The translations under genes were made by a program, and so were the position numbers. The notes beneath the pieces were generated by a model. It saw nothing but the letters and a program-made list of their open reading frames with translations. It was not told where the DNA came from and ran no database searches. This document shows positions 1-64,000 of a stretch of DNA of 64,000 nt, piece after piece; the first letter of the stretch is position 1, and every line of letters starts with the position of its first letter. The stretch is taken from positions 2,480,001 through 2,544,000 of the forward strand of contig NZ_BHGK01000001.1 in the NCBI RefSeq assembly GCF_003574295.1, in the 5' to 3' direction. Source of the DNA: Mediterraneibacter butyricigenes (GTDB lineage: Bacteria > Bacillota > Clostridia > Lachnospirales > Lachnospiraceae).

Positions 1-82
1 TGCGGAGCAAAAAGAAGCAGTTCAGAAGAAAGCAGAAAAGTTGGATGAAATTGGGTATCAGGCATATCTGGAGGGAAAATAA
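1..82 (+). CDS. purE: PurE C-terminus (N5-carboxyaminoimidazole ribonucleotide mutase), partial at left edge
   Basis: Frame 2 is open from the first base to the TAA at 80-82 and encodes a 26-residue tail ending [14 protein letters not shown]. Class I PurE proteins commonly end with a lysine-rich helix and a GYxAYL-type tail, and purM starts three bases downstream, so this is most likely the end of purE. PurE rearranges N5-CAIR to CAIR in de novo purine synthesis. Only the tail is visible, so the call rests on this short similarity and on the pur gene order. Confidence 0.7.
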
Positions 83-84
83 AG

Positions 85-1110
85 ATGGATTATAAGAAAG
101 CTGGAGTTGATATTGAAGCAGGTTACAAGTCTGTAGAATTGATGAAAGAACATGTTCGTTCGACCATGCGTGCCGAAGTCCTTGGCGGACTGGGCGGATT
201 CTCCGGAGCTTTTTCTCTGGAGAAGATCAAAGAGATGGAAGAGCCGGTGCTTCTGTCCGGGACAGACGGATGCGGAACCAAGGTGAAACTGGCGATGATC
301 CTTGATAAGCACGATACCATCGGAATCGATGCCGTTGCTATGTGTGTGAATGATATCGCATGTGCCGGTGGCGAGCCTTTATTCTTCCTGGATTACATTG
401 CCTGTGGAAAGAATTATCCGGAAAAGATCGCATCCATTGTAAGCGGAGTGGCAGAAGGATGCCGTCAGTCCGGTGCGGCGCTGATCGGCGGAGAGACGGC
501 GGAACATCCGGGACTGATGCCGGAGGATGAATATGATCTGGCCGGATTTGCAGTCGGAGTCTGTGATAAAAAGGAAATGATCACCGGAGAAACCCTGAAA
601 GACGGAGATACACTGATCGGACTTGCCTCATCGGGTGTCCACAGCAATGGATTTTCTCTGGTACGTAAAGTGTTTGAGATGACAGAAGAGTCTCTGAATA
701 CATATTATGACAGTCTGAACGGAACTCTGGGAGAAGTGCTTCTTGCACCGACCCGGATTTATGTGAAGGCGTTAAAGGCATTGAAAGATGCGGGTATCAA
801 AGTGAAAGCATGCAGCCATATTACAGGCGGTGGCTTCTATGAAAATATTCCAAGAATGTTGATTGAGGGAACCCATGCAGTTGTGGAGAAGAACAGCTAT
901 CCGGTACCTCCGATCTTTGATCTGCTTTCAAAAGAAGGCCAGATCGAAGATCAGATGATGTACAATACCTTCAATATGGGGCTGGGAATGGTTCTGGCAA
1001 TTGATCCGGCAGATAAGGATCAGACACTGGAGGTCTTGGAGAAAGCCGGAGAGTCTGCATACGTGGTTGGTAAGATCGAAGCCGGAGAAAAGGGAGTGAC
1101 CTTATGTTAA
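85..1110 (+). CDS. purM: Phosphoribosylformylglycinamidine cyclo-ligase (AIR synthetase)
   Basis: PurM closes the imidazole ring of AIR from FGAM using ATP, in the cytosol, as the fifth step of purine synthesis. The 341-residue protein has the family's usual length. The glycine-rich segment [12 protein letters not shown] lies near residues 58-69, the GGETAEHPG segment near 135-143, and [13 protein letters not shown] occurs in the C-terminal half, all typical of AIR synthetases. The start is three bases after the purE stop, and the purE end supplies the GGAGGG ribosome-binding site, so the two are translationally linked. It overlaps purN by seven bases. Regulation must lie upstream of the window. 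Confidence 0.96.
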
Positions 1111-1721
1111 GAGTGTTAGTCTGTGTTTCCGGTGGAGGAACCAATCTCCAGGCGATCATTGATGCGGTGGAAAACGGAACCATCACCAACACAAAGCTGG
1201 TTGGGGTTCTGAGCAACCAGCCCAAGGCCTATGCGCTGGAACGTGCGAAGACACACGGGATTCCGGGAGCTTGCGTTTCCAGAAAAGATTTCGGGACGAA
1301 AGAGGCATTTCAGAAGAAATTCTTAGAGACGATCGATGGATTTGAGCCGGATCTGATCGTACTGGCAGGCTTTCTTGTGGTATTGCCAAAAGAACTGATC
1401 GAGAAATATGAGAACCGTATCATCAACATTCATCCATCCCTGATCCCGTCTTTCTGCGGGAAAGGGTTCTATGGACTGAAAGTTCATGAAGAGGCATTGA
1501 AACGTGGAGTCAAAGTGACAGGCGCAACAGTACATTTTGTGGATGAGGGTACCGATACCGGTCCGATCCTGATCCAGAAAGCCGTGGAAGTTCAGGAAGG
1601 TGATACACCGGAAATTCTGCAGCGAAGAGTGATGGAAGAAGCGGAATGGAAGATCCTGCCGCGGGCAATCGATGAGATTGCAAACGGAAAGATTCTGTTG
1701 GGAAAGGAGCAGGCATTATGA
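1104..1721 (+). CDS. purN: Phosphoribosylglycinamide formyltransferase
   Basis: PurN transfers a formyl group from 10-formyltetrahydrofolate to GAR. The 205-residue protein has the nucleotide-binding GGGTNLQAI near residues 10-18, the catalytic Asn/His pair in [10 protein letters not shown] (N108, H110) and the folate-site signature [10 protein letters not shown] around residue 147. It overlaps the end of purM and its own stop overlaps the purD start (ATGA-type junction at 1718-1721), consistent with one polycistronic, translationally coupled purE-M-N-D unit. Confidence 0.96.
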
Positions 1722-2998
1722 AAGTACTGATTGTAGGAAGCGGTGGAAGAGAGCATGCAATCGCAACAAGCGTTGCAAAAAGTTCTAAAGTAGAGAAGAT
1801 ATATTGTGCACCGGGAAATGCGGGAATCGCGGCACTGGCGGAATGTGTGGAGATTCAGGCAATGGATTTTGAACGCCTGGTCGCATTTGCAAAGGAAGCT
1901 CAGATTGATCTGTGTATTGTGGGAATGGACGATCCGCTGGTAGGCGGACTGGTGGATGAGATGGAAGCCGCCGGAATCCGTACCTTTGGACCGAGAAAAA
2001 ATGCGGCAATCCTGGAGGGATCCAAAGCATTTTCCAAAGATTTGATGAAGAAATACAACATTCCGACTGCTCAGTATGAGAATTTTACAGATCCGAAGAA
2101 AGCCATCGAGTATCTGGAGATGGAAGCAAAATTCCCAATCGTCTTAAAAGCAGACGGACTGGCACTGGGAAAGGGAGTGCTGATCTGTCAGGATCTGGAA
2201 GAGGCAAAAGACGGAGTTCGGACCATCATGGAAGATAAGAAATTCGGAACAGCAGGAAATACCATGGTCATCGAAGAATTCATGACCGGCAGGGAAGTAT
2301 CCGTACTATCTTTTGTGGATGGAAAGACCATCAAACCCATGACTTCGGCACAGGACCACAAACGGGCAGGAGACGGGGATACCGGGCTGAATACCGGAGG
2401 AATGGGAACTTTTTCCCCGAGTCCTTTCTATACAAAAGAAGTGGATGAGTTCTGCGAAAAATATATTTATCAGGCAACCGTTGATGCGATGGCAAGCGAA
2501 GGCCGTCCGTTTAAGGGAATTATTTTCTTCGGACTGATGCTGACAGAAGAAGGCCCAAAGGTTCTGGAATATAACGCCAGATTCGGAGATCCGGAAGCAC
2601 AGGTAGTTCTGCCGAGAATGAAAAATGATCTGATCGATGTGATCGAGGCATGCATCGACGGCAATCTGGATCAGGTGGATCTTCAGTTTGAAGACAATGC
2701 GGCAGTCTGCGTGGTACTGGCGTCAGACGGATATCCGGTATCTTATGAGAAAGGCTATCCGATCAAAGGTCTGGATCGTTTTGATTCAGAAGAAGGTTAT
2801 TACTGTTTCCACGCCGGCACAAAGTTTGATGAAAAAGGTCAGATTATGACCAACGGAGGTCGTGTTCTTGGCGTGACTGCTACGGGAAAAGATTTAAAAG
2901 AAGCCAGAGCCAATGCATACAAAGCGACGGAATGGGTAGAATTTGACAACAAATACATGCGCCATGACATCGGAAAAGCGATTGACGAGGCACTGTAA
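1718..2998 (+). CDS. purD: Phosphoribosylamine-glycine ligase (GAR synthetase)
   Basis: PurD joins glycine to phosphoribosylamine with ATP. The 426-residue protein shows the N-terminal GSGGREHA motif (residues 7-14), the ATP-grasp core with VLKADGLALGKGV, and the family signature LEYNARFGDPEAQ in the C-terminal half. It overlaps purN by four bases. A strong hairpin terminator follows within 50-95 bases, so purD is the last gene of the purine operon. Confidence 0.96.
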   Translation: MKVLIVGSGGREHAIATSVAKSSKVEKIYCAPGNAGIAALAECVEIQAMDFERLVAFAKEAQIDLCIVGMDDPLVGGLVDEMEAAGIRTFGPRKNAAILEGSKAFSKDLMKKYNIPTAQYENFTDPKKAIEYLEMEAKFPIVLKADGLALGKGVLICQDLEEAKDGVRTIMEDKKFGTAGNTMVIEEFMTGREVSVLSFVDGKTIKPMTSAQDHKRAGDGDTGLNTGGMGTFSPSPFYTKEVDEFCEKYIYQATVDAMASEGRPFKGIIFFGLMLTEEGPKVLEYNARFGDPEAQVVLPRMKNDLIDVIEACIDGNLDQVDLQFEDNAAVCVVLASDGYPVSYEKGYPIKGLDRFDSEEGYYCFHAGTKFDEKGQIMTNGGRVLGVTATGKDLKEARANAYKATEWVEFDNKYMRHDIGKAIDEAL

Positions 2999-3044
2999 GA
3001 AGATAAACAGAGAACAGAAAAACTCAGGAAAAGAATATGAAATA

Positions 3045-3092
3045 AATACCTGCAACTGTGGGAAAACTAAACTACAGTTGTGGGTATTTTTT
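3045..3092 (+). terminator. Rho-independent terminator of the pur operon
   Basis: An inverted repeat pairs ATACCTGCAACTGT with ACAGTTGTGGGTAT (one bulge) around a loop of about 13 bases, and runs straight into six T residues. It lies about 50 bases after the purD stop. Confidence 0.9.
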
Positions 3093-3192
3093 AATTGCGA
3101 AACATACAGATTTGATCTATCTTTTACGGGAAGAGAGAAGGGAATACAAGCTTGCTCTATAAGACCATTTTTAGTTTGGAAATCGCTTGCAA

Positions 3193-3221
3193 TTGAAATT
3201 TAGGGGAGCACGCTATATAAT
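3193..3221 (+). promoter_or_regulatory. Sigma-A promoter for the M16C peptidase gene
   Basis: TTGAAA at 3193-3198 and TATAAT at 3216-3221 are separated by 17 bases. The predicted start lies about 30 bases before the AATGGAGG ribosome-binding site of the gene at 3259. Confidence 0.85.
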
Positions 3222-3258
3222 AAAATAGGTTAAGAACGAGATTTAATGGAGGAAAACG

Positions 3259-6228
3259 ATGGAAATAAAAGACGTAACGGCATATGAAGTCCTGGAAGAA
3301 CGAAATCTGGAAGGAATCCATTCCAAAGGCTGGCTTCTGCGCCACAAAAAAAGCAAGGCAAGAGTCCTGCTGATTTCAAATGATGATGAGAATAAAGTGT
3401 TTAATATCGGATTTCGGACGCCACCGGCGGACAGTACCGGACTGCCGCATATTCTGGAACACTCCGTACTGTGTGGCTCCAGAGATTTTCCAGTGAAGGA
3501 CCCGTTTGTGGAACTGGTAAAAGGATCCTTAAACACCTTTTTAAATGCCATGACTTATCCGGATAAGACGGTGTATCCTGTGGCAAGCTGTAACGATGCA
3601 GACTTCCAGAATCTGATGCATGTCTATATGGATGCGGTCTTTTATCCGAATATTTATCAGCACTCTGAGATTTTCCGTCAGGAAGGCTGGAGTTATAAGC
3701 TGGAAGAGTCGGATGGAAAGCTGGAATACAACGGTGTGGTTTACAATGAAATGAAAGGTGCATTCTCTTCACCGGAAGGGGTGTTGGATCGCGTGATCCT
3801 GAATTCCCTGTTCCCGGACACCTGTTATGCCAATGAATCCGGCGGAGATCCGGAAGATATTCCAAGTCTGAGCTATGAACAGTTCCTGGAATTCCATCGG
3901 ACGTATTATCATCCGTCCAACAGTTATATCTATCTCTATGGGGATATGGATATGGCAGAAAAGCTGATCTGGCTGGATGAAAATTATCTGAGCCATTTTG
4001 AAGAACTGGAGATTAATTCGGAAATTAAGTTGCAAAAACCATTCAAGCAAATGCTGGATATTTCCAGAAAATATTCCATAGCAAGCAATGAATCTGAGAA
4101 GGAGAATACTTATCTTTCTTATAATAAAGTCATCGGAACCAGTCTGGATGAAAAACTGTATCTGGCATTTGAAATCCTGGACTATGCATTGTTGTCCGCA
4201 CCGGGAGCACCGCTTAAGAAAGCTCTGATCGATGCGGGAATCGGAAAAGATGTGATGGGTTCCTATGACAACGGAATCAGACAGCCGATCTTCTCTGTGA
4301 TTGCCAAAAATGCGGATGCGTCCCAGAAGGAAGAATTTGTACAGGTTATCGAAAATACATTGAAAGAGATTGTGAAAAACGGAATCGATCAGAAAGCTCT
4401 GGCAGCCGGAATCAACTATAACGAATTTCGGTTCAGAGAGGCAGATTTTGGCGGCTATCCGAAGGGACTGATGTATGGACTGCAGATCTTCGACAGTTGG
4501 CTGTATGATGATACAAAGCCATTTATTCATATGGAGGCACTGCCTACCTTTGAGTTCCTGAAAGAGCAGATTCCGAAGGGATATTTCGAACAGTTGATTC
4601 AGACCTGGCTTCTTGACAATACCCATGGAGCGATCGTTATGATCGAGCCGGAAAAAGGAAGAACAGCCAGAATGGATCGGGAGCTGCAGGAAAAACTGGA
4701 CGCATATAAAGCAGGACTCTCCAAAGAAGAAGTCGAGAAACTGGTGGCAGATACAAAAGAACTGAAAGAATATCAGGAAGCAGAGGAACGCCAGGAAGAC
4801 CTGGAGCGGATTCCGGTACTGGCCAGAGAAGATATCAGCCGGGAAGTGGCTCCGGTATATAATGAAAAAAAGAAGATCGTGACAGAGAGCGGAAAAGAGA
4901 TTCCGTTGATCTATCATCCGGTTGAGACAAACGGAATCGGTTATCTGAGTCTGTTCTTCTCTCTGGCAGATGTAAAAGAAGAAATGCTTCCGTATGTGGG
5001 AATTCTTCAATCGGTATTGGGCGTGATCGACACGACCAATTATGATTACGGAGAACTGTTCAATGAAATCAATGTACACACCGGCGGAATCGGAACTTCT
5101 CTGGAAGTATTTACGGATGTGACAAAAGCGAAGGAGCGTGCCTTTGCACCTTATATCGAAGTAAAAGGAAAAGCACTCTATCCGGAAGTGTCCACACTGT
5201 TTTGTATGATGCAGGAGATTATGAAAGAGTCCAGACTGGAAGACGAAAAGCGGCTGAAAGAAATTCTTGCCATGACAAAATCCAGACTGGAGATGCGCTT
5301 CCAGTCCTCCGGCCATACGGTCAGTGCGCTTCGGGCATTGTCCTATGATTCTCCGATTTCAAAATTCAAAGACGATACAGACGGAATCGGTTTCTATCAG
5401 ACAGTGGCAAGAATCACCGGACATTTTGAGGAAGAAAAAGAAACGTTGATTCAGAATTTGAAAAATCTGGTGGCACAGATCTTTACCGCAGATCATCTGC
5501 TGGTCAGCTACACCAGTGCGGCAGATGGAATGGATCCGGTACTGACAGGAATAAAGCAGATCGCAGAGCATCTCTTTGAAAGTGATGCATCGGGAAAACC
5601 GGAAGGCGAGATTGAAGAACAGGAAAAGAATCCATTGCATTGTGTAAAGAGAAATGAAGGATTCCAGACTTCTTCCAAAGTGCAGTACGTAGCAAGAACC
5701 GGAAACTTTATGACACACGGACTTTCTTACCACGGAGCATTGCAGGTGTTAAAGGTGATTTTGGGGTATGAATATCTGTGGCAGAATGTCCGGGTAAAAG
5801 GCGGAGCTTACGGATGCATGACCAGCTTCAACCGAATCGGAGATTCGTATTTCGTGTCTTACCGGGATCCGAACCTGGAGAAGACCATGAAAATCTATGA
5901 AGAAATTCCGGCATATTTAAGATCCTTTACAGCAAGTGACAGAGATATGACCAAGTTTGTGATCGGAACCATCAGCAACATTGACCGGCCGATGACACCT
6001 TGTACCAAAGGCGAGCGTTCTCTGAATCTGTATTTGAATCATGTCAGTGAAGAGATGCTGTTACAGGAGCGAAAGGAAATTCTGGAGACAACCGTTGAAG
6101 ATATCCGTGCCATGGCAGATCGGATCGAGGCCGTGCTTTCGGACGAAGAGATTTGTGTCATCGGAGACGAGGAAAAGGTTGCCGCACAGAAAGAAATGTT
6201 CGGAGAAATCCGTCAACTCGTGGGATAA
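3259..6228 (+). CDS. M16C insulinase-family metallopeptidase (presequence protease/falcilysin type)
   Basis: The 989-residue protein is the full length of the single-chain M16C group, which folds as a closed chamber that degrades peptides of limited length. The inverted zinc motif HxxEH is visible as HILEH (H64, E67, H68), with the distal glutamate region EMKGAFSSPEGV further on. No signal peptide or membrane segment is seen, so it should act in the cytosol. The family groups with mitochondrial PreP/Cym1 and is common in Clostridia. It has its own promoter upstream, and era follows 25 bases downstream, possibly on the same transcript. The natural substrate cannot be read from the sequence. 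Confidence 0.93.
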   Translation: MEIKDVTAYEVLEERNLEGIHSKGWLLRHKKSKARVLLISNDDENKVFNIGFRTPPADSTGLPHILEHSVLCGSRDFPVKDPFVELVKGSLNTFLNAMTYPDKTVYPVASCNDADFQNLMHVYMDAVFYPNIYQHSEIFRQEGWSYKLEESDGKLEYNGVVYNEMKGAFSSPEGVLDRVILNSLFPDTCYANESGGDPEDIPSLSYEQFLEFHRTYYHPSNSYIYLYGDMDMAEKLIWLDENYLSHFEELEINSEIKLQKPFKQMLDISRKYSIASNESEKENTYLSYNKVIGTSLDEKLYLAFEILDYALLSAPGAPLKKALIDAGIGKDVMGSYDNGIRQPIFSVIAKNADASQKEEFVQVIENTLKEIVKNGIDQKALAAGINYNEFRFREADFGGYPKGLMYGLQIFDSWLYDDTKPFIHMEALPTFEFLKEQIPKGYFEQLIQTWLLDNTHGAIVMIEPEKGRTARMDRELQEKLDAYKAGLSKEEVEKLVADTKELKEYQEAEERQEDLERIPVLAREDISREVAPVYNEKKKIVTESGKEIPLIYHPVETNGIGYLSLFFSLADVKEEMLPYVGILQSVLGVIDTTNYDYGELFNEINVHTGGIGTSLEVFTDVTKAKERAFAPYIEVKGKALYPEVSTLFCMMQEIMKESRLEDEKRLKEILAMTKSRLEMRFQSSGHTVSALRALSYDSPISKFKDDTDGIGFYQTVARITGHFEEEKETLIQNLKNLVAQIFTADHLLVSYTSAADGMDPVLTGIKQIAEHLFESDASGKPEGEIEEQEKNPLHCVKRNEGFQTSSKVQYVARTGNFMTHGLSYHGALQVLKVILGYEYLWQNVRVKGGAYGCMTSFNRIGDSYFVSYRDPNLEKTMKIYEEIPAYLRSFTASDRDMTKFVIGTISNIDRPMTPCTKGERSLNLYLNHVSEEMLLQERKEILETTVEDIRAMADRIEAVLSDEEICVIGDEEKVAAQKEMFGEIRQLVG

Positions 6229-6253
6229 CAAAACGAAACCAGAAAGGATAAAT

Positions 6254-7150
6254 ATGAGAGAAGATTACAGATCCGGATTTGTGACACTGATCGGAAGACC
6301 GAATGTAGGAAAATCCACCCTGATGAATAAACTGATCGGTCAGAAGATTGCAATCACATCCAACAAACCACAGACCACAAGAAATCGGATTCAGACTGTA
6401 CTGACTACGGAAGAAGGGCAGATCGTGTTTGTGGATACGCCTGGAATCCATAAAGCCAAAAATAAGCTGGGCGAATATATGGTTCATGTGGCAGAACGCA
6501 CCCTGAATGAGGTAGATGTTGTACTCTGGCTGGTAGAACCATCGACCTTTATCGGAGCAGGAGAACGGCACATTATTGAACAGTTGAAAAGAGTGACAAC
6601 ACCGGTGGTACTGGTGATCAATAAAGTAGATATGGTCAAGAAGGAAGAAGTACTGACCTTTATTGATGCCTACCGAAAAGAATATGATTTTGCAGAGATT
6701 GTACCGGTATCCGCAAGAACCGGGGAAAATACGGATGAGTTGGTGAAAGTGATTCTGAAATACCTGCCTTACGGTCCACAGTTCTATGACGAAGATACCA
6801 TTACAGATCAGCCGGAACGACAGATTGTTGCGGAAATTATCCGGGAAAAAGCCCTGCACAGTCTGAACGAAGAGATTCCTCACGGAATTGCAGTGGCAAT
6901 TGACCGCATGAAAATGCAGAGAAAGGTGATGCACATTGATGCGACCATTATCTGTGAGCGGGATTCCCACAAGGGAATTATTATCGGCAAACAGGGCTCC
7001 ATGCTGAAAAAGATCGGAAGTACGGCAAGGTATGAGATCGAGAGAATGCTGGACTGTAAAGTGAATCTGAAGCTTTGGGTCAAAGTGCAGAAAAACTGGC
7101 GGGACAGCGATTTTATGATGAAGAACTTCGGCTATAAAGAAGACGAGTAG
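6254..7150 (+). CDS. era: GTPase Era
   Basis: Era is a GTPase that binds the 3' end of 16S rRNA and assists 30S assembly. The 298-residue product has G1 GRPNVGKST (from about residue 14), G3 DTPG, G4 NKVD and a C-terminal KH RNA-binding domain with the GKQGSMLKKIG loop. The frame is open further upstream, but the ATG at 6254 follows AGAAAGGATAAAT and gives the standard Era N-terminus, whereas the upstream part only reads the end of the peptidase gene in another frame. The era-yqzL-recO order is conserved in Firmicutes. Confidence 0.97.
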   Translation: MREDYRSGFVTLIGRPNVGKSTLMNKLIGQKIAITSNKPQTTRNRIQTVLTTEEGQIVFVDTPGIHKAKNKLGEYMVHVAERTLNEVDVVLWLVEPSTFIGAGERHIIEQLKRVTTPVVLVINKVDMVKKEEVLTFIDAYRKEYDFAEIVPVSARTGENTDELVKVILKYLPYGPQFYDEDTITDQPERQIVAEIIREKALHSLNEEIPHGIAVAIDRMKMQRKVMHIDATIICERDSHKGIIIGKQGSMLKKIGSTARYEIERMLDCKVNLKLWVKVQKNWRDSDFMMKNFGYKEDE

Positions 7151-7352
7151 AGAGAAGACGAGTCCGGGAAATTGAGCCGAATGGAAACAGAATCACAGTC
7201 GAAGAAAACGGCGAACAGAAAAAATTGGCAGTCGTTTTGAAGTATGACAACCTCATCTTTCGGGAAATCTAATCCTGACGGGAACTATAAAACGCGATGG
7301 AAAAAGCGCGAAGATCAGACGGATATCGGACAAGAGATGATGAGGTGAGACT

Positions 7353-7592
7353 ATGGCTCAGACTATGATACAAAAAGACTGGAACTGTTTTGCAAGAACT
7401 GGAAAGATTGAGGATTATCTGTGTTACCGTGAGGCGCAGGAAGAGACTTTGTCTGTCACTCTGAGATGGGCAGGCAAGTTGCCGGAAAAATCAAGGAAAA
7501 TGGACGAAAAAGTACGGTACGGCAAAGGGATACAGGAAGTACTGGAAAATGGCGGACAGAAAGAAGAACAAACGGACAGGGGAACAACGTGA
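7353..7592 (+). CDS. YqzL-family small protein, extended form
   Basis: The gene encodes 79 residues. The N-terminal half (DWNCFARTGKIEDYLCYRE) matches the WxxFxxTGxIxxYLxxKE pattern of YqzL, a protein of roughly 45 residues found between era and recO in many Firmicutes. The charged tail of about 45 residues goes beyond the usual length and may simply be the stretch that couples to recO: the stop TGA overlaps the recO GTG start (GTGA at 7589-7592). A ribosome-binding site GATGATGAGGTGAG precedes the ATG. The function is unknown, and about 200 non-coding bases separate it from era. Confidence 0.75.
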   Translation: MAQTMIQKDWNCFARTGKIEDYLCYREAQEETLSVTLRWAGKLPEKSRKMDEKVRYGKGIQEVLENGGQKEEQTDRGTT

Positions 7593-8338
7593 CAAATCAG
7601 ACCATTGTAACAGGAATTGTGCTGTTATCGGCACCGAGTGGAGAATATGACAGAAGAGTCGTGCTTCTGACGAAAGAGCGGGGGAAAATCTCTGCGTTTG
7701 CAAAAGGTGCCAGACGTCCGCGCAGCGCATTGGGGGCGGCGGTCAATCCTTTCGCATTTGGCGAATTTACCATCTATGAAGGCAGAAATTCCAATACTCT
7801 GGTGGATGCGAAAATTCAAAATTATTTTGAGGAGCTGCGGACAGATATAGAAGGGGCCTATTATGGATTTTATTTTCTGGAACTGGCAGGGTATTATGGC
7901 AGAGAGGGAATCCAGGAAGGCGATATGCTCAAGCTTTTGTATCAGACGCTGCGGGCGTTATTAAATACCAGGATTTCCAACCGGCTGGTTCGGGTGATCT
8001 ATGAGTTGAAACTGATCTGTATCAATGGGGAAGGTCCACAGGTCTTTCAGTGCGTTTCCTGTGGGAAAACCGAGGGGCCGTTCTGGTTCAGTGCCAGACA
8101 GGGAGGAATTCTGTGTCCGCATTGCCGGACGGATGTTATGGATTTGCGGACGATGGATACTTCGACCCTCTATACGATGCAGTACATAGAAAGTTCCCCG
8201 GTAGAAAAACTCTATACTTTCGTGGTAAAAGAGCAGGTATTGGAAGAATTGGAACGGATTATGAAACGGTATCTGGAAGTGTATATTGACCGGAATTTCC
8301 AGTCCCTTACAATCCTGGAAACAATACTTGAAAATTAA
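7589..8338 (+). CDS. recO: DNA repair protein RecO
   Basis: RecO loads RecA onto SSB-coated single strands with RecR. From the GTG at 7589 the product is 249 residues, the normal size. An N-terminal OB-fold reads TGIVLLSAPSGEYDRRVVLLTKERGK, and a C-terminal zinc finger is formed by CVSCGK and LCPHC. The start is set by the OB-fold N-terminus, by the AGGGGAACAAC ribosome-binding site, and by the 4-base overlap with the small upstream gene. The open frame continues upstream to 7466 but that part is out of family. The 3' end carries the promoter of glyS. Confidence 0.93.
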   Translation: MTNQTIVTGIVLLSAPSGEYDRRVVLLTKERGKISAFAKGARRPRSALGAAVNPFAFGEFTIYEGRNSNTLVDAKIQNYFEELRTDIEGAYYGFYFLELAGYYGREGIQEGDMLKLLYQTLRALLNTRISNRLVRVIYELKLICINGEGPQVFQCVSCGKTEGPFWFSARQGGILCPHCRTDVMDLRTMDTSTLYTMQYIESSPVEKLYTFVVKEQVLEELERIMKRYLEVYIDRNFQSLTILETILEN

Positions 8339-8356
8339 GAAGTGAATCGGTATAAT
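8328..8356 (+). promoter_or_regulatory. Sigma-A promoter for glyS, inside the end of recO
   Basis: TTGAAA (8328-8333) and TATAAT (8351-8356) are separated by exactly 17 bases. The implied transcript starts near 8363, which supports a translation start at 8399 rather than the GTG at 8342. Confidence 0.85.
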
Positions 8357-8398
8357 GAAAACATTGAAAAACTTAGGAAGAATGTGAGGAAGAGTAAG

Positions 8399-9799
8399 AT
8401 GGTTGAGAAGACGATGGACAAAATCGTAGCACTTGCAAAAACCAGAGGATTTGTATATCCGGGTTCCGAGATCTATGGTGGTCTTGCAAATACCTGGGAT
8501 TACGGAAATCTGGGAGTAGAGCTTAAGAATAATGTAAAAAAAGCATGGTGGAAGAAATTCGTACAGGAATCTCCATACAACGTAGGTGTGGACTGTGCAA
8601 TCCTGATGAATCCTCAGACATGGGTAGCATCCGGACATCTGGGCGGATTTTCCGATCCGCTGATGGATTGTAAAGAATGTCACGAACGTTTCCGTGCAGA
8701 TAAACTGATCGAAGATTTCAGCGCAGAGCATGGGATCGAACTGGATGGTTCTGTAGACGGATGGAGCCAGGAGAAGATGACGGCATTTATTGAAGAACAT
8801 CAGGTTCCGTGTCCGACCTGCGGCAAGCACAATTTCACAGATATCCGTCAGTTCAATCTGATGTTTAAGACATTCCAGGGTGTAACAGAAGACGCAAAGA
8901 ATACGGTATATTTAAGACCGGAGACTGCACAGGGAATCTTTGTAAACTTTAAGAATGTACAGAGAACCTCCAGAAAGAAACTTCCGTTTGGTATTGCTCA
9001 GATTGGTAAATCTTTCCGTAATGAGATCACACCGGGTAACTTTACTTTCCGTACCCGTGAGTTTGAGCAGATGGAACTGGAATTCTTCTGCCAGCCGGAT
9101 ACCGATCTGGAATGGTTTGATTACTGGAAGAAGTTCTGTCTGGACTGGCTGTCTTCTCTGGGACTGAAAGAGGACGAGGTTCGTTATCGTGATCATGATA
9201 AAGAAGAACTGTCCTTCTACAGCAAGGCTACAACGGATGTGGAATTCCTGTTCCCGTTTGGATGGGGAGAACTCTGGGGAATTGCAGACCGTACCGATTA
9301 TGACCTGACTCAGCATCAGAATGAGTCCAAACAGGATCTGACTTACTTCGATGATGAGAAGAAAGAAAAATATATTCCGTATGTAATCGAGCCGTCACTG
9401 GGAGCAGACCGTATGGTACTTGCGTTCCTCTGCAGTGCTTATGATGAAGAAAATATCGGAACGGAAGAGAAACCGGATATGCGTACCGTTCTTCACTTCC
9501 ATCCGGCACTGGCACCGGTTAAGATTGGTGTGCTGCCGCTTTCCAAGAAGCTGAATGAAGGCGCAGAAAAAGTATTCCAGGAACTGTGCAAGACTTACAA
9601 CTGTGAGTTTGATGACAGAGGAAATATCGGAAAACGTTATCGCCGTCAGGATGAGATCGGAACACCGTTCTGTGTGACTTATGACTTCGATTCCGAAGAA
9701 GATGGAGCAGTAACTGTCCGTGATCGTGATACCATGGAACAGGAGCGTATTAAGATCGAAGATCTGAAAGCATACTTTGAGAAAAAATTCGAGTGGTAA
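8399..9799 (+). CDS. glyS: Glycyl-tRNA synthetase, homodimeric class II type
   Basis: This enzyme charges tRNA-Gly. The product (466 residues from the ATG at 8399) begins [18 protein letters not shown] and continues through [18 protein letters not shown], the hallmark of the one-chain alpha2 enzyme. Class II motif 2 is visible as [21 protein letters not shown] and motif 3 as [10 protein letters not shown] near the C-terminus, followed by the anticodon-binding domain. A GAGGAAGAG ribosome-binding site precedes 8399. It has its own promoter and terminator. CGT and GGT codons are frequent, as expected for a well-expressed gene. Confidence 0.96.
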
Positions 9800-9806
9800 T
9801 CTTAAG

Positions 9807-9837
9807 AACCCCGGCGGGAGAACTGCCGGGGTTTTTC
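9807..9837 (+). terminator. Rho-independent terminator of glyS
   Basis: AACCCCGGC pairs with GCCGGGGTT around a nine-base loop, followed by a T run, starting 8 bases after the glyS stop. Confidence 0.92.
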
Positions 9838-9965
9838 TGACCATGTGTCTGGAGCCGCTGTTTACAGGGAAAATCTGAAGCAAATTGAAGGAAGAACCGG
9901 AAACGGGTCAGAATAGAAAAGAAAGAAAACAACAGACAGGAAAGCATAAGAAAGGAGACAGAAAA

Positions 9966-11366
9966 ATGGACAGAAAGAATGCCTGGAAGACTTATACAGC
10001 AGAGGAATTAAAAAAATTAGAAACTGTCAATGAAGACTATAAGAATTGTCTGGACGAGGGGAAGACAGAGCGGGAATGTATCCGTCTGACAATTGAGCGG
10101 ATTGAGAAAGCAGGATACCGCAATATCGAAGAATGGATCAAGAGTGGGAAGAAAGTGGAAAGTGGAGACAAGATTTATGCAGTCTGCATGAATAAGACAA
10201 TTGCTATGTTCCATATCGGAGAGCGTCCGCTGGAAGAAGGAATGAACATCTTAGGAGCTCACATTGACTCACCGCGTATCGATGTGAAACAGAATCCGCT
10301 CTATGAAAATGAAGAACTGGCTTATCTGGATACCCATTATTATGGCGGAATTAAAAAGTATCAGTGGGTAACTCTTCCGCTGGCTCTTCATGGAGTGATT
10401 GTGAAGAAAGACGGAACGGTAGTTCCGGTGAAGATCGGAGAAAAAGAGGACGATCCGGTATTTGTGATCACGGATCTGCTGATCCATCTGGCTGCTAAGC
10501 AGATGGAAAAGAAAGCGGCAACCGTGGTAGAAGGGGAAAAATTAGATCTGCTGATCGGAAGCCGTCCGATCGAAGAGGCAGAAGGTCTGGATAAGAAAGA
10601 AAAAGAAGCGGTGAAAGCAAATGTACTGGAATTGCTGAAAAAATATTATGACATGGAAGAGGAAGACTTCTTCTCCGCAGAGCTGGAGATTGTTCCGGCA
10701 GGAAAAGCAAGAGACTGCGGTCTGGATCGCAGTATGGTACTGGCATACGGACAGGACGACAGAGTCTGCGCATTTACTTCTTTGTTTGCAATGCTGGATG
10801 TGGAAAAAACAGAGCGGACAGCCTGCTGCATCCTGGTAGACAAGGAAGAGATTGGAAGTGTAGGCGCAACCGGTATGCATTCCAGATTCTTTGAAAATAT
10901 CGTGGCAGAGCTGGCAGCACTTTCCGGTGCACCGGCAGAACTGACGGTACGTCGTGCTCTGATGAATTCCAGAATGTTGTCTTCTGATGTCAGTGCGGCA
11001 TATGATCCTATGTATGCAGAAGTTTTCGAGAAGAGAAGTGCAGCATTTTTCGGCAAAGGCCTGGTGTTTAACAAATTTACAGGCAGCAGAGGAAAGAGTG
11101 GCTCCAATGATGCCAATGCAGAATATCTGGCAAAGATCAGAAATGCCATGGATACAGAAGCAGTCGCTTATCAGTTCGCAGAGCTTGGAAAAGTCGATGC
11201 AGGAGGCGGCGGAACCATCGCCTATATCATGGCGAATTACGGCATGGAAGTCATTGACAGCGGTGTGGCAGTCTTAAGCATGCACGCACCGTGGGAAGTG
11301 ACCAGCAAAGCAGATGTATATGAGGCTTATAAAGGTTACAAAGCATTTCTGCGGGAAATGAGATAA
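9966..11366 (+). CDS. M18-family aminopeptidase (aspartyl aminopeptidase type)
   Basis: M18 enzymes are dodecameric cytosolic zinc aminopeptidases that remove N-terminal residues, often acidic ones. The product is 466 residues from the ATG at 9966, which follows AAGGAGACAG; the frame is open upstream to 9885 but lacks a better site. Metal-binding segments are seen as GAHIDSPRIDVKQNP, VDKEEIGSVGATG and the C-terminal SMHAPWEV. No signal peptide is present. The gene stands alone between the glyS terminator and the beta-glucoside promoter. Specificity cannot be read from the sequence. Confidence 0.92.
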   Translation: MDRKNAWKTYTAEELKKLETVNEDYKNCLDEGKTERECIRLTIERIEKAGYRNIEEWIKSGKKVESGDKIYAVCMNKTIAMFHIGERPLEEGMNILGAHIDSPRIDVKQNPLYENEELAYLDTHYYGGIKKYQWVTLPLALHGVIVKKDGTVVPVKIGEKEDDPVFVITDLLIHLAAKQMEKKAATVVEGEKLDLLIGSRPIEEAEGLDKKEKEAVKANVLELLKKYYDMEEEDFFSAELEIVPAGKARDCGLDRSMVLAYGQDDRVCAFTSLFAMLDVEKTERTACCILVDKEEIGSVGATGMHSRFFENIVAELAALSGAPAELTVRRALMNSRMLSSDVSAAYDPMYAEVFEKRSAAFFGKGLVFNKFTGSRGKSGSNDANAEYLAKIRNAMDTEAVAYQFAELGKVDAGGGGTIAYIMANYGMEVIDSGVAVLSMHAPWEVTSKADVYEAYKGYKAFLREMR

Positions 11367-11425
11367 TAACTGAGGCTGAATGAACCGCAAGGATTACAAA
11401 AGAATTCAAATAAAATAATTAAGTG

Positions 11426-11454
11426 TTGCAATCTCCGGGATTCTCTGCTATACT
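11426..11454 (+). promoter_or_regulatory. Promoter of the beta-glucoside operon
   Basis: TTGCAA (11426-11431) and TATACT (11449-11454) are separated by 17 bases. Transcription would begin about 20 bases before the RAT element. Confidence 0.85.
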
Positions 11455-11478
11455 GAGTCCCGGTAAAAAGAATAGCAC

Positions 11479-11508
11479 TGGCTGTTACTGGTAATGCAGG
11501 CAAGACCA
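11479..11508 (+). promoter_or_regulatory. RAT antiterminator site (LicT/BglG target)
   Basis: The 30-base segment with the core GGCTGTTACTGGTAATGCAG closely matches ribonucleic antiterminator elements bound by BglG/LicT proteins. Its 3' bases are the left arm of the following terminator, so binding by the LicT homologue encoded at 15319 would block the terminator hairpin. This geometry is the standard induction switch for aryl-beta-glucoside operons. Confidence 0.9.
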
Positions 11509-11557
11509 AGATCAAAGAGGTACATGTATCATGTGTCCTTTTGTCTTGGTCTTTTTT
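11502..11557 (+). terminator. Conditional (antiterminated) leader terminator
   Basis: AAGACCAAGA pairs with TCTTGGTCTT across a 29-base loop and is followed by a T run. It overlaps the RAT sequence, so it should form only when LicT is not bound. Confidence 0.88.
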
Positions 11558-11589
11558 ATTGCATGGGGATTTTCCCCATGCAATAAAAA
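11553..11589. repeat. 17-bp perfect inverted repeat in the bgl leader
   Basis: TTTTTATTGCATGGGGA is followed by a three-base TTT loop and its exact reverse complement. The left arm is built from the T tract of the leader terminator. There is no T tract after the right arm, so it is not an ordinary rightward terminator; on the minus strand its right arm would give a U-rich tail. It may be a second leader hairpin or a bidirectional terminator. Confidence 0.75.
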
Positions 11590-11833
11590 GCCTCCGGCAG
11601 GATGCGCACAGTGGCGGACAACGAAGACGTTGCAGCGGGAAATGCCTTTGGGGATTCGGAAAATGCGCAGTCCGAAGAATCAGAGGAATGCATCCGATAG
11701 AAAAGCCGAACAGCACAGAGCAAAACAAAACAGTACAAAACCGTTTGGAGATAAAGTACGAAGGTGTGCAAATAAACCGGCACAAAAGAGTACAGAAAAG
11801 GATCGCAAAACGGTGCAGAAAAAGGAGAAAATT
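11590..11833 (+). other. Long leader between terminator and bglF, no recognised feature
   Basis: These 244 bases separate the switch from the PTS start codon. The frame of the PTS gene stays open back to 11531, but the translation is unlike any EIIB domain and the strong ribosome-binding site AAAGGAGAAA lies only at 11821-11830. I see no known riboswitch or conserved small ORF here. Confidence 0.5.
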
Positions 11834-13795
11834 ATGGATTATAAGGCGTTAGGAAAAAAACTGATCGACCTGGTGGGCGGAACCGAAAACATTCGTCAGC
11901 TTACACATTGTGCAACCAGACTTCGGTTTGAATTTTATGATATGGGAAAAGTAAAGACAAAGGAAATTGAAAGCCAGCCGGGCGTAATCAGCGTGGTAGA
12001 AAAAGGCGGACAGTTCCAGGTAATTATCGGAAATGAAGTACAGACTGCATTCCGTGCGATCAAGGAAGAGATGAAAGAAGATGGAAACAGTTCAGAGGAA
12101 ACACAGGAGAGCACTTCCGAGAAAAAAGGAATCGTCAATGAGATCATCAGCGTGATCTCCACAACCTTCACTCCGGTGATCCCGGCACTGATCGGTGGTG
12201 GTATGATCAAAGCGGTTCTGTCCATCCTGGTACTGGCAGGTCTGGTGAAAGATACAGAGAGTACTTACACGATTCTGTCCTTTATTTCCGATGCACCGTT
12301 CTACTTTATGCCGGTACTTCTGGCATACGGAGCTTCTCTGAAATTTAAGTGCAGCCCGATCATGGCAATGACGATGGCATGTGCACTGTTGTCTCCGACC
12401 TGGTCCGGTATCGTGGCAGCAGGAGAATCAGTGGATTTCTTTAAGATTCCGACATTGCTGGTAGATTATTCTTATTCCGTGATCCCGATCATTTTGAGTG
12501 TATGGATCCTGTCCTATGTGGAAAAATTTGCAGAGAAATATTCTCCGTCCGTGATTAAATTTTTCCTGAAACCGATGATTATTATGTTTATTGCAATTCC
12601 GATCGCACTGATCGTGGTAGGGCCGCTGGGAAATCTGTTAAATGATCTGGTACAGAGCGGAGCAAACTTCTTAAATGACAGAGTAAGCTGGTTGATTCCG
12701 ATGCTGATGGGTGCCTTCCAGCCGTTCCTGACACTGACCGGAACTGCCTGGGCTATGACTCCGATCGCAACCAGCCAGATTTCAACTCTTGGATATGAAA
12801 TTGTAAATGGACCGGGTATGCTGGCATCCAACATTGCACAGGGTGGAGCAACTCTGGCAGTCGCCATGAAAACAAAAGATAAAAATCTGAAACAGTTGGC
12901 TTCTTCTTCCGGTTTCACAGCCGTGATGGGTATCACAGAGCCGTGTCTGTACGGAGTGCTTCTGAAACTGAAACGTCCGTTTGTAGCTTCCATGATCGGT
13001 GGAGCCATCGGTGGAATTTATGCCGGATTATCCGGACTGGTAAGATATGCATTTGTTTCTCCTGGACTGACTGCAATCCCTGCATTTATCGGAGAAAATC
13101 CGATGAACGTGGTACATGCGGTCATTACCATTGTGATTTCTTTCGTAGCCGGATTCGCAGCATCCTGGATTCTGGGCTTTAAGGATGAAGGAGCAGAAGT
13201 GGAAACAGATGCGGATGGAAAAAGCGAAGCAGACGCAAAGAAAAATGCAGATGGAACGAAGGACGAGGAGGCAGAAACCGCTACAACAAACACAACGAAG
13301 AAAGACGAAAAAGCATCTGAGACAAAAGAAATAGCGAGTGAAGTGATCGGGATGCCGGTCAGCGGAAAAGCAGCCCCGTTATCGGAAGTCAATGATACCG
13401 TATTTTCCGGAGAAGTGCTTGGAAAAGGCGGGGCCATTTTCCCGGAAGAAGGAAAGGTCTACGCACCGGCAGACGGAACCGTTACTCTGTTCTTTGATAC
13501 CGGACATGCCATCGGAATGTGCACAGAAAACGGAACCGAACTTCTGATCCATGTAGGAATCGATACCGTGAACCTGGAGGGAAAATATTTTGAACCTCAG
13601 GTTACTGTTGACACGAAGGTGAAAAAAGGCGATCTGCTGCTTACCTTTGACCTGGAAGCAATCAAGGCAGAAGGATACGATACGGTCATCCCGGTGATTG
13701 TGACCAATACCTCAGATTTCAAAGAAGTCAGTCTGGTAAAGGAAGGAACTGCAAAAGCAGGGGAAGACTTCCTGTGTGTGAAAAGAGGAGAATAG
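11834..13795 (+). CDS. bglF: Beta-glucoside PTS transporter, EIIBCA
   Basis: This membrane protein imports and phosphorylates beta-glucosides using phosphate from HPr. The 653-residue chain has the order EIIB (1 to about 90, phospho-cysteine C26 in LTHCATRLRF), EIIC (about 105-460, multiple membrane helices), a charged linker rich in Asp, Glu and Lys (about 455-510), and EIIA (about 510-653). In EIIA, H558 (DTGHAIGM) and H573 (LLIHVGID) have the same 15-residue spacing as the catalytic histidine pair of EIIA-Glc. The start follows AAAGGAGAAA. It is first in an operon with a GH1 6-phospho-beta-glucosidase and licT, under RAT control. The exact sugar (salicin, arbutin, cellobiose) is not determined. 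Confidence 0.93.
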   Translation: MDYKALGKKLIDLVGGTENIRQLTHCATRLRFEFYDMGKVKTKEIESQPGVISVVEKGGQFQVIIGNEVQTAFRAIKEEMKEDGNSSEETQESTSEKKGIVNEIISVISTTFTPVIPALIGGGMIKAVLSILVLAGLVKDTESTYTILSFISDAPFYFMPVLLAYGASLKFKCSPIMAMTMACALLSPTWSGIVAAGESVDFFKIPTLLVDYSYSVIPIILSVWILSYVEKFAEKYSPSVIKFFLKPMIIMFIAIPIALIVVGPLGNLLNDLVQSGANFLNDRVSWLIPMLMGAFQPFLTLTGTAWAMTPIATSQISTLGYEIVNGPGMLASNIAQGGATLAVAMKTKDKNLKQLASSSGFTAVMGITEPCLYGVLLKLKRPFVASMIGGAIGGIYAGLSGLVRYAFVSPGLTAIPAFIGENPMNVVHAVITIVISFVAGFAASWILGFKDEGAEVETDADGKSEADAKKNADGTKDEEAETATTNTTKKDEKASETKEIASEVIGMPVSGKAAPLSEVNDTVFSGEVLGKGGAIFPEEGKVYAPADGTVTLFFDTGHAIGMCTENGTELLIHVGIDTVNLEGKYFEPQVTVDTKVKKGDLLLTFDLEAIKAEGYDTVIPVIVTNTSDFKEVSLVKEGTAKAGEDFLCVKRGE

Positions 13796-15211
<1,416 letters not shown>

Positions 15212-15318
15212 AAAAAGCAGTGTTGTCGGCTTAGTGAAACAGAAAAAAGATTTCTTTTGGAACCGGAGATAGACGGGAAAGAAGAGTCGCAGGATGGAAG
15301 CGCAGTGGGGTATGACAG

Positions 15319-16164
15319 ATGAAGGTCAGAAAGATACTGAATAATAATCTGCTTCTGGTGGAAAATGAATCGGGCCAGGAACAGATTGCTATGGGAAAAG
15401 GCTTAAGATTCTCTTATAAAGTTGGAGAAATGTTGAAACCGGAAGATGTGGAAAAAATCTACATCCTAAAAGATGAAAAGCATACAAAGGATTATATCCG
15501 TTTGCTGGAGGACGCACCAGACGAATATGTGGAAGTGATTCAAAGTGCGATCCAGATGGTAGAGGAGAAGATGGAGGGAAAATTAGGGGAGCAGATTTTT
15601 GTTTCCCTTCTGGATCATTTGATCTTCGCAATCAAGAGGCAGGAGCAAGGAATTGTTCTTCAAAATCGGATGCTTTGGGAAATTCAGAAATTTTATCCAG
15701 AAGAATATCTGGTGGCGGAGGAAATGCTGCGGGAAATTAACGAAAAACTGAACGTTGCCCTTCCGGAAGCGGAGATTGGAAATATAGCTTTTCATTTGGT
15801 GAATGCCCAAATCCATGGAAAGGAAGAAGGCGGAGCCGAAAACGGAGTTCTGATGGTGCGGATGCTCAAAGATATTTTTCAGATCGTACAGATCTATTAT
15901 AAGAAGCAGATCGATGAAAAGAGCATCGACTATTCCAGGTTTGTAATCCACGTACAGTTTTTCCTGCAAAGACTTCTGGAAGATAAGATGCTGAAAGATC
16001 GGACCGTTTCTCTGTTTGATGCGATGTCGCTGGAAAGCCCGAAAGCGGCGGGATGTGTGGAACAAATTCGAAAATATATCAAAAATCTGCTGGGGAAAGA
16101 GATTACCAGAGAGGAACAGGTGTATTTGATTGTTCACATTGCAAGAGTCACAGAAAACTCTTGA
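15319..16164 (+). CDS. licT: LicT/BglG-family transcriptional antiterminator
   Basis: This RNA-binding protein would bind the RAT at 11479-11508 and allow readthrough of the leader terminator when beta-glucosides are present. The 281 residues comprise the N-terminal CAT RNA-binding domain (MKVRKILNNNLLLVEN, about 1-55) and two PRD domains. PRD histidines are visible in LLDHLIF, IAFHLVN, FVIHVQF and LIVHIAR, the sites phosphorylated by HPr and the EII. It lies about 108 bases after bglA, at the end of the operon it regulates. The promoter for ppdK overlaps its last codon. Confidence 0.93.
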   Translation: MKVRKILNNNLLLVENESGQEQIAMGKGLRFSYKVGEMLKPEDVEKIYILKDEKHTKDYIRLLEDAPDEYVEVIQSAIQMVEEKMEGKLGEQIFVSLLDHLIFAIKRQEQGIVLQNRMLWEIQKFYPEEYLVAEEMLREINEKLNVALPEAEIGNIAFHLVNAQIHGKEEGGAENGVLMVRMLKDIFQIVQIYYKKQIDEKSIDYSRFVIHVQFFLQRLLEDKMLKDRTVSLFDAMSLESPKAAGCVEQIRKYIKNLLGKEITREEQVYLIVHIARVTENS

Positions 16165-16189
16165 CGCACAAAGGGAAAACAATTAGAAT
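16161..16189 (+). promoter_or_regulatory. Promoter of ppdK
   Basis: TTGACG (16161-16166) and TAGAAT (16184-16189) are 17 bases apart. The -35 box overlaps the licT stop codon. Confidence 0.85.
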
Positions 16190-16231
16190 AGTTATGGTTG
16201 AAACTATTAGAAAAAATAGGAGGATTAGAAA

Positions 16232-18859
16232 ATGGCAACAAAATGGGTTTATATGTTCAAAGAGGGTAACGCCGACATGAGAAACCTTCTCGGTGGAAAA
16301 GGCGCAAACCTTGCAGAGATGACAAACCTTGGCCTTCCAGTTCCGCAGGGCTTCACGATCACAACAGAAGCTTGTACGCAGTACTATGAAGACGGAAGAA
16401 AAATTAATGACGAGATCATGGATCAGATCATGGAAGCAATTACAAAGATGGAAGAGATTACCGGAAAGAAATTCGGGGATAAAGAGAATCCGTTGCTTGT
16501 TTCCGTTCGTTCTGGAGCAAGAGCATCCATGCCTGGTATGATGGATACAATCCTGAACCTTGGACTGAACGAAGAGGTTGTTGAGACACTTGCAAAAGCA
16601 TCCGGCAATCCGCGTTGGGCTTGGGACTGCTACAGAAGATTTATTCAGATGTTCTCTGACGTAGTTATGGAAGTAGGAAAGAAATACTTCGAAGAACTCA
16701 TCGACAAGATGAAAGAAGAAAAAGGCGTTCAGCAGGACGTTGATCTGACAGCAGAAGACCTGAAGGTACTGGCTGAGCAGTTTAAGGCTGAATACAAAGA
16801 GAAGATCGGTTCTGATTTCCCATCCGATCCGAAGGAACAGCTGATGGAAGCTATCAAAGCTGTATTCCGTTCTTGGGACAACCCGCGTGCAAACGTTTAT
16901 CGTCGTGATAACGATATCCCGTATTCTTGGGGAACCGCTGTTAATGTACAGATGATGGCATTCGGTAACATGGGAGATGACTGTGGTACAGGTGTTGCAT
17001 TTACACGTGACCCTGCAACAGGAGAAAACGGACTGTTCGGTGAATTCCTGACAAATGCTCAGGGAGAAGACGTAGTAGCCGGAGTACGTACTCCGATGCA
17101 CATTTCCGAAATGGAAGAGAAATTCCCGGAAGCTTTCGTACAGTTTAAGAATGTATGTGAGACTCTGGAGAAACACTACAGAGATATGCAGGACATGGAG
17201 TTTACAGTAGAGCACGGTAAACTGTATATGCTGCAGACACGTAATGGTAAGAGAACAGCAAAGGCTGCTCTGAAGATCGCTTGTGATCTGGTAGATGAAG
17301 GAATGAGAACAGAGGAAGAGGCAGTTGCAATGATCGATCCTCGTAACCTGGATTCCCTGCTTCACCCACAGTTCGATGCTGCTGCACTGAAAGCTGCAAC
17401 ACCGATGGCTAAAGCACTTGGAGCATCTCCAGGAGCTGCTTGTGGTAAGATCGTCTTTACAGCAGATGACGCTGTAGCATGGGCTGCTAAGGGAGAAAAG
17501 GTTGTTCTGGTTCGTCTGGAGACATCTCCGGAAGATATCACAGGTATGAAGTCTGCTCAGGGTATCCTGACAGTTCGTGGTGGTATGACATCTCACGCTG
17601 CCGTAGTTGCACGTGGAATGGGTACATGCTGTGTATCCGGATGTGGTGACATCGTTATGGACGAAGCAAACAAGAAGTTTACTCTGGCTGGAAAAGAATA
17701 TCATGAGGGAGATTGCATTTCTCTTGATGGATCTACAGGTAATATCTATGACGGAATCATCCCGACCGTAGACGCTACAATCGCAGGTGAATTCGGAAGA
17801 ATCATGGGATGGGCTGATAAATACAGAACCATGAAGGTTCGTACAAATGCTGATACACCGGCTGACGCTAAGAAAGCTCGTGAGCTTGGTGCAGAAGGTA
17901 TCGGACTTTGCCGTACAGAGCATATGTTCTTCGAAGGCAACAGAATCGATGCATTCCGTGAGATGATCTGTTCTGAAACAGTAGAAGAAAGAGAAGCAGC
18001 ACTTGCTAAGATCCTTCCGGAACAGCAGGGAGACTTCGAAAAACTGTATGAGGCACTGGAAGGAAATCCGGTAACCATCCGTTTCCTGGATCCGCCGCTT
18101 CATGAGTTCGTTCCGACTGAAGAAGAAGACATCAAGAAACTGGCTGACGCTCAGGGCAAAACTGTTGAGCAGATCAAAGCGATCATCGACAGCCTGCACG
18201 AGTTCAACCCGATGATGGGACATCGTGGATGCCGTCTGGCAGTTACTTATCCGGAGATTGCTAAGATGCAGACAAGCGCTGTTATCCGTGCAGCAATCAA
18301 CGTAAAGAAAGCTCATCCGGATTGGGCAGTTAAGCCGGAGATCATGATCCCATTGGTTGGAGATATCAAAGAGCTTAAATATGTGAAGAAATTCGTTGTT
18401 GAGACAGCTGACGCTGAGATCGCAGCAGCTGGAAGCGACCTGGAATATGAAGTAGGTACAATGATCGAGATCCCGAGAGCTGCTCTTACAGCTGACGAGA
18501 TTGCAAAAGAAGCTGACTTCTTCTGCTTCGGTACAAACGACCTGACTCAGATGACATACGGATTCTCCCGTGATGACGCTGGTAAATTCCTGGATGCTTA
18601 CTATGATGCTAAGATCTTCGAGAACGACCCATTTGCTAAGCTTGACCAGACAGGTGTTGGTAAGCTTATGGAAATGGCTATCGATCTTGGTAAGCCGGTT
18701 AATCCTGCACTGCACGTTGGAATCTGTGGAGAGCATGGTGGAGATCCGTCTTCTGTAGAATTCTGCAACAAGATTGGTCTTGATTATGTATCTTGCTCAC
18801 CGTTCCGTGTACCGATCGCAAGACTGGCAGCAGCTCAGGCAGCAATTAACCAGAAATAG
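16232..18859 (+). CDS. ppdK: Pyruvate, phosphate dikinase
   Basis: PPDK interconverts pyruvate, ATP and phosphate with PEP, AMP and pyrophosphate; in many anaerobes it works in glycolysis or gluconeogenesis in place of pyruvate kinase. The 875-residue product is full length. Visible elements are the N-terminal nucleotide-binding domain, the swivelling phospho-histidine domain with GGMTSHAAVVARGMG, and the C-terminal PEP/pyruvate domain with FCFGTNDLTQMTYGFSRDD and a C-terminal CGEHGGDP. The start follows AATAGGAGGATTAG. Codon use is strongly shifted to GCT, CGT and GGT compared with neighbours, a sign of high expression. It is monocistronic with its own promoter and terminator. Confidence 0.97.
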   Translation: MATKWVYMFKEGNADMRNLLGGKGANLAEMTNLGLPVPQGFTITTEACTQYYEDGRKINDEIMDQIMEAITKMEEITGKKFGDKENPLLVSVRSGARASMPGMMDTILNLGLNEEVVETLAKASGNPRWAWDCYRRFIQMFSDVVMEVGKKYFEELIDKMKEEKGVQQDVDLTAEDLKVLAEQFKAEYKEKIGSDFPSDPKEQLMEAIKAVFRSWDNPRANVYRRDNDIPYSWGTAVNVQMMAFGNMGDDCGTGVAFTRDPATGENGLFGEFLTNAQGEDVVAGVRTPMHISEMEEKFPEAFVQFKNVCETLEKHYRDMQDMEFTVEHGKLYMLQTRNGKRTAKAALKIACDLVDEGMRTEEEAVAMIDPRNLDSLLHPQFDAAALKAATPMAKALGASPGAACGKIVFTADDAVAWAAKGEKVVLVRLETSPEDITGMKSAQGILTVRGGMTSHAAVVARGMGTCCVSGCGDIVMDEANKKFTLAGKEYHEGDCISLDGSTGNIYDGIIPTVDATIAGEFGRIMGWADKYRTMKVRTNADTPADAKKARELGAEGIGLCRTEHMFFEGNRIDAFREMICSETVEEREAALAKILPEQQGDFEKLYEALEGNPVTIRFLDPPLHEFVPTEEEDIKKLADAQGKTVEQIKAIIDSLHEFNPMMGHRGCRLAVTYPEIAKMQTSAVIRAAINVKKAHPDWAVKPEIMIPLVGDIKELKYVKKFVVETADAEIAAAGSDLEYEVGTMIEIPRAALTADEIAKEADFFCFGTNDLTQMTYGFSRDDAGKFLDAYYDAKIFENDPFAKLDQTGVGKLMEMAIDLGKPVNPALHVGICGEHGGDPSSVEFCNKIGLDYVSCSPFRVPIARLAAAQAAINQK

Positions 18860-18905
18860 TATACACTGTAGGTGACTAACATAGAACGTTAATTAGCTTA
18901 TATAG

Positions 18906-18942
18906 AAAACCCCTTACATCAATTATGGTGTGAGGGGTTTTT
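18906..18942 (+). terminator. Rho-independent terminator of ppdK
   Basis: AAAACCCCTTACA pairs with TGTGAGGGGTTTT (one mismatch region) followed by Ts. Confidence 0.9.
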
Positions 18943-18961
18943 ACGTCATGAAGAAAATGTA

Positions 18962-19213
18962 TTGCAGAACGATAATGATTACAGAACTAATGGCTTTGGA
19001 AACCAGAAGTATGCTATGGGAAACTTCAAAAACGATATCTTCGGAGATTATATCCGCTACACTCATGCCTCCTGCCATTCATATGTTGTCGTGAACATAG
19101 ATGGAAAAATATTAGTTGTAAATGGGGAAAATGACGCAGAGACAAAGGAAATCTATCAGAGAATAAGTGAGAAGGTGTCAAAGGAAAGAAAATATTCTAT
19201 TTTTCTCATTTAG
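18962..19213 (+). pseudogene. Fragment resembling the C-terminal PH-like part of a small membrane protein
   Basis: The frame encodes 83 residues (with IFGDYIRYTHASCHSYVVVN and GKILVVNGENDAETKEIYQRI) that resemble the C-terminal PH-like segment of small clostridial membrane proteins. There is no ATG, no ribosome-binding site and no membrane segments: the only in-frame start is a TTG, and an in-frame stop lies just upstream. I read it as the 3' remnant of a gene whose front is lost at the junction with ppdK. The match is from memory and is tentative. Confidence 0.4.
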
Positions 19214-19256
19214 CAAATCTGTTTTAATAGCGTTGACAAATGTGTAAAATGGAACG

Positions 19257-20414
19257 CTACATTGAATGCTGTGCAAAAGTCACCTCGAAAATCGTTCCCC
19301 CAGTCTTGCCTGATTTGATACAAATACTGCCATCATGTACTCTAACGATTTCACGGACAAAAGCAAGACCTAGCCCTACGCCACCCAGCTCCCGGCTTCT
19401 GGATTTATCCACACGGAAGAATGGCTCGAACACTCTCTCCCTAAGCTCCTTTGGTATTCCGCTTCCCGTATCTTCTACAGACAGATAAACATGCTTGTTT
19501 CTCTGATATGCGGTTACTGTAACCTGTCCGAGCGGATGATTATATTTGATGGCATTCTCAACCAGATTGTATACAAGTCTGTAAATAAGGATATCACTGC
19601 CTATCATAGTGGCATCCTCACATTTTCCAATCAGCTTTATATTCTTTTCCACGGCAAGAGGCTCAAGGTCTGCCAAAACCTCTTCAACAATGGCATCCAA
19701 TATAATTTTATCATCCCTTCCCACCGTTTGAAGCTCACTCATGTCAAGAAGAGTCTTTACCATCCTGTTTAATTTATCATTTTGTTCCGTAACCATTTTT
19801 ATGGTCTGCAAAGTGTCTGCATCATTTCCCGGGTGAGAGGCAGAATTATATAAATCAAGCTGTACCTGCATTAACGCTAATGGAGTACGCAGCTCATGTG
19901 CTGCATTTGCAGTAAACTGTCTCTGTATCTCAAATGCTTCCGACAGACGCTTAAGCATCTTATTATAAGAAATACCCAGCTGGTTCAGTTCCTTAACATT
20001 GTTTTCCTCTATTCTTGAATCAGACAGATTCTGAGCCTGTACCTCTTCAATTTTATCTGAAAACTCCCTGATTGGTCTGAGTGCATGCCCGCTTATAAAA
20101 TAAGTGACGACACCTCCCAAAAGCGCCAGAAAAACCGTGATGATCAGACTGTTTCTTTTATAGTCGGCCTTATTATTGTACACCTGAAACGAAAATTCAT
20201 CCGCAAACTCATCCCACTTATCGTCCGGTATGCTGATATATATTTCATCTGATTTGTTTCCTTTTTCATCCCCCTGGGACTCTACCGCATCCTGCAGAGA
20301 ATCGATGTAATGCACACCATTTTTATAGACAAACATAGTCAGGCAGCCACATATAATAGCAATACACAATGTAGTAATGCACGTAAGTCTCCACTGTAGC
20401 GACATTCTTTTCAT
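19257..20414 (-). CDS. Two-component sensor histidine kinase
   Basis: The 385-residue membrane kinase has an N-terminal membrane helix (about residues 9-30), an extracytoplasmic region of about 75 residues, a second helix (about 90-112), a HAMP linker, the H-box AHELRTPLALMQ, the N-box NLVENAIKYN, and ATP-site motifs DTGSGIP and GGVGLGLAF. It starts at an ATGA overlap with the regulator stop (20411-20414), so it is co-translated with it. It is divergent from the redox module at 21185-23153, which it is a candidate to control. The stimulus is unknown. Confidence 0.92.
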   Translation of the reverse strand: MKRMSLQWRLTCITTLCIAIICGCLTMFVYKNGVHYIDSLQDAVESQGDEKGNKSDEIYISIPDDKWDEFADEFSFQVYNNKADYKRNSLIITVFLALLGGVVTYFISGHALRPIREFSDKIEEVQAQNLSDSRIEENNVKELNQLGISYNKMLKRLSEAFEIQRQFTANAAHELRTPLALMQVQLDLYNSASHPGNDADTLQTIKMVTEQNDKLNRMVKTLLDMSELQTVGRDDKIILDAIVEEVLADLEPLAVEKNIKLIGKCEDATMIGSDILIYRLVYNLVENAIKYNHPLGQVTVTAYQRNKHVYLSVEDTGSGIPKELRERVFEPFFRVDKSRSRELGGVGLGLAFVREIVRVHDGSICIKSGKTGGTIFEVTFAQHSM

Positions 20415-21091
20415 CTGTCAGACTCCTCCCGTATTTTATAGCCTTCACCTACCTTGTTCTGAATGGGATCATATCCCAGCTTCGCTTTAAGCTTTTTTCT
20501 AAGTGAAGACATATGTACCCTGATTGCTCCGCTAAAGCTGTCTGCTGTGGCATCCCACACATGCTCTATCAGCTCCTCCTGACTCACCGGTCTGCCTATA
20601 TTGATAAGTAAATATTCCAAAATACCATTCTCTTTTCTTGTCAGTGGAACCGGCTCTTCCTTTGCATATGCCTCGCGTTTAATCGTATCAAACTTTATTT
20701 CTCCGCATTTAAGACATATATCATTCTGTACAAATTTCCTTCTTGTCAGGCTTCTGATACGTGCCTCAAGCTCCTGCAGATGGAATGGTTTTTCCATGTA
20801 ATCATTTGCTCCTGCATCCAGTCCCTCTACCTTATCAGCAATCTGACCTCTTGCAGATAATATCAAAACCTTAGTTTCATCATTGTATTTTCTAAGCTCC
20901 TTAAGAAGCTCCATGCCATCCATCCCCGGCAGATTCAAATCCAAAACTATCAGATCATAATTCTCCGACAGTATACATTCAAGAGCCTCTTTCCCATCAT
21001 AACAGGTATCCACCTCATAACCGGCAGCATACAGACTCTTTGCAACCATATCACATATTTGTTTCTCATCCTCAACAATTAATAATCTCAA
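20411..21091 (-). CDS. OmpR-family response regulator
   Basis: The 226-residue product has a receiver domain with phospho-acceptor Asp in VLDLNLPGMDG and the switch lysine in EKPFHLQEL, then a winged-helix DNA-binding domain ending NKVGEGYKIREE. I place the start at the TTG at 21091 (minus strand), because the family N-terminus LRLLIVEDE begins there and a GCAGGAGAAC ribosome-binding site precedes it; the frame upstream is open but codes an unrelated leader. Its promoter lies at 21131-21159. It overlaps the kinase gene by four bases. Confidence 0.9.
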   Translation of the reverse strand: MRLLIVEDEKQICDMVAKSLYAAGYEVDTCYDGKEALECILSENYDLIVLDLNLPGMDGMELLKELRKYNDETKVLILSARGQIADKVEGLDAGANDYMEKPFHLQELEARIRSLTRRKFVQNDICLKCGEIKFDTIKREAYAKEEPVPLTRKENGILEYLLINIGRPVSQEELIEHVWDATADSFSGAIRVHMSSLRKKLKAKLGYDPIQNKVGEGYKIREESDR

Positions 21092-21130
21092 AATGTTCTC
21101 CTGCTTCTTAACAATAATTTTACAACCTAT

Positions 21131-21159
21131 ATTGTATAATACCAAAGTCAGCTGGTCAA
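21131..21159 (-). promoter_or_regulatory. Leftward promoter of the two-component operon
   Basis: On the minus strand TTGACC (21159-21154) and TACAAT (21136-21131) are 17 bases apart, giving a transcript with a leader of about 35 bases before the TTG start. Confidence 0.75.
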
Positions 21160-21184
21160 CAATACAACAAAAAGGAGCAACATT

Positions 21185-21328
21185 ATGTTGAAATACCAAA
21201 AAACATGTCAAATCATTCTGCTTATCTTTGGTGTATCCATGATAAGCTATGGTGCAGTCAGAGGTGAGGCGGCTACAGTGCTTGGTAAAGCAATAAAACT
21301 ATGTCTGGAGTGTGTCGGAATTGGATAA
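21185..21328 (+). CDS. CD1871A-type small CXXC-motif membrane protein
   Basis: This 47-residue protein has one hydrophobic helix (CQIILLIFGVSMISYGA) and the C-terminal motif CLECVGIG. It fits the small CD1871A-family CXXC proteins of Clostridia, which have a helix, an RGE motif and a CLECVGIG-like tail. It has a clear AAAGGAG ribosome-binding site and overlaps the start of the polyferredoxin gene by 17 bases, so the two are coupled. The cysteine pair near the membrane suggests a thiol-disulfide relay or a metal-binding role with the downstream polyferredoxin and TlpA protein; that role is inference. Confidence 0.82.
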   Translation: MLKYQKTCQIILLIFGVSMISYGAVRGEAATVLGKAIKLCLECVGIG

Positions 21329-22208
21329 GGAAAAGAAATTACTATCAAGAAAACTGGCAAAAATACGTGGCTGGATACAGGCCGCAGCAACGCTGCTGAC
21401 CAATATTCATATTCCAAATTTATTTAAGGGTAAAATATATCAGGGCAATGCAAAAACAGTATGCGTACCCGGATTAAACTGCTACTCCTGCCCTGCCGCG
21501 ACAGGAGCCTGTCCAATAGGGGCATTTCAGGCGGTTGTCGGATCATCAAAATTTAAGTTTTCATACTACATAACCGGATTTTTTATTTTACTCGGTGTAA
21601 CTCTCGGCAGATTTATATGTGGTTTTTTGTGCCCATTTGGATGGTTTCAGGATTTACTTCATAAAATCCCCGGAAAGAAATTATCCACAGCCAAACTAAA
21701 GCCTCTTAGGTACCTAAAATATGTCATTCTTATTGTTTTCGTTATACTTCTTCCGATGCTTGTAACGAACTCTATAGGAATGGGAGACCCGTTCTTCTGC
21801 AAATATATCTGTCCTCAGGGTGTTTTAGAGGGTGCTATACCGTTATCTATTGGAAATGCTGCTATCCGTTCTGCGCTGGGAAAGCTTTTTTCTTTCAAGT
21901 GTATGATTTTAATTGCAGTGATTGTACTAAGTATCTTATTTTACAGGCCCTTCTGTAAATGGATTTGTCCGCTTGGAGCAATCTACTCATTATTTAATAA
22001 GGTCAGCCTGCTCAAAATCACCGTTGATAGCAGTAAATGTGTCGGATGCGGTCAATGCGCAAAGGCATGTAAGATGGATGTGGATGTGTGTAAGACACCG
22101 GATCACCCCGAGTGCATACGCTGCGGTGCCTGCATAAAGGCCTGTCCGAAGGACGCCATCTGCTACCGGTTTATGGGAAAATCATGTCAAAAAAATGACA
22201 ACAGATAA
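21312..22208 (+). CDS. Membrane 4Fe-4S binding protein (NapH/polyferredoxin type)
   Basis: The 298-residue membrane protein has about five helices. Two loop motifs of the NapH type are visible (CGFLCPFGWFQD and CKWICPLGAIYS), an N-terminal CYSCPAATGACPIG, and a C-terminal dicluster ferredoxin domain (CVGCGQCAKACKMD and CIRCGACIKACPKD). Such proteins move electrons across the membrane to extracytoplasmic partners. The GTG start at 21312 lies inside the end of the small CXXC gene, with CTGGAG just upstream as a possible ribosome-binding site. The TlpA-like lipoprotein downstream is the likely electron acceptor. Confidence 0.88.
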   Translation: MSELDKEKKLLSRKLAKIRGWIQAAATLLTNIHIPNLFKGKIYQGNAKTVCVPGLNCYSCPAATGACPIGAFQAVVGSSKFKFSYYITGFFILLGVTLGRFICGFLCPFGWFQDLLHKIPGKKLSTAKLKPLRYLKYVILIVFVILLPMLVTNSIGMGDPFFCKYICPQGVLEGAIPLSIGNAAIRSALGKLFSFKCMILIAVIVLSILFYRPFCKWICPLGAIYSLFNKVSLLKITVDSSKCVGCGQCAKACKMDVDVCKTPDHPECIRCGACIKACPKDAICYRFMGKSCQKNDNR

Positions 22209-22250
22209 CTATTAAACATTTTACTATTATTTTTAAAGGAGAAATTACTC

Positions 22251-23153
22251 ATGAAAAACAAATTATCATTTATTTCTATTTTTACACTCTGCATAGCATT
22301 ATCACTTACAGCATGCGGCGGAAAGCAAGCTTCCAACACAGAGTCTAAGAACACTCAGACTGAAGCCGGCTCAGAAGCATCCGGCAAATCAGATTCCAGG
22401 CTTGATGATTTATATCAGCAGGAAAATCAGCTTTTTGCAGATCACGCTGATGTGTGGAACAAGGTATTTGGCATGATGAACAAAAGTGACGCCGATTCAA
22501 ACGGAAATTATGCTGATTATCTTGCCGGTACCGTAGAATCAAACAAGAATTCATTCACAGACGATGAGCTTAAAACACTTAATGAGGATATTGAAACCAT
22601 ACGAAAAATCGAGGAACAGATAGCAGAGCTTGAAAACAAAAATACATCATCAGACGATAACAAGAAGGACAGCTCTAAAGCCTCATCTGTATTCAGTGAT
22701 TTTTCCGGTGAGGATTTTGATGGCAATAAGGTTGATGACAGCCTGTTTTCCGGTAATGCAGTAACAGTCGTCAATTTCTGGTTTACCGGCTGCAAACCAT
22801 GTGTTGCTGAATTATCCAAGCTTAACGAATTAAATGATGCTATCAAATCAATGGGCGGAGAAGTTGTTGGCATCAACACTGAGACCTTCGATGGCAATAA
22901 AACAGCTATCAAAGAGGCTGCCTCTGTTCTTGAAAGCCAGGGTGTCAAATATCGTAATCTGTCAATTGACTCCTCTAGTGCTGCCGGTAAATATGCCTCA
23001 GAAATCCTGGCCTTTCCAACAACTATACTTGTTGACAGAAATGGCAATATTGTAGGCGAACCAATGCTCGGCGGAATTGATAACAAGGACAACTATGATG
23101 CCCTTATGAAGCAGATTCAGTCTGTAATTGATGCAGACAGCACAAATAAATAG
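22251..23153 (+). CDS. TlpA-like thioredoxin-fold lipoprotein
   Basis: The 300-residue protein begins with a lipoprotein signal peptide (lipobox LTAC, lipidated C22) followed by a Ser/Asp/Glu-rich linker and a helical spacer (about 50-135). The C-terminal TlpA/AhpC-TSA thioredoxin fold has the redox motif CKPC (C181-C184) and the cis-Pro segment AFPTTILVDRNG. It is therefore a cell-surface thiol-disulfide enzyme, anchored outside the membrane. It ends the operon with the small CXXC protein and the polyferredoxin, and a terminator follows. The substrate is unknown. Confidence 0.9.
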   Translation: MKNKLSFISIFTLCIALSLTACGGKQASNTESKNTQTEAGSEASGKSDSRLDDLYQQENQLFADHADVWNKVFGMMNKSDADSNGNYADYLAGTVESNKNSFTDDELKTLNEDIETIRKIEEQIAELENKNTSSDDNKKDSSKASSVFSDFSGEDFDGNKVDDSLFSGNAVTVVNFWFTGCKPCVAELSKLNELNDAIKSMGGEVVGINTETFDGNKTAIKEAASVLESQGVKYRNLSIDSSSAAGKYASEILAFPTTILVDRNGNIVGEPMLGGIDNKDNYDALMKQIQSVIDADSTNK

Positions 23154-23164
23154 AGGTCTACATA

Positions 23165-23201
23165 TAAAAAGCTCCTGTGCATTGCACAGAGAGCTTTTTT
23201 T
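23165..23201 (+). terminator. Terminator of the redox module
   Basis: AAAAAGCTC-CTGTGC pairs with GCACAG-GAGCTTTTTTT across a short loop, with one extra A. Confidence 0.88.
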
Positions 23202-23373
23202 GAACATTACTATAATGTCAAGTGTGTTTAATGCACAATCTGATCCGGGTGTGGTTCTCAAATTCTTTTCTGCTTCCCAGCAGTCAATGCGAAGCATATC
23301 AATTAGTTCACCATGTCACTTTTATTTTGTGTTATACTGTTTTATAGATTTTTCTTGGTTTCCGCTGCCGCTT

Positions 23374-23466
23374 CGGTCGGCACAGAGCAGATGTCCACCG
23401 GACATCTTGTGGTCTTCGCTTCGCTACGGTCGGTGCAAAGCGGACATCCACTGGATGTCCTGCACC
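23374..23466. repeat. Twin REP-like palindromic units
   Basis: Two related units share CGGTCGG and an AGC before the palindrome. Unit A has AGATGTCC-ACC-GGACATCT (23389-23407) inside CACA/TGTG arms. Unit B has GGACATCC-ACT-GGATGTCC (23442-23460) inside GGTGCA (23432-23437) and TGCACC (23461-23466). Each folds as an 8-bp hairpin with a 3-base loop plus an outer stem. The pattern is like paired repetitive extragenic palindromes. No transposase is visible next to it. Confidence 0.7.
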
Positions 23467-23564
23467 CTTGTATTTTCCCTTATCAGAGTTCGTAAACACT
23501 GGTGGGACGATATAACACAAGGGAAACAATAAGGGAAAGCTCACCTGCGACAAATCCAGTGTTT
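23465..23564. repeat. Nested and overlapping inverted repeats
   Basis: Three exact inverted repeats lie here: CCCTTGT (23465-23471) with ACAAGGG (23517-23523), TTTCCCTTAT (23474-23483) with ATAAGGGAAA (23529-23538), and AAACACTGG (23494-23502) with CCAGTGTTT (23556-23564). They interlock rather than nest perfectly. No convincing ORF covers the 524-base gap between 23201 and 23726, which these repeats and the twin palindromes largely fill. Confidence 0.6.
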
Positions 23565-23725
23565 TCAATGGTTTGCGGAGAATTTAATAACAAAATATAA
23601 CAGTTATTAAATTTCTTAAAACAGGTGAAAGCTCAATCGGAATTGTTTTAATATGTCTTGGATGCGGAAGGCGAACAAAAGCTAATTTCTATTCTGGATA
23701 GTTAACAAAGAGAGGTGCATATGCT

Positions 23726-24415
23726 ATGCCAGGTATACTCGTGGTTGAAGATGATGAAAATTTAAATCGTGGAATTACATTTTCACTGAAAAAATCCGGA
23801 TATGAGGTTTTTTCAGCAGAATCAGTGAAAAAAGCGAAAAGAATTGCAAGTGATCATAATGTGGATGTTACCATTTGTGATGTGAATCTTCCGGATGGGA
23901 ATGGACTGGAATTTGTAAGGTGGATGAGATGCAATTATAATACATACATTATTTGTCTTACAGCACTGGATCAGGAGATGGATCAGGTCATGGGATATGA
24001 AGCAGGGGCAGATGATTATATTACAAAGCCGTTTAGTCTTTCGGTACTTCTTTTGAAAATAGAAGCACATTTCCGTCGCAGACAGGAGAAAACGGAAGCC
24101 GGAAAGATGATTTCGGGAGATATCGTATTTATCGCAGGAGAAATGAAAGTCCTGATAAAGAGTCGTGAAATCAGTCTGACAAAAACGGAGTTGAAAATGC
24201 TGACTTTTTTTCTTCAGAATCCGAAACAGATTCTTTCAAAAACACAAATATTGGAAAATGTGTTTGATCTGGAAGGGGATTTTGTGGATGAAAATACAAT
24301 CGCTGTCAATATCAGAAGACTCCGTGAGAAAATCGAAGACAATCCGGCTGCACCGGTCTATATAAAGAATATCAGAGGTCTTGGGTATATATGGAATCAG
24401 GAGGTAAGGCAGTGA
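23726..24415 (+). CDS. OmpR-family response regulator
   Basis: The 229-residue regulator has the receiver Asp in ICDVNLPDGNG, the switch lysine in ITKPFSLSVL, and a C-terminal winged helix ending IKNIRGLGYIW. It starts with ATG after AAAGAGAGGTGCATATGCT. Its stop overlaps the kinase GTG start (GTGA at 24412-24415). It resembles regulators of antimicrobial-peptide-responsive ABC exporters, such as the one encoded at 25834-28949. Confidence 0.93.
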   Translation: MPGILVVEDDENLNRGITFSLKKSGYEVFSAESVKKAKRIASDHNVDVTICDVNLPDGNGLEFVRWMRCNYNTYIICLTALDQEMDQVMGYEAGADDYITKPFSLSVLLLKIEAHFRRRQEKTEAGKMISGDIVFIAGEMKVLIKSREISLTKTELKMLTFFLQNPKQILSKTQILENVFDLEGDFVDENTIAVNIRRLREKIEDNPAAPVYIKNIRGLGYIWNQEVRQ

Positions 24416-25656
24416 CAAAGAGATATCGCAAGAAGATTACAGTAGTGCTCTCCTTGGTATTACCTGTCATATTATTGTTTGCAATATTAAATTGCTTTAC
24501 CACGTATGTGTTTTATGAAGATTATAAATATAAAATGAATCTTATGACAGAGATTGCTGCAAAGGAAGAATTTTCCGGGCTGGATGCTGTTTCGGAATTG
24601 CTTAAGGATAAGGAGATTGAAACCAACGAACAGGGAAGGCGATTATTGGAGCAATATGGATACTGGGGGAATAAAGGGAATGCATTTTATTCGCAATTCC
24701 GGCATCAGGTTATGGTGACCGGTGCTGTAAGTACTGTGATATGCGTGCTTCTTTTGACTTTTTTACTTTATTGGAAGAAAAAAGAAGATGCGTGTCATCA
24801 GAAAATTTTAGACCAGTTGGAAGAAATTCTGATCAGATTCCGTGAAAATAAATTTGATGCTTTACTGAAAACGGAAAATCCAGCAGAACTGGAAAAATTG
24901 AATGACCAGCTTGAAGCAATCGGACATCATATTCAGTTGCTAAAGGAAGAAGCACGGGAAGAAAAAGAGAGCACGAAAGAAATGGTTTCTGATATCTCTC
25001 ACCAGTTAAAGACACCGGTTGCAGCTTTGGATACATGTTTTAGTGTGCTGATGCAGAATGACTTAAGTGCCACAGAACAGGAGGAGTTTCGTATCCGTTG
25101 TCGGAGTGCTCTGGATGGACTGGAGACATTATTGCAGTCGCTTCTTGAAATATCCAAGATGGAAACTGGACTGATTCAGATTAATAAGAAAAAACTTCCG
25201 CTTATGGATACTGTCATATCTGCTGTGAACTGTACTTATCCAAAAGCGGATGAGAAAGAAATTGAATTCGTTTTTGACTATGCAAAAGAGCTGGAAACAT
25301 GCATGGTTATGCAGGATAAAAGATGGCTTGGTGAAGCTGTGATCAACGTTCTGGATAATGCAATCAAGTACAGCCTGGATGGTTCAAAAATATTTATCCG
25401 GTTACAAAAAAGAAACGATCTTGTAAGAATGGAAATTGAGGATCAGGGAATTGGTATTCCGCAGAATGAGTATCACAAAATTTTTCAACGATTTTACAGA
25501 GGAAGTTCCAAGGAGGTCATGGAAAAGAGTGGTACAGGAATCGGACTTTTTCTATCGAGAGAAATTATCGAAAAACACGGAGGTACAATCATGGTAACCT
25601 CCGGCAAAAAGAAAAAAGGAAGCACGTTTGTGATTCAATTACCATATGTTGGTTAA
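24412..25656 (+). CDS. Two-component sensor histidine kinase
   Basis: The 414-residue kinase has two membrane helices (about 11-36 and 98-118) around an extracytoplasmic loop of roughly 60 residues, the H-box SDISHQLKTPVAAL, the N-box NVLDNAIKYS, and ATP motifs EDQGIGIP and GTGIGLFLS. I choose the GTG at 24412 because a perfect AGGAGGTAAGG site stands just before it; an ATG at 24391 in the same frame lies too early. A terminator follows, separating it from the ABC genes. Confidence 0.9.
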   Translation: MTKRYRKKITVVLSLVLPVILLFAILNCFTTYVFYEDYKYKMNLMTEIAAKEEFSGLDAVSELLKDKEIETNEQGRRLLEQYGYWGNKGNAFYSQFRHQVMVTGAVSTVICVLLLTFLLYWKKKEDACHQKILDQLEEILIRFRENKFDALLKTENPAELEKLNDQLEAIGHHIQLLKEEAREEKESTKEMVSDISHQLKTPVAALDTCFSVLMQNDLSATEQEEFRIRCRSALDGLETLLQSLLEISKMETGLIQINKKKLPLMDTVISAVNCTYPKADEKEIEFVFDYAKELETCMVMQDKRWLGEAVINVLDNAIKYSLDGSKIFIRLQKRNDLVRMEIEDQGIGIPQNEYHKIFQRFYRGSSKEVMEKSGTGIGLFLSREIIEKHGGTIMVTSGKKKKGSTFVIQLPYVG

Positions 25657-25666
25657 ATTTTAAGTG

Positions 25667-25707
25667 GGCAGAAATCTTACAATTCTGTAAGACTTCTGCT
25701 CGTTTTT
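25667..25707 (+). terminator. Terminator between kinase and ABC exporter
   Basis: GCAGAAATCTTAC and GTAAGACTTCTGC pair (one mismatch) around AATTCT, and are followed by TCGTTTTTT. Confidence 0.85.
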
Positions 25708-25711
25708 TGAA

Positions 25712-25740
25712 AGTGAAATGAAAGATTGTCCTGATACAAT
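25712..25740 (+). promoter_or_regulatory. Probable activated promoter of the ABC exporter
   Basis: TACAAT lies at 25735-25740, but the position 17 bases upstream (AGTGAA) is a poor -35. The stretch before it, AAAGTGAAATGAAAG, contains a near direct repeat. A weak -35 with repeats is the usual look of a promoter activated by an OmpR-type regulator, here probably the product of the gene at 23726. This is inferred. Confidence 0.4.
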
Positions 25741-25833
25741 TTGGATGTAGGTTGAAAAATGACCAAATATATAAACAGGCAAAGAAAGCGTGCTGAAAAG
25801 GTACGCTTTACAGAATTGAAAAGGAGGCAACAC

Positions 25834-26508
25834 ATGAGTGTGATATTAGAAACCAGGCAGCTTTGTAAGTTTTATGGCGCAGGTGAGAATCAGGTCAAAG
25901 CGGTCAATCAGGTGGACATTCAGATTGAGCAGGGAGAATTTGTCGCAATTGTCGGAAAGTCAGGTTCCGGTAAAAGTACATTACTTCATATGCTTGGAGG
26001 GCTTGACACCCCTACAAAAGGCAGTGTTACTTTAGCCGGGAAAGATTTATACAGGATGAAGGAAGATGCCCTTGCTGTTTTCCGCAGAAGAAAAATCGGA
26101 TTTGTTTTTCAGGCATTTAATCTGGTTTCATCTGTTAATGTCTGGGAAAATATTGTACTGCCACTGGGGCTGGACGGAAGAAAAGTGGATGAAGCGTATG
26201 TAAATGATATTATTGCAACTCTGGGGATTGAAAACCGGATTTATAATCTGCCAAATCAGTTATCCGGAGGACAGCAGCAGAGAGTAGCAATTGCAAGAGC
26301 ACTGGTGAATCGTCCGGAAATTATATTTGCAGATGAGCCGACAGGAAATCTTGATTCCAAGACCAGTGATGAGGTAATCGCCCTGCTTAAGATGACAGCA
26401 AAAAAATATGGACAGACAATTGTAATGATTACCCATGATGACGAAATTGCACAGGTCGCTGACCGTATTCTGGTGATTGAGGACGGACAGGTGGTGGATT
26501 TCAGATGA
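25834..26508 (+). CDS. ABC transporter ATP-binding protein (MacB/LolD type)
   Basis: The 224-residue ATPase has Walker A GKSGSGKSTLL, signature LSGGQQQRVAIARAL, Walker B FADEPTGNLDS and the H-loop ITHDD. The start at 25834 follows AAAAGGAGGCAACAC; the frame is open upstream but without a better site. It overlaps the permease by four bases (ATGA). It powers the FtsX-type permease, a mechanotransmission exporter family often used against antimicrobial peptides. Confidence 0.95.
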   Translation: MSVILETRQLCKFYGAGENQVKAVNQVDIQIEQGEFVAIVGKSGSGKSTLLHMLGGLDTPTKGSVTLAGKDLYRMKEDALAVFRRRKIGFVFQAFNLVSSVNVWENIVLPLGLDGRKVDEAYVNDIIATLGIENRIYNLPNQLSGGQQQRVAIARALVNRPEIIFADEPTGNLDSKTSDEVIALLKMTAKKYGQTIVMITHDDEIAQVADRILVIEDGQVVDFR

Positions 26509-28949
26509 AGACAATAAGCAGGATTGCATATAGCAATGACAAAAAGAACAAGACAAGAAGTATACTGATTATGATGGCAATCTGTCTGACTACGATTCTG
26601 CTTGTGATTATCAGTACTGTGGGAAATGGAATGATCCGTTTGCAGAAAAGTCAGGCGGCAGGCTCATATGGAAGCAATTATGGTCTGTTTGTCGCAGCAG
26701 ATGCCTCGCAGTTAAAGGAAGTGGAACGCAGAGCTGAGATATCTGATATCGGCATCATGTGTACGGAGGGCATCCTGAAAGGAAATGAAAATGGCGGCTT
26801 TGTCAGTGCGGATGAAACGGTCAGGAAAATGCTTCCCTATAATCAGGAATATGTGTTGAAGGAAGGTACCTATCCGGAAAAGGCGCAGGAAATTGCTGCA
26901 GGAAGAGCATTTTTTCGTGCAATGGGGTATGGTGATGTAAAGATCGGAGATACGGTTACACTGGATTACCGCGCAGGGATGCAGTCAGAATATAAGCCGG
27001 AAGAATTTGTTGTCAGCGGAATCCTATATGATCGGGATGAGTATACCATCGAGGCATCTTATGTTGCTTTCGGGTCACAGGAGTTTTATGATGAGCACGT
27101 CGCAGAGAATGACAGACAGTATAATATTTATTTTACTTTAAATGATTCTGCAAATGTATCTATGAATAATATTGAACCGGTTATAAAGCAGATTGCAGCA
27201 GCTTGTGGAATCGAAGAAAAAAACGTTATAGTCAATGATCTCTATTTGCAATGGGTCTTGCAGCCGAGTTATGAAACGATTGCGGTATGCGGGGTTTTGA
27301 TTCTTGCAATTGTACTTTTCTCTGTTGTGGTCATTTATAATATTTTTCAGGTCGGTATTGCCAACAAGATACAGGAGTATGGAAAAATCAAGGCTCTGGG
27401 AGCGACAAAAAAGCAGATGAAACAACTGATCTTCAGAGAGGGCATTTTTTTGACATTTTTTTCAATACCAGTTGGATTGCTTTTTGGCTTTCTGATTGCA
27501 AAATGCGGTTTTAACTGGCTGGTAGAACAGGGGAACCTTGTATCAACCGGAACTGGCTCTATGGGAGTTCAAAATCAGCAGGTGCCTCTGTTTTCCCTGC
27601 CTGTTATGCTTCTCTGTATTTTCGTATCATTTCTTACCGTTGCTTTGGCACTGCGTAAACCAATGAAAATTGTTTCACGGATTTCACCTATCGAAGCAAC
27701 ACGGTATTTAGAAAATGCAGAAACACACAAAAAAGGAAAACGAAATGGCAGAAAAAATGTCACCGTGTTTTCTATGGCAATGGCAAATATAACGGGTAAT
27801 CCAAAAAGAACCATTGGTACCATCCTCACACTGGGGCTTTCCTGCGCATTGTTTGTGATTATCTCTAATTATGTAGGAAATATTGACACGGAGCATGAAG
27901 CACGTCTTTCCGTTAATCATGGACAATTTGAACTGCAGCTTGACTATTCTGCTGAGTACGATGAAAGATATCCGGAGAATAATCTGGATACGATTCTGAC
28001 GGATAATCCATTGAATGATTCGCTGATTGAAGAAATCAAAAGCATTCCGGGCGTGACAGATGTCATGACGAGAGAGATTGTCTCTGTAAATCTGAACGGA
28101 ACAAGATTTCCGGCTGCTATTGTGAGTAAAAATGATTTTGATTTTATGCGCCAGGACGGGGATATTGGCTCTATGGACTATGATCAGGCGGTAAAGAATG
28201 GTGAAATTTTCTTTGGTTGGTCGATGTGGATGGAACAAGATGGATATGCTCCGGGTGAATCCATTGCATTTGACTTTGAGAATGGAAGTGGAACCTATAC
28301 CTATCAGGGAAAGATTGCGGGATCCTTTGTAAGCGCGGACACTTATCTTGTCATTCCGGAAGGTGTATACCGTTCCATGAATCCGAGGGGAACAGCCTAT
28401 GGATATCTGTGGGTGGACTGTGATAAAAAAGATGTGGCATCTGTGGAACAGAGTCTGAATACTTTGATTTCTAATACTTCGCATATAAAAATGGATACCT
28501 ATCATGCACAGTTACAATCTGCAGAATTCGCAGCCCGCATGATGAAGCTCGGCTGTTATCTGTTTATGGCGGTTGTGGGACTCATCGGTTTTATGAATAT
28601 GGCAAACACCATGATCATGAATATTACGACAAAAAAGCAGGAATATGGTGTATTACAGGCTGTGGGTATGACAAATAAACAATTAAATTTATGTCTGCAG
28701 TTACAGGGACTGATTTTTACGGTTGGCACCATATGCGTAGCTTTGATCATTGGTCTGCCGCTCGGCTATACACTTTTTTCCTATGCAAAACATAATGGAA
28801 TATTTGGAATGAATATCTATCATGTTCCAATCATACCAATTCTTATTATGATTCTTTTGGTCGGTCTGTTGCAGATTGTACTTTCCTGCGTTTTAAGCAG
28901 TAATCTGAAAAAGGAAACGCTGGTTGAAAGAATAAGGTATCAGGGATAG
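26505..28949 (+). CDS. FtsX-type ABC transporter permease
   Basis: This 814-residue membrane protein has one N-terminal helix (about 20-42), a large extracytoplasmic domain, a first FtsX domain of three helices (about 255-390), a second helix near 435, another extracytoplasmic domain, and a C-terminal FtsX domain of three helices (about 680-805). The duplicated architecture is typical of bacterial exporters paired with a single ATPase of the SalX/MacB type. Together with the two-component system upstream it probably gives resistance to a peptide antibiotic or bacteriocin; the ligand is unknown. Confidence 0.92.
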   Translation: MKTISRIAYSNDKKNKTRSILIMMAICLTTILLVIISTVGNGMIRLQKSQAAGSYGSNYGLFVAADASQLKEVERRAEISDIGIMCTEGILKGNENGGFVSADETVRKMLPYNQEYVLKEGTYPEKAQEIAAGRAFFRAMGYGDVKIGDTVTLDYRAGMQSEYKPEEFVVSGILYDRDEYTIEASYVAFGSQEFYDEHVAENDRQYNIYFTLNDSANVSMNNIEPVIKQIAAACGIEEKNVIVNDLYLQWVLQPSYETIAVCGVLILAIVLFSVVVIYNIFQVGIANKIQEYGKIKALGATKKQMKQLIFREGIFLTFFSIPVGLLFGFLIAKCGFNWLVEQGNLVSTGTGSMGVQNQQVPLFSLPVMLLCIFVSFLTVALALRKPMKIVSRISPIEATRYLENAETHKKGKRNGRKNVTVFSMAMANITGNPKRTIGTILTLGLSCALFVIISNYVGNIDTEHEARLSVNHGQFELQLDYSAEYDERYPENNLDTILTDNPLNDSLIEEIKSIPGVTDVMTREIVSVNLNGTRFPAAIVSKNDFDFMRQDGDIGSMDYDQAVKNGEIFFGWSMWMEQDGYAPGESIAFDFENGSGTYTYQGKIAGSFVSADTYLVIPEGVYRSMNPRGTAYGYLWVDCDKKDVASVEQSLNTLISNTSHIKMDTYHAQLQSAEFAARMMKLGCYLFMAVVGLIGFMNMANTMIMNITTKKQEYGVLQAVGMTNKQLNLCLQLQGLIFTVGTICVALIIGLPLGYTLFSYAKHNGIFGMNIYHVPIIPILIMILLVGLLQIVLSCVLSSNLKKETLVERIRYQG

Positions 28950-28959
28950 CCAAGCAAGT

Positions 28960-28999
28960 AACCAAGCTGTCACTCGGGCAATGAGTGACAGCTTGGTTT
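28960..28999. terminator. Strong hairpin terminator after the ABC exporter
   Basis: AACCAAGCTGTCACTC and GAGTGACAGCTTGGTT form a perfect 16-bp stem around GGGCAAT. The T tract is short, so termination may rely mainly on the stem. Confidence 0.75.
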
Positions 29000-29388
29000 G
29001 CGAGTATACGTCAAAAGATTCTGTGCCCCTTTGACATTATCATAATTTGTTATGATAAGATATTTGCCACTGTATCCGAACACCAGTCGTATGGAACAGC
29101 GGGTGGTTTACTGCAATTTCTGCCGATATTGCTCCAGTGCTCCTTTGACGCCTTTATAGGTGCTTTTTGTCATCCACGGCACTTCTTCGCCGTGGGCTGC
29201 CGCTCCCCACCGCCCTCCGTTCTGGAAGGAGCATCCACCCGAACAGGACGAAAGGAGCGCAGCATGAGCCGCGAAAAAAATATTTTTGAGAAATTCCCGA
29301 AAAAATGGCCAAAAGGGCCATTTGGAAAACCAGTAAGGGGTGAAAGGGAAACCACGACCTGCCTTCCGGCGCGAAGGGAGGTGAGAAA
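29000..29388. other. Non-coding patchwork with mobile-element-like remnants
   Basis: No intact gene is visible. On the minus strand, a short open stretch ending at the TAA at 29108-29110 encodes the tail VPWMTKSTYKGVKGALEQYR, apparently the C-terminus of a lost gene. A hairpin AAATGGCC/GGCCATTT sits at 29303-29323. GC content rises sharply from about 29160, unlike the AT-rich sequence on both sides, which points to foreign DNA. Confidence 0.45.
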
Positions 29389-29628
29389 ATGGACCTTGAA
29401 CACCATTACCGGCACAAGCAGCACGCCTTTGATGCGTTCTGCAAAAGTACCATCCGAAACGAGTCTGCCAATGCTTTCCGTCAAGTTCGCGTTCAGCAGG
29501 ACCGCTTCGTGTCCCTGCGCAGAGGGTATGACCAGAACGGCAATCCTTGCCTTGCTGTGGACGAGGAGATCCGCCGCCGAATTGAGACGAAGCTGATCGT
29601 CGCCATCCTGAGTTTCGACCTGAACTGA
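29389..29628 (+). pseudogene. Short sigma-70-like ORF, probably truncated
   Basis: The 79-residue frame starts after a good AGGGAGGTGAGAAA site. Its first half (HAFDAFCKSTIRNESANAFR) resembles the N-terminal part of small sigma-70-like proteins carried by Tn1549-type integrative elements of Clostridia. Those proteins are usually much longer and end in a region-4 helix-turn-helix, which is absent here. The frame stops just before a GC-rich inverted stretch at about 29650. I read it as a fragment of a lost mobile element; the family match is from memory. Confidence 0.45.
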
Positions 29629-29689
29629 ACCCAGGCGGGCATTAACCGCGCGCCCCCTTTCCGCGCGGGGGGATTCCCGTCGTAGGTAA

Positions 29690-30160
29690 TAGTATACCGA
29701 GTTGATGTTGAGAGCGTGGATTCTCCCTCTTTTACAACTGTTCCATCACCGGAGGACTTTTCTTTCAAAGCGTCGATAAGCCTATCCGGCACACCGTTTC
29801 CACACACATTTTTTCCGGTATTTACTATACCGGAAACGTTAAAATTACTAATATCGGATAGATATAATGTGCCGGTGTTAACAAAAGAATCTTCCAAGCC
29901 CAAGTTGTAACAGCCACTGATTCTTGCAGTTCCGTTATTTTGGAAGGAACAACCGGAACTGACACCAAATGTTGAATTGGAACCGGTAAATGTAAATTCA
30001 CTGTTATTTACAAAGCTTGCCAGATAACCAAGTGTAAAGCCATTTGAAATATTAACTGTCCCATTGTTTGTGAAGGTTTCATTCCCATACCAGCACCACA
30101 TTTCAAATGAAGTATCTGTGTATGTTTCGCCGGAATTGATTGTTTTGCCAGAATAGACAG
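29690..30160 (-). pseudogene. Internal fragment of a surface/adhesin-like protein
   Basis: The minus-strand frame encodes Asn-, Gly- and Thr-rich, beta-helix-like text (NETFTNNGTVNISNGFTLG, FTGSNSTFGVSSGCS, NTGTLYLSDISNFNVSG) ending with YTITYDGN, as at the start of an InlB-type repeat. It has no signal peptide, start or anchor. On one side it is fused in frame to GC-rich sequence and on the other to the end of a broken TetR gene, so it is an orphan piece of a larger cell-surface gene. Confidence 0.5.
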
Positions 30161-30500
30161 GTGGACATACGGTTCTACCTCCGCTGCGGTGCAGCCGAGA
30201 ATTTCGGCAATTTTTTTCGTATAATAAGGGTAGCGACCTGCAAGCTATACAAGGTATGGCTTGACTTTGTTTCCGTATTCCTGCGACACACATACGCTGA
30301 TCAGAAAACGCATAACCGGAGACAGTTCATCCGCAAGAGTGCCGAGATGGTTCATCATATTGGCAACATCTTTGATATCTTCAAGGGCAATGCTGAACGC
30401 ACCCTGCTCAATGTGGGAAATTGCTTCTTCGCCACAAGCCAAAACTATTTCTTCCTTCGTGTCAAAATAGTAATAGATACCGCAGGAAAGATATAGATTT
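30160..30500 (-). pseudogene. Decayed TetR-family regulator
   Basis: Read on the minus strand, the sequence gives the end of a TetR helix-turn-helix (GIYYYFDTKEEIVLACGEEA) and then a ligand-domain-like stretch. The frame has an amber TAG after KVKPYLV (near 30245), and beyond it continues as LAGRYPYYTKKIAEILGC in the same frame. The DNA-binding start is broken by another stop near 30500, and the C-terminus is replaced by the surface-protein fragment. It cannot make a working repressor. It may once have controlled the methyltransferase/MATE genes that follow. Confidence 0.6.
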
Positions 30501-30772
30501 TAACACTCAGAAACTTCGCTAAAATCTGCGCTACATATATTTGTCTGTTCCATCTGAAATACGATGTACTCAGATGGTCTATTAAAGTTACATATTTTGA
30601 CGATTTTATTATATTATCTGGATATAATCTGATAATATGATAAGATAAATTGTGATATAATCATAGCATAAGAAAAATGATTTTATTACTAAAAAAGTTT
30701 TTGCGTTGCCAAAGAAACACATTTGTAAAAAAGTATTTAGAAAAAAGATAGAAAGAAAATGGAGGTCTTAAA

Positions 30773-31534
30773 ATGAAGCACAATGAGACTGTCAAACAGT
30801 CATTTAAAAAACAGGCTGAAAAATTTGCAACCTATCATATGGCAAAAGCAGAATACACCGATTACCTGGTGAAACAAATCGGGACGAAAGGAACGGAGCA
30901 TGCACTGGAAGTGGCGGCGGGAACCTGTATTTGTGGCAGAGCACTGGCTCCTTTTGTAAAGGATATGATCTGTCTGGATCTGACGGAAGAAATGCTGGCA
31001 CAGGGGAAAAAACTTGCCGAAGAAAGCCGGATAAAGAACATCTATTTTCAAACAGGGAATGCAGAAGAACTTCCATATGAATCCGAAACGTTTGATCTGG
31101 TGATCACAAGACTTTCTTTTCATCATTTTGATGATCCTCAAAAACCTTTTCAGGAGATGAAACGGGTCATGAAAAAAGGAGGAAAGCTTGTTGTCTGGGA
31201 TATGGAAGCTGCCGAAGAGACTTTGCGGACAGTTGATGATAAGATTGAAAAAATGCGTGATCCTTCACACACCAGAATCCTAAGCAGGGAAGAATTTGAA
31301 AAAATGTTCGAGAAAGATTTCACATTACAATGCGAAGAAACGACTTTGGTACCGGTGAATCTGAAAAGTTGGATGGAACTAACTGATACTCCGGAAGATG
31401 TGCAAAAAGAGATAACCGAGTTGATGAAAACTGAATTGTCGGGGGGAAGTAAAACCGGTTTTTCACCATACAAAAAAGAATCACAAATTATGTTTGATCA
31501 TCGATGGTTATTATTGATTGGTATAAAAAATTAA
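30773..31534 (+). CDS. Class I SAM-dependent methyltransferase
   Basis: The 253-residue protein has a UbiE/Methyltransf_11 fold: motif I region ALEVAAGTCICGRALAP (the usual GxGxG is degenerate as AAGTCICG), acidic residue in CLDLTEEML, NAEELPYESETFDLV, and LVVWDME after KRVMKKGGKL. The substrate is unknown. A GGAGG site precedes the ATG. It lies between a broken TetR gene and a broken MATE transporter, so it may be the surviving member of a former resistance or small-molecule-modification locus. Confidence 0.85.
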   Translation: MKHNETVKQSFKKQAEKFATYHMAKAEYTDYLVKQIGTKGTEHALEVAAGTCICGRALAPFVKDMICLDLTEEMLAQGKKLAEESRIKNIYFQTGNAEELPYESETFDLVITRLSFHHFDDPQKPFQEMKRVMKKGGKLVVWDMEAAEETLRTVDDKIEKMRDPSHTRILSREEFEKMFEKDFTLQCEETTLVPVNLKSWMELTDTPEDVQKEITELMKTELSGGSKTGFSPYKKESQIMFDHRWLLLIGIKN

Positions 31535-31574
31535 GGGAGATAAAGGAAATAAAGACAGAGGTTCTAGTTTCTTC

Positions 31575-32030
31575 TGATGTTCGTTGGAATTGCAGATACG
31601 TTTGTTGTTTGTTTTTTCAGCGAAGCAGATGATTCTGTGATTCTGTCAGTTCTGGCATGGATTGGAATCATTGTGTTTGAACGTCCGGTATTGACATTTG
31701 ACTCGCAGTGTGCTAGTTGGCGGTATTTTCAATATGTTTGGGGACTATTTCTTTGTGTTTACCTGTAATATGGGGATCTTTGGCGCGGGGCTTGCGACTG
31801 CCATCGGTTCAGGAATTCCTTTTGTCATAATGCTGACACATTTTATCAGTAAGCCATGTTGGTGGCAGCCAAAAAGCATACTATCAGATCGGAAATCATG
31901 TGTTCCGGCAGATTCCACTGGGAATGGGGAGCTATACATTGCTTGCAATCTTGGTGCTTCCGTTGGTTTACAAAACGTTTCGACGGTATGGAAAATAAGG
32001 TTTAAAAATACTAAAAAAATTAATTATATT
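31575..32030 (+). pseudogene. MATE-family efflux transporter remnant
   Basis: Two frames carry pieces typical of MATE transporters: first a helix-like stretch (GIADTFVVCFFSEADD, LAWIGIIVF), then, after a frame change near 31700, GGIFNMFGDYFFVFTCNMGIFGAGLATAIGS. The remaining helices are missing and the sequence then decays. No functional protein can be made. Confidence 0.7.
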
Positions 32031-32058
32031 TGACAGAGAAAAAGCACAAGCTTATAAT
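32030..32058 (+). promoter_or_regulatory. Consensus promoter of the dipeptide epimerase gene
   Basis: TTGACA (32030-32035) and TATAAT (32053-32058) match the sigma-A consensus exactly, with a 17-base spacer. Confidence 0.92.
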
Positions 32059-32088
32059 GAAACCAGAAATATCAGAGGAGATTGGACG

Positions 32089-33153
32089 ATGAAGATTACA
32101 GATATCAAGTTTGAAAAAGCGACCTTTCGATTTGAAGAACCTTTTAAAATCGCCTTTACTGTTATGGAAGGATATGACACAATGGTTCTGAAAATCGAGA
32201 CGGATGAAGGAATCTGCGGATATGGGGAAGCGGCCCCGATGGAATTTGTGACCGGGGATAATCTGGATACAGCATTTGTGATCGGAAAGGAATTCCGTAA
32301 GATGCTTTTGGGACAAAATCCATTATCGATTGAGCGGATTCATCAAATAATGGACCGTTATGCCTACAATACATCGGTAAAGGCAGCCATTGATATTGCG
32401 TGCTATGACATTGCCTCAAAGAAGATGGGAGTACCGCTGTATCAGTACCTGGGTGGTGATGGAAAACAGGTGGAATCGGATGTGACAATCGGAATCGGTA
32501 CACCAGATCACATGGCTTCTCAAAGTGCAAAATGGGCAGAAAAAGGCTGGAATATTTTAAAGATTAAGTTGGGGGAAAATCCGGAAACGGATCTTTTGCG
32601 CATGGAAGAAATCCGAAAGGCTGTCGGAGATCGTGTGAAGTTGCGGATCGATGCAAATCAGGGCTGGGCTGTAAAAGATGCGATCAAAATGGCAAAAGAA
32701 CTGGAACGTCTGGATGTAGAACTGATTGAACAGCCGGTTGTGGCATGGGATTATGAAGGATTAGTGGAAGTAAAGAAGGCTTCAGGGATCCCGGTTGTGG
32801 CTGATGAAAGTTGTCATTTGCCATGTGATGCAGCAAAATTGGCAAATCAGAGAGCAGTAGACGGCATGAATATCAAACTGATGAAATGTGGCGGGATTTT
32901 TCATGCGTTGAAGATTAATGCGATCGCAGAGGCAAATAACCTGTTCTGCATGATTGGATGCATGGGGGAAAGCAGAATCGCAAATACGGCTGCCATGCAT
33001 GTGGCCGCTGCGGTTTCCAATATAAAAAAGGTTGACCTGGATGTGACATTCTTTACAAAAGATGACTGGATTACGGGAGGATTTGAAAATCGAGGGGGCA
33101 TCTGTACACTGAGTGATACTCCGGGTCTGGGAATCTGTGCAGAAAATTTCTGA
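32089..33153 (+). CDS. Dipeptide epimerase, enolase superfamily (L-Ala-D/L-Glu epimerase type)
   Basis: The 354-residue protein has the muconate-lactonizing-enzyme fold: an N-terminal capping domain to about 120 and a TIM barrel with the KIKLG (KxK) base, metal ligands in RIDANQG, LIEQPV and VADES, and the second catalytic lysine in NIKLMKCGG. This pattern fits the dipeptide epimerase branch, which inverts the C-terminal residue of dipeptides, for example in recycling of cell-wall L-Ala-D-Glu. Exact specificity cannot be assigned from sequence. It has a consensus promoter and an AGAGGAG ribosome-binding site. Confidence 0.88.
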   Translation: MKITDIKFEKATFRFEEPFKIAFTVMEGYDTMVLKIETDEGICGYGEAAPMEFVTGDNLDTAFVIGKEFRKMLLGQNPLSIERIHQIMDRYAYNTSVKAAIDIACYDIASKKMGVPLYQYLGGDGKQVESDVTIGIGTPDHMASQSAKWAEKGWNILKIKLGENPETDLLRMEEIRKAVGDRVKLRIDANQGWAVKDAIKMAKELERLDVELIEQPVVAWDYEGLVEVKKASGIPVVADESCHLPCDAAKLANQRAVDGMNIKLMKCGGIFHALKINAIAEANNLFCMIGCMGESRIANTAAMHVAAAVSNIKKVDLDVTFFTKDDWITGGFENRGGICTLSDTPGLGICAENF

Positions 33154-33204
33154 GACAGGGGAAGTGACAGTATTGTCTGATGAAGGATGGATACAATATC
33201 TCAT

Positions 33205-33774
33205 TTACGGATGAACCGTGCTGACAAAAACAGAAGGTGTCATTGCGGAAATGCAGACGGCGGGCTTGGGGCCCGGATTGTAAATATTGTGGGGAATATT
33301 TTCCTTGAGATAAATGCAGTCCCCACTTCGAAGAGAATAAGAATTTTCTCCGGCAATGATCTCGATCTGTCCTTCCATGACATAAATCCATTCTTCGGCA
33401 TTATGAGAGATTCGTTCTTCATTGCTCCAGGAACCTTTTGAGAGACGGCTGGTAAACAGTAAAAGATCAGAGGGTTTCTGTCCGCCGATGGCAGCAGGGG
33501 TTAACAGTTCGTGGACAATTTGGGAATCAGAAAACGTCATTTTCTGTCGTTTCTCAGAACGGACCACGGCGGACTGGGTCTCACGGGTATCCATAAGTGC
33601 GAACAGAGGAGTATCCAGAACAGCTGCAATTTTGCGTAAGGTAGAAAGCGACGGATCCACCAGTCCCCGTTCTAACTGGGAAATGTAGCCGGCGGTGGTC
33701 TGGGTCTTGTCAGCCAGTTCTTTTAGGGTTAGTCCCTTTGCTTGGCGAAGGGTGCGTATTTTCTGAGGGATCAT
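33205..33774 (-). CDS. XRE-cupin transcriptional regulator A
   Basis: The 189-residue regulator joins an N-terminal helix-turn-helix (IRTLRQAKGLTLKELADKT, then AGYISQLERGLVDPSLSTL) to a C-terminal cupin sensor domain (HNAEEWIYVMEGQIEI, LKENIPHNIYNPG). Such proteins sense small ligands through the cupin. Its start overlaps the stop of the paralogous regulator upstream by four bases, so both come from one transcript. It ends convergently with the epimerase gene. The ligand and operator are unknown. Confidence 0.9.
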   Translation of the reverse strand: MIPQKIRTLRQAKGLTLKELADKTQTTAGYISQLERGLVDPSLSTLRKIAAVLDTPLFALMDTRETQSAVVRSEKRQKMTFSDSQIVHELLTPAAIGGQKPSDLLLFTSRLSKGSWSNEERISHNAEEWIYVMEGQIEIIAGENSYSLRSGDCIYLKENIPHNIYNPGPKPAVCISAMTPSVFVSTVHP

Positions 33775-34319
33775 AAGGGAATCTCCTTTCGCAAATGACC
33801 GGTACTACATAAAATACCGGAAGATGTTTCGGTGTATGAAGTAAGTTGGTAAGGTGTGTTTGTATGGATGGTAATGCTGTCTCCGGTATGGAGCACAAAT
33901 CTCTGATTTTCGAGAAAGAGAGTCAACGAACCGTTGAGTAAGTGGAGGCAGGTCTCTCCGTCATGGATTAGATGAATTCGCTCATCCCCGGGGAAAAGTA
34001 AAAATTTAAAAATCTCCATATGAGTTCTGGGATCGGAAGAAGAACTCAAAGGGATAAGGTTTAGATTGCCAAAAAGAAGAGAAGATTGTTCGGAAACTCC
34101 GGAGCGAATGATGACAGGTTCTTCATAGACAGCGTCAAAAAAAGTGACGATTGGAACATTCAAAGCGGAAGAAATTTTCCGAAGAACAGAAATAGATGGG
34201 TCTACATTGTTTCGTTCTAACTGAGAAATATAGCTTTCACTGACGCCAACACGTACTGCCAGTTCTGCCAGTGATAAATGGTTCTTCTTTCGGGTTTCGC
34301 GGATATTGTCACCGATCAT
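33771..34319 (-). CDS. XRE-cupin transcriptional regulator B
   Basis: This 182-residue paralogue has the same plan: HTH (SLAELAVRVGVSESYISQLE) and a cupin barrel (HLIHDGETCLHLLNGSLTLF, SITIHTNTPYQLTSY). It is first in a two-gene leftward operon with regulator A. An AGGAGGTACC ribosome-binding site stands before the ATG. A possible promoter (TTGACT, 18 bases, TACCAT) lies upstream, and GGTACC occurs both in that -10 region and in the ribosome-binding region, which may hint at autoregulation. Confidence 0.9.
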   Translation of the reverse strand: MIGDNIRETRKKNHLSLAELAVRVGVSESYISQLERNNVDPSISVLRKISSALNVPIVTFFDAVYEEPVIIRSGVSEQSSLLFGNLNLIPLSSSSDPRTHMEIFKFLLFPGDERIHLIHDGETCLHLLNGSLTLFLENQRFVLHTGDSITIHTNTPYQLTSYTETSSGILCSTGHLRKEIPL

Positions 34320-34494
34320 AAAGGTACCTCCTGTGGGATCATTCCTAAAGAATATGGTACCCTTTTTGCATAGATAAAGTCAATCATAAATAGAGAAATA
34401 CAATCGTAAATGGAAATACAACGACAAAGGTGCGTGAATAAGCATACAGGAAGAGTCAATAAAAGAAGTCGAAAAAATAAAGGAGGAAAAAGAG

Positions 34495-35904
34495 ATGGAA
34501 AAAGAATTGCTGGTTGATGAGATGAGAAAGCAATGGGGCCTTCCGGGACTCTCTATGGCAATTGTAAAAGATGGAAAAATTGTTTTTACAAAAGGCTATG
34601 GAGTACGTGATGAGAAGAAACAGCTGCCAATGACAGAAGATACGGTTTTACCGATTGGCTCAACCACGAAGAGCTTTACATCATTGTTGCTTAGCATGTT
34701 GGTGGAAGAAGGAAAACTGGATTGGGATACTCCGGTGAAACAATATATTCCATGGTTAAAGTTATCCGATCCTGAGGTGACAGAGAAGGTAACTGCAAGG
34801 GATCTGCTCTGTCACCGGACAGGGCTTCCGAAACATGATGTACATGGAGTATTCTGTACAAAGGAGAACCGTAAAGAGATGGTGGAAGATTTACAGTATC
34901 TTCCAATGAGTGCCCCATTCCGCTCGAAGCTGCAATATTCGAATCAGATGGTAATGCTGGCTGGATATCTGGCAGAGGTTCTGACGGGAGAGAGCTGGGA
35001 AGACCTGGTGAAGGAAAGAATTTTGAAGCCGCTTGGAATGGAGCATACCTGTATGACAATTTCAGAAATGGAACGATATGAGAATCGGTCTAAGGGCTAT
35101 CTGTTTAACGGGACGGAGAATCTGGAACTTCCATACCTTTCCCTGAAAGGGATTGGCCCTGCGGGTGCCATTAATTCTACGGCAGAAGATATGGCAACCT
35201 ACCTCTTGATGCAGCTCGGTCATGGGAAAAAACTGGTATCGCAGGACAGTCTGGAAGAAATGCATAAGGTTCAGATGCACGGAACTCCGTATTTCTGGAC
35301 GATGGATGAGATTACGGAGGCAAATTATGGACTGGGATGGTTTGTGGATCTGTACCGTGGACATAAAATGGTCAGCCATGGAGGAAATACCCTGGGCTTT
35401 TCTTCGCTCATGACACTGATGCCGGAACAGGATTTTGGAATGATTCTGTTAAGTAACGGAAATTCAAATTTTATGATTTATGCATTAACTTATGCGATTT
35501 TGGATCGATTGTTGGGAGCAGAGGAACAGGACTGGATGGCAAAAATGCAGGGCCTGATCGGCGGAGTGTTTGCCCAGATGCAACAAGCAATGGAAGAACG
35601 TGCGAAGAACCGTATCCTGGATACCACACCAAAATATGAACCGGCGGCATACTGCGGAGTATATACGGCGCCTGGATTCGGTGAATTTACAGTCAGAGAA
35701 TCCGGCGGGAAACTGGTCGGGGACCTGAATGGATATGACGCAATTCTGACGCACTATCAGAAGGAGGAATTTGATGGCTTATTGACACTGATGGGCGTAA
35801 ACTTCCCGATGACATTTGAGTCGGATAAAAATGGAAGAGTAAATGGATTTTCAGCGGTGCTGGAACCGACGGTAGCACCGATCTTCTTTCAGAAAATTGC
35901 ATAA
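34495..35904 (+). CDS. Cytoplasmic serine hydrolase, class C beta-lactamase/PBP4* family
   Basis: The 469-residue protein has the penicillin-recognising SxxK (STTK in GSTTKSF, about residue 60), YxN as QYSNQM, and the HxG-type third motif SHGGNTLGF. A C-terminal lipocalin-like domain follows (about 360-469). There is no signal peptide, so it works inside the cell. That argues against a resistance beta-lactamase and for a peptidase or esterase, possibly acting on D-amino-acid peptides together with the neighbouring dipeptide epimerase (inference). The start follows AAAGGAGGAAAAAG. The XRE-cupin pair is transcribed divergently. Confidence 0.87.
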   Translation: MEKELLVDEMRKQWGLPGLSMAIVKDGKIVFTKGYGVRDEKKQLPMTEDTVLPIGSTTKSFTSLLLSMLVEEGKLDWDTPVKQYIPWLKLSDPEVTEKVTARDLLCHRTGLPKHDVHGVFCTKENRKEMVEDLQYLPMSAPFRSKLQYSNQMVMLAGYLAEVLTGESWEDLVKERILKPLGMEHTCMTISEMERYENRSKGYLFNGTENLELPYLSLKGIGPAGAINSTAEDMATYLLMQLGHGKKLVSQDSLEEMHKVQMHGTPYFWTMDEITEANYGLGWFVDLYRGHKMVSHGGNTLGFSSLMTLMPEQDFGMILLSNGNSNFMIYALTYAILDRLLGAEEQDWMAKMQGLIGGVFAQMQQAMEERAKNRILDTTPKYEPAAYCGVYTAPGFGEFTVRESGGKLVGDLNGYDAILTHYQKEEFDGLLTLMGVNFPMTFESDKNGRVNGFSAVLEPTVAPIFFQKIA

Positions 35905-35907
35905 AGG

Positions 35908-35945
35908 AAAAAGACATCGGCCAAATGAATGGTCGGTGTCTTTTC
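35908..35945. terminator. Bidirectional terminator between the serine hydrolase and arcC
   Basis: AAAAGACATCGGCC pairs with GGTCGGTGTCTTTT (one bulge), flanked by an A run on the left and a T run on the right, so it can serve both convergent transcripts. Confidence 0.85.
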
Positions 35946-35985
35946 CTTTTAGGAGTTTTGTTGGAAATATGTTATTGAAGAAAGC

Positions 35986-36930
35986 TTAAAGATGAATTCG
36001 TGTTCCGGTTGTTCCCAGGATTCCATCTTTGGCTTTTTCAAGCAATGTAATTAAGGACTGGCGGCCCGGCTTAGATGACGCAAAATCAACGGCAGCCTGC
36101 ACTTTCGGCAGCATGGATCCGGGAGCAAAATGTCCCTCTTCGATGTACTGCTTTGCCTGATCGACTGTGATATCGGAAAGCCATTCTTCATTTTCTTTGC
36201 CATAGTTAATGGCAGCCTTCTCAACTGCAGTTAGAATGATCAGGAAATCTGCATCCAGTTCCTTTGCAAGGAGTGCACTGGCAAAATCTTTATCGATGAC
36301 TGCACTGGCGCCTTTTAAGTGGTTGCCCTGGCGGATCACCGGAATTCCACCGCCTCCGCAGGCAATGACCAGATCACCGGAATTAACCATGGTACGGATC
36401 GTACCGATCTCGATGATCTCCTGTGGTTTTGGAGATGCAACGACACGGCGATAACCGCGTCCGGCATCTTCTTTCATGACATAATCATATTTTTCTGCCA
36501 TAAGATCGGCCTGTTCCTTTGTAAGAAAGCGACCGATCGGCTTGGAAGGTGTCTCAAAAGCAGGGTCATTTTCATCGACACGGATCTGTGTGATCATGGT
36601 GGCAACAGGAATGTCCGTGATGCCCCTGTTTAAGAGTTCTTCGCGAAGCGCGTTTTGAAGATCATACCCGATATATGCCTGACTCATGGCAACGCAGACA
36701 GAAAGCGGGGTATTTGGCTGCTGCGGATCTTCATGGGTCAGGGCGATCATGGCATTGTTTACCATGCCAACCTGAGGCCCGTTTCCGTGAGCAACCACGA
36801 CTTCGCATCCCTCTTGAATCAAATCTACGATGGCGCGTGAAGTGATTTTCACGGCTTTCATCTGTTCTGGAAGTGTATTGCCCAAGGCGTTACCGCCCAG
36901 AGCAATCACAATACGTTTTTTCTTTTCCAT
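35986..36930 (-). CDS. arcC: Carbamate kinase
   Basis: ArcC makes ATP from carbamoyl phosphate and ADP, releasing ammonia and CO2. The product is 314 residues from the ATG at 36930, preceded by GGAGGATTTCC; the frame is open further to 36963 without a better site. Family segments include IALGGNALGN at the N-terminus, VAHGNGPQVG, and VIACGGGGIPVI. It is the last gene of dpaL-ygeY-ygeW-arcC, placed 36 bases after ygeW. In this setting it would harvest carbamoyl phosphate released from a purine-derived ureido compound. Confidence 0.95.
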   Translation of the reverse strand: MEKKKRIVIALGGNALGNTLPEQMKAVKITSRAIVDLIQEGCEVVVAHGNGPQVGMVNNAMIALTHEDPQQPNTPLSVCVAMSQAYIGYDLQNALREELLNRGITDIPVATMITQIRVDENDPAFETPSKPIGRFLTKEQADLMAEKYDYVMKEDAGRGYRRVVASPKPQEIIEIGTIRTMVNSGDLVIACGGGGIPVIRQGNHLKGASAVIDKDFASALLAKELDADFLIILTAVEKAAINYGKENEEWLSDITVDQAKQYIEEGHFAPGSMLPKVQAAVDFASSKPGRQSLITLLEKAKDGILGTTGTRIHL

Positions 36931-36966
36931 TTTGGAAATCCTCCCTGTGACATCTCCTGTCAAATC

Positions 36967-38163
36967 TTATTTCAAGACTCTAGGAGTACTTCTTTCCTCT
37001 AATTTTTTCAAAATATCTGCCGGATCTGCAAATTTTGCAAGGAAGATCATCGCAGCGATAATGTACGGTTTGTAGCTTGCTTCTTTGTAAAGCGGATCTC
37101 TGTAACGATCGAAGACGCTTCCGTCTACTTCACCCTCTTCACAGCTTACGCCACTGATATCAGCCGGCAGACAGTGCAGGTAAAGTGCTTTTCCGTCTTT
37201 GGTCAGAGACATCATCTCTTCCGTACAAGCCCAGTCTTTGTGCTCTGCGTTCTGAGCCAGCAGTTCTTTTTCCAGAGCATCGATTCCTGCCTGATCGCCT
37301 TCTGCATACAGATCGGTACGTTTCTCCATGGCAGCGAACGGAGCCCAGCTCTTCGGATATACGATATCAGCATCCTTGAAGGCTTCTTTCATATCGTTGG
37401 TCTTGGTGAAGGATCCACCGGATTTCTTTGCGTTCTCTGTGGCAACTGCTTCTACTTCCGGGAAGACTTCGTACCCTTCCGGATGAGCCAGAACAACGTC
37501 CATTCCGAAACGGGTCATCAGACCGATCACGCCCTGCGGAACAGACAGCGGCTTTCCGTAAGACGGAGAGTAAGCCCATGTCATGGCCAGTTTCTTTCCT
37601 TTTAAGTTCTCGACACCGCCGAATTCGTGGATGATGTGGAGCATATCAGCCATGGCCTGGGTCGGGTGGTCAATATCGCACTGTAAGTTGACCAGGGTAG
37701 GTTTCTGCTCTAAGATTCCGTCCTTGTTGCCCTGTGTGACAGCGTCAACCACTTCGTGCATGTATTTGTTTCCTTTTCCGATATACATATCGTCACGGAT
37801 ACCGATGACATCAGCCATGAAAGAGATCATGTTGGCTGTCTCGCGGACAGTCTCACCGTGAGCAACCTGAGATTTTCCTTCGTCCAGATCCTGAACTTCC
37901 AGACCTAAGAGGTTACATGCGGAAGCGAAAGAGAAACGGGTGCGGGTGGAGTTGTCACGGAATAAAGAGATTCCAAGACCGCTCTCGAAGACTTTTGTGG
38001 AAATGTTGTTCTCTCTCATGTAGCGGAGTGCATCAGCCAGAGTGAAGACTGCTTCGATCTCATCGTCTGTCTTTTCCCAGGTCAGGAAAAAGTCTCCGTT
38101 GTACATCTCTTTAAAGTTCAGTTTGTTCAGTTTGTCAATATATCCCTGTAATTTAGCGTCCAT
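36967..38163 (-). CDS. ygeW: YgeW-type knotted carbamoyltransferase
   Basis: The 398-residue protein belongs to the aspartate/ornithine carbamoyltransferase superfamily and has the length of the YgeW branch. Carbamoyl-phosphate-binding motifs STRTRFSF, DHPTQ and HCLP are present, and the C-terminal SCEEGEVDGSVFDRYRDPLY stretch is characteristic. YgeW proteins are found in selenium-linked purine clusters; the substrate is not firmly established, but a carbamoyl transfer or phosphorolysis feeding ArcC is the expected role. Confidence 0.93.
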   Translation of the reverse strand: MDAKLQGYIDKLNKLNFKEMYNGDFFLTWEKTDDEIEAVFTLADALRYMRENNISTKVFESGLGISLFRDNSTRTRFSFASACNLLGLEVQDLDEGKSQVAHGETVRETANMISFMADVIGIRDDMYIGKGNKYMHEVVDAVTQGNKDGILEQKPTLVNLQCDIDHPTQAMADMLHIIHEFGGVENLKGKKLAMTWAYSPSYGKPLSVPQGVIGLMTRFGMDVVLAHPEGYEVFPEVEAVATENAKKSGGSFTKTNDMKEAFKDADIVYPKSWAPFAAMEKRTDLYAEGDQAGIDALEKELLAQNAEHKDWACTEEMMSLTKDGKALYLHCLPADISGVSCEEGEVDGSVFDRYRDPLYKEASYKPYIIAAMIFLAKFADPADILKKLEERSTPRVLK

Positions 38164-38241
38164 GTTATTCTCCTTTTTATCGTTGATTATGAATTGTTTA
38201 AATGATTATGTAAATAATTTAGTTTCTAAAGATGCGTAGCA

Positions 38242-39552
38242 TTACTCGCAGTAGGACATTGGAAGTGCAGCGTATACAGCAGCGCAGGTTACCAGATCCT
38301 GTTTCCATGTCATTTCATTCGGAGCGTGTGCCTGTGCTTCTGCACCAGGTCCGAATCCGATACATGGGATTCCGTTTCTACCCATGATAGAAACACCGTT
38401 TGTGGAGAAGGTCCATTTGTCAGTCAGCGGACGGGCCTGACGCATTTCAAGAGTATCAGCAGCACCGATTCTCTTTTCTCCATAGAGACCGTGGTAAGCT
38501 TTTTCCAGAGCTTTTGTTACCTTGTGATCCTTCGGAATTGCCCAGGTCGGGAAGTAACATTCGATTTCATAAACACATCCGGTATAAGAAGGACGATCAT
38601 AGTTGTACATGGATACAACAACGTCATCCCCGTATTTCTTTACGCTTGGCAGGTTGCGGATTTCGTCCAGACAGCTTTCCCAGGTTTCGCCGAAGGTCAT
38701 ACGACGGTCCAGAGATACGGCGCAGGAGTCAGCAACTGCACAACGGCTCGGAGAAGTATAGAAGATCTGAGAAGTTGTTACAGTACCGCGTCCGAGGAAA
38801 CGAGCTTCTTCCCAGTCCGGATTGAATTTCGGATTCAGCATCTTTACAAGACCTTTGATCTCTGTCTCGTCAGCGTCATCATTTTCGTTGAGGGCACGTA
38901 CATCCTGAAGAATATCAGCCATCTTGTAGATTGCATTGTCTCCACGTTCCGGAGCGGAACCATGACAGGAAACACCTTTCACATCGATACGGATTTCCAT
39001 ACGCCCTCTCTGTCCACGATAGATACCACCGTCCGTTGGCTCAGTAGATACCACGAATTCCGGGTGTACCTTGTCTTCGTTGATAATGTACTGCCAGCAA
39101 AGGCCATCACAGTCTTCTTCCTGCACAGAACCAACTACCATGATCTTGTATCCTTCCGGGATCAGGTCGTAATCTTTCATGATCTTAGCACCGTAAACGG
39201 CAGATACCACACCACCGCACTGGTCGGATACTCCACGGCCACCGATTTCTGTTTCGGTTTCATATCCGTCATAGGGATCAAATTTCCAGTTATCAATGTT
39301 ACCGATTCCAACAGTATCGATGTGTCCGTCGAAAGCGATAATTTTGTCTCCGGTTCCCATGTAACCGATTACATTTCCCTGCGGGTCGATGACAACCTCG
39401 TCAAAATTAAGCTTCTTCATCTCAGCAGCGATGGTTTCTACGTGAGCTTTCTCATCACAGCTTTCGCCCGGATTCTTAACGATGGCACGTAAGAATGCAG
39501 TCATATCTTTTTCGTAACTCTGTGCAACTTCTTTGATTTTGTTCAGATCCAT
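38242..39552 (-). CDS. ygeY: YgeY-family M20 hydrolase (selenium-metabolism-linked)
   Basis: The 436-residue protein has the M20 dinuclear zinc-peptidase/amidase pattern: metal ligands in [10 protein letters not shown], the [10 protein letters not shown] segment, the catalytic EED in [11 protein letters not shown], and a C-terminal histidine in [12 protein letters not shown]. YgeY is the M20 branch found with ygeX and ygeW and is expected to cleave an amide or ureido bond in a purine breakdown intermediate. It lies between dpaL (56-base gap) and ygeW (78-base gap) on one strand. Confidence 0.93.
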
Positions 39553-39608
39553 TGTGTATTCTCCTTTTTATTCTTGTTAATATGTAGAAATTTGTAAGTG
39601 TCTGGTTT

Positions 39609-40814
39609 CTATTTTTCGTTTCCGTCCCATACGATGGATTTGTAACGTCCCGGATCGGTATCTCCCTCGGTGGAGAAAAGCAGGACTTTGGAATCTTTAC
39701 CGAGTCCCAGATGTTCTCTTAACGGTTTGTACTCGTCCATGGTCATGATGCAGGCCAGAGTTCCGAACGGAGCAGCTCCGGATTCTCCGGAAGTTACCTG
39801 TGGATCTCCCTTGATCGGAGCAGCCAACATACGCATTCCTTTTGCAGCAACCCAGTCTGGAGATGCAATAAAGGTATCCACATGATTCTTTAAGATATCC
39901 CAGGAAATGGTGTTAGGTTCACCGCAAGCAAGACCGGCCATAATGGTTTCCATATCTCCGTCTACGATGCGGATCTTTCCGTCACCGGCAGTTGCGCCTT
40001 TGTACAGGCAGGCAGCAGCTTCAGCTTCCACAACCACAACCTTTGGAGGATTTTCAGGATAACGATTTGCAAAATAGCCTTGAACAGCTCCGGCAAGAGA
40101 ACCGACACCGGCCTGGATAAATACGTGAGTCGGGCGATCGCATCCGGCTTCCTGTAACTGATCGTTGGCTTCCATTGCCATAGTTCCGTATCCCTGCATG
40201 ATCCATGCCGGAATCTCTTCATAACCGTCCCAGGCAGTATCCTGGACCATTACGCCATGTTCTGTCTTCTCAGCCATAGCATTTGCCATACGGACACATT
40301 CGTCATAGTTATATTCTTCAATCGTAGCCTGAGCACCTTCTGCAAGGATATTGTTCAGACGGGTCTGGGTGGTTCCCTTAGGCATCAGGACAACGGCTTT
40401 CTGTCCGAGCTTGTTGGCAGCCCATGCAACGCCACGTCCGTGGTTTCCATCGGTAGCGGTGAAGAAAGTAGCCTGTCCGAATTCTTTTTTCAATGCTTCT
40501 GAAGTCAGGACATTGTATGGAAGTTCAGAAACATCTTTTCCTGTCTGCTTTGCAATGTAGCGGGCCATTGCGAAAGATCCGCCCAGTACTTTGAAGGCGT
40601 TCAGCCCGAATCGATAAGATTCATCCTTTACATATACTTCGCCAAGTCCCAGAAGAGAAGCCATCTGAGTAAGCTTTGCAAGTGGTGTTACGCTATATTG
40701 AGGAAAGCTCTCATGAAATGCTCTTGCCTTGCTGACTTCATCCAGTCCCATGACCTTCAGGTTTTCATCAGCGGTTTTCGGCATCTGGTTGACGGTCCAT
40801 TTGATTGATTCCAT
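39609..40814 (-). CDS. dpaL: Diaminopropionate ammonia-lyase
   Basis: This PLP enzyme (also called YgeX) converts 2,3-diaminopropionate to pyruvate and two ammonia. The 401-residue product has the PLP lysine in LNAFKVLGGSF, TATDGNHGRG, and the phosphate-binding glycine-rich loop GVGSLAGAV. It is first in the leftward operon, with an AAAGGAGGTTT ribosome-binding site and a promoter at 40865-40892. In the purine cluster it links ring breakdown to central metabolism through pyruvate. Confidence 0.94.
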   Translation of the reverse strand: MESIKWTVNQMPKTADENLKVMGLDEVSKARAFHESFPQYSVTPLAKLTQMASLLGLGEVYVKDESYRFGLNAFKVLGGSFAMARYIAKQTGKDVSELPYNVLTSEALKKEFGQATFFTATDGNHGRGVAWAANKLGQKAVVLMPKGTTQTRLNNILAEGAQATIEEYNYDECVRMANAMAEKTEHGVMVQDTAWDGYEEIPAWIMQGYGTMAMEANDQLQEAGCDRPTHVFIQAGVGSLAGAVQGYFANRYPENPPKVVVVEAEAAACLYKGATAGDGKIRIVDGDMETIMAGLACGEPNTISWDILKNHVDTFIASPDWVAAKGMRMLAAPIKGDPQVTSGESGAAPFGTLACIMTMDEYKPLREHLGLGKDSKVLLFSTEGDTDPGRYKSIVWDGNEK

Positions 40815-40864
40815 TGTGGAAACCTCCTTTGAAATTGTTCGACCTTTGTTGTGTTCCTAAGACC

Positions 40865-40892
40865 ATCATAGCATAAAAAAAATGAGAGTCAA
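40865..40892 (-). promoter_or_regulatory. Leftward promoter of dpaL-ygeY-ygeW-arcC
   Basis: On the minus strand TTGACT (40892-40887) and TATGAT (40870-40865) are 16 bases apart, giving a leader of about 45 bases. Confidence 0.8.
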
Positions 40893-40900
40893 TAGATTTT

Positions 40901-40915
40901 CTAAAAAATTTTTAG
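40901..40915. promoter_or_regulatory. Candidate operator palindrome in the divergent purine-cluster promoter region
   Basis: CTAAAAAATTTTTAG is a perfect 7-1-7 palindrome lying eight bases upstream of the -35 box of the dpaL promoter and about 35 bases upstream of the ssnA-side -35. Its placement suits a shared activator or repressor of both operons. The AT-rich composition makes chance occurrence more likely than for a mixed sequence. Confidence 0.45.
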
Positions 40916-40949
40916 GCACAAAAAATATTTTTTTGTTTTCTTGTTGCAT

Positions 40950-40977
40950 TTGTACACTATTGATGATATTCTATAAT
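40950..40977 (+). promoter_or_regulatory. Rightward promoter of the ssnA operon
   Basis: TTGTAC (40950-40955) and TATAAT (40972-40977) are 16 bases apart. The 5' leader of about 125 bases contains a possible stem (TGCACAG at about 41003 with CTGTG at about 41037), but I recognise no known riboswitch. Confidence 0.7.
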
Positions 40978-41110
40978 CAGTTAGCAACCCTGATATGCGA
41001 AATGCACAGAAAATAAAAAGATCGGTTCAAAACCTGACTGTGATATGTGCATAATTTATGACGGTGAAAGACAAACTGTTTTGTCGTCTGCAAGAAAGGA
41101 GAAGGAGATT

Positions 41111-42445
41111 ATGCTGATTTTAGGAAACGGAAGAGTGATTACAAGAGATCCATCCGCACCTTATATGGAAAGCGGAGCAGTTGCAATGGATGGCAGGACG
41201 ATTGTAAAGGTCGGAAGCACGGAGGAGCTGAAAAAAGCTTATCCGGATGCAGAATACATCGATGCAAAGAGAAAAGTGATCATGCCTGCATTTATTAATG
41301 CGCATGAACATATTTACAGTTCCTTTGCCAGAGGACTGTCAATCAACGGATACAATCCCAATGGCTTTCTGGATATTCTGGATGGTATGTGGTGGACCAT
41401 TGACCGGAATCTTACATTAGAAGATACATATTTAAGTGCAATGGCTACTTATGTAGAATGTATTAAAAATGGTGTCACAACCATTTTCGATCATCATGCA
41501 AGTTTTGGCTCAATTGAGGGTTCTCTTTTTGAGATCGAGAAGGCAGCAAAAGAAACAGGAGTGCGGTCCTGTTTGTGTTATGAGATTTCAGATCGTGACG
41601 GCAAGGAGAAGGCAAAGGCTTCTGTGATGGAGAATGCAGAATTTATCCGTCATGCATTAAAAGATGAGTCCGGAATGATCGCCGGTATGATGGGCATGCA
41701 TGCACAGTTTACGATTTCCGATGAGACGATGGAGCTGGCAGCAGCCAACAAACCGGATGAAGTCGGATATCATATTCATGTGGCAGAAGGAATCGAAGAT
41801 CTGCACCATTGCCTGAAACATTATGGCAAACGGATTGTAGACCGGTTGATGGATTGGGAGATTTTGGGTGAGAAAACCTTACTTGGTCACTGTATCTATA
41901 TTAATCCTCACGAAATGGATCTGATCAAAGAGACCGGAACCATGGTGGTTCACAATCCGGAATCCAATATGGGAAATGCCTGTGGATGCCCTCCGACCAT
42001 GGAGCTGGTACATCGGGGAATTTTGACCGGGCTTGGAACCGACGGTTATACCCATGATATGATGGAATCTTTCAAAGTGGCAAATGTTCTGCATAAGCAT
42101 CATCTCTGTGATCCGAATGCAGCGTGGGGAGAAGTCCCGCAGATGCTGTTTGAAAACAATGCAAAGATTGCAGAGCGCTATTTTGATCAGAAATTAGGAG
42201 TGTTAAAAGAAGGAGCTGCAGCAGATGTGATCGTGGTAAATTATGATCCGCTGACTCCGATGAATGAAAATAATATCAATGGTCACTTGGTATTCGGAGT
42301 GACCGGACATGATGTGGTAACAACAATTGCAAATGGAAAAGTGTTGATGAAAGACAGAGAATTGACTGGAATTGATGAGGCTAAAGTCATGGCAGACTGC
42401 CGTCAGGCGGCGGCAGCACTGGCAAATCGTATCAACAGCAGATAG
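41111..42445 (+). CDS. ssnA: SsnA-type amidohydrolase
   Basis: The 444-residue metal-dependent amidohydrolase is related to guanine deaminase and chlorohydrolases. Metal ligands are visible in NAHEHIYSSFARG (HxH), the later His in HIHVAEG, GHCIYI, and the Asp in GTDGYTHD. SsnA is the amidohydrolase member of the selenium-dependent purine cluster and probably opens or deaminates a purine or its product. The start at 41111 follows AAGGAGAAGGAGATT; an upstream in-frame GTG/ATG region to 41045 gives a non-family N-terminus. It is first in the rightward operon. Confidence 0.92.
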   Translation: MLILGNGRVITRDPSAPYMESGAVAMDGRTIVKVGSTEELKKAYPDAEYIDAKRKVIMPAFINAHEHIYSSFARGLSINGYNPNGFLDILDGMWWTIDRNLTLEDTYLSAMATYVECIKNGVTTIFDHHASFGSIEGSLFEIEKAAKETGVRSCLCYEISDRDGKEKAKASVMENAEFIRHALKDESGMIAGMMGMHAQFTISDETMELAAANKPDEVGYHIHVAEGIEDLHHCLKHYGKRIVDRLMDWEILGEKTLLGHCIYINPHEMDLIKETGTMVVHNPESNMGNACGCPPTMELVHRGILTGLGTDGYTHDMMESFKVANVLHKHHLCDPNAAWGEVPQMLFENNAKIAERYFDQKLGVLKEGAAADVIVVNYDPLTPMNENNINGHLVFGVTGHDVVTTIANGKVLMKDRELTGIDEAKVMADCRQAAAALANRINSR

Positions 42446-42484
42446 GGTTTACAGAAAGAAAACCGTAGAAAGGGAAAAGAACAG

Positions 42485-43924
42485 ATGAAAAAAGCAGGAT
42501 CATCAAAACCAGGGAACGAGGAACTTTTTAAATGGGATGGGAAACCTACCTTCGGACAGGCATTACCGCTGGCTCTCCAGCATGTACTGGCAGCGGCTGT
42601 CGGATGTGTGACACCGGCGATTCTTGTGGCAAATGCAGCCAACAATGCAGCAGGGGGCGGTACGGTGGATATGGGATTATTGATCCAGATGTCATTGGTA
42701 TTCGCAGGCTTATCCACCTTTCTTCAGTTGTATGGCAACAAATTTCGACTGGGATCAGGCCTTCCGGTGATCATCGGAGTCAGCTTTGCCTATGTGCCGA
42801 CGATGACGGCCATTGCGACCCAGGCGAAAGACGTGGATACGATTTTCGGAGCCATGATCATAGGTGGGATCATTGCCATTATCGTGGGCTTGTCGATCAC
42901 ACAGATTCGAAAAGTTTTTCCACCATTGGTGATCGGAACTGTAATTTTTGCCATTGGCCTTTCCTTATATAAAACTGCCATTAATTATATGGCCGGAAAT
43001 TCTGCCAATACCTATGCAGTGGTGGTGGAACAGAGAGGGCAGACAGAGGCATTGGTTTATGGTTCCTGGCAGAACTGGCTGGTTGCACTTGTAACGCTTG
43101 GGATCGTAGTAGCCCTGAATCATTATGGGAAGGGAATCCTGAAACTGGCGTCGATCCTGATCGGACTGGTCTGTGGCTACGTTCTGGCGTTGTTCTTCGG
43201 AATGGTAGATTTTTCTGCGCTTTCTACTGCGGGATGGTTCCAGATACCAAAGCCGTTCGCATTTGGAATCCGGTTTGATATTTCTGCGATGATTCCGCTT
43301 GGAATCCTGTTCCTGGTCAACTCTATTCAGGCGGTGGGAGATTTCTCTGCAACCACCAGTGGAGGGATGGACAGACTGCCGACGGATAGAGAGCTGAACG
43401 GTGGGATTATTGGGTATGGAATCGGAAACATTGTAAGTGCATGTTTTGGTTGCCCGCCGACGGCAACTTACAGCCAGAATGTGGGAATCGTAGGATCCAC
43501 GAAGGTTGTATCAAGAAAAGTGTTTACCATGTCTGCGGTGATCCTGACTGTAGCAGGACTGATTCCGAAATTTTCCGCATTGCTTCGGACGATTCCCCAG
43601 TGTGTGTTGGGAGGAGCAGTGGCATCCGTCTTTGCATCGATTGCTATGACCGGAATCAAACTGTTGGTCAGTGAGGGGTTATCCCCGAGAAATACAACGG
43701 TAGTAGGACTGTCCATTGCAATCGGAATGGGAGTGTCTTTAAGTCCGGGGTGCTTAAATCAGATGACAGCATCGATCCACCAGGCATTGCATCTTGAAAT
43801 TGTGTTGGAGGAGCTTCAGGAAATCGTCAATAATACGTTCGCATCTTCTCCGGTGGTGCTTGCAACCATCTTTGCGGTTCTGTTAAACTTGGTATTACCG
43901 AAAGACAAACCGGAAACAAACTAG
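42485..43924 (+). CDS. Purine (xanthine/uric acid) permease, NCS2/NAT family
   Basis: This 479-residue transporter has about 14 membrane segments and brings purines into the cell with an ion gradient. The N-terminal QHVLAAAVGCVTPAIL and the NAT signature SQNVGIVGSTKV (pattern N-x-G-x4-T-K) are clear, as is NSIQAVGDFSATT in the middle. It lies 39 bases after ssnA. Xanthine or urate is the most likely substrate from context; uracil-type transporters are a more distant alternative. Confidence 0.92.
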   Translation: MKKAGSSKPGNEELFKWDGKPTFGQALPLALQHVLAAAVGCVTPAILVANAANNAAGGGTVDMGLLIQMSLVFAGLSTFLQLYGNKFRLGSGLPVIIGVSFAYVPTMTAIATQAKDVDTIFGAMIIGGIIAIIVGLSITQIRKVFPPLVIGTVIFAIGLSLYKTAINYMAGNSANTYAVVVEQRGQTEALVYGSWQNWLVALVTLGIVVALNHYGKGILKLASILIGLVCGYVLALFFGMVDFSALSTAGWFQIPKPFAFGIRFDISAMIPLGILFLVNSIQAVGDFSATTSGGMDRLPTDRELNGGIIGYGIGNIVSACFGCPPTATYSQNVGIVGSTKVVSRKVFTMSAVILTVAGLIPKFSALLRTIPQCVLGGAVASVFASIAMTGIKLLVSEGLSPRNTTVVGLSIAIGMGVSLSPGCLNQMTASIHQALHLEIVLEELQEIVNNTFASSPVVLATIFAVLLNLVLPKDKPETN

Positions 43925-44021
43925 AGGTAGCGTGACGAAAAAAGAAAGAGACCGGAAAATAAGAACAGAAGAAATAAAGCGAAAACATAAAGACAGAGAA
44001 AAGAAAGAGTGAGGTAATAAA

Positions 44022-47015
44022 ATGAGTGAAGTTATGAGGCCTATGGCTTTTGAACAGTTAGTAGACTGGATCCTTACCGAAAAGAAGAAATACGGGACGG
44101 TGTTCGGAGAGCGTCATCCTTATTATGCAGATGCAAAATACAACCGTATCATTTTCGGAAGAAACTTAGAGACCCCAATCGGACCGGCAGCGGGACCGAA
44201 CACTCAGTTGACACAGAATATCGTTGCAGCATATTATACCGGCAGCAGATTCTTCGAACTGAAAACGGTTCAGGTGATGGACGGAGATGAACTGGCAGCC
44301 TGTATCAACCGTCCCTGTATCAAGGCGGATGATGAATGTTATAACTGTGAGTGGTCTACGGAACTGTTTGTGCCGCAGGCGATGGAAGAATACATCAAAG
44401 CATGGTTCCTGCTGAAAGTGATTTCCAAAGAATTTGGTCTGGGAGCAGCAGATGGATTCCAGTTCAATATCAGTGTGGGATACGATCTGGCCGGTATTCA
44501 GTCGGAAAAGATCGACAACTTCTTAAATACGATGAAACACGCACAAGATTCAAAGATTTTCAAATCCTGCAAAGCATACCTGTTAGAGCATGTGGATCTG
44601 TTTGAAAAGGTTACAAGAGAAGATATCGAGGCAATCTCCGGAGATATCTGTAATTCTGTGACCATTTCCACACTTCACGGATGTCCTCCGCAGGAGATCG
44701 AGCGGATCGCCATGTATCTGATTACAGAGAAAGGATTCCATACCTTTATCAAATGTAATCCGACCCTGTTGGGATATGAGTATGCAAGAAAGACCATGGA
44801 TGACATGGGATATGATTATGTTGCGTTCGGAGATTTCCATTTCAAAGACGATCTGCAGTACAGTGATGCCGTTCCGATGCTGAAACGTCTGATGGCAGTC
44901 TGTCAGGAGCGGAATCTGGAGTTTGGGGTAAAGATCACCAATACTTTCCCGGTAGATGTAAAGCAGGGAGAACTTCCGAGTGAAGAAATGTATATGTCTG
45001 GAAAATCTCTGTATCCGTTGTCTATTTCTGTGGCTTCTATGCTGGCGAAAGATTTCGACGGAGCCCTTCGCATTTCCTATTCCGGTGGAGCAGATTATCA
45101 CAATATCAAAGGAATCGTGGACGCAGGAATCTGGCCGGTTACGATGGCAACGACGCTCCTAAAACCGGGCGGATATGACAGAATTTCTCAGATTGCACCG
45201 CTGCTTGACGAGGAAAATGTGGTCTTCCGGGGTGTGGATGCTGAGAAGACTGCGAAACTGGTGGAAGACGCCAAAACCAATCGATATCATGTAAAGTCTG
45301 TGAAACCGCTTCCATCCAGAAAGATTAACAGAGAAGTACCTCTGATTGACTGCTTTATCGCACCGTGTAAGGAAGGTTGTCCGATCCATCAGGATATCAC
45401 CACATACCTGCAGTTGGTGGGAGAAGGAAAATATGAGGAAGCCATGGATGTGATTACCGAAAAAAATCCGCTTCCGTTTATTACAGGCACTATCTGCGCA
45501 CATGCATGCATGGGAAAATGTACCCGTAATTTCTATGAAGATCCGGTACACATCCGTGAGATGAAGAAGGTGGCAGCAGATAATGGATATGATGCACTGA
45601 TTGCAAAATTATCAGCGCCGGCTGTTACAAAAGAAGGAAAGGCAGCGGTTGTTGGTGGTGGTCCTGCCGGAATGGCAGCCGCTTACTTCTTAAGAAGAGC
45701 CGGAATGGCTGTAACTTTGTTTGAGAAGAAGTCTGCATTAGGTGGTGTGGTACGTCATGTGATTCCGGAATTCAGAATTCCGGGAACTTCGATTGATAAA
45801 GATGCAGCACTGCTTGAAAAAATAGGGGTAGAGATTCGAACCAATACAGAAATCACATCGGTGGAGGCACTGAAAGGAGAAGGGTATACCAATGTAGTTC
45901 TGGCAGTGGGAGCCTATAAACCCGGAAATGTCAGACTGGAAGCAGGAGAAGCGGTCAATGCACTGAAATTCCTGGAAGAATTCAAGGCAAAAGACGGAAA
46001 TCTGGATCTTGGAAAAGTCGTGGCAGTCATCGGTGGCGGTAACACTGCGATGGATACGGCTCGTGCGGCAAAACGCACCAAAGGAGTGGAAAAGGTTTCT
46101 CTGGTTTACAGAAGAACCAAACGCTACATGCCGGCTGATGAAGAAGAACTGGTGATGGCAGTGGAAGACGGTGTAGAGTTCATGGAACTGCTGGCACCGG
46201 TCAAAGCAGAAAACGGCAAACTGATCTGCAAGGTCATGGAATTGGGAGAACCGGATGCTTCCGGAAGAAGAGGAGTCAATGAGACAGAGGAAATCCGGGA
46301 GATCCCGGCAGATACCGTGATCGCAGCAGTCGGCGAAAAGGTTCCGGAGGAGTTCTATCGGGCAAATGGACTGAACGTCAATGAAAGAGGACGTGCGTTT
46401 GCCAATGAAGACACCTGTGAAAGCAGCGTAGCTGGTGTATATGTAGTCGGAGACGGACTGGGCGGACCGGCGACTGTAGTGGAAGGAATTCGTGACGGAC
46501 TGAAAGCGGCAGAAGCAATCATCGGAGAAAAACTGGTCAGAGATTATGATGCAAAGACAGAGGAAGCGGTCATCTATGAGCGGAAAGGGAACTTAAGTGA
46601 TATTAGGACAGATGCGGATGAAAGCAAGAGATGTCTGAACTGCGCAGCAATCTGTGAGAATTGCGTAGAAGTATGTCCGAACCGTGCCAATATCTCCATT
46701 CGTGTACCGGGACTTGCAAAGCATCAGGTGATCCACGTAGATTATATGTGTAATGAGTGTGGCAACTGTAAGAGTTTCTGTCCATATAGCAGTGCACCGT
46801 ATTTGGACAAATTTACACTGTTTGCGGACGAAGCAGATATGGAAAACAGCAAGAATCAGGGATTTACCGTCTTAGATAAAGAAAGTGTAACCTGTAAAGT
46901 ACGCCTTTTAGGTGAAGTGACAACCTGGACGAAGGGAGAAGAAACCAGAATTCCGGAGTCCCTTCAGAAACTGATGGAAACAGTCTGCGCAGAGTATGCA
47001 TATCTGTTGAGATAG
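44022..47015 (+). CDS. ygfK: YgfK, FAD/Fe-S oxidoreductase of the purine cluster
   Basis: This 997-residue protein was named a putative selenate reductase subunit but occurs consistently with anaerobic purine breakdown genes. Domains in order: a dihydroorotate-dehydrogenase-like barrel (1 to about 430; GPAAGPNTQ near 54-62), a GltD-like Fe-S segment (APCKEGCP near 445; CAHACMGKCTR near 500), two Rossmann folds for FAD and NAD(P) (GGGPAG near 545, GGGNTAMD near 668), and a C-terminal double Fe-S region (CLNCAAICENCVEVCP near 870 and CNECGNCKSFCP near 910). It may reduce a purine intermediate with NAD(P)H or pass electrons to the next two proteins. Confidence 0.93.
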   Translation: MSEVMRPMAFEQLVDWILTEKKKYGTVFGERHPYYADAKYNRIIFGRNLETPIGPAAGPNTQLTQNIVAAYYTGSRFFELKTVQVMDGDELAACINRPCIKADDECYNCEWSTELFVPQAMEEYIKAWFLLKVISKEFGLGAADGFQFNISVGYDLAGIQSEKIDNFLNTMKHAQDSKIFKSCKAYLLEHVDLFEKVTREDIEAISGDICNSVTISTLHGCPPQEIERIAMYLITEKGFHTFIKCNPTLLGYEYARKTMDDMGYDYVAFGDFHFKDDLQYSDAVPMLKRLMAVCQERNLEFGVKITNTFPVDVKQGELPSEEMYMSGKSLYPLSISVASMLAKDFDGALRISYSGGADYHNIKGIVDAGIWPVTMATTLLKPGGYDRISQIAPLLDEENVVFRGVDAEKTAKLVEDAKTNRYHVKSVKPLPSRKINREVPLIDCFIAPCKEGCPIHQDITTYLQLVGEGKYEEAMDVITEKNPLPFITGTICAHACMGKCTRNFYEDPVHIREMKKVAADNGYDALIAKLSAPAVTKEGKAAVVGGGPAGMAAAYFLRRAGMAVTLFEKKSALGGVVRHVIPEFRIPGTSIDKDAALLEKIGVEIRTNTEITSVEALKGEGYTNVVLAVGAYKPGNVRLEAGEAVNALKFLEEFKAKDGNLDLGKVVAVIGGGNTAMDTARAAKRTKGVEKVSLVYRRTKRYMPADEEELVMAVEDGVEFMELLAPVKAENGKLICKVMELGEPDASGRRGVNETEEIREIPADTVIAAVGEKVPEEFYRANGLNVNERGRAFANEDTCESSVAGVYVVGDGLGGPATVVEGIRDGLKAAEAIIGEKLVRDYDAKTEEAVIYERKGNLSDIRTDADESKRCLNCAAICENCVEVCPNRANISIRVPGLAKHQVIHVDYMCNECGNCKSFCPYSSAPYLDKFTLFADEADMENSKNQGFTVLDKESVTCKVRLLGEVTTWTKGEETRIPESLQKLMETVCAEYAYLLR

Positions 47016-47085
47016 AAAGTATTCCTGAATGGTTAGGAGTTCGAAGAAGCTGTCGCAGAAACGGCAGCTTCAGAAGAGGTGAAAT

Positions 47086-47550
47086 ATGGCACAGAGAAGA
47101 AAGAAAAGAGTGGCAGTGGTACAGTGTTCGAAAGAGGCAGGTAGTTGTCAGTGGGGCTGCATCGGATGTGGGGCATGTGTAAGCGCCTGTCGCCTGAAAG
47201 CGGTTTCAATAAATGAATATCAGACAGCGAAGATCGATCCGGAAAAATGCGTGGGCTGTGGTCTGTGCGCAAAAGCCTGTCCGCAGAACCTGATTCGTGT
47301 AACGACCGAGGAATTTACCATTTATCCGGGATGTATGAATCAGGCTCTGGGAGCGCAGACGAGAAAGGACTGTGACAAAGGATGTATTGCCTGTGGAATC
47401 TGTGTGAGGAATTGTCCGGCAGGAGCGATTCGGATCGAAGAGAATCATGCGGTGATCGATGAAGACCGATGCATTGCCTGTGGAATGTGTGCAGTGAAAT
47501 GCCCGAAGGGTGTAATCCATGACAGGGATGGCATCTTTGCGGCGATTTAG
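47086..47550 (+). CDS. Polyferredoxin-type 4Fe-4S protein
   Basis: The 154-residue soluble protein carries four cysteine clusters: one near the start (CQWGCIGCGACVSACR), CVGCGLCAKACP, a central CDKGCIACGICVRNCP and a final CIACGMCAVKCP. It resembles the RnfB ferredoxin domain. It sits between ygfK and the xanthine dehydrogenase, 21 bases before the latter, so it is the likely electron carrier between them. An AAGAGGTGAAAT ribosome-binding site precedes the ATG. Confidence 0.92.
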   Translation: MAQRRKKRVAVVQCSKEAGSCQWGCIGCGACVSACRLKAVSINEYQTAKIDPEKCVGCGLCAKACPQNLIRVTTEEFTIYPGCMNQALGAQTRKDCDKGCIACGICVRNCPAGAIRIEENHAVIDEDRCIACGMCAVKCPKGVIHDRDGIFAAI

Positions 47551-47571
47551 GAGAAAGGAGAAGGTAAGAGT

Positions 47572-50178
47572 ATGGGTGAAATCTATCGTTTTACGGTAAA
47601 TGGAATAGAGCGAAGCACCGAAGCAAACAAACCGTTGCTTCGCTATCTTCGGGACGACCTTCATCTGCACTCCGTGAAAGACGGCTGTAGCGAGGGCGCC
47701 TGTGGAACCTGTACCATTGTGGTAGACGGAAAGGCCGTGAAATCCTGTGTTCTCACGACAAAAAAGGCAGTGGGCAGAAAAATTCTCACGACAGAAGGAT
47801 TAAGCAATGCGGAAAAAGAGGCATTTGTTTATGCATTTGGGGCAAAGGGTTCTGTGCAGTGCGGATTTTGTATTCCGGGTATGGTGATGGCAGGCAAGGC
47901 ACTGATCGACCGGGTGCCGGATCCCACAGAAGAAGAGATCAAGCTTGCTTTAAAAGGAAATATCTGTCGTTGTACCGGTTATAAGAAGATCATTGAGGGG
48001 ATCCAGTTGACTGCAGCTATTTTAAGAGGAGATGTCCGTATCGACGAGGATCTGGAAAAAGGAGAAATCTACGGAGTTGGCAAACGGGCCTTCCGTACGG
48101 ATGTCAGAGCAAAGGTATTAGGATATGGGGAATATCCGGATGACATGGAGCTAGAAGGAATGGTATATGCTTCCGCTGTGCGTTCCAGATATCCGAGAGC
48201 AAAGATTCTGGATATCCATACAGAAAAAGCACTGGCACTTCCGGGAGTTCTGACAATCCTGACAGCAGAGGATGTGCCGAATAACAAAGTCGGACATTTA
48301 CAGCAGGACTGGGATGTGATGATCGCAAAAGGAGACATCACACGGTGTGTAGGGGATGCAATCTGTCTGGTGGTAGCGGAAACCAGGGATATTCTGGAAA
48401 AAGCAAAGAAACTGGTGCAGATTGATTATGAAGAATTACAACCGGTGACTTCCATCAGGGAAGCCATGAAAGAGGATGCTCCGAAAGTTCACTCGTCAGG
48501 CAATCTGTGTCAGAGCCGCCATGTGACGCGAGGAGATGCCAAAACTGCACTGGCAAATTCCAAATATACTGTGACCAGGACGTATACGACTCCGTTTACG
48601 GAGCATGCCTTCCTGGAACCGGAATGTGCGGTAGCCATGCCGTACAAAGACGGAGTTAAGATCTTTTCCACCGATCAGGGCGTGTATGATACCCGGAAAG
48701 AGACCGCCATCATGTTTGGCTGGGAGCCGGAACGGGTGGTTGTAGAAAATAAGCTGATCGGAGGCGGATTCGGAGGAAAAGAAGATGTGTCGGTGCAGCA
48801 TATTGCGGCACTGGCAGCCTATAAAGTAAAACGACCGGTAAAGGTAGTCTTTTCCAGAGCAGAATCTTTGGCGTTCCACCCGAAACGTCATGCCATGGAA
48901 GGAACCTTTACATTGGGGTGTGACGAGAATGGAATCTTTACCGGATTAGACTGCGAGATCTATTTTGATACGGGAGCTTATGCTTCCCTTTGTGGTCCGG
49001 TGTTGGAGAGAGCCTGTACCCATTCGGTGGGGCCATACTGTTATCAGAATACGGATATCCGGGGATTTGGATATTATACCAACAATCCGCCGGCGGGAGC
49101 GTTCCGTGGATTCGGAGTATGCCAAAGTGAGTTCGCGTTAGAGTCTAATATCAATCTTCTAGCAGAGATGGTGGGGATTTCTCCCTGGGAGATCCGGTAT
49201 CGAAATGCGATCGAACCGGGCAAAGTATTGCCGAATGGACAGATTGCAGACTGCTCTACGGCATTAAAGGAAACGTTGCTGGCGGTGAAAGATGCCTATG
49301 AAGCCAATCCGGGACGAGCAGGAATCGCCTGCGCCATGAAAAATGCAGGAGTCGGGGTCGGAATCCCGGACAAAGGACGGGCAAAATTAAAAGTCCGAAA
49401 CGGAAAAGTGGAACTATATTGTGCGGCTTCTGATATCGGTCAGGGATGTGCCACGGTTTTCCAGCAGATGATCGCGGAAACGACCGAACTTGGAAAGGGG
49501 CAGATCGTCGGTATGGGAAGCAACACGGAAATATCGCCGGATTCCGGAACCACTTCCGGATCCAGACAGACGTTGATTACCGGTGAAGCGGTTCGAATGG
49601 CAGCGGCAGATCTGAAAGAAGCGCTGGATCAGGCAGGGGGAAGCCTGGAGGCGCTGGAAGGACAGGAATTCTATGAAGAGTTCTTTGATCCCACAGATAA
49701 ACTGGGGGCAGATGTCCCTTATCCAAAGAGCCATGTGGCATATGGATTTGCAACCCACGTGGTTGTCATTGATGATGAAGGAAAAGTCAAAGAGGTTTAT
49801 GCAGCCCATGATTCCGGAAAGGTTGTCAATCCGATCTCCATTCAGGGACAGATCGAAGGGGGTGTGCTGATGGGACTTGGATATGCGCTGACTGAGGATT
49901 ATCCGCTGAAAGACAGTGTACCACAGGCAAAATACGGAACTCTGGGTCTGATGCGTTCCACACAGATTCCGGATATTCACGCAATTTATGTGGAGAAGGA
50001 AGAACTGCTACCATTTGCATACGGGGCAAAAGGAATCGGCGAGATTGCGACGATCCCGACAGCACCGGCGGTTCAGGGTGCTTATTATGCGATGGATCAT
50101 ATTTTAAGATCGGATCTTCCGATGAAAGATACCTTTTATTCAAGGAAAAAGGGTAAAAAGGAAACCTGGAATGGATAA
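47572..50178 (+). CDS. xdh: Selenium-dependent xanthine dehydrogenase (fused 2Fe-2S and molybdenum subunits)
   Basis: The 868-residue molybdo-hydroxylase fuses two subunits. Residues 1 to about 165 hold two [2Fe-2S] clusters (CSEGACGTC near 39, CGFCIPG near 97, CRCTGY near 132). The rest is the molybdopterin domain with GGGFGGKED (near 398), AFRGFG (near 510) and the catalytic glutamate in GAKGIGE (near 820). There is no FAD domain, so electrons must leave through a partner, probably the polyferredoxin and YgfK. The family is assigned as Se-dependent because a labile selenium ligand replaces sulfur at the molybdenum in known members; no Sec codon is needed or seen. It would oxidise or reduce purines at C2, C6 or C8. 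Confidence 0.93.
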   Translation: MGEIYRFTVNGIERSTEANKPLLRYLRDDLHLHSVKDGCSEGACGTCTIVVDGKAVKSCVLTTKKAVGRKILTTEGLSNAEKEAFVYAFGAKGSVQCGFCIPGMVMAGKALIDRVPDPTEEEIKLALKGNICRCTGYKKIIEGIQLTAAILRGDVRIDEDLEKGEIYGVGKRAFRTDVRAKVLGYGEYPDDMELEGMVYASAVRSRYPRAKILDIHTEKALALPGVLTILTAEDVPNNKVGHLQQDWDVMIAKGDITRCVGDAICLVVAETRDILEKAKKLVQIDYEELQPVTSIREAMKEDAPKVHSSGNLCQSRHVTRGDAKTALANSKYTVTRTYTTPFTEHAFLEPECAVAMPYKDGVKIFSTDQGVYDTRKETAIMFGWEPERVVVENKLIGGGFGGKEDVSVQHIAALAAYKVKRPVKVVFSRAESLAFHPKRHAMEGTFTLGCDENGIFTGLDCEIYFDTGAYASLCGPVLERACTHSVGPYCYQNTDIRGFGYYTNNPPAGAFRGFGVCQSEFALESNINLLAEMVGISPWEIRYRNAIEPGKVLPNGQIADCSTALKETLLAVKDAYEANPGRAGIACAMKNAGVGVGIPDKGRAKLKVRNGKVELYCAASDIGQGCATVFQQMIAETTELGKGQIVGMGSNTEISPDSGTTSGSRQTLITGEAVRMAAADLKEALDQAGGSLEALEGQEFYEEFFDPTDKLGADVPYPKSHVAYGFATHVVVIDDEGKVKEVYAAHDSGKVVNPISIQGQIEGGVLMGLGYALTEDYPLKDSVPQAKYGTLGLMRSTQIPDIHAIYVEKEELLPFAYGAKGIGEIATIPTAPAVQGAYYAMDHILRSDLPMKDTFYSRKKGKKETWNG

Positions 50179-50219
50179 CGTAGAATACGGAATACAGGAA
50201 ACAGAAGCAAAAAAAGGGA

Positions 50220-50264
50220 AGAATCCTGCAAGAGTGTCGGCTCTTGCAGGATTCTTCTTTTTTA
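50220..50264 (+). terminator. Terminator of the rightward purine operon
   Basis: AGAATCCTGCAAGAG and CTCTTGCAGGATTCT form a perfect 15-bp stem around TGTCGG, followed by TCTTTTTT. Confidence 0.95.
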
Positions 50265-50374
50265 CTTTGAGGTATATGACAATAAAATTGGCTGGTTTAC
50301 CACGATCTCATGTTGATGTTCTTACGTTGCGGACAAGAGGAATCATATATAAAAGTGTCCGGTCGATTCTTGGT

Positions 50375-50403
50375 TTGTATTTCTGGTGCGGGATTGTTAT
50401 AAT
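50375..50403 (+). promoter_or_regulatory. Promoter of the Gfo/Idh gene
   Basis: TTGTAT (50375-50380) and TATAAT (50398-50403) are 17 bases apart. Confidence 0.8.
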
Positions 50404-50473
50404 GGAAACAGACTGTAGAACAGAGAGTTGAGAGGAACTTAAGCAGTATCCTGAAAATGGGAGGAGGCAGAAG

Positions 50474-51547
50474 ATGAAAGCAGGAATTATCGGAACAGGA
50501 TTTGCGGCAGAAGTACATATGAAAGCACTTCGATCCTGTGGAATTACGGTAGATACAGTGATGAGTCAGAGAGAAGAAAAGGCAAAAGCATTTGCAGAAA
50601 AGTGGAAGATTCCACAGTGGACGGTTACGGCAGAGAAACTAATGGAGTCAGACGTGGATGTGATCCATATCTGTACCCCTCCGGCTACCCACGGAAGACT
50701 GGTCAGACAGGCATTGGAAGCAGGAAAGCATGTTTTGTGTGAAAAACCTTTGAGTTTATCGGCAGAGGAAGCGAAAGGACTGGCTGAACTGGCAAAAGAA
50801 AGCGGAAAAGTCTGCGGTATGGTGTTAAATGTCCGGTACCATATGGCGTGTCAGCGTGCAAAAGAACTGATCGGGAAAGGGGAGATCGGACGACCGATCC
50901 TGATCCACGGAATGTACCTGCAGGAATTCGGTGCGCTTCCCACACCTTACGACTGGAGATATCATCCGGAAACTGGCGGAGAGATGCGTGCGGTTTCGGA
51001 AATCGGTACCCACTGGTTTGATATCGCAGAGTATCTGTCGGGACAGGAGATCGAACAGGTGTCTGCAATGTTTGCGAATTATACACCAAATCGAATCGTG
51101 AAAGACGGAATCATGTACCCGGATACAGAAGGGAAAGAAGCAACCGTTCAGAAGATCATGGTGGAATCAGAAGATGCGGCCGTGATTCAGATGAAATTTA
51201 AAAACCAGGCCATAGGAAGTGTGATATTATCGGAAGTATCTCCGGGAAGAGGCAACCACCTTTCACTGGAAATTACAGGAACGGACGGAAACCTCTGGTG
51301 GAATGAAGAAGAAAATAATCAGCTTTTTGTGGCGAAACATGGAGAAAGCGTCCGAAAAGAAGTCTTTGCGTTTGGAAACGGATTTTCTGAAACGTTCACA
51401 ACCATGTTTGAGTCCTTTTATCAGGCGGTAGAGTCGGAAAAAACATCGGATGTTTATCCGGATTTTGAAAGAGGGGCAAGAATCGCACAAATCTGCCAGA
51501 GTGTCTGGAAGAGTGCCAAAGCAGACGGAGCCTGGGAGAATATCTGA
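50474..51547 (+). CDS. Gfo/Idh/MocA-family oxidoreductase
   Basis: The 357-residue NAD(P)-dependent dehydrogenase has the N-terminal Rossmann motif GIIGTGFAAEVH, the conserved EKPLSLSAEEA segment near residue 95, and a C-terminal substrate domain with WRYHPETGGEM and GTHWFD. Substrates of this family are usually sugars or cyclitols; the specific one cannot be told. It has its own promoter and a GGGAGGAGGCAG ribosome-binding site, after the purine operon terminator, so it is probably not part of that pathway. Confidence 0.9.
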   Translation: MKAGIIGTGFAAEVHMKALRSCGITVDTVMSQREEKAKAFAEKWKIPQWTVTAEKLMESDVDVIHICTPPATHGRLVRQALEAGKHVLCEKPLSLSAEEAKGLAELAKESGKVCGMVLNVRYHMACQRAKELIGKGEIGRPILIHGMYLQEFGALPTPYDWRYHPETGGEMRAVSEIGTHWFDIAEYLSGQEIEQVSAMFANYTPNRIVKDGIMYPDTEGKEATVQKIMVESEDAAVIQMKFKNQAIGSVILSEVSPGRGNHLSLEITGTDGNLWWNEEENNQLFVAKHGESVRKEVFAFGNGFSETFTTMFESFYQAVESEKTSDVYPDFERGARIAQICQSVWKSAKADGAWENI

Positions 51548-51698
51548 CTAAAGTTATGCTGTAAAGAAATTGAGTCGGATACGGAAATTACAGCTTGGTC
51601 AGATGAATGAAGGGGAGTGCAGCAACAGATAAGAAAGGTTCCGAAAAGAGCGAGAAAAGGAAAAAGACGGAACAGGAAACAGAACAGAAGGAGAGAAT

Positions 51699-52199
51699 AT
51701 GGCAGTACAGAAGATGACAGCGCAGGATATCATTCGGAGATTGGATATGGTGCCTTTGGGAGCGGAAGGTGGCATGGTAAAAGAAACCTGGAGAAGCAAG
51801 AAAAAGGATCATGGGATTTCAGACGGAAGTGCCATTTACTATCTGCTTACAGAGGATTCTTTTTCTCATTTACATCGCTTGACAGGAGAAGAGGTTTACC
51901 ATTTTTATATGGGAGATCCGGTGGAACTCTGTGAACTGAAACAGGATGGCAGTATGCAGATCACGGTTCTTGGAACAGATCTGATGGAAGGACAGATCCC
52001 TCAGCATCTGGTGGAAGGAGGAGTCTGGCAGGGCTCCCGCTTAAAAGAAGGAGGAAAATGGGCACTGCTCGGTACAACCATGTGTCCGGCATATTCGGAA
52101 GAAGAATATGAGCATGGAAATAAGGAAGAACTGTTGGAAAAGTATCCGGAGGCGGCAGCATATATTGAAAAGCTGACCGGCGAAGTGAGGGACTTCTAA
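51699..52199 (+). CDS. DUF985 cupin-domain protein
   Basis: The 166-residue protein has the DUF985 pattern: LDMVPLGAEGGMVKETWRS near the N-terminus, SAIYYLLTEDSFSHLHRL and EEVYHFYMGDPVEL in the middle, and a C-terminal GTTMCPAYSEEEYE. It forms a small cupin barrel, probably metal-binding or sugar-related, of unknown function. An AAGGAGAGAAT ribosome-binding site precedes the ATG, and its stop directly abuts the start of the next gene. Confidence 0.85.
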   Translation: MAVQKMTAQDIIRRLDMVPLGAEGGMVKETWRSKKKDHGISDGSAIYYLLTEDSFSHLHRLTGEEVYHFYMGDPVELCELKQDGSMQITVLGTDLMEGQIPQHLVEGGVWQGSRLKEGGKWALLGTTMCPAYSEEEYEHGNKEELLEKYPEAAAYIEKLTGEVRDF

Positions 52200-53495
52200 A
52201 TGGATAAAATATATTATGAACTGATCTGGCTCTTTTTCTGGTACGGATTCCTGGGCTGGGGATTGGAAGTAGCGGTAGCAGCCATTAAAAAACGAAAATT
52301 TGCAAATAAAGGGCTGATTAATGGGCCGTTCAGTGTCGGGTATGCGATTGCCGCAACCTGGATCATTTTCTTTTTCCGGGAACTGCATGGAGTCTGGCTG
52401 TTTCTGGCAGGTGCGATCGTCTTTACGCTGATGCAGTGGTTTGCGGGACATTTTGTAGAAAAATTCTACCATGAGAAGTGGTGGGATTACAGTGATTATC
52501 GATGGAATATTGACGGATATATCTGCCTGCCGATTTCTGCATTTTTAGGATTGTGTACCCTTCTTTTTATGAAATGGGGCAATCCGTTGCTGCTCAAACT
52601 GTTCGAGATGCTCCCAACGTTTCCGGGAAAACTGCTGATCTGGATCCTGGTTGGTATGCTGGCACTGGATGTCATTGCGACTTTGATCATCCTGGGTGGC
52701 AGAAGTCGAAGAATTGCAAAATGGCAGAATGTGGATCAGGCGTTTACAGATGTAAGCAACCGGTTTGTCCGCTGGATTTATGAGCATGTGGATCGAAGAA
52801 TCCGAAAAGCCTATGAAGCAAAACACGTACCAAAACGGGTCAAAGAGGATCATGGGGTGTTTGCATACGGCTGTAGTTTTGATAAGATCGTCTGGCTGTT
52901 TGTGATCGGCTCTTTTCTGGGAGATATTACAGAAACGCTGTTCTGCCGGGCGACGGCAGGAGTCTGGATGAGTCGGAGCAGTCTGGTCTGGGGCGATTTC
53001 AGCGTAGTCTGGGGCTTTGCGATCGCAGCGGCAACCGTTCTTCTGTATAAATACAGAGATGGATCAGATCGTTCCCTGTTCCTGGTCGGAACATTTCTGG
53101 GAGGGGCTTATGAATACATATGCAGCGTACTTTCGGAACTGGTATTTGGAAAAGTCTTCTGGGATTACAGTAAAATTCCCTTCAATCTGGGAGGCAGGAT
53201 CAATCTGCTGTATTGTTTCTTCTGGGGAATTGCGGCAGTAGTCTGGATGAAAATGTTATATCCGTTTTTCTCGGGACTGATCGAAAAAGTACCGAAAAAA
53301 GCTGGACACATCCTGACCTGGGTGATGTTGGTGTTCATGGTATGTAATATGCTGTTTTCGGCGATGGCGTTGATCCGAAGTGCGCAGAGAGCAGAAGGTG
53401 CTTCCACAGGAAATGTTCTGGAAGAATATCTGGATACCCATTATGATGATGAGAAGCTGGAACAAATTTATCCGAATGCGATTCAGGTGAAATGA
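52200..53495 (+). CDS. Duplicated CmpB-type (PF06541-like) membrane protein
   Basis: The 431-residue integral membrane protein has about ten helices in two similar halves. Each half carries the family pattern of an early G-x-x-x-E helix start (WGLEVAVAA in the first, GDITETLFC in the second), a cytoplasmic NKGLINGPF or similar loop, and a late W/V-x-F-W-D-Y-S segment (KWWDYSDYRWNIDG; KVFWDYSKIPFNLGG). It matches the putative ABC-transporter type IV family of Clostridia, but no ATPase is adjacent. The start codon follows the DUF985 stop without a gap. Confidence 0.8.
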   Translation: MDKIYYELIWLFFWYGFLGWGLEVAVAAIKKRKFANKGLINGPFSVGYAIAATWIIFFFRELHGVWLFLAGAIVFTLMQWFAGHFVEKFYHEKWWDYSDYRWNIDGYICLPISAFLGLCTLLFMKWGNPLLLKLFEMLPTFPGKLLIWILVGMLALDVIATLIILGGRSRRIAKWQNVDQAFTDVSNRFVRWIYEHVDRRIRKAYEAKHVPKRVKEDHGVFAYGCSFDKIVWLFVIGSFLGDITETLFCRATAGVWMSRSSLVWGDFSVVWGFAIAAATVLLYKYRDGSDRSLFLVGTFLGGAYEYICSVLSELVFGKVFWDYSKIPFNLGGRINLLYCFFWGIAAVVWMKMLYPFFSGLIEKVPKKAGHILTWVMLVFMVCNMLFSAMALIRSAQRAEGASTGNVLEEYLDTHYDDEKLEQIYPNAIQVK

Positions 53496-53682
53496 CAATC
53501 CGGTGAAAGATGGATTTGGCTTGTTCGAAAGAAGGCAATGATAGAAATTTTTGCAGAATAAAGTCAGATTGGAAAATGTGGGGAAATGAAAGGAAAGCGC
53601 GAAAAACAGAAATTGTCGGAAGAATAAAAAGGACAGAGAGTAAGAAAATAATTAAAAAAGAAGTGGGAAAGATGGAAAAATT

Positions 53683-54075
53683 ATGAAAGAAAATGTGAAA
53701 TCAGAAGAAGCTGTGAAAATAAAGGAAACGAAATCAGAAGATGTGAAAACAGATGAGGCAAAAACTGCGAATACATCAAAATGTGAATGTTGCTGCCATA
53801 AGAAAAAGGAGCGTTCTGAAAAAGAATATAAAGATCTGATCCATCGACTGAATCGGATCGAAGGACAGATCCGGGGAATCAAACGTATGGTAGAAGAGGA
53901 TGCTTACTGCCCGGATATTCTGGTTCAGGTATCTGCGGCAAATGCAGCGTTAAACAGCTTCAATAAGGTTCTTCTGGCAAATCATATCCGAACCTGTGTG
54001 GCGGAAGATATCCGTGAAGGAAAAGATGAGACGGTGGATGAACTGGTAAAAACCCTGCAAAAATTGATGAAATAG
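53683..54075 (+). CDS. CsoR/FrmR-family metal-sensing repressor with Cys-rich N-terminal tail
   Basis: The 130-residue protein has the all-helical CsoR fold with the copper-type ligand set C76, H101 and C105 (YCPDIL, HIRTC). It is longer than usual (about 90 residues) because of a charged N-terminal tail of about 33 residues followed by CECCCH (C34, C36, C37, C38, H39), which could be an extra metal site. No copper ATPase with a CPC motif is adjacent. A Fur-like box and the promoter of an ABC exporter follow immediately. Copper or another thiophilic ion is the likely ligand. Confidence 0.88.
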   Translation: MKENVKSEEAVKIKETKSEDVKTDEAKTANTSKCECCCHKKKERSEKEYKDLIHRLNRIEGQIRGIKRMVEEDAYCPDILVQVSAANAALNSFNKVLLANHIRTCVAEDIREGKDETVDELVKTLQKLMK

Positions 54076-54081
54076 AACTGT

Positions 54082-54096
54082 TGAGAATTATTATCA
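54082..54096. promoter_or_regulatory. Fur-like box upstream of the ABC exporter
   Basis: TGAGAATTATTATCA differs from the 7-1-7 Fur consensus TGATAATNATTATCA at one position. It ends nine bases before the -35 element of the promoter at 54106. This could place the ABC operon under a Fur-family repressor, but the activity is not proved. Confidence 0.5.
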
Positions 54097-54105
54097 ATAA
54101 CTGAA

Positions 54106-54134
54106 TTGACGGGAGAAACCGGAAAGAATATACT
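54106..54134 (+). promoter_or_regulatory. Promoter of the second ABC exporter
   Basis: TTGACG (54106-54111) and TATACT (54129-54134) are 17 bases apart. The transcript would begin at about 54141, within the GTTAGC palindrome. Confidence 0.85.
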
Positions 54135-54138
54135 TAAA

Positions 54139-54348
54139 GTTAGCAGAAGCTAACCACATACAATACATACTGCGATTGCCCTTGCCATGTGGTGAGGGCG
54201 ATTTCTTGTTTAGGGAAGCGTTGAGCCAAAGTTTGTGCCCGCCCAGGAACCTGGAGGTGCCAAGCACCATTGGAACCTGTTTGGCACGGTCCGAAGTGGA
54301 ACGCAGACGTTGCACAAGTGGTTGGGAAAAGGGAATGAGGAGGTATTT
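54139..54348 (+). ncRNA. Candidate structured 5' leader of about 210 bases
   Basis: The leader has several possible helices: GTTAGC-AGAA-GCTAAC (54139-54154), CCACAT with ATGTGG, ATTGCCCT with AGGGCGAT, an outer GCGTT (54218-54222) with AACGC (54300-54304), and GTGCCAA (54257-54263) with TTGGCAC (54281-54287). Some are mutually exclusive. I do not recognise a known riboswitch. The first hairpin lies at the transcription start and could equally be a protein operator. The leader ends in the strong GAGGAGGT ribosome-binding site of the ATPase gene. Confidence 0.45.
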
Positions 54349-55047
54349 ATGCAGTTAGAGATTCAGGATATTCATAAGTTTTATGGAGAAGGGGAAAACC
54401 GGATCGAAGTGCTCAAAGGAATCACAGCCAATGTGGAAGAAGGACGGATCTGTGTGCTTCTTGGCCCTTCCGGTTCCGGAAAATCTACTTTGCTGAATAT
54501 TATCGGAGGAATTGAAACCGCCGAACAGGGGTATATTGCGATCAACGGGGAAAAGATTGAAGATATGAAGGAAAAGCAGCTCTCACTGTACCGGAGAAAT
54601 CATCTGGGATATGTGTTCCAGTTTTATAATCTGATTCCGAATCTGACGGTGAAAGAAAATATCGAAGTAGGTGCATATCTGAGCAAAAAAGCGTTGGATG
54701 TGGATGAACTGCTTCATACGCTTGGACTGTGGGAACATCGGAATAAAGTGCCCAATCAGTTGTCGGGAGGACAGCAGCAGAGAACAGCCATCGGAAGAGC
54801 GATTGTGAAAAATCCGGACGTGCTTCTCTGTGACGAGCCGACGGGTGCGTTGGATTATCATACTTCTAAAGAGATTTTGCAGTTGATCGAGGATGTCAAC
54901 AAGAAATACGGCAATACGATTCTGATCGTCACCCACAATGATGCCATCAAATACATGGCAGATCAGGTGATTACCTTAAGAGACGGACAGATCCGGAAAA
55001 ACTATCTGACAGAAAACAAGATCTCGGCGAAGGATCTGGATTGGTAG
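54349..55047 (+). CDS. ABC transporter ATP-binding protein (MacB/LolD type)
   Basis: The 232-residue ATPase has Walker A GPSGSGKSTLL, signature LSGGQQQRTAIGRAI, Walker B LCDEPTGALD and H-loop VTHND. The start at 54349 is chosen by AATGAGGAGGTATTT; the upstream frame to 54235 reads leader RNA. It partners the permease that follows. The substrate is unknown; the Fur-like box and neighbouring metalloregulators make a metal-linked role possible. Confidence 0.93.
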   Translation: MQLEIQDIHKFYGEGENRIEVLKGITANVEEGRICVLLGPSGSGKSTLLNIIGGIETAEQGYIAINGEKIEDMKEKQLSLYRRNHLGYVFQFYNLIPNLTVKENIEVGAYLSKKALDVDELLHTLGLWEHRNKVPNQLSGGQQQRTAIGRAIVKNPDVLLCDEPTGALDYHTSKEILQLIEDVNKKYGNTILIVTHNDAIKYMADQVITLRDGQIRKNYLTENKISAKDLDW

Positions 55048-55056
55048 GTGCGTATC

Positions 55057-57429
55057 ATGAAGAATCCATTAAGAAAACGATATCTGAGAGATCTGCGTCA
55101 GGAGTTTGGAAAATATCTGGTGATCTTTCTGTTTATTACGTTGACGATCGCCTTTATCTCCGGATTTCTGGTGGCAGACGGAAGTATGCGGATCGCTTAT
55201 GATCAGAGTTTTGAAAAATATAATATAGAAGACGGACATTTTACGGTCACCACAGAAGGCGGCAATTCCATGCTGCAAATGCTGATGAATTCTCTGATCA
55301 ATGATTCTCCGGCGGAAGAGTGGACGAAAAACGGATGGATCAAAGATCTGAAAGATATGGATGTGGCAGTCTATGAAAACAAGTATATGGACGAAGAGAT
55401 GAAGGTGGGAAAAGAGACCCATACCATTCGACTGTTCCCGGTTCGTACCCAGGTCAACCTTTCAGATCTGATGAAAGGAAAAATGCCGGAAAAAAATGAT
55501 GAGATTGTGATCGACCGTCTGTATGCGGAAAACAATGGACTGGAAATCGGAGACATATTGACGATCCAGAATCGGGAGTTCAAGATCACAGGAATGATCG
55601 CGCTTTCCGATTACAGTGCGTTGTTTAAAAATAATACAGATATGATGTTTGATGCCCAGAAATTTACGGTGGCAGAAGTGATGGCAGATGCTTTTGAGTC
55701 GCTGGATCAGACGCACCTGAAAGATTGTTATGCCTGGAAGTATCTGGATAAGTCGCTGACAGAACAGGAACGCAAAGACAAATCAGAGGATGTCAAGGAT
55801 CTGTTGATGGAGAAAGCAACGCTGACAGATTTCGTGGCAAGAGAGGACAATCAGGCTATCAACTTTACCGGAGATGATATGGGTGGGGATGCAGCCATGA
55901 TGACTGCCCTGCTCTACATTATTATGGCAGTGCTTGCATTTATCTTTGCAGTAACGACCAGCAGTACCATCGAAAAAGAATCGACCGTGATCGGTACCTT
56001 AAGAGCTTCCGGTTATACCAAAGGTGAACTGATCCGGCATTATATGACATTGCCGGTGATCGTGACCCTTGTGGCGGCACTGATCGGAAATATTCTGGGA
56101 TACACCGTGCTGAAATATTCGATGGCAGCAATGTATTACGGAAGTTATTCTCTGCCAACCTATCATACCGTGTGGAACGCAGAAGCATTTGTGAAAACCA
56201 CAGTGGTACCATGCCTGATTATGGCTGTGGTAAATCTGCTGATCCTGCGCAGAAAACTGGCATTGTCTCCGCTGAAATTCTTAAGAAGAGATCTGAAAAA
56301 GAAACAGAAAAAGAGACTGGTTCGCCTTCCGAATTTCCCGTTCCTGACCAGGTTCCGGCTTCGGATTATTTTCCAGAATATCCCGATTTATTTTATGCTG
56401 CTTCTGGGAATTATGTTCGCAAATATTCTGCTCTCTTTCGGAATGGCAATGGGACCGCTTCTGTCTCATTATAAAGAAGAGGTAAAAGCCAGCGAAATTG
56501 CAAAATATCAGTACATTTTAAAGGGAGAAGTGGATACGAAGACAGAAGGCGCGGAAAAATACAGTGTAACTTCTCTGGAAACAGGAAAAGATGCTGACAG
56601 CCAGGAAGAAGTGACGGTATATGGAATTTCATCGGATTCGCAATATTTAAAAGATCTGGATCTTCCAAAGTATGAGGGAGAGATTCAGGTGAAAAAGGAT
56701 CAGAAAGAAATTGATGGTGGAGACGCCATTTTCTCAGAAGGACTGTTAAATAAAATGGGACTGAAAGTTGGCGATGACTATGTTCTATACAGTAAATATG
56801 AGAAGAAGAATTACAAATTCCATATTACCGGAAGTTACAACTATCCGGCAGCTATGTCAGTTTTCATATATCGCACACAGTTTAATGATGTGTTTGAAGA
56901 AGATGAGGATAGCTACAACGGATATTTCTGCAATCAGGAACTTTCTGACGTAAAAGACGACTGGATCGCATCCAAGATCACGGAACATGACCTGACGGTT
57001 CTTGCGGATCAGTTGGATGATTCTGTAGGAGCGATCATGCCGATGTTCTCCGCATTTTCCGTTCTGATGTATATGCTGATCATTTATCTGCTGTCCAAGA
57101 TCGTTCTGGAGAAAAATGCAGGAGCCATCTCTATGGTAAAGATTCTGGGATACAGCAATAAGGAGATCGGAAAGCTTTACATTGCGGCGACCGCGATCAT
57201 GACGGTATTGTCCCAGTTGATCAGCCTGCCGATTGCGAAATCGTCCATGTATGTGATCTTCCTGTATATGATGACGGAAATGAAGGGGTGGATTACCTTT
57301 TACATCAGACCGACCATGTATCCGGAGATTTTTGTGATCGGAGTGGTGTCCTTCGCAGTGATCAGTTTCTTTAATTATCGAAAGATTCAGAAGATCCCGA
57401 TGGAAGAAGCGTTGAAGAACGCGGAGTAG
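55057..57429 (+). CDS. FtsX-type ABC transporter permease
   Basis: The 790-residue membrane protein has an N-terminal helix (about 22-42), an extracytoplasmic domain, a first FtsX three-helix domain (about 285-395), a second N-terminal-like helix near 440-465, another extracytoplasmic domain, and a C-terminal FtsX domain with LSKIVLEKNAGAISMVKILGYS. The ATG at 55057 is preceded by AGGTG at the ATPase stop; a GTG at 55048 is an alternative start. The layout fits exporters driven by the adjacent ATPase. Confidence 0.9.
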   Translation: MKNPLRKRYLRDLRQEFGKYLVIFLFITLTIAFISGFLVADGSMRIAYDQSFEKYNIEDGHFTVTTEGGNSMLQMLMNSLINDSPAEEWTKNGWIKDLKDMDVAVYENKYMDEEMKVGKETHTIRLFPVRTQVNLSDLMKGKMPEKNDEIVIDRLYAENNGLEIGDILTIQNREFKITGMIALSDYSALFKNNTDMMFDAQKFTVAEVMADAFESLDQTHLKDCYAWKYLDKSLTEQERKDKSEDVKDLLMEKATLTDFVAREDNQAINFTGDDMGGDAAMMTALLYIIMAVLAFIFAVTTSSTIEKESTVIGTLRASGYTKGELIRHYMTLPVIVTLVAALIGNILGYTVLKYSMAAMYYGSYSLPTYHTVWNAEAFVKTTVVPCLIMAVVNLLILRRKLALSPLKFLRRDLKKKQKKRLVRLPNFPFLTRFRLRIIFQNIPIYFMLLLGIMFANILLSFGMAMGPLLSHYKEEVKASEIAKYQYILKGEVDTKTEGAEKYSVTSLETGKDADSQEEVTVYGISSDSQYLKDLDLPKYEGEIQVKKDQKEIDGGDAIFSEGLLNKMGLKVGDDYVLYSKYEKKNYKFHITGSYNYPAAMSVFIYRTQFNDVFEEDEDSYNGYFCNQELSDVKDDWIASKITEHDLTVLADQLDDSVGAIMPMFSAFSVLMYMLIIYLLSKIVLEKNAGAISMVKILGYSNKEIGKLYIAATAIMTVLSQLISLPIAKSSMYVIFLYMMTEMKGWITFYIRPTMYPEIFVIGVVSFAVISFFNYRKIQKIPMEEALKNAE

Positions 57430-57445
57430 AATAAAAGAATCCTTC

Positions 57446-57479
57446 GAGCGGTACTTACGCCCGCTCTCGGGAAGTACCG
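57446..57479 (+). repeat. Two mutually exclusive hairpins after the permease
   Basis: GAGCGG (57446-57451) can pair with CCGCTC (57461-57466), or CGGTACTT (57449-57456) can pair with AAGTACCG (57472-57479). The stems share CGG, so they compete. It lies between convergent genes with no T run. Confidence 0.45.
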
Positions 57480-57552
57480 GGGCTTCGGATGTTCCCTTAT
57501 GCAATCCTTTTGCGGGATATATAAGAAGCAGGCTTAAGATGTTGTAGCAACA

Positions 57553-57595
57553 AAAAATCACCGGATATGCTTCCATGCATATTCCGGTGATTTTA
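57553..57595. terminator. Bidirectional terminator between the permease and dtxR-like genes
   Basis: AAAATCACCGGATATGC pairs with GCATATTCCGGTGATTTT (one bulge), so both strands have an A/T flank. Transcripts converge here. Confidence 0.85.
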
Positions 57596-57613
57596 AATTG
57601 TCCGGTTTGAAAT

Positions 57614-57985
57614 TCAATCCTGGTGAGCCAGGATATATTTCTTGACGGCTTCGAAACTTTCGGCACTGATTACATGTTCGATGCCACAGGCATCTTCTAC
57701 AGCAGTTTCCGGATCAACCCCCAGTCTTTCGAGCCAGGAGGAAATCAGTTCGTGACGTTCCAGAATCTTTTCTGCGATTGCCAGACCGCTGTCGGTCAGG
57801 GTAATGTGACCATCCGGTCCCATCTCGATCTCTCCACTTTCCCGAAGTTTTTTCATGGCTACGCTTACGCTGGATTTTTTGAAGCCAAGTTCATTTACGA
57901 CATCAATGGAGCGAACCTCCAGTTGTTCTTTGCTCAGCATCAGGATCGCTTCCAGATAATTCTCTGCGGATTCGTTTTTGTGCAT
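57614..57985 (-). CDS. DtxR/MntR-family iron- or manganese-dependent regulator
   Basis: The 123-residue metalloregulator has a winged helix (NYLEAILMLSKEQLEVRSID and KKSSVSVAMKKLRESG) and a dimerisation domain with metal-ligand candidates in HELISSWLERLGV, EDACGIEHVIS and ESFEAVKKY. It lacks an SH3-like C-terminal domain, as in the short MntR type. It should repress metal uptake or activate efflux genes when Mn or Fe is bound. It has its own promoter and is divergent from the DUF6110/P-type ATPase operon, a likely target. Confidence 0.92.
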   Translation of the reverse strand: MHKNESAENYLEAILMLSKEQLEVRSIDVVNELGFKKSSVSVAMKKLRESGEIEMGPDGHITLTDSGLAIAEKILERHELISSWLERLGVDPETAVEDACGIEHVISAESFEAVKKYILAHQD

Positions 57986-58016
57986 ACGTTCACCTACTTT
58001 GGTATATTTTTACACA

Positions 58017-58045
58017 ATTGTATCATAGACGGTTAGTAAGTGCAA
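58017..58045 (-). promoter_or_regulatory. Leftward promoter of the DtxR-family regulator
   Basis: On the minus strand TTGCAC (58045-58040) and TACAAT (58022-58017) are 17 bases apart. Confidence 0.75.
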
Positions 58046-58061
58046 ACAGAAAGCGTCTTCC

Positions 58062-58163
58062 TGAGAAAATGTGATTGATTCTCAAAATCATGAGCATATA
58101 TTATATAGGAATGCATATGAGAAAGCAAGGAAAATAGGTAAGAAAAATGAGAAAAATTTCTCA
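58062..58163. promoter_or_regulatory. Cluster of TGAGAA half-sites (candidate metalloregulator operators)
   Basis: TGAGAA and its complement recur: TGAGAA at 58062 with TTCTCA at 58079 (6-11-6 inverted repeat), TGATTCTCAAAATCA at 58076-58090, TGAGAA at 58118, and the palindrome TGAGAAA-AA-TTTCTCA at 58148-58163. The same half-site is found in the Fur-like box at 54082. The last palindrome ends 15 bases before the -35 box of the ATPase operon. Confidence 0.5.
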
Positions 58164-58178
58164 ATAAGCGTGTTAGAT

Positions 58179-58208
58179 TTGACTAGCTACAGGGGATGTT
58201 GTTATTAT
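58179..58208 (+). promoter_or_regulatory. Promoter of the DUF6110/P-type ATPase operon
   Basis: TTGACT (58179-58184) and TATTAT (58203-58208) are 18 bases apart. Confidence 0.7.
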
Positions 58209-58274
58209 GGTGCTGTCCAAAAGAGATGCGGACATGAAAATGATAAAACCCAAACATAAAAGGAGGAACATACT

Positions 58275-58586
58275 ATGAGTAAATTTGATGTTAAAAAAGC
58301 AGGACTTTTCGCAGGTGGAGTATTATTCGGAACAGCAGGAATCAAAGCACTTTCCAGTAAAGATGCAAAGAAACTGTATACCAACTGTACAGCAGCCGTT
58401 TTAAGAGCAAAAGAGTGTGTGATGAAGACTGCATCTACCGTACAGGAAAATGCAGAGGACATTCTGGCAGAAGCAAAGCAGATCAATGAAGACAGAGATG
58501 CGCAGGAAGCAGCAACTGTAGAAGAGGCAGAAACAGCAGAAGAGACAGTAGAAGAAGCAGAAGAGGCGGAGACAAGTGAAATTTAA
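58275..58586 (+). CDS. DUF6110 family protein
   Basis: The 103-residue protein starts KFDVKKAGLFAGGVLFGTAG, a short hydrophobic segment that may insert in or lie on the membrane. A helical region follows (KDAKKLYTNCTAAVLRAKEC), and then a strongly acidic tail rich in Glu and Ala (about 75-103) that could bind cations. DUF6110 proteins typically stand next to P1B-type ATPases in Clostridia, as here, where the genes overlap by 11 bases. The ribosome-binding site is AAAAGGAGGAAC. It may be a metal chaperone or accessory subunit (inference). Confidence 0.82.
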   Translation: MSKFDVKKAGLFAGGVLFGTAGIKALSSKDAKKLYTNCTAAVLRAKECVMKTASTVQENAEDILAEAKQINEDRDAQEAATVEEAETAEETVEEAEEAETSEI

Positions 58587-60651
58587 GATCAAACATGAGA
58601 TAACCGGAAGAATCCGAATCCATATGGATCAGAAAAAGATGACATATCAGCAGGCCGATACGTTGCTTTATTATCTGAACGACCTGCCGGGTGTTCAGGA
58701 AGCAAAGGTATATGAACGGACAGCAGATGCCATGATCGTCTATACCGGGGATCGTGCAGATCTGATAAAAAGTCTGAAAGTCTTTACCTATGACAGCGTG
58801 GAGGTGCCGGATGCGGTTCTGGTAAACTCGGGAAGAGAGCTGAATGCGGTTTATCAGGAAAAACTGATGATGAAAGTCCTGATGCGTGCAGGAAGCAAGC
58901 TGTTTATCCCGGCACCGGTTCGTGCGGTGATTACCAGTGTGAAATCCATCAAATATCTTTACGCAGGAGCCAGAAGTCTTGCGAAAGGCAAGTTGGAAGT
59001 CTCAGTACTGGATGCAACAGCAATCGGAGTCTCTGTACTTCGAAAGAACTATGATACCGCGGGATCCGTCATGTTCCTGCTTGGAATCGGTGAGATTCTG
59101 GAGGAATGGACGCATAAGAAATCCGTGGGAGATCTGGCCCGCAGCATGTCTTTGAATATTACAAAGGTATGGCTGAAGAATGAGGATCAGGAAGTGCTGG
59201 TAGATGCAACACAGATCCAGCCGGGTGACCGGGTTGTGGTACATATGGGAAATGTCATCCCGTTTGACGGAATTGTAGAGACGGGAGAAGGAATGGTGAA
59301 CCAGGCCTCCATGACAGGAGAGGCACAGCCGGTACGCAAGGCAGATGGCGGTTATGTATATGCCGGAACGGTACTGGAAGAAGGCGAGCTTGAGATCCGT
59401 GTCAAAGAGACCGGAAGTTCCACAAGATTTGAGAAGATCGTGACCATGATCGAAGAGTCCGAGAAGCTGAAATCTTCTGTAGAAAGCAAGGCGGAACGTC
59501 TGGCAGACCGATTGGTTCCTTATACACTGGCAGGTACGGCTCTGACTTACCTGATTACCAGAAATGCAACAAAAGCCATAGCGGTTCTGATGGTAGACTT
59601 TTCCTGTGCACTGAAGATGGCGATGCCGATTTCGGTACTTTCTGCAATCCGTGAGGCGCAGACCCATCACATTACCGTAAAGGGTGGAAAATACCTGGAA
59701 GCAGTTGCTGAGGCAGATACCATTGTATTCGATAAGACCGGTACTCTGACAGAAGCAAGACCGACCGTAAAAGCAATCGTACCGTTTATCGATGAGAGCA
59801 AGGAAAATCTTCTGAGACTGGCAGCATGCCTGGAAGAACATTTTCCACATTCCATGGCGAAAGCCGTGGTTCGCGCTGCAAAAGAGCATGGACTGGATCA
59901 TGAGGAAATGCATTCCAAGGTAGAATATATTGTGGCACATGGAATTTCTTCCTCTGTGGAGGGAAAGAAAGTCATTATCGGAAGTTCGCATTTTGTCTTT
60001 GATGATGAAGGATGCCAGGTTGAGGAAGGATATAAAGAAGCATTTGAGGCTCTGCCCCAGGAGTATTCTCATCTGTATCTGGCGATTGAAGGCAGGCTGG
60101 CAGCCGTGATCTGTGTGGAAGATCCGCTCAGACCGGAAGCAAAAGATATGGTAAATGCGCTGAAAGCCTCAGGTATCAAAAATGTCGTGATGATGACCGG
60201 TGACAGTGAGCGTACGGCGGCAGCTATCGCAAAGCGTGTAGGAGTCGATACCTATTTTGCAGAAGTTCTGCCGGAAGATAAGGCAGCTTTTGTAGAGGCG
60301 GAGAAGGCTGCGGGTCGGAAAGTCATCATGGTTGGAGACGGAATCAATGATTCCCCGGCACTTTCCGCAGCAAATGTAGGGATCGCTATCAGTGACGGCG
60401 CAGAGATCGCTCGTGAGATCGCAGACATTACGATCGGTGCGGAAGATCTGACCCAGCTTGTGATCCTGAAGCTTTTGAGCAATCATCTGATCAAGAGGAT
60501 CCATTGCAATTATCGGAAAATCGTAGGAATCAATACAGGACTGATTCTGTTAGGTGTTTTTGGGATGATCCCGCCGACAACCTCAGCATTACTGCACAAT
60601 GTATCCACATTGGCAATCAGTCTGGACAGTATGAAAAACCTCTTGGATTAG
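58576..60651 (+). CDS. P1B-type metal ATPase with a SCA membrane motif
   Basis: The 691-residue pump has an N-terminal HMA-like domain without CxxC, a short first membrane region, the phosphatase TGE loop (ASMTGEAQPV), the transport motif SCA at 343-345 (FSCALKMAMP), the phosphorylation site DKTGT (D386), and GDGINDSPALS near the C-terminus. The SCA motif replaces the CPC or SPC of copper, zinc or cobalt pumps and is reminiscent of the Mn-associated CtpC type, so Mn or Fe export is possible but not proved. The GTG start overlaps the DUF6110 gene. A terminator follows. Confidence 0.9.
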   Translation: MKFKIKHEITGRIRIHMDQKKMTYQQADTLLYYLNDLPGVQEAKVYERTADAMIVYTGDRADLIKSLKVFTYDSVEVPDAVLVNSGRELNAVYQEKLMMKVLMRAGSKLFIPAPVRAVITSVKSIKYLYAGARSLAKGKLEVSVLDATAIGVSVLRKNYDTAGSVMFLLGIGEILEEWTHKKSVGDLARSMSLNITKVWLKNEDQEVLVDATQIQPGDRVVVHMGNVIPFDGIVETGEGMVNQASMTGEAQPVRKADGGYVYAGTVLEEGELEIRVKETGSSTRFEKIVTMIEESEKLKSSVESKAERLADRLVPYTLAGTALTYLITRNATKAIAVLMVDFSCALKMAMPISVLSAIREAQTHHITVKGGKYLEAVAEADTIVFDKTGTLTEARPTVKAIVPFIDESKENLLRLAACLEEHFPHSMAKAVVRAAKEHGLDHEEMHSKVEYIVAHGISSSVEGKKVIIGSSHFVFDDEGCQVEEGYKEAFEALPQEYSHLYLAIEGRLAAVICVEDPLRPEAKDMVNALKASGIKNVVMMTGDSERTAAAIAKRVGVDTYFAEVLPEDKAAFVEAEKAAGRKVIMVGDGINDSPALSAANVGIAISDGAEIAREIADITIGAEDLTQLVILKLLSNHLIKRIHCNYRKIVGINTGLILLGVFGMIPPTTSALLHNVSTLAISLDSMKNLLD

Positions 60652-60665
60652 GGAAAAAAATCAGA

Positions 60666-60716
60666 AAACCGACAGCTTCTTTGCAGAGAAAATCTTGCAA
60701 AGAGGCTGTCTTTTTG
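60666..60716 (+). terminator. Terminator of the P-type ATPase operon
   Basis: GACAGCTTCTTTGCA pairs with TGCAAAGAGGCTGTC (two mismatches) around GAGAAAATCT, followed by TTTTTG. Confidence 0.9.
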
Positions 60717-60804
60717 TTATATTTTTGAAGGTGAGATTCTGATATTGTAAAAGGAAGAAGATACGGATGATGGGGTTATCAGAAGAGGATATAGAGGGAA
60801 GAAA

Positions 60805-61509
60805 ATGGAAGTGAAACCGATCGCATATATTCATAATGATTTTGTAAGTAAATTCGGGATTCCCCGGCAGAGTCTGCTTGTGGGTGTTACTTCCAGGATT
60901 GTATTTGAAGAGGAATATCGATTCCCGGAGGCGGTGAGAGGACTGGAAGGATACAGTCATCTTTGGATCCTCTGGGAATTTTCGGAAAATAAAAAATGCA
61001 CCTGGCATCCGACGGTTCGTCCGCCAAGACTGGGCGGAAATGAAAGAATGGGTGTGTTTGCCACAAGGTCACCGTTTCGCCCGAATTCCATCGGGCTTTC
61101 CTGCGTGGAGATTCTTTCGGTAACTGTGGATTCGGAAGTGGGACCGGTGATCACTGTGAAAGGTGCGGATCTGATGAACGGAACTCCGATACTGGATCTG
61201 AAACCGTATTTGCCTTATGCAGATACCCATCCGGAAGCGACCGGAGGATTTGCAGAACAGGATGCAGTGAAGAACAGAAGACTTCGCGTAGAAATCTCAG
61301 AAGCATGTTCAAAGGAGATTCAGGAGAAATTTGGACAGAGTACAGAGAAACTGGAAACTTTGAAAGAAATTCTTGCGCAGGATCCTCGTCCCGCATATCA
61401 GGATGATCCGGATCGAGTCTATGGGATGAAATATGGAGAACTGGAAGTGAAATTTCAGGTGAAGGATGGGATTCTCCGGGTTATCTCGATGGAAGATAGA
61501 AGATTCTAG
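60805..61509 (+). CDS. trmO: tRNA (N6-threonylcarbamoyladenosine37-N6)-methyltransferase TrmO
   Basis: TrmO methylates t6A37 of certain tRNAs with SAM. The 234-residue protein has the family N-terminus PIAYIHNDFVSKFGIPRQ, the EGYSHLWILWEF segment and the SAM-binding HPTVRPPRLGGNERMGVFATRSPFRPN (shown here only by its ends HPTVRPP and TRSPFRPN), typical of the UPF0066/TsaA fold. A C-terminal domain follows from about residue 150. The ribosome-binding site is AGAGGGAAGAA. It is transcribed in the same direction as the AMMECR1 fusion downstream. Confidence 0.93.
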   Translation: MEVKPIAYIHNDFVSKFGIPRQSLLVGVTSRIVFEEEYRFPEAVRGLEGYSHLWILWEFSENKKCTWHPTVRPPRLGGNERMGVFATRSPFRPNSIGLSCVEILSVTVDSEVGPVITVKGADLMNGTPILDLKPYLPYADTHPEATGGFAEQDAVKNRRLRVEISEACSKEIQEKFGQSTEKLETLKEILAQDPRPAYQDDPDRVYGMKYGELEVKFQVKDGILRVISMEDRRF

Positions 61510-61592
61510 GAATATGTCACAGAGTATAAGAACATTATAAAAATGGATAAAACAGCAGAAATATAGCAGAAAAATAACAGGAGTTGATAGAT

Positions 61593-62903
61593 ATGGGAAT
61601 TGTGGGAGCTTATATGGTTCCGCATCCAAAGGAATTGATTCCGGACATCGGAAGAGGAAAGGAATGGAAATATCCGAGAACAATCGAGGCTTATCGCAGA
61701 ATTGCACAGGAGATCCGGGAGATTGAACCGGAGACGATTCTGGTAATCTCACCTCATGCGGCATTGTTTCAGGATTATTTTCACATTTTTCCGGAACAGA
61801 GTGTCCATGGAGATTTTCAGGGAGAGGGAGCCGGACAGATTCGGTTTGACCTGTCAAATGATACAGAACTGGTGAATGAGATCGAACGCCTGGCAGAAGG
61901 AAAAGGTTTTCCGGCAGGTACGAAAGGACAGGCGGATGAATTTTTGGATGTGGGAACCATGGTACCACTGTATTTTATTCAACAGGTGTATTCGAAATTT
62001 AAACTGGTTCGCATCGGAATTTCAGATCTTTCCGATGCCAATCATCAGTTTTTTGGAAGAATGATTGCAAGGGCTACGGAAAATACGGATCGAAGAGTTG
62101 TTGTACTGGCAAGCGGAGATCTGTCGCATCGACTGCTGCCGGACAGTCCTTACGGATATATGCCGGAAGGAAAAGTCTATGATGAGGCATTGATGAAAGT
62201 GATGGGAGAAGGGGATTTCTTCTATATGAAAGATCTTCCGCCTGCACTTCGAAATGCTGCCGGGGAATGCGGACACCGGGCATTTCTGATTCTGTCGGGG
62301 ATTTTACAGGAAACAGACTATCAGGCAGAAGCAGTTTCTTATGAAAGCCCTTATGGAATCGGACATGGAGTCTGTGCCTATTATATCCGGGAAAAGGATG
62401 ATCCTTATGTGAAGATTGCGAAGAAGGCGTTGCAGACTTATGTCAGAACGAAGGAGCAGGAGATTCCGCTGTATCATCTTCCGCGGGAGATGGAAGGAAA
62501 AAAGGGCGGCGTTTATGTCTCTTTATATGTAAACGGAATTCTGAGAGGCTCTATGGGGACGGTGGAAGCAACACAGGATTCTCTGGCGCAGGAAATTGTA
62601 AAAAATACGATCAGTGCCGGAGCGTTTGACCCGAGACATCAGCCGATCACGGAAGAAGAACTGGAGAGCGTGGAGTACAGTGTGGAAGTGGTTTCAGAGC
62701 CGGAAATTGTTACCAGTGCCAGAGAACTGGATGCAAAGCGTTATGGAGTGATCGTCACCAATGGGTGGGATCGCGGAATCGTATTGCCGGGAAGAGGAAA
62801 TGTGCGCGGCCAGGTGGAAAAAGCCATGGTTCAGGCGGGAATTTCCGAGAAGGAGCCGGTGCAGATCAAACGGTTTGAGCTGGAAGAACACCGGGGAAGC
62901 TGA
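61593..62903 (+). CDS. MEMO/AMMECR1 fusion protein (AmmeMemoRadiSam system)
   Basis: The 436-residue protein joins an N-terminal MEMO/class III dioxygenase-like domain (about 1-265; His/Asp sites in MVPHPKELIP, ISPHAALFQDYF, SGDLSHRL and AAGECGHRA) to a C-terminal AMMECR1 domain (about 275-436; GVYVSLYVNGILRGSMG, VTNGWDRGIVLPG). The two domains and a radical SAM protein define the AmmeMemoRadiSam system; the radical SAM partner is not present in this window. The function is unknown. The ATG at 61593 is preferred to the TTG at 61584 because AACAGGAGTT gives proper spacing. Confidence 0.9.
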   Translation: MGIVGAYMVPHPKELIPDIGRGKEWKYPRTIEAYRRIAQEIREIEPETILVISPHAALFQDYFHIFPEQSVHGDFQGEGAGQIRFDLSNDTELVNEIERLAEGKGFPAGTKGQADEFLDVGTMVPLYFIQQVYSKFKLVRIGISDLSDANHQFFGRMIARATENTDRRVVVLASGDLSHRLLPDSPYGYMPEGKVYDEALMKVMGEGDFFYMKDLPPALRNAAGECGHRAFLILSGILQETDYQAEAVSYESPYGIGHGVCAYYIREKDDPYVKIAKKALQTYVRTKEQEIPLYHLPREMEGKKGGVYVSLYVNGILRGSMGTVEATQDSLAQEIVKNTISAGAFDPRHQPITEEELESVEYSVEVVSEPEIVTSARELDAKRYGVIVTNGWDRGIVLPGRGNVRGQVEKAMVQAGISEKEPVQIKRFELEEHRGS

Positions 62904-63103
62904 TTCGGATAGAATATCCGGAGATTTATAAATTCCGTGAAATCTTCGAAAAAGTGAAAAATAGTCTTTAAGAAAAATATATGAAACGATAGAAGAAGGC
63001 TTTGAAAAAGAGAAAAAATGGAAGAAATTATGAAAAAAGCCGTAAGAAATGAATAGGAAGTAATAAAAATGCGTGAGAAATACATGAGAGTGCATGATTT
63101 GCA

Positions 63104-63132
63104 TTGTGTAACCGCGTAGATTGCGGTAAAAT
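63104..63132 (+). promoter_or_regulatory. Weak promoter of the nucleotidyltransferase gene
   Basis: TTGTGT (63104-63109) and TAAAAT (63127-63132) are 17 bases apart. Confidence 0.6.
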
Positions 63133-63188
63133 AGAAACGTTAAGTTGAAGAAATACGAAATGGAAAATGTACAAGTAGGAGGAAGATT

Positions 63189-64000
63189 ATGTCTAAGGCA
63201 ACATTGGTAATCATGGCAGCCGGAATCGGCAGCAGATTTGGTGGGGGAATCAAGCAGTTGGAGGCCATGGGACCGAATGGTGAGATCATTATGGATTATT
63301 CCATTTATGATGCAAAAGAAGCCGGATTTGACAAAGTAGTATTTGTCATCCGTAAAGATCTGGAAAAAGATTTCAAGGAAGTTATCGGAAACCGGATCGA
63401 GAAAGTGATCGATGTGGATTATGCATATCAGGAACTGTCAGATATTCCGGAGGAATATAAAGAAATCTTCAAAGACCGGACAAAACCGTGGGGAACCGGT
63501 CAGGCAATCCTTTGCTGTAAGGATCTGGTAAAAGAGCCGTTCCTGGTGATCAACGCAGATGATTACTATGGAAAAGAAGCTTATAAAGAAGCTTATCAGT
63601 ATCTGATGGAAGAGCAGGCAGCATCCGACAAGATGCAGCTTGGAATGGTAGGATTTGTCCTTGGAAATACCCTGAGCGACAACGGATCTGTGACAAGAGG
63701 TGTCTGCAAGGTTGATGAAAACGGAATGCTTTCTGATATTGTAGAGACACATAATATCGTGAAGACAGCAGAAGGTGCCGGAGTGGAAGAAGACGGACAG
63801 GTTCGTGCACTTGATATGACTTCTCCGGTTTCTATGAATATGTGGGCACTTCGTCCTGAGATTTTTGAAGTGCTGGAAACAAGATTCAAAGAATTCCTGG
63901 CAGCTCTGCCGGAGGAAGAACTGAAAGCAGAATATCTGCTTCCGACCATTATCGGAGATCTTCTGGAAAAGGAAGAGGCTCAGGTAAAAGTCCTGAAATC
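63189..64000 (+). CDS. NDP-sugar/nucleotidyltransferase-family protein, partial at right edge
   Basis: The frame stays open from the ATG at 63189, after AGTAGGAGGAAG, to the end of the window (270 codons visible). It begins MSKATLVIMAAGIGSRFGG, with the GxGxRFG nucleotide-binding loop of sugar-phosphate nucleotidyltransferases, and has KPWGTGQAILCCK, LVINADDYYG and MNMWALRPEIFE. These fit glucose-1-phosphate-type nucleotidyltransferases, but the C-terminus and substrate are not visible. It is probably cytosolic and may feed cell-surface polysaccharide synthesis. Confidence 0.9.
   Translation, partial: MSKATLVIMAAGIGSRFGGGIKQLEAMGPNGEIIMDYSIYDAKEAGFDKVVFVIRKDLEKDFKEVIGNRIEKVIDVDYAYQELSDIPEEYKEIFKDRTKPWGTGQAILCCKDLVKEPFLVINADDYYGKEAYKEAYQYLMEEQAASDKMQLGMVGFVLGNTLSDNGSVTRGVCKVDENGMLSDIVETHNIVKTAEGAGVEEDGQVRALDMTSPVSMNMWALRPEIFEVLETRFKEFLAALPEEELKAEYLLPTIIGDLLEKEEAQVKVLK

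What the first reader, a model, noticed from the sequence alone, without database searches (positions are those of the whole stretch)
19257..23201. Two-component-linked CXXC peptide / polyferredoxin / TlpA lipoprotein redox module
A 47-residue membrane CXXC protein overlaps a NapH-like polyferredoxin, followed by a surface TlpA-type lipoprotein. A two-component system is divergent, within a shared promoter region. The set suggests electrons crossing the membrane through Fe-S clusters to reduce a surface thioredoxin-fold protein, with the tiny protein as subunit or relay. I know of no characterised system with this exact makeup in Gram-positives.
Basis: partly seen in the sequence, partly recalled or inferred. 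Interest (0 to 1): 0.72.

Follow-up and report, generated by a model that had tools for sequence, protein, structure and literature searches.

The report
Iron-sulfur system powering surface thioredoxin
A small set of genes, widespread in gut anaerobes, most likely carries electrons from inside the cell through an iron-sulfur membrane protein and a 47-residue helper to a thioredoxin-like protein on the cell surface, doing the job that the unrelated membrane protein CcdA does in other bacteria.

Summary
The 47-residue protein is an NCBIfam CD1871A-family CXXC protein (CX). It overlaps a NapH-like polyferredoxin (PF), followed by a ResA/TlpA-type lipoprotein, and a two-component pair diverges from a 93-bp shared promoter region.

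In 200 genomes of one family (one per genus), PF occurs in 78. All 77 genomes with a scored CX are among them, and the 78th carries a CX cut by a contig end. TlpA lies within 4 kb of CX in 71 of 82 loci. In two genomes PF and TlpA are fused through a transmembrane helix.

TlpA homologues occur in 119 of 124 genomes that hold PF or CcdA, but in only 5 of 76 with neither. Among TlpA-positive genomes, 63 have PF only, 43 CcdA only, 13 both, 5 neither. I infer that PF+CX replaces CcdA/DsbD as TlpA's membrane reductant. Menaquinone synthesis is mostly absent, so a ferredoxin-type donor is likelier than quinol.

The two-component form is one transferred cassette with its own operator-like repeat. 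A 2025 preprint already reported the three-gene operon as a biomarker, without a mechanism. Donor, chemistry of CX and substrate remain inferred or unknown.

The parts
19257..20414 (-). Sensor histidine kinase, short ectodomain, HAMP-HisKA-HATPase
   Evidence: Pfam HAMP, HisKA, HATPase_c; orthologues at the same place in relatives from Bacillota, Coriobacteriia and a Spirochaetales MAG score 265-818 bits against 72 for the other kinase of the window
20411..21091 (-). OmpR-type response regulator, TTG start
   Evidence: Response_reg + Trans_reg_C; orthologues in the same position
21107..21124 (+). Operator-like 11-bp direct repeat CTTAACA-N4-TTTTACA
   Evidence: Conserved upstream of CX in TCS loci; motif in 27 of 36 TCS loci, 24 of 193 other loci; the only perfect copy with its -10 in the genome
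21135..21140 (+). Probable -10 box TATAAT of the CX-PF-TlpA operon
   Evidence: Conserved TATTGTATAAT shortly after the repeat in close relatives
21185..21328 (+). CD1871A-family 47-aa single-TM protein, C-terminal CxECxGxG predicted extracytoplasmic
   Evidence: NF040920, 3.2e-18, 65.3 bits, cut-off 32; invariant G23, K35, C40, E42, C43, G45, G47 in 29 sequences
21312..22208 (+). NapH-like membrane polyferredoxin, 18 invariant cysteines; start GTG 21312 or TTG 21321
   Evidence: Fer4_5 and Fer4; invariant cysteines; AlphaFold2 pLDDT 88, pTM 0.86
22251..23153 (+). TlpA/ResA-type lipoprotein: lipobox C22, helical domain ~43-131, thioredoxin fold with C181xxC184
   Evidence: AhpC-TSA/Redoxin; nearest solved folds ResA, StoA, Etrx2, CcmG; helical domain has no Pfam or NCBIfam match
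23175..23189 (+). Terminator-like hairpin after the operon

Best explanation
A membrane reductase for a surface thioredoxin-like protein. PF takes low-potential electrons on the cytoplasmic side (probably from ferredoxin) into its two 4Fe-4S ferredoxin clusters and passes them through the CX3CP motifs to cysteines on the outer face (C48, C54, C57, C64 and C160, C164). CX, anchored beside PF with its CxEC motif outside, is a subunit that either relays the electrons as a dithiol/disulfide or lends ligands to an outer-face cluster. The acceptor is the active-site disulfide of the TlpA lipoprotein, which keeps surface proteins reduced. The module does the work of CcdA/DsbD by one-electron Fe-S chemistry instead of thiol exchange. 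In the window's lineage the divergent two-component pair probably activates the operon through an 11-bp direct repeat. Shown: gene content, co-occurrence, fusions, replacement pattern, conserved cysteines. Inferred: donor, route, role of CX, direction, operator function. Unknown: the substrate and the signal sensed.
For: PF found in 78 of 200 genera and CX in 77, all shared; the 78th genome has a CX cut by a contig end. TlpA within 4 kb in 71 of 82 CX loci. Natural PF-TM-TlpA fusions in G194 and G160, the latter with CX just upstream. TlpA in 119 of 124 genomes with PF or CcdA against 5 of 76 with neither (Fisher p 1.5e-41); CcdA and PF overlap in 13 genomes, 23 expected (p 0.0015); within TlpA-positive genomes 63 PF only, 43 CcdA only, 13 both, 5 neither. 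The window's genome has no DsbD_TM match. menD over its cut-off in 2 of the 78 PF genomes, and only weak MqnA-type (PF02621) matches in this family. 18 invariant PF cysteines and an invariant CX motif CxECxGxG. TlpA folds like ResA, StoA and Etrx2, which in known systems are reduced through CcdA (for Etrx; own knowledge for ResA and StoA).
Against: No biochemistry or expression data were found. The genomes are not phylogenetically independent. 13 genomes have both systems, so they are not strictly exclusive. The topology rests on the fusions and on charge bias, not on measurement. No complex could be predicted and no model coordinates were available, so cluster distances are unknown. Published NosR data reported only eight Fe per molecule, which argues against extra clusters in CX3CP motifs.
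Confidence: 0.75

Rival explanations
1. PF is a NapH-type quinol dehydrogenase feeding an extracytoplasmic respiratory reductase, and TlpA is only an accessory.
For: PF matches NapH models over its C-terminal half; flavinylated NapH-like systems feed respiratory enzymes.
Against: Far below the NapH cut-offs (66.8 of 213 bits); no FMN-binding domain in the three genes; no conserved fourth gene in the operons; menD over cut-off in only 2 of 78 PF genomes; TlpA fused to PF.
Confidence: 0.08
2. The module matures or reduces a metal site or metal (copper or heme), as TlpA/Sco, ResA or CcoG do elsewhere.
For: Kinase and regulator resemble the CopS/CztS and CopR families, below cut-off; a metal-binding P-type ATPase-like protein occurs near 4 of 82 loci; TlpA and ResA relatives serve cytochrome and copper assembly (own knowledge).
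Against: No cytochrome, copper-enzyme or Sco gene recurs beside the module in the clusters seen; broad presence in fermentative gut anaerobes. Genome-wide copper and cytochrome content was not tested.
Confidence: 0.12
3. Electrons flow inward: PF+CX oxidises TlpA, as DsbB does DsbA, to promote disulfide formation.
For: The cysteine chain alone does not fix the direction.
Against: Thiol to ferredoxin is uphill (own knowledge); TlpA in CcdA genomes pairs with a reductive partner, often adjacent or in the same frame; nearest folds are reductants.
Confidence: 0.04
4. Same pathway, but CX has no redox role: it is an assembly or docking subunit of PF.
For: In one locus CX has decayed (MKKSIINNARILLIAASVVLITI) while PF and TlpA remain; its C-terminus nearly always ends GIG or GLG, like a packing motif.
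Against: Both cysteines invariant in the family set, and CxxC kept in divergent forms such as CLSC and CASC.
Confidence: 0.3

Closest known systems
CcdA-Etrx-MsrAB2 of Streptococcus pneumoniae and ModRS-CcdA-eTrx-MsrAB of Fusobacterium nucleatum (PMC3914529, PMC12288474)
   Same: Membrane component hands cytoplasmic electrons to a surface thioredoxin-fold (lipo)protein; in Fusobacterium also linked to a two-component system.
   Different: The membrane part here is a polyferredoxin plus CX, not CcdA; no conserved Msr gene seen beside it.
NapH-like systems: NapH, NosR, RdhC/PceC and flavinylated relatives (PMC8238504, PMC5928378)
   Same: Membrane module with CX3CP motifs moving electrons across the membrane; NapH and NosR also with C-terminal 4Fe-4S ferredoxin domains.
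   Different: No FMN domain; extra invariant motif CxPGxNCYSCP...CPIG and a third CX3CP; thiol acceptor TlpA; near-obligate CX partner; below NapH cut-offs.
Three-gene '4Fe-4S / TlpA / CxxC' operon of gut Clostridia (bioRxiv 2025.11.06.686285, PMC12637426)
   Same: The same three genes, reported as predictive of immune-related adverse events in melanoma patients.
   Different: That paper gives no mechanism in the sections read; the CcdA replacement, fusions, cysteine map and two-component cassette are from this work.
Ferredoxin:thioredoxin reductase
   Same: Works alike in principle: Fe-S one-electron donor to a disulfide (own knowledge).
   Different: Soluble and cytoplasmic; no such domain found in these proteins.

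Membership tests
CD1871A family (NF040920) | Score over the curated cut-off of 32 bits | tested here: met
   65.3 bits; C-terminal CxEC present
NapH/MauN (TIGR02163, PRK09477) | Score over 213 / 234 bits | tested here: not met
   66.8 and 51.5 bits
Flavinylated NapH-like systems | FMN-binding domain on the protein or beside it | tested here: not met
   No FMN-binding Pfam match in the three proteins, none among frequent families of 50 operon neighbours
CcdA/DsbD transmembrane reductase (PF02683) | DsbD_TM domain | tested here: not met
   None of the module's proteins match; no match in the window's genome
TlpA/ResA thiol-disulfide oxidoreductases | Redoxin/AhpC-TSA fold with CxxC and export signal | tested here: met
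   Pfam over gathering score; lipobox C22, C181, C184 invariant; ResA nearest fold
ResA proper (PRK03147) | Score over 170 bits | tested here: not met
   55.1 bits
CcdA-Etrx-MsrAB system | Methionine sulfoxide reductase as partner | tested here: inconclusive
   No Msr among recurrent neighbours; Msr elsewhere in the genomes not searched
Ferredoxin:thioredoxin reductase | FTR catalytic domain | tested here: not met
   No Pfam match
Fe-S transmembrane thiol reductase (proposed) | Measured reduction of TlpA by PF+CX | not testable with these tools
   Needs biochemistry

The most novel reading that the evidence does not exclude
A second natural solution to supplying reductant to extracytoplasmic thioredoxins: a membrane ferredoxin:thioredoxin reductase in which a microprotein completes the outer-face redox site, either as the disulfide or by giving two of four ligands to a cluster shared with C160/C164 of PF. 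It would have replaced CcdA in a large part of the gut anaerobes.
Probability: 0.35. Interest if true: 0.85.

Novelty: new variant of a known kind. Interest (0 to 1): 0.7.

Why it matters
All well-known routes that bring reducing power to thioredoxin-like proteins outside the membrane (DsbD, CcdA, ScsB; own knowledge) use cysteine exchange fed by cytoplasmic thioredoxin. A route fed through Fe-S clusters would fit ferredoxin-rich anaerobes, would give a function to a named but uncharacterised microprotein family, and would explain how anaerobes with a surface TlpA but no CcdA manage. The same operon has been linked to immune-therapy side effects, so a mechanism would be of practical use.

Tried and rejected
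Quinol donor: menD and PF02621 searches gave little support. A conserved fourth operon gene or substrate: none among clusters or Pfam hits. A wider regulon: the operator pattern gave one perfect site in the genome and two weak ones; the better weak site lies between a radical SAM-like gene and an FtsX-type gene that both run on the other strand. A first pattern with the wrong spacer found nothing. The PF membrane core has no solved relative: PDB matches cover the ferredoxin domain only. CX has no PDB relative. A literature search for the family name gave nothing on function.
Full report
WHAT IS THERE. Reading out from the shared promoter region at 21092-21184: on the minus strand an OmpR-type response regulator (20411-21091, TTG start) and its histidine kinase (19257-20414); on the plus strand a 47-residue protein (CX, 21185-21328), a NapH-like polyferredoxin (PF, ending at 22208 and starting at GTG 21312 or TTG 21321, so overlapping CX) and a lipoprotein with a thioredoxin fold (TlpA, 22251-23153), then a terminator-like hairpin. 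CX is a member of NCBIfam NF040920, the CD1871A family of CXXC proteins (65.3 bits, cut-off 32). PF has Fer4_5 and Fer4 domains, and TlpA has AhpC-TSA/Redoxin, all over Pfam gathering scores.

CO-OCCURRENCE. In 200 genomes of the window's family, one per genus, CX occurs in 77 and PF, at E below 1e-60, in 78. The 77 are all among the 78. In the exception, G194, one contig ends in a CX cut off after ...KASKIC and another begins inside PF, so CX was probably there too. In 82 CX loci PF is adjacent in 79 and near in the others, and TlpA lies within 4 kb in 71. Anchored instead on PF in a separate genome collection, 79 of 80 loci have CX and 71 have TlpA; some genomes are in both sets. The one locus without CX (L241) keeps a decayed remnant. 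CX was also found in 54 of 398 genomes drawn from the phylum, nearly always beside PF, and the module is on a Peptoclostridium megaplasmid. Gene order varies: TlpA-CX-PF is commonest, CX-PF-TlpA is the window's form, and PF-kinase-CX-TlpA also occurs.

FUSIONS. In G194 and G160 the PF chain continues through a transmembrane helix into a TlpA domain. In G160 CX lies directly upstream and a separate TlpA before that. One membrane crossing between ferredoxin domain and thioredoxin domain puts them on opposite sides of the membrane. A fusion is a direct hint that PF serves TlpA.

REPLACEMENT OF CcdA. The transmembrane domain of CcdA/DsbD (PF02683) occurs in 59 of the same 200 genomes and TlpA-type proteins in 124. 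Genomes with PF or CcdA have TlpA in 119 of 124 cases; genomes with neither in 5 of 76 (p 1.5e-41). PF and CcdA coincide in 13 genomes where about 23 are expected (p 0.0015). Among TlpA-positive genomes 63 have PF only, 43 CcdA only, 13 both and 5 neither. The window's genome has no CcdA. In many CcdA genomes TlpA lies next to CcdA or in the same open frame. So TlpA seems to need one of two membrane partners, and PF+CX is one of them. The genomes are related to each other, so the p-values are too small, but the pattern is large.

ANATOMY. PF has 18 invariant cysteines (numbering from TTG 21321): C48, C54, C57, C64; C100, C104; C160, C164; C212, C216; and eight in two 4Fe-4S ferredoxin motifs. 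Hydropathy and charge suggest four membrane segments with both ends inside: the N-terminus, loop 100-130 and the C-terminal part carry most positive charge, loops 40-80 and 152-190 less. That puts C100/104, C212/216 and the ferredoxin clusters inside, and C48-64 and C160/164 outside. CX has a positive N-terminus, one hydrophobic segment and a C-terminal CxECxGxG that is invariant in the set. The PF model is confident (pLDDT 88, pTM 0.86), but solved structures match only its ferredoxin part. TlpA's nearest folds are ResA, StoA, Etrx2 and CcmG.

MECHANISM. I propose that cytoplasmic low-potential electrons enter PF's ferredoxin clusters, cross by the CX3CP sites, and reach the outer cysteines, CX and finally TlpA's disulfide. 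Direction is inferred: the CcdA partner that alternates with PF is reductive, and thiol-to-ferredoxin flow would be uphill. Quinol as donor is unlikely, because menD passes its cut-off in only 2 of the 78 PF genomes and PF02621 gave only weak hits. Whether CX is a thiol relay, a cluster ligand or a structural subunit is open. The substrate of TlpA is unknown; no gene recurs beside the module.

REGULATION. The divergent two-component pair is concentrated in one part of the PF tree (34 of 155 rows, 4 changes against 31 in shuffles). Its kinases and regulators are orthologous and hosts include Blautia, Coprococcus, Christensenella, Collinsella, Atopobium, Peptoniphilus and a Spirochaetales MAG, which suggests transfer as a five-gene cassette. 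The shared promoter holds an 11-bp direct repeat CTTAACA-N4-TTTTACA just upstream of TATAAT, found in 27 of 36 such loci and 24 of 193 others, typical of OmpR-type operators (own knowledge). In the window's genome only this site is perfect. Most TlpA proteins of this lineage carry an extra helical domain of about 90 residues with no family match.

WHAT IS KNOWN. A 2025 preprint (PMC12637426) found the same three-gene operon in gut Clostridia as predictive of immune-related adverse events; it offers no mechanism. NapH-like proteins that pass electrons to extracytoplasmic acceptors are described, mostly with FMN domains; the role of CX3CP motifs is unsettled. CcdA-Etrx is the functional counterpart. 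I found no experimental study of CX, PF or this pathway in the held literature, which lacks most subscription journals.

VERDICT. Real, widespread, functionally coherent and testable. New variant of a known kind: a transmembrane thiol-reducing system built from a NapH-like Fe-S protein and a microprotein. Confidence in the overall reading 0.75; much lower for the exact role of CX.

Noticed in passing
window 22377-22643 (TlpA residues ~43-131): Helical domain before the thioredoxin fold, no Pfam or NCBIfam match; in Agathobaculum desmolans (L205:1846-2709) the same kind of domain sits after the thioredoxin fold, so it is a separate module.
   Followed up: partly
L261:2423-3853 and L141:3860-5539: Natural polyferredoxin-transmembrane helix-TlpA fusions; in L261 the upstream CX also has two extra membrane segments.
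   Followed up: yes
L241:4912-4985: CX reduced to a short remnant between intact TlpA and PF genes.
   Followed up: partly
window 23726-28949: Second two-component system followed by an ABC ATPase and an FtsX/MacB-type permease, resembling antimicrobial-peptide resistance modules; not part of the redox module.
   Followed up: partly
window 20343-20351 (kinase first membrane segment): A cysteine in the first membrane helix is kept in most orthologous kinases, though not all; the ectodomain itself lacks cysteines in the window's kinase.
   Followed up: partly
L171-L180: Distant CX forms read CLSC or CASC instead of CLEC, some below the family cut-off, still beside a polyferredoxin: the family model probably misses members.
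   Followed up: partly
L031:6423-7646: On the Peptoclostridium acidaminophilum megaplasmid an MFS transporter gene on the other strand separates TlpA from CX-PF.
   Followed up: no

Follow-up and report, generated by a model that had tools for sequence, protein, structure and literature searches.

An RnfB-like polyferredoxin beside XdhAC, a candidate electron donor in the urate-degradation cluster of Mediterraneibacter butyricigenes

A divergent purine cluster and its second locus

The window, the stretch of 64,000 nucleotides of the M. butyricigenes genome that was analysed, carries nine genes in two divergent runs (Table 1). The initial annotation had listed these genes at the same positions, which was confirmed by an ORF check and by NCBIfam profile matches above curated cut-offs, the basis of the cluster gene identities. 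The arcC frame can be extended to a TTG at 36963; judged from the sequence, the more likely start is the ATG at 36930, which is preceded by AGGGAGG, a ribosome-site context. Against the narrower xanthine-permease model pbuX the permease scored 361.4 bits, below the cut-off of 414.15. An extra stretch in YgeY, relative to the E. coli protein, was rejected as a special feature, being found in 19 of 19 aligned relatives.

Table 1. Genes and features of the cluster in window coordinates
Feature	Positions	Strand	Basis
arcC/yqeA, carbamate kinase	35986..36930	-	TIGR00746 372.8 bits, over cut-off; 66% identity to E. coli YqeA
ygeW copy 1, carbamoyltransferase	36967..38163	-	TIGR03316 797.3 bits
ygeY, hydrolase	38242..39552	-	TIGR03526 653.3 bits
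ygeX/dpaL, diaminopropionate ammonia-lyase	39609..40814	-	TIGR03528 632.5 bits
Divergent promoter/operator region	40815..41044	.	Common to yheO-hyuA intergenic region of second locus
ssnA, aminohydrolase	41045..42445	+	NF005540 683.4 bits
NCS2-type purine permease	42485..43924	+	TIGR00801 (NCS2 superfamily) 322.8 bits, over cut-off; Xan_ur_permease match
ygfK, flavin/Fe-S reductase	44022..47015	+	TIGR03315 1387.1 bits; 42% identity to E. coli YgfK over 1042 columns
PFd, anchorless RnfB-like polyferredoxin, 154 aa	47086..47550	+	Four 4Fe-4S motifs; RnfB-like by profile and fold
xdhAC, single-chain Mo/[2Fe-2S] xanthine-dehydrogenase-type enzyme without FAD domain, putative urate reductase	47572..50178	+	TIGR03311 1269.6 bits

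An XDH-type reductase, YgfK, SsnA, YgeW, YgeY and YgeX are all present, the set that marks a reductive urate-degradation cluster. The initial reading of the locus as the anaerobic cluster with which gut bacteria consume uric acid, in which the substrate is imported, reduced and ring-opened, ATP is recovered from carbamoyl phosphate and DpaL acts last, was borne out by the family matches and by the step assignments of Li et al. 2025 (PMC12507026). Its remark that the substrates and order of YgeW, YgeY, SsnA and YgfK are poorly defined is out of date. As Li et al. report, XdhD-YgfM converts urate to yanthine, YgfK and SsnA reduce and cleave the ring to give ureidomethylhydantoin, HyuA produces diureidopropionate, and YgeW, YgeY and YgeX then lead to pyruvate. 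A commentary (Percudani 2025, PMC12990295) lists as remaining questions the order of the two ureido cleavages, the stereochemistry and what supplies XdhAC with electrons, and describes this physiological donor, which may involve an accessory protein, as undiscovered.

The absence of hyuA from the cluster had been noted correctly, and hyuA, an xdhB/FAD-type gene and Se-cofactor genes, proposed as things to look for elsewhere in the genome, were all found. hyuA lies on the same contig (G000:C1:2737761-2739158), about 200 kb from the nine-gene cluster; its product scored 529 bits with TIGR02033 (cut-off 393.25) and is 37% identical to E. coli HyuA. A pathway without hyuA was thus rejected. This second purine locus holds hyuA, a guaD-like gene, xdhABC, a second ygeW, a YheO-like regulator and yqeC-yqeB. 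In relatives hyuA-yqeC-yqeB lies inside the urate cluster, and the cluster is therefore split in the M. butyricigenes genome. The genome markers of Se-dependent XDH, yqeB, yqeC and selD (Haft and Self 2008, PMC2276186), are present with 350.6, 190.3 and 406.7 bits, respectively; "Se-dependent", as applied to the window XDH, is a family name rather than a measured property. The second ygeW (G000:C1:2735668-2736864) is 98% identical to copy 1, with 397 of 398 aa identical, and there are 22 mismatches in a 1216-bp block whose borders lie no more than 14 bases from those of the gene. Given these mismatches and the presence of both copies on one contig, an assembly duplicate was rejected.

The two loci also share a divergent promoter element. 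The window's divergent region aligned with the yheO-hyuA intergenic region over about 112 bp at 71% identity, and the 20-mer ACCATCATAGCATAAAAAAA occurs exactly at only two places in the genome, one in each region. The palindrome CTAAAAAATTTTTAG is present in the window region and at a second locus in the survey described below (L047), with a close form at a third (L062); in the alignment of both regions no intact copy was found in the second-locus element. The split cluster and the common promoter element point to the YheO-like regulator as a candidate switch for the pathway.

XdhAC and the adjoining polyferredoxin

XdhAC combines 2Fe-2S and Mo domains in a single chain (Pfam Fer2, Fer2_2, Ald_Xan_dh_C, MoCoBD_1 and MoCoBD_2) and exceeds the TIGR03311 equivalog cut-off, as is characteristic of selenium-dependent XDH. 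The XdhAC loci nearest to it point to a Lachnospiraceae-type bacterium. FAD_binding_5 was not found in it; the genome's only FAD_binding_5 match is xdhB of the second-locus xdhABC. E. coli XdhD is nearer to the genome's XdhA (29.8% identity, 317 bits) than to XdhAC (25.5%, 227 bits), and therefore sequence alone does not assign XdhAC as the urate reductase. That assignment is suggested by its cluster and by analogy with the C. sporogenes XdhAC, which reduces urate to 2,8-dioxopurine (PMC12990295). XdhAC might instead be an oxidative purine or xanthine hydroxylase, with PFd as acceptor and low-potential electrons leaving as reduced ferredoxin or hydrogen. The greater nearness of XdhD to XdhA would fit such a role, as would the mostly oxidative reactions reported for the enzyme family (PMC12771579) and a hydrogenase fusion, described below, that could evolve H2. 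We nevertheless consider it quite improbable, given the reduction by the C. sporogenes enzyme, the grouping of XdhAC with reductive urate genes, and the separate FAD-containing xdhABC, beside the guaD-like gene, that is available for oxidation.

The polyferredoxin had appeared in the initial gene list, and its presence stands; its role was passed over there, though it is the most informative gene of the cluster. PFd has Fer4 matches and four CxxCxxCxxxC motifs, and among the matches listed (25 of 96 NCBIfam families) only the generic FdxA_fam model NF058577 was over cut-off (69.4 vs 65). It matched the RnfB profile with an E value of 5.7e-48, the alignment beginning at about RnfB residue 98, and its predicted fold (model pLDDT 84) has the RnfB-type ferredoxin domain, with TM scores of 0.83 to RnfB 9eri_B and 0.81 to RnfB 7zc6_B. 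RnfB, a subunit of the Rnf ferredoxin:NAD+ oxidoreductase, has an N-terminal membrane anchor of about 90 aa that is missing in the 154-aa PFd, and PFd is encoded between ygfK and xdhAC, outside any rnf operon. By sequence and predicted model, then, PFd is the ferredoxin domain of RnfB without the membrane anchor. All 13 full-size PFds group in a single clade (100/100), separate from 30 RnfBs, and a true RnfB is encoded elsewhere in the M. butyricigenes genome (G000:C1:126095-126517). At E 1e-20, no RnfB match was found in three Coriobacteriia genomes with a full-size PFd (G696, G697 and G699), and therefore PFd is not an Rnf part there. With the separate clade and these genomes, PFd as a part of Rnf was rejected. 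Also rejected was identity with E. coli YgfS, which resembles PFd in being small, in having several Fe-S clusters and in its place in a urate region; YgfS is of a different ferredoxin type, with 29% identity over 100 aa only. PFd is under purifying selection (dN 0.28-0.29 and dS 1.3-2.2 between the window and L046, where dS is near saturation and dN/dS rough). It diverges faster than XdhAC, with 65% identity to its L045 counterpart vs 88% for XdhAC.

Fe-S modules at XdhAC loci across genomes

The survey covered 80 XdhAC loci (1,480,475 bp), with a small Fe-S ORF defined as less than 400 aa with at least two CxxCxxCxxxC motifs. Thirteen of 14 such ORFs directly adjoin XdhAC. The RnfB-like ferredoxin family adjoins or is fused to XdhAC at 14 of the 80 loci: seven copies are upstream and of full size, one is upstream and of half size (L106), one of half size lies in the XdhAC frame (L050), and five are downstream. 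An unrelated ferredoxin is fused to XdhAC at three Spirochaetales loci, for two of which (L067 and L070) Pfam gave the same result. In one further genome (G209, L034) XdhAC is fused to an [FeFe]-hydrogenase domain. A FAD subunit adjoins XdhAC at one of the 80 loci. In the order sample of 24 over-cut-off genomes, three have a FAD subunit no more than one gene away from XdhAC (directly adjoining in L022; with xdhC between in L025 and L038) vs two with an Fe-S module, which counts against a strict rule of Fe-S instead of FAD.

Might PFd be a neighbour without a specific role, an operon hitchhiker or a general ferredoxin? In its favour, 63 of the 80 XdhAC loci have no ferredoxin adjoining or fused, although in five of these (L079, L082, L111, L116 and L118) one flank is cut off after at most 62 bases. 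In the order sample, examined on both sides of XdhAC, 22 of the 24 genomes have no ferredoxin within about 1.5 kb. Most XdhACs must therefore use another donor. The hitchhiker reading is nonetheless very unlikely, in view of the recurrence of the ferredoxin both upstream and downstream of XdhAC and in fused form. For 13 of 14 ORFs to adjoin XdhAC by chance, a crude estimate that assumes one gene per kb and ignores kinship gives a probability of about 3e-12. On a 99-row tree the Fe-S label changed at least seven times on well-supported branches; L079, L111, L116 and L118 were excluded from both trees as truncated, and the order-sample locus L037 is absent from the second tree, in which L036 is the window. 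A genome-wide search, covering 38 genomes out of the 80, gave 12 PFd matches at 197-225 bits, all at XdhAC loci, the next match being at 156.8 bits; the profile (A3) was built from 13 PFds, gathered for lying beside XdhAC, of which 12 were refound, so the high scores are partly by construction. Independent of that construction, no other PFd-like sequence appeared in the 38 genomes. Among 398 genomes of the phylum, with the best nine first-look candidates per genome scored, only the window PFd exceeded 165.8 bits.

The gene order ygfK-PFd-xdhAC, found in the window, L054, L055 and L057, raises the question of whether PFd serves YgfK or both reductases, feeding the yanthine-reducing step or relaying electrons from the YgfK flavin site to XdhAC. 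YgfK is indeed a flavin/Fe-S enzyme, with relatives among reductases of the glutamate-synthase type, but it carries its own pyridine-nucleotide module, and in L050 it is XdhAC rather than YgfK that shares an open frame with the ferredoxin. The association of PFd is closer with XdhAC than with YgfK: the gene directly upstream of PFd is yqeB in L045, L046, L058 and L074, and at five loci PFd lies downstream of XdhAC. A role with YgfK is accordingly unlikely.

Electron supply for urate reduction

We think it probable that the cluster, with HyuA encoded elsewhere, carries out reductive urate degradation with PFd as a dedicated low-potential electron donor to XdhAC. The pathway steps are known for relatives and are assigned here by family membership. 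The NCS2 permease would import the purine and XdhAC would reduce urate to yanthine; YgfK and SsnA would accomplish reduction and ring opening, and HyuA, from its distant locus, would open the hydantoin. YgeW and ArcC would recover carbamoyl phosphate as ATP, and YgeY and YgeX would yield pyruvate and ammonia. From the observed gene identity, adjacency, family and clade of PFd we infer an electron transfer, its partner and its direction: PFd would hand low-potential electrons to XdhAC, which has no FAD/NADH module, and urate reduction would be driven by ferredoxin, vs NADH in the E. coli XdhD-YgfM system.

Comparison with known systems sets this proposal in context. The E. coli cluster xdhD-ygfM-ygfK-ssnA-hyuA-ygeW-ygeY-ygeX-yqeA (PMC12507026) is matched in M. 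butyricigenes for ygfK, ssnA, hyuA, ygeW, ygeY, ygeX, the carbamate kinase and a purine permease. In place of XdhD with its FAD partner YgfM, M. butyricigenes has XdhAC, no FAD partner, and PFd; neither hyuA nor the Se-cofactor genes are part of the cluster, and the place of ygeV in the E. coli K-12 region is taken by a YheO-like regulator. The XdhD/XdhAC enzymes of C. difficile and C. sporogenes (PMC12507026, PMC12990295) are alike in being Mo reductases without a FAD subunit, as stated for C. difficile, with a probable low-potential donor. C. difficile has UacX and UacY, whereas M. butyricigenes retains YgfK and YgeW and adds an adjoining, candidate dedicated ferredoxin. 4-Hydroxybenzoyl-CoA reductase and the urolithin C dehydroxylase Ucdh are, like XdhAC, xanthine-oxidase-family enzymes of reductive hydroxyl removal; the former is reported to accept electrons from reduced ferredoxin, and the latter has three subunits, including a FAD subunit, and NADH as donor (PMC12771579), where for XdhAC, without a FAD subunit, a separate ferredoxin is proposed. 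Ferredoxin has been suggested as donor for the C. difficile enzyme by Li et al. (PMC12507026); apart from that general suggestion, none of the titles and abstract openings listed from the open-licence PMC literature named such a donor, and the papers there that matched polyferredoxin together with xanthine dehydrogenase concern tungsten enzymes, judged by their titles. The reductive pathway chemistry was known already; what is new is PFd as a candidate dedicated donor of XdhAC.

More broadly, we lean slightly towards the view that anchorless RnfB-type ferredoxins are a dedicated electron-input subunit of XdhAC and one of several interchangeable Fe-S modules, along with the second ferredoxin type fused in spirochaetes and the [FeFe]-hydrogenase domain of the G209 fusion, that were repeatedly recruited to replace a FAD/NADH subunit. 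PFd accompanies XdhAC in Lachnospiraceae, Coriobacteriia (Collinsella, Olsenella) and others, which makes the donor question testable. Host urate levels are influenced by gut bacteria that break down uric acid, and PFd is relevant to the question of which electron source is limiting for the urate pathway in the gut and is a candidate part for urate-degrading probiotics. If the proposal is true, urate removal in some gut bacteria would be powered by ferredoxin or hydrogen.

Complementary purine loci

The initial annotation placed nine purine genes in two divergent runs, and this was borne out. Family scans put ArcC, YgeW, YgeY, YgeX, SsnA, the NCS2 permease, YgfK and the xanthine dehydrogenase (XdhAC) over curated NCBIfam cut-offs, and the ninth product, a polyferredoxin (PFd), was recognised by its four iron-sulfur clusters, passing only a generic ferredoxin cut-off among the families shown. 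Intergenic distances inside the runs are 21-97 bp; that between ygeW and arcC is 3 or 36 bp, depending on the arcC start chosen. The arrangement far exceeds chance. The reductive urate pathway itself is already known, and, taken by itself, the cluster holds no surprise. The view that the substrates of YgeW, YgeY, SsnA and YgfK are undefined is out of date, because the available part of Li et al. (2025, PMC12507026) reconstructs the route urate, yanthine, ureidomethylhydantoin, diureidopropionate, albizziin, diaminopropionate and pyruvate, and Percudani (2025, PMC12990295), setting it beside that of Liu et al. (2025), counts three points as still open: ureido cleavage order, stereochemistry and the donor from which XdhAC draws electrons physiologically.

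The window (G000:C1:2480001-2544000, C1 being its contig) lies in a 3.03-Mb genome with a second purine locus about 200 kb beyond it. The initial annotation noted that hyuA is absent from the window and proposed looking elsewhere in the genome for hyuA, xdhB and selenium-cofactor genes; all were found, selD apart from the second locus. In the available part of Haft and Self (2008, PMC2276186), yqeB, yqeC and selD are markers of selenium-dependent molybdenum hydroxylases. One residue separates the two YgeW copies, whose genes show 22 mismatches across a 1216-bp block with edges near the gene ends. Four relatives' loci (L045, L047, L062, L069) have the order ssnA-NCS2-ygfK-hyuA-yqeC-yqeB-xdhAC, with PFd before xdhAC in L045 only, and in L048 ygeW-ygeY-ygeX-yheO diverges from ssnA. 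Window and second locus hold complementary subsets of the relatives' gene order, each arranged about a divergent promoter region of the same type. We infer that the loci arose by duplication or by splitting, that their gene losses were complementary and that the ygeW copies were levelled afterwards, and likewise the direction of change.

A dispersed 64-bp repeat has 36 matches in the genome, one copy lying a short way 3' of the second ygeW. Elsewhere in the window, an open frame that matched no Pfam family at E 1e-8 probably represents a codon-bias shadow, and a serine hydrolase beside arcC falls below all class C beta-lactamase cut-offs shown.

Coordinates of features in the window, the second locus (L011, L012) and a related genome
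Feature	Position	Strand	Remark
Nine-gene cluster	window 35986-50178		
PFd	window 47086-47550	+	154 aa
xdhAC	window 47572-50178	+	
HTH_3-cupin regulators	window 33205-34319		tandem pair adjoining mandelate-racemase-type gene
Serine hydrolase	window 34495-35904		469 aa; beta-lactamase/penicillin-binding fold (PF00144)
Open frame and, antisense to it, pyruvate phosphate dikinase gene	window 16148-18736 / 16232-18859	- / +	open frame of 862 aa
64-bp repeat	window 57454-57517; L012:1520-1583		
guaD-like gene	second locus		361.3 bits, below its cut-off 375.4
xdhA, xdhB, xdhC	L011:13695-18744		second locus
HAD-like gene	second locus		listed between xdhC and ygeW copy 2
ygeW copy 2	L012:1668-2864	-	second locus
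YheO-like PAS_6/HTH_22 regulator	L012:2900-3553	-	second locus
hyuA	L012:3761-5158		second locus
yqeC, yqeB	second locus		listed after hyuA
selD	C1:1217668		
XdhAC-hydrogenase open frame	L034:1438-5157		genome G209; Fe_hyd_lg_C 269 bits

An RnfB-like polyferredoxin at XdhAC

By sequence and predicted structure, PFd is the ferredoxin domain of RnfB minus its anchor. Its profile match to RnfB chains begins at about residue 98, its AlphaFold2 model (pLDDT 84) gives TM 0.83 and 0.81 against RnfB, and RnfB-type NCBIfam models match 13/13 members of the PFd profile. The full-size PFds (n=13) form one clade (100/100), separate from 30 RnfBs including the genome's own.

An XdhAC alignment was used to scan titled genome records, which gave 588 or more relatives, and the best 80 loci were kept. 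Whole-genome searches of 38 of the 80 genomes gave 12 matches at 197-225 bits, all full-size PFds at XdhAC; the remainder scored at most 156.8 bits, in open frames of at least 265 aa except the half-size L050 PFd. Across 398 genomes of the phylum (nine first-look candidates scored per listed genome), only the window's PFd exceeded 165.8 bits. The search model includes these PFds, which favours their own scores; the informative part is the absence of other matches. In whole-genome searches, three Coriobacteriia (G696, G697, G699) had PFd and no RnfB match, and G720 had neither at threshold, a half-size PFd being seen there by other scans.

An Fe-S module adjoins XdhAC or is fused to it in 17 of these best 80 loci, of RnfB type in 14. 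A separate full-size PFd lies upstream in L045, L046, L054, L055, L057, L058 and L074, a half-size one upstream in L106, and PFd downstream in L078, L081, L085, L087 and L113; in L050 a half-size PFd and XdhAC share a single open frame. An unrelated ferredoxin is fused to the XdhAC C-terminus in L067, L070 and L075 (the last from motifs alone, its contig ending there). These three are Spirochaetales, and their multi-cluster ferredoxin differs in type from the window's PFd. Neither Fe-S type was found in 63/80 loci, five of which are truncated on one flank no more than 62 bases from XdhAC. An XdhAC tree of 99 rows requires seven changes of Fe-S label, each forced by well-supported branches, and L045, L046 and L050 cluster with the window (support 96).

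XdhAC has no FAD domain in the family scan, and the genome's sole FAD_binding_5 match belongs to xdhABC. A FAD subunit adjoins XdhAC in one of the 80 loci (L102). In a separate sample at the level of the taxonomic order, where 24/295 genomes passed the TIGR03311 cut-off and several loci stop at contig ends, an Fe-S module was within reach in 2/24 (window, G209) and a FAD subunit within one gene in 3/24 (L022, L025, L038). The G209 open frame joins XdhAC to a [FeFe]-hydrogenase large-subunit domain, possibly a hydrogen-driven purine reductase.

Proposed electron input to urate reduction

Urate reduction requires low-potential electrons, the urate/xanthine couple lying near -0.36 V and ferredoxin lower. 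In the simplest reading, electrons would pass from the ferredoxin pool through PFd to the XdhAC [2Fe-2S] clusters, then to Mo and urate. Rnf genes are also present in the genome, and Rnf could reduce ferredoxin using NADH. The available part of Li et al. (PMC12507026) describes NADH-dependent urate reduction with XdhD-YgfM in E. coli and puts ferredoxin forward as donor to the enzyme from C. difficile; 4-hydroxybenzoyl-CoA reductase, which belongs to the enzyme family of XdhAC, accepts ferredoxin (PMC12771579, available part). By sequence, the XdhA of this genome is a closer match to E. coli XdhD than XdhAC is, so assignment of XdhAC as a probable urate reductase draws on its gene cluster and on the activity reported for C. 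sporogenes XdhAC (PMC12990295).

Promoter element and candidate regulator

The ygeX/ssnA and yheO/hyuA gaps have about 112 bp in common at 71% identity, and the element also lies upstream of ssnA in L047 and L062; L048 resembles it only loosely. Inside it, the palindrome CTAAAAAATTTTTAG occurs in the window and L047, with a close form in L062; the second locus lacks an intact copy. A YheO-like gene scores above 50 bits in 20/80 XdhAC loci (the L047 copy interrupted by a contig end), and in 11 of these 20 it diverges from ssnA within 900 bp. The YheO-like protein may regulate the pathway. In sum, the known pathway is confirmed, and what is new is the proposed electron input, the split organisation and a probable regulator.
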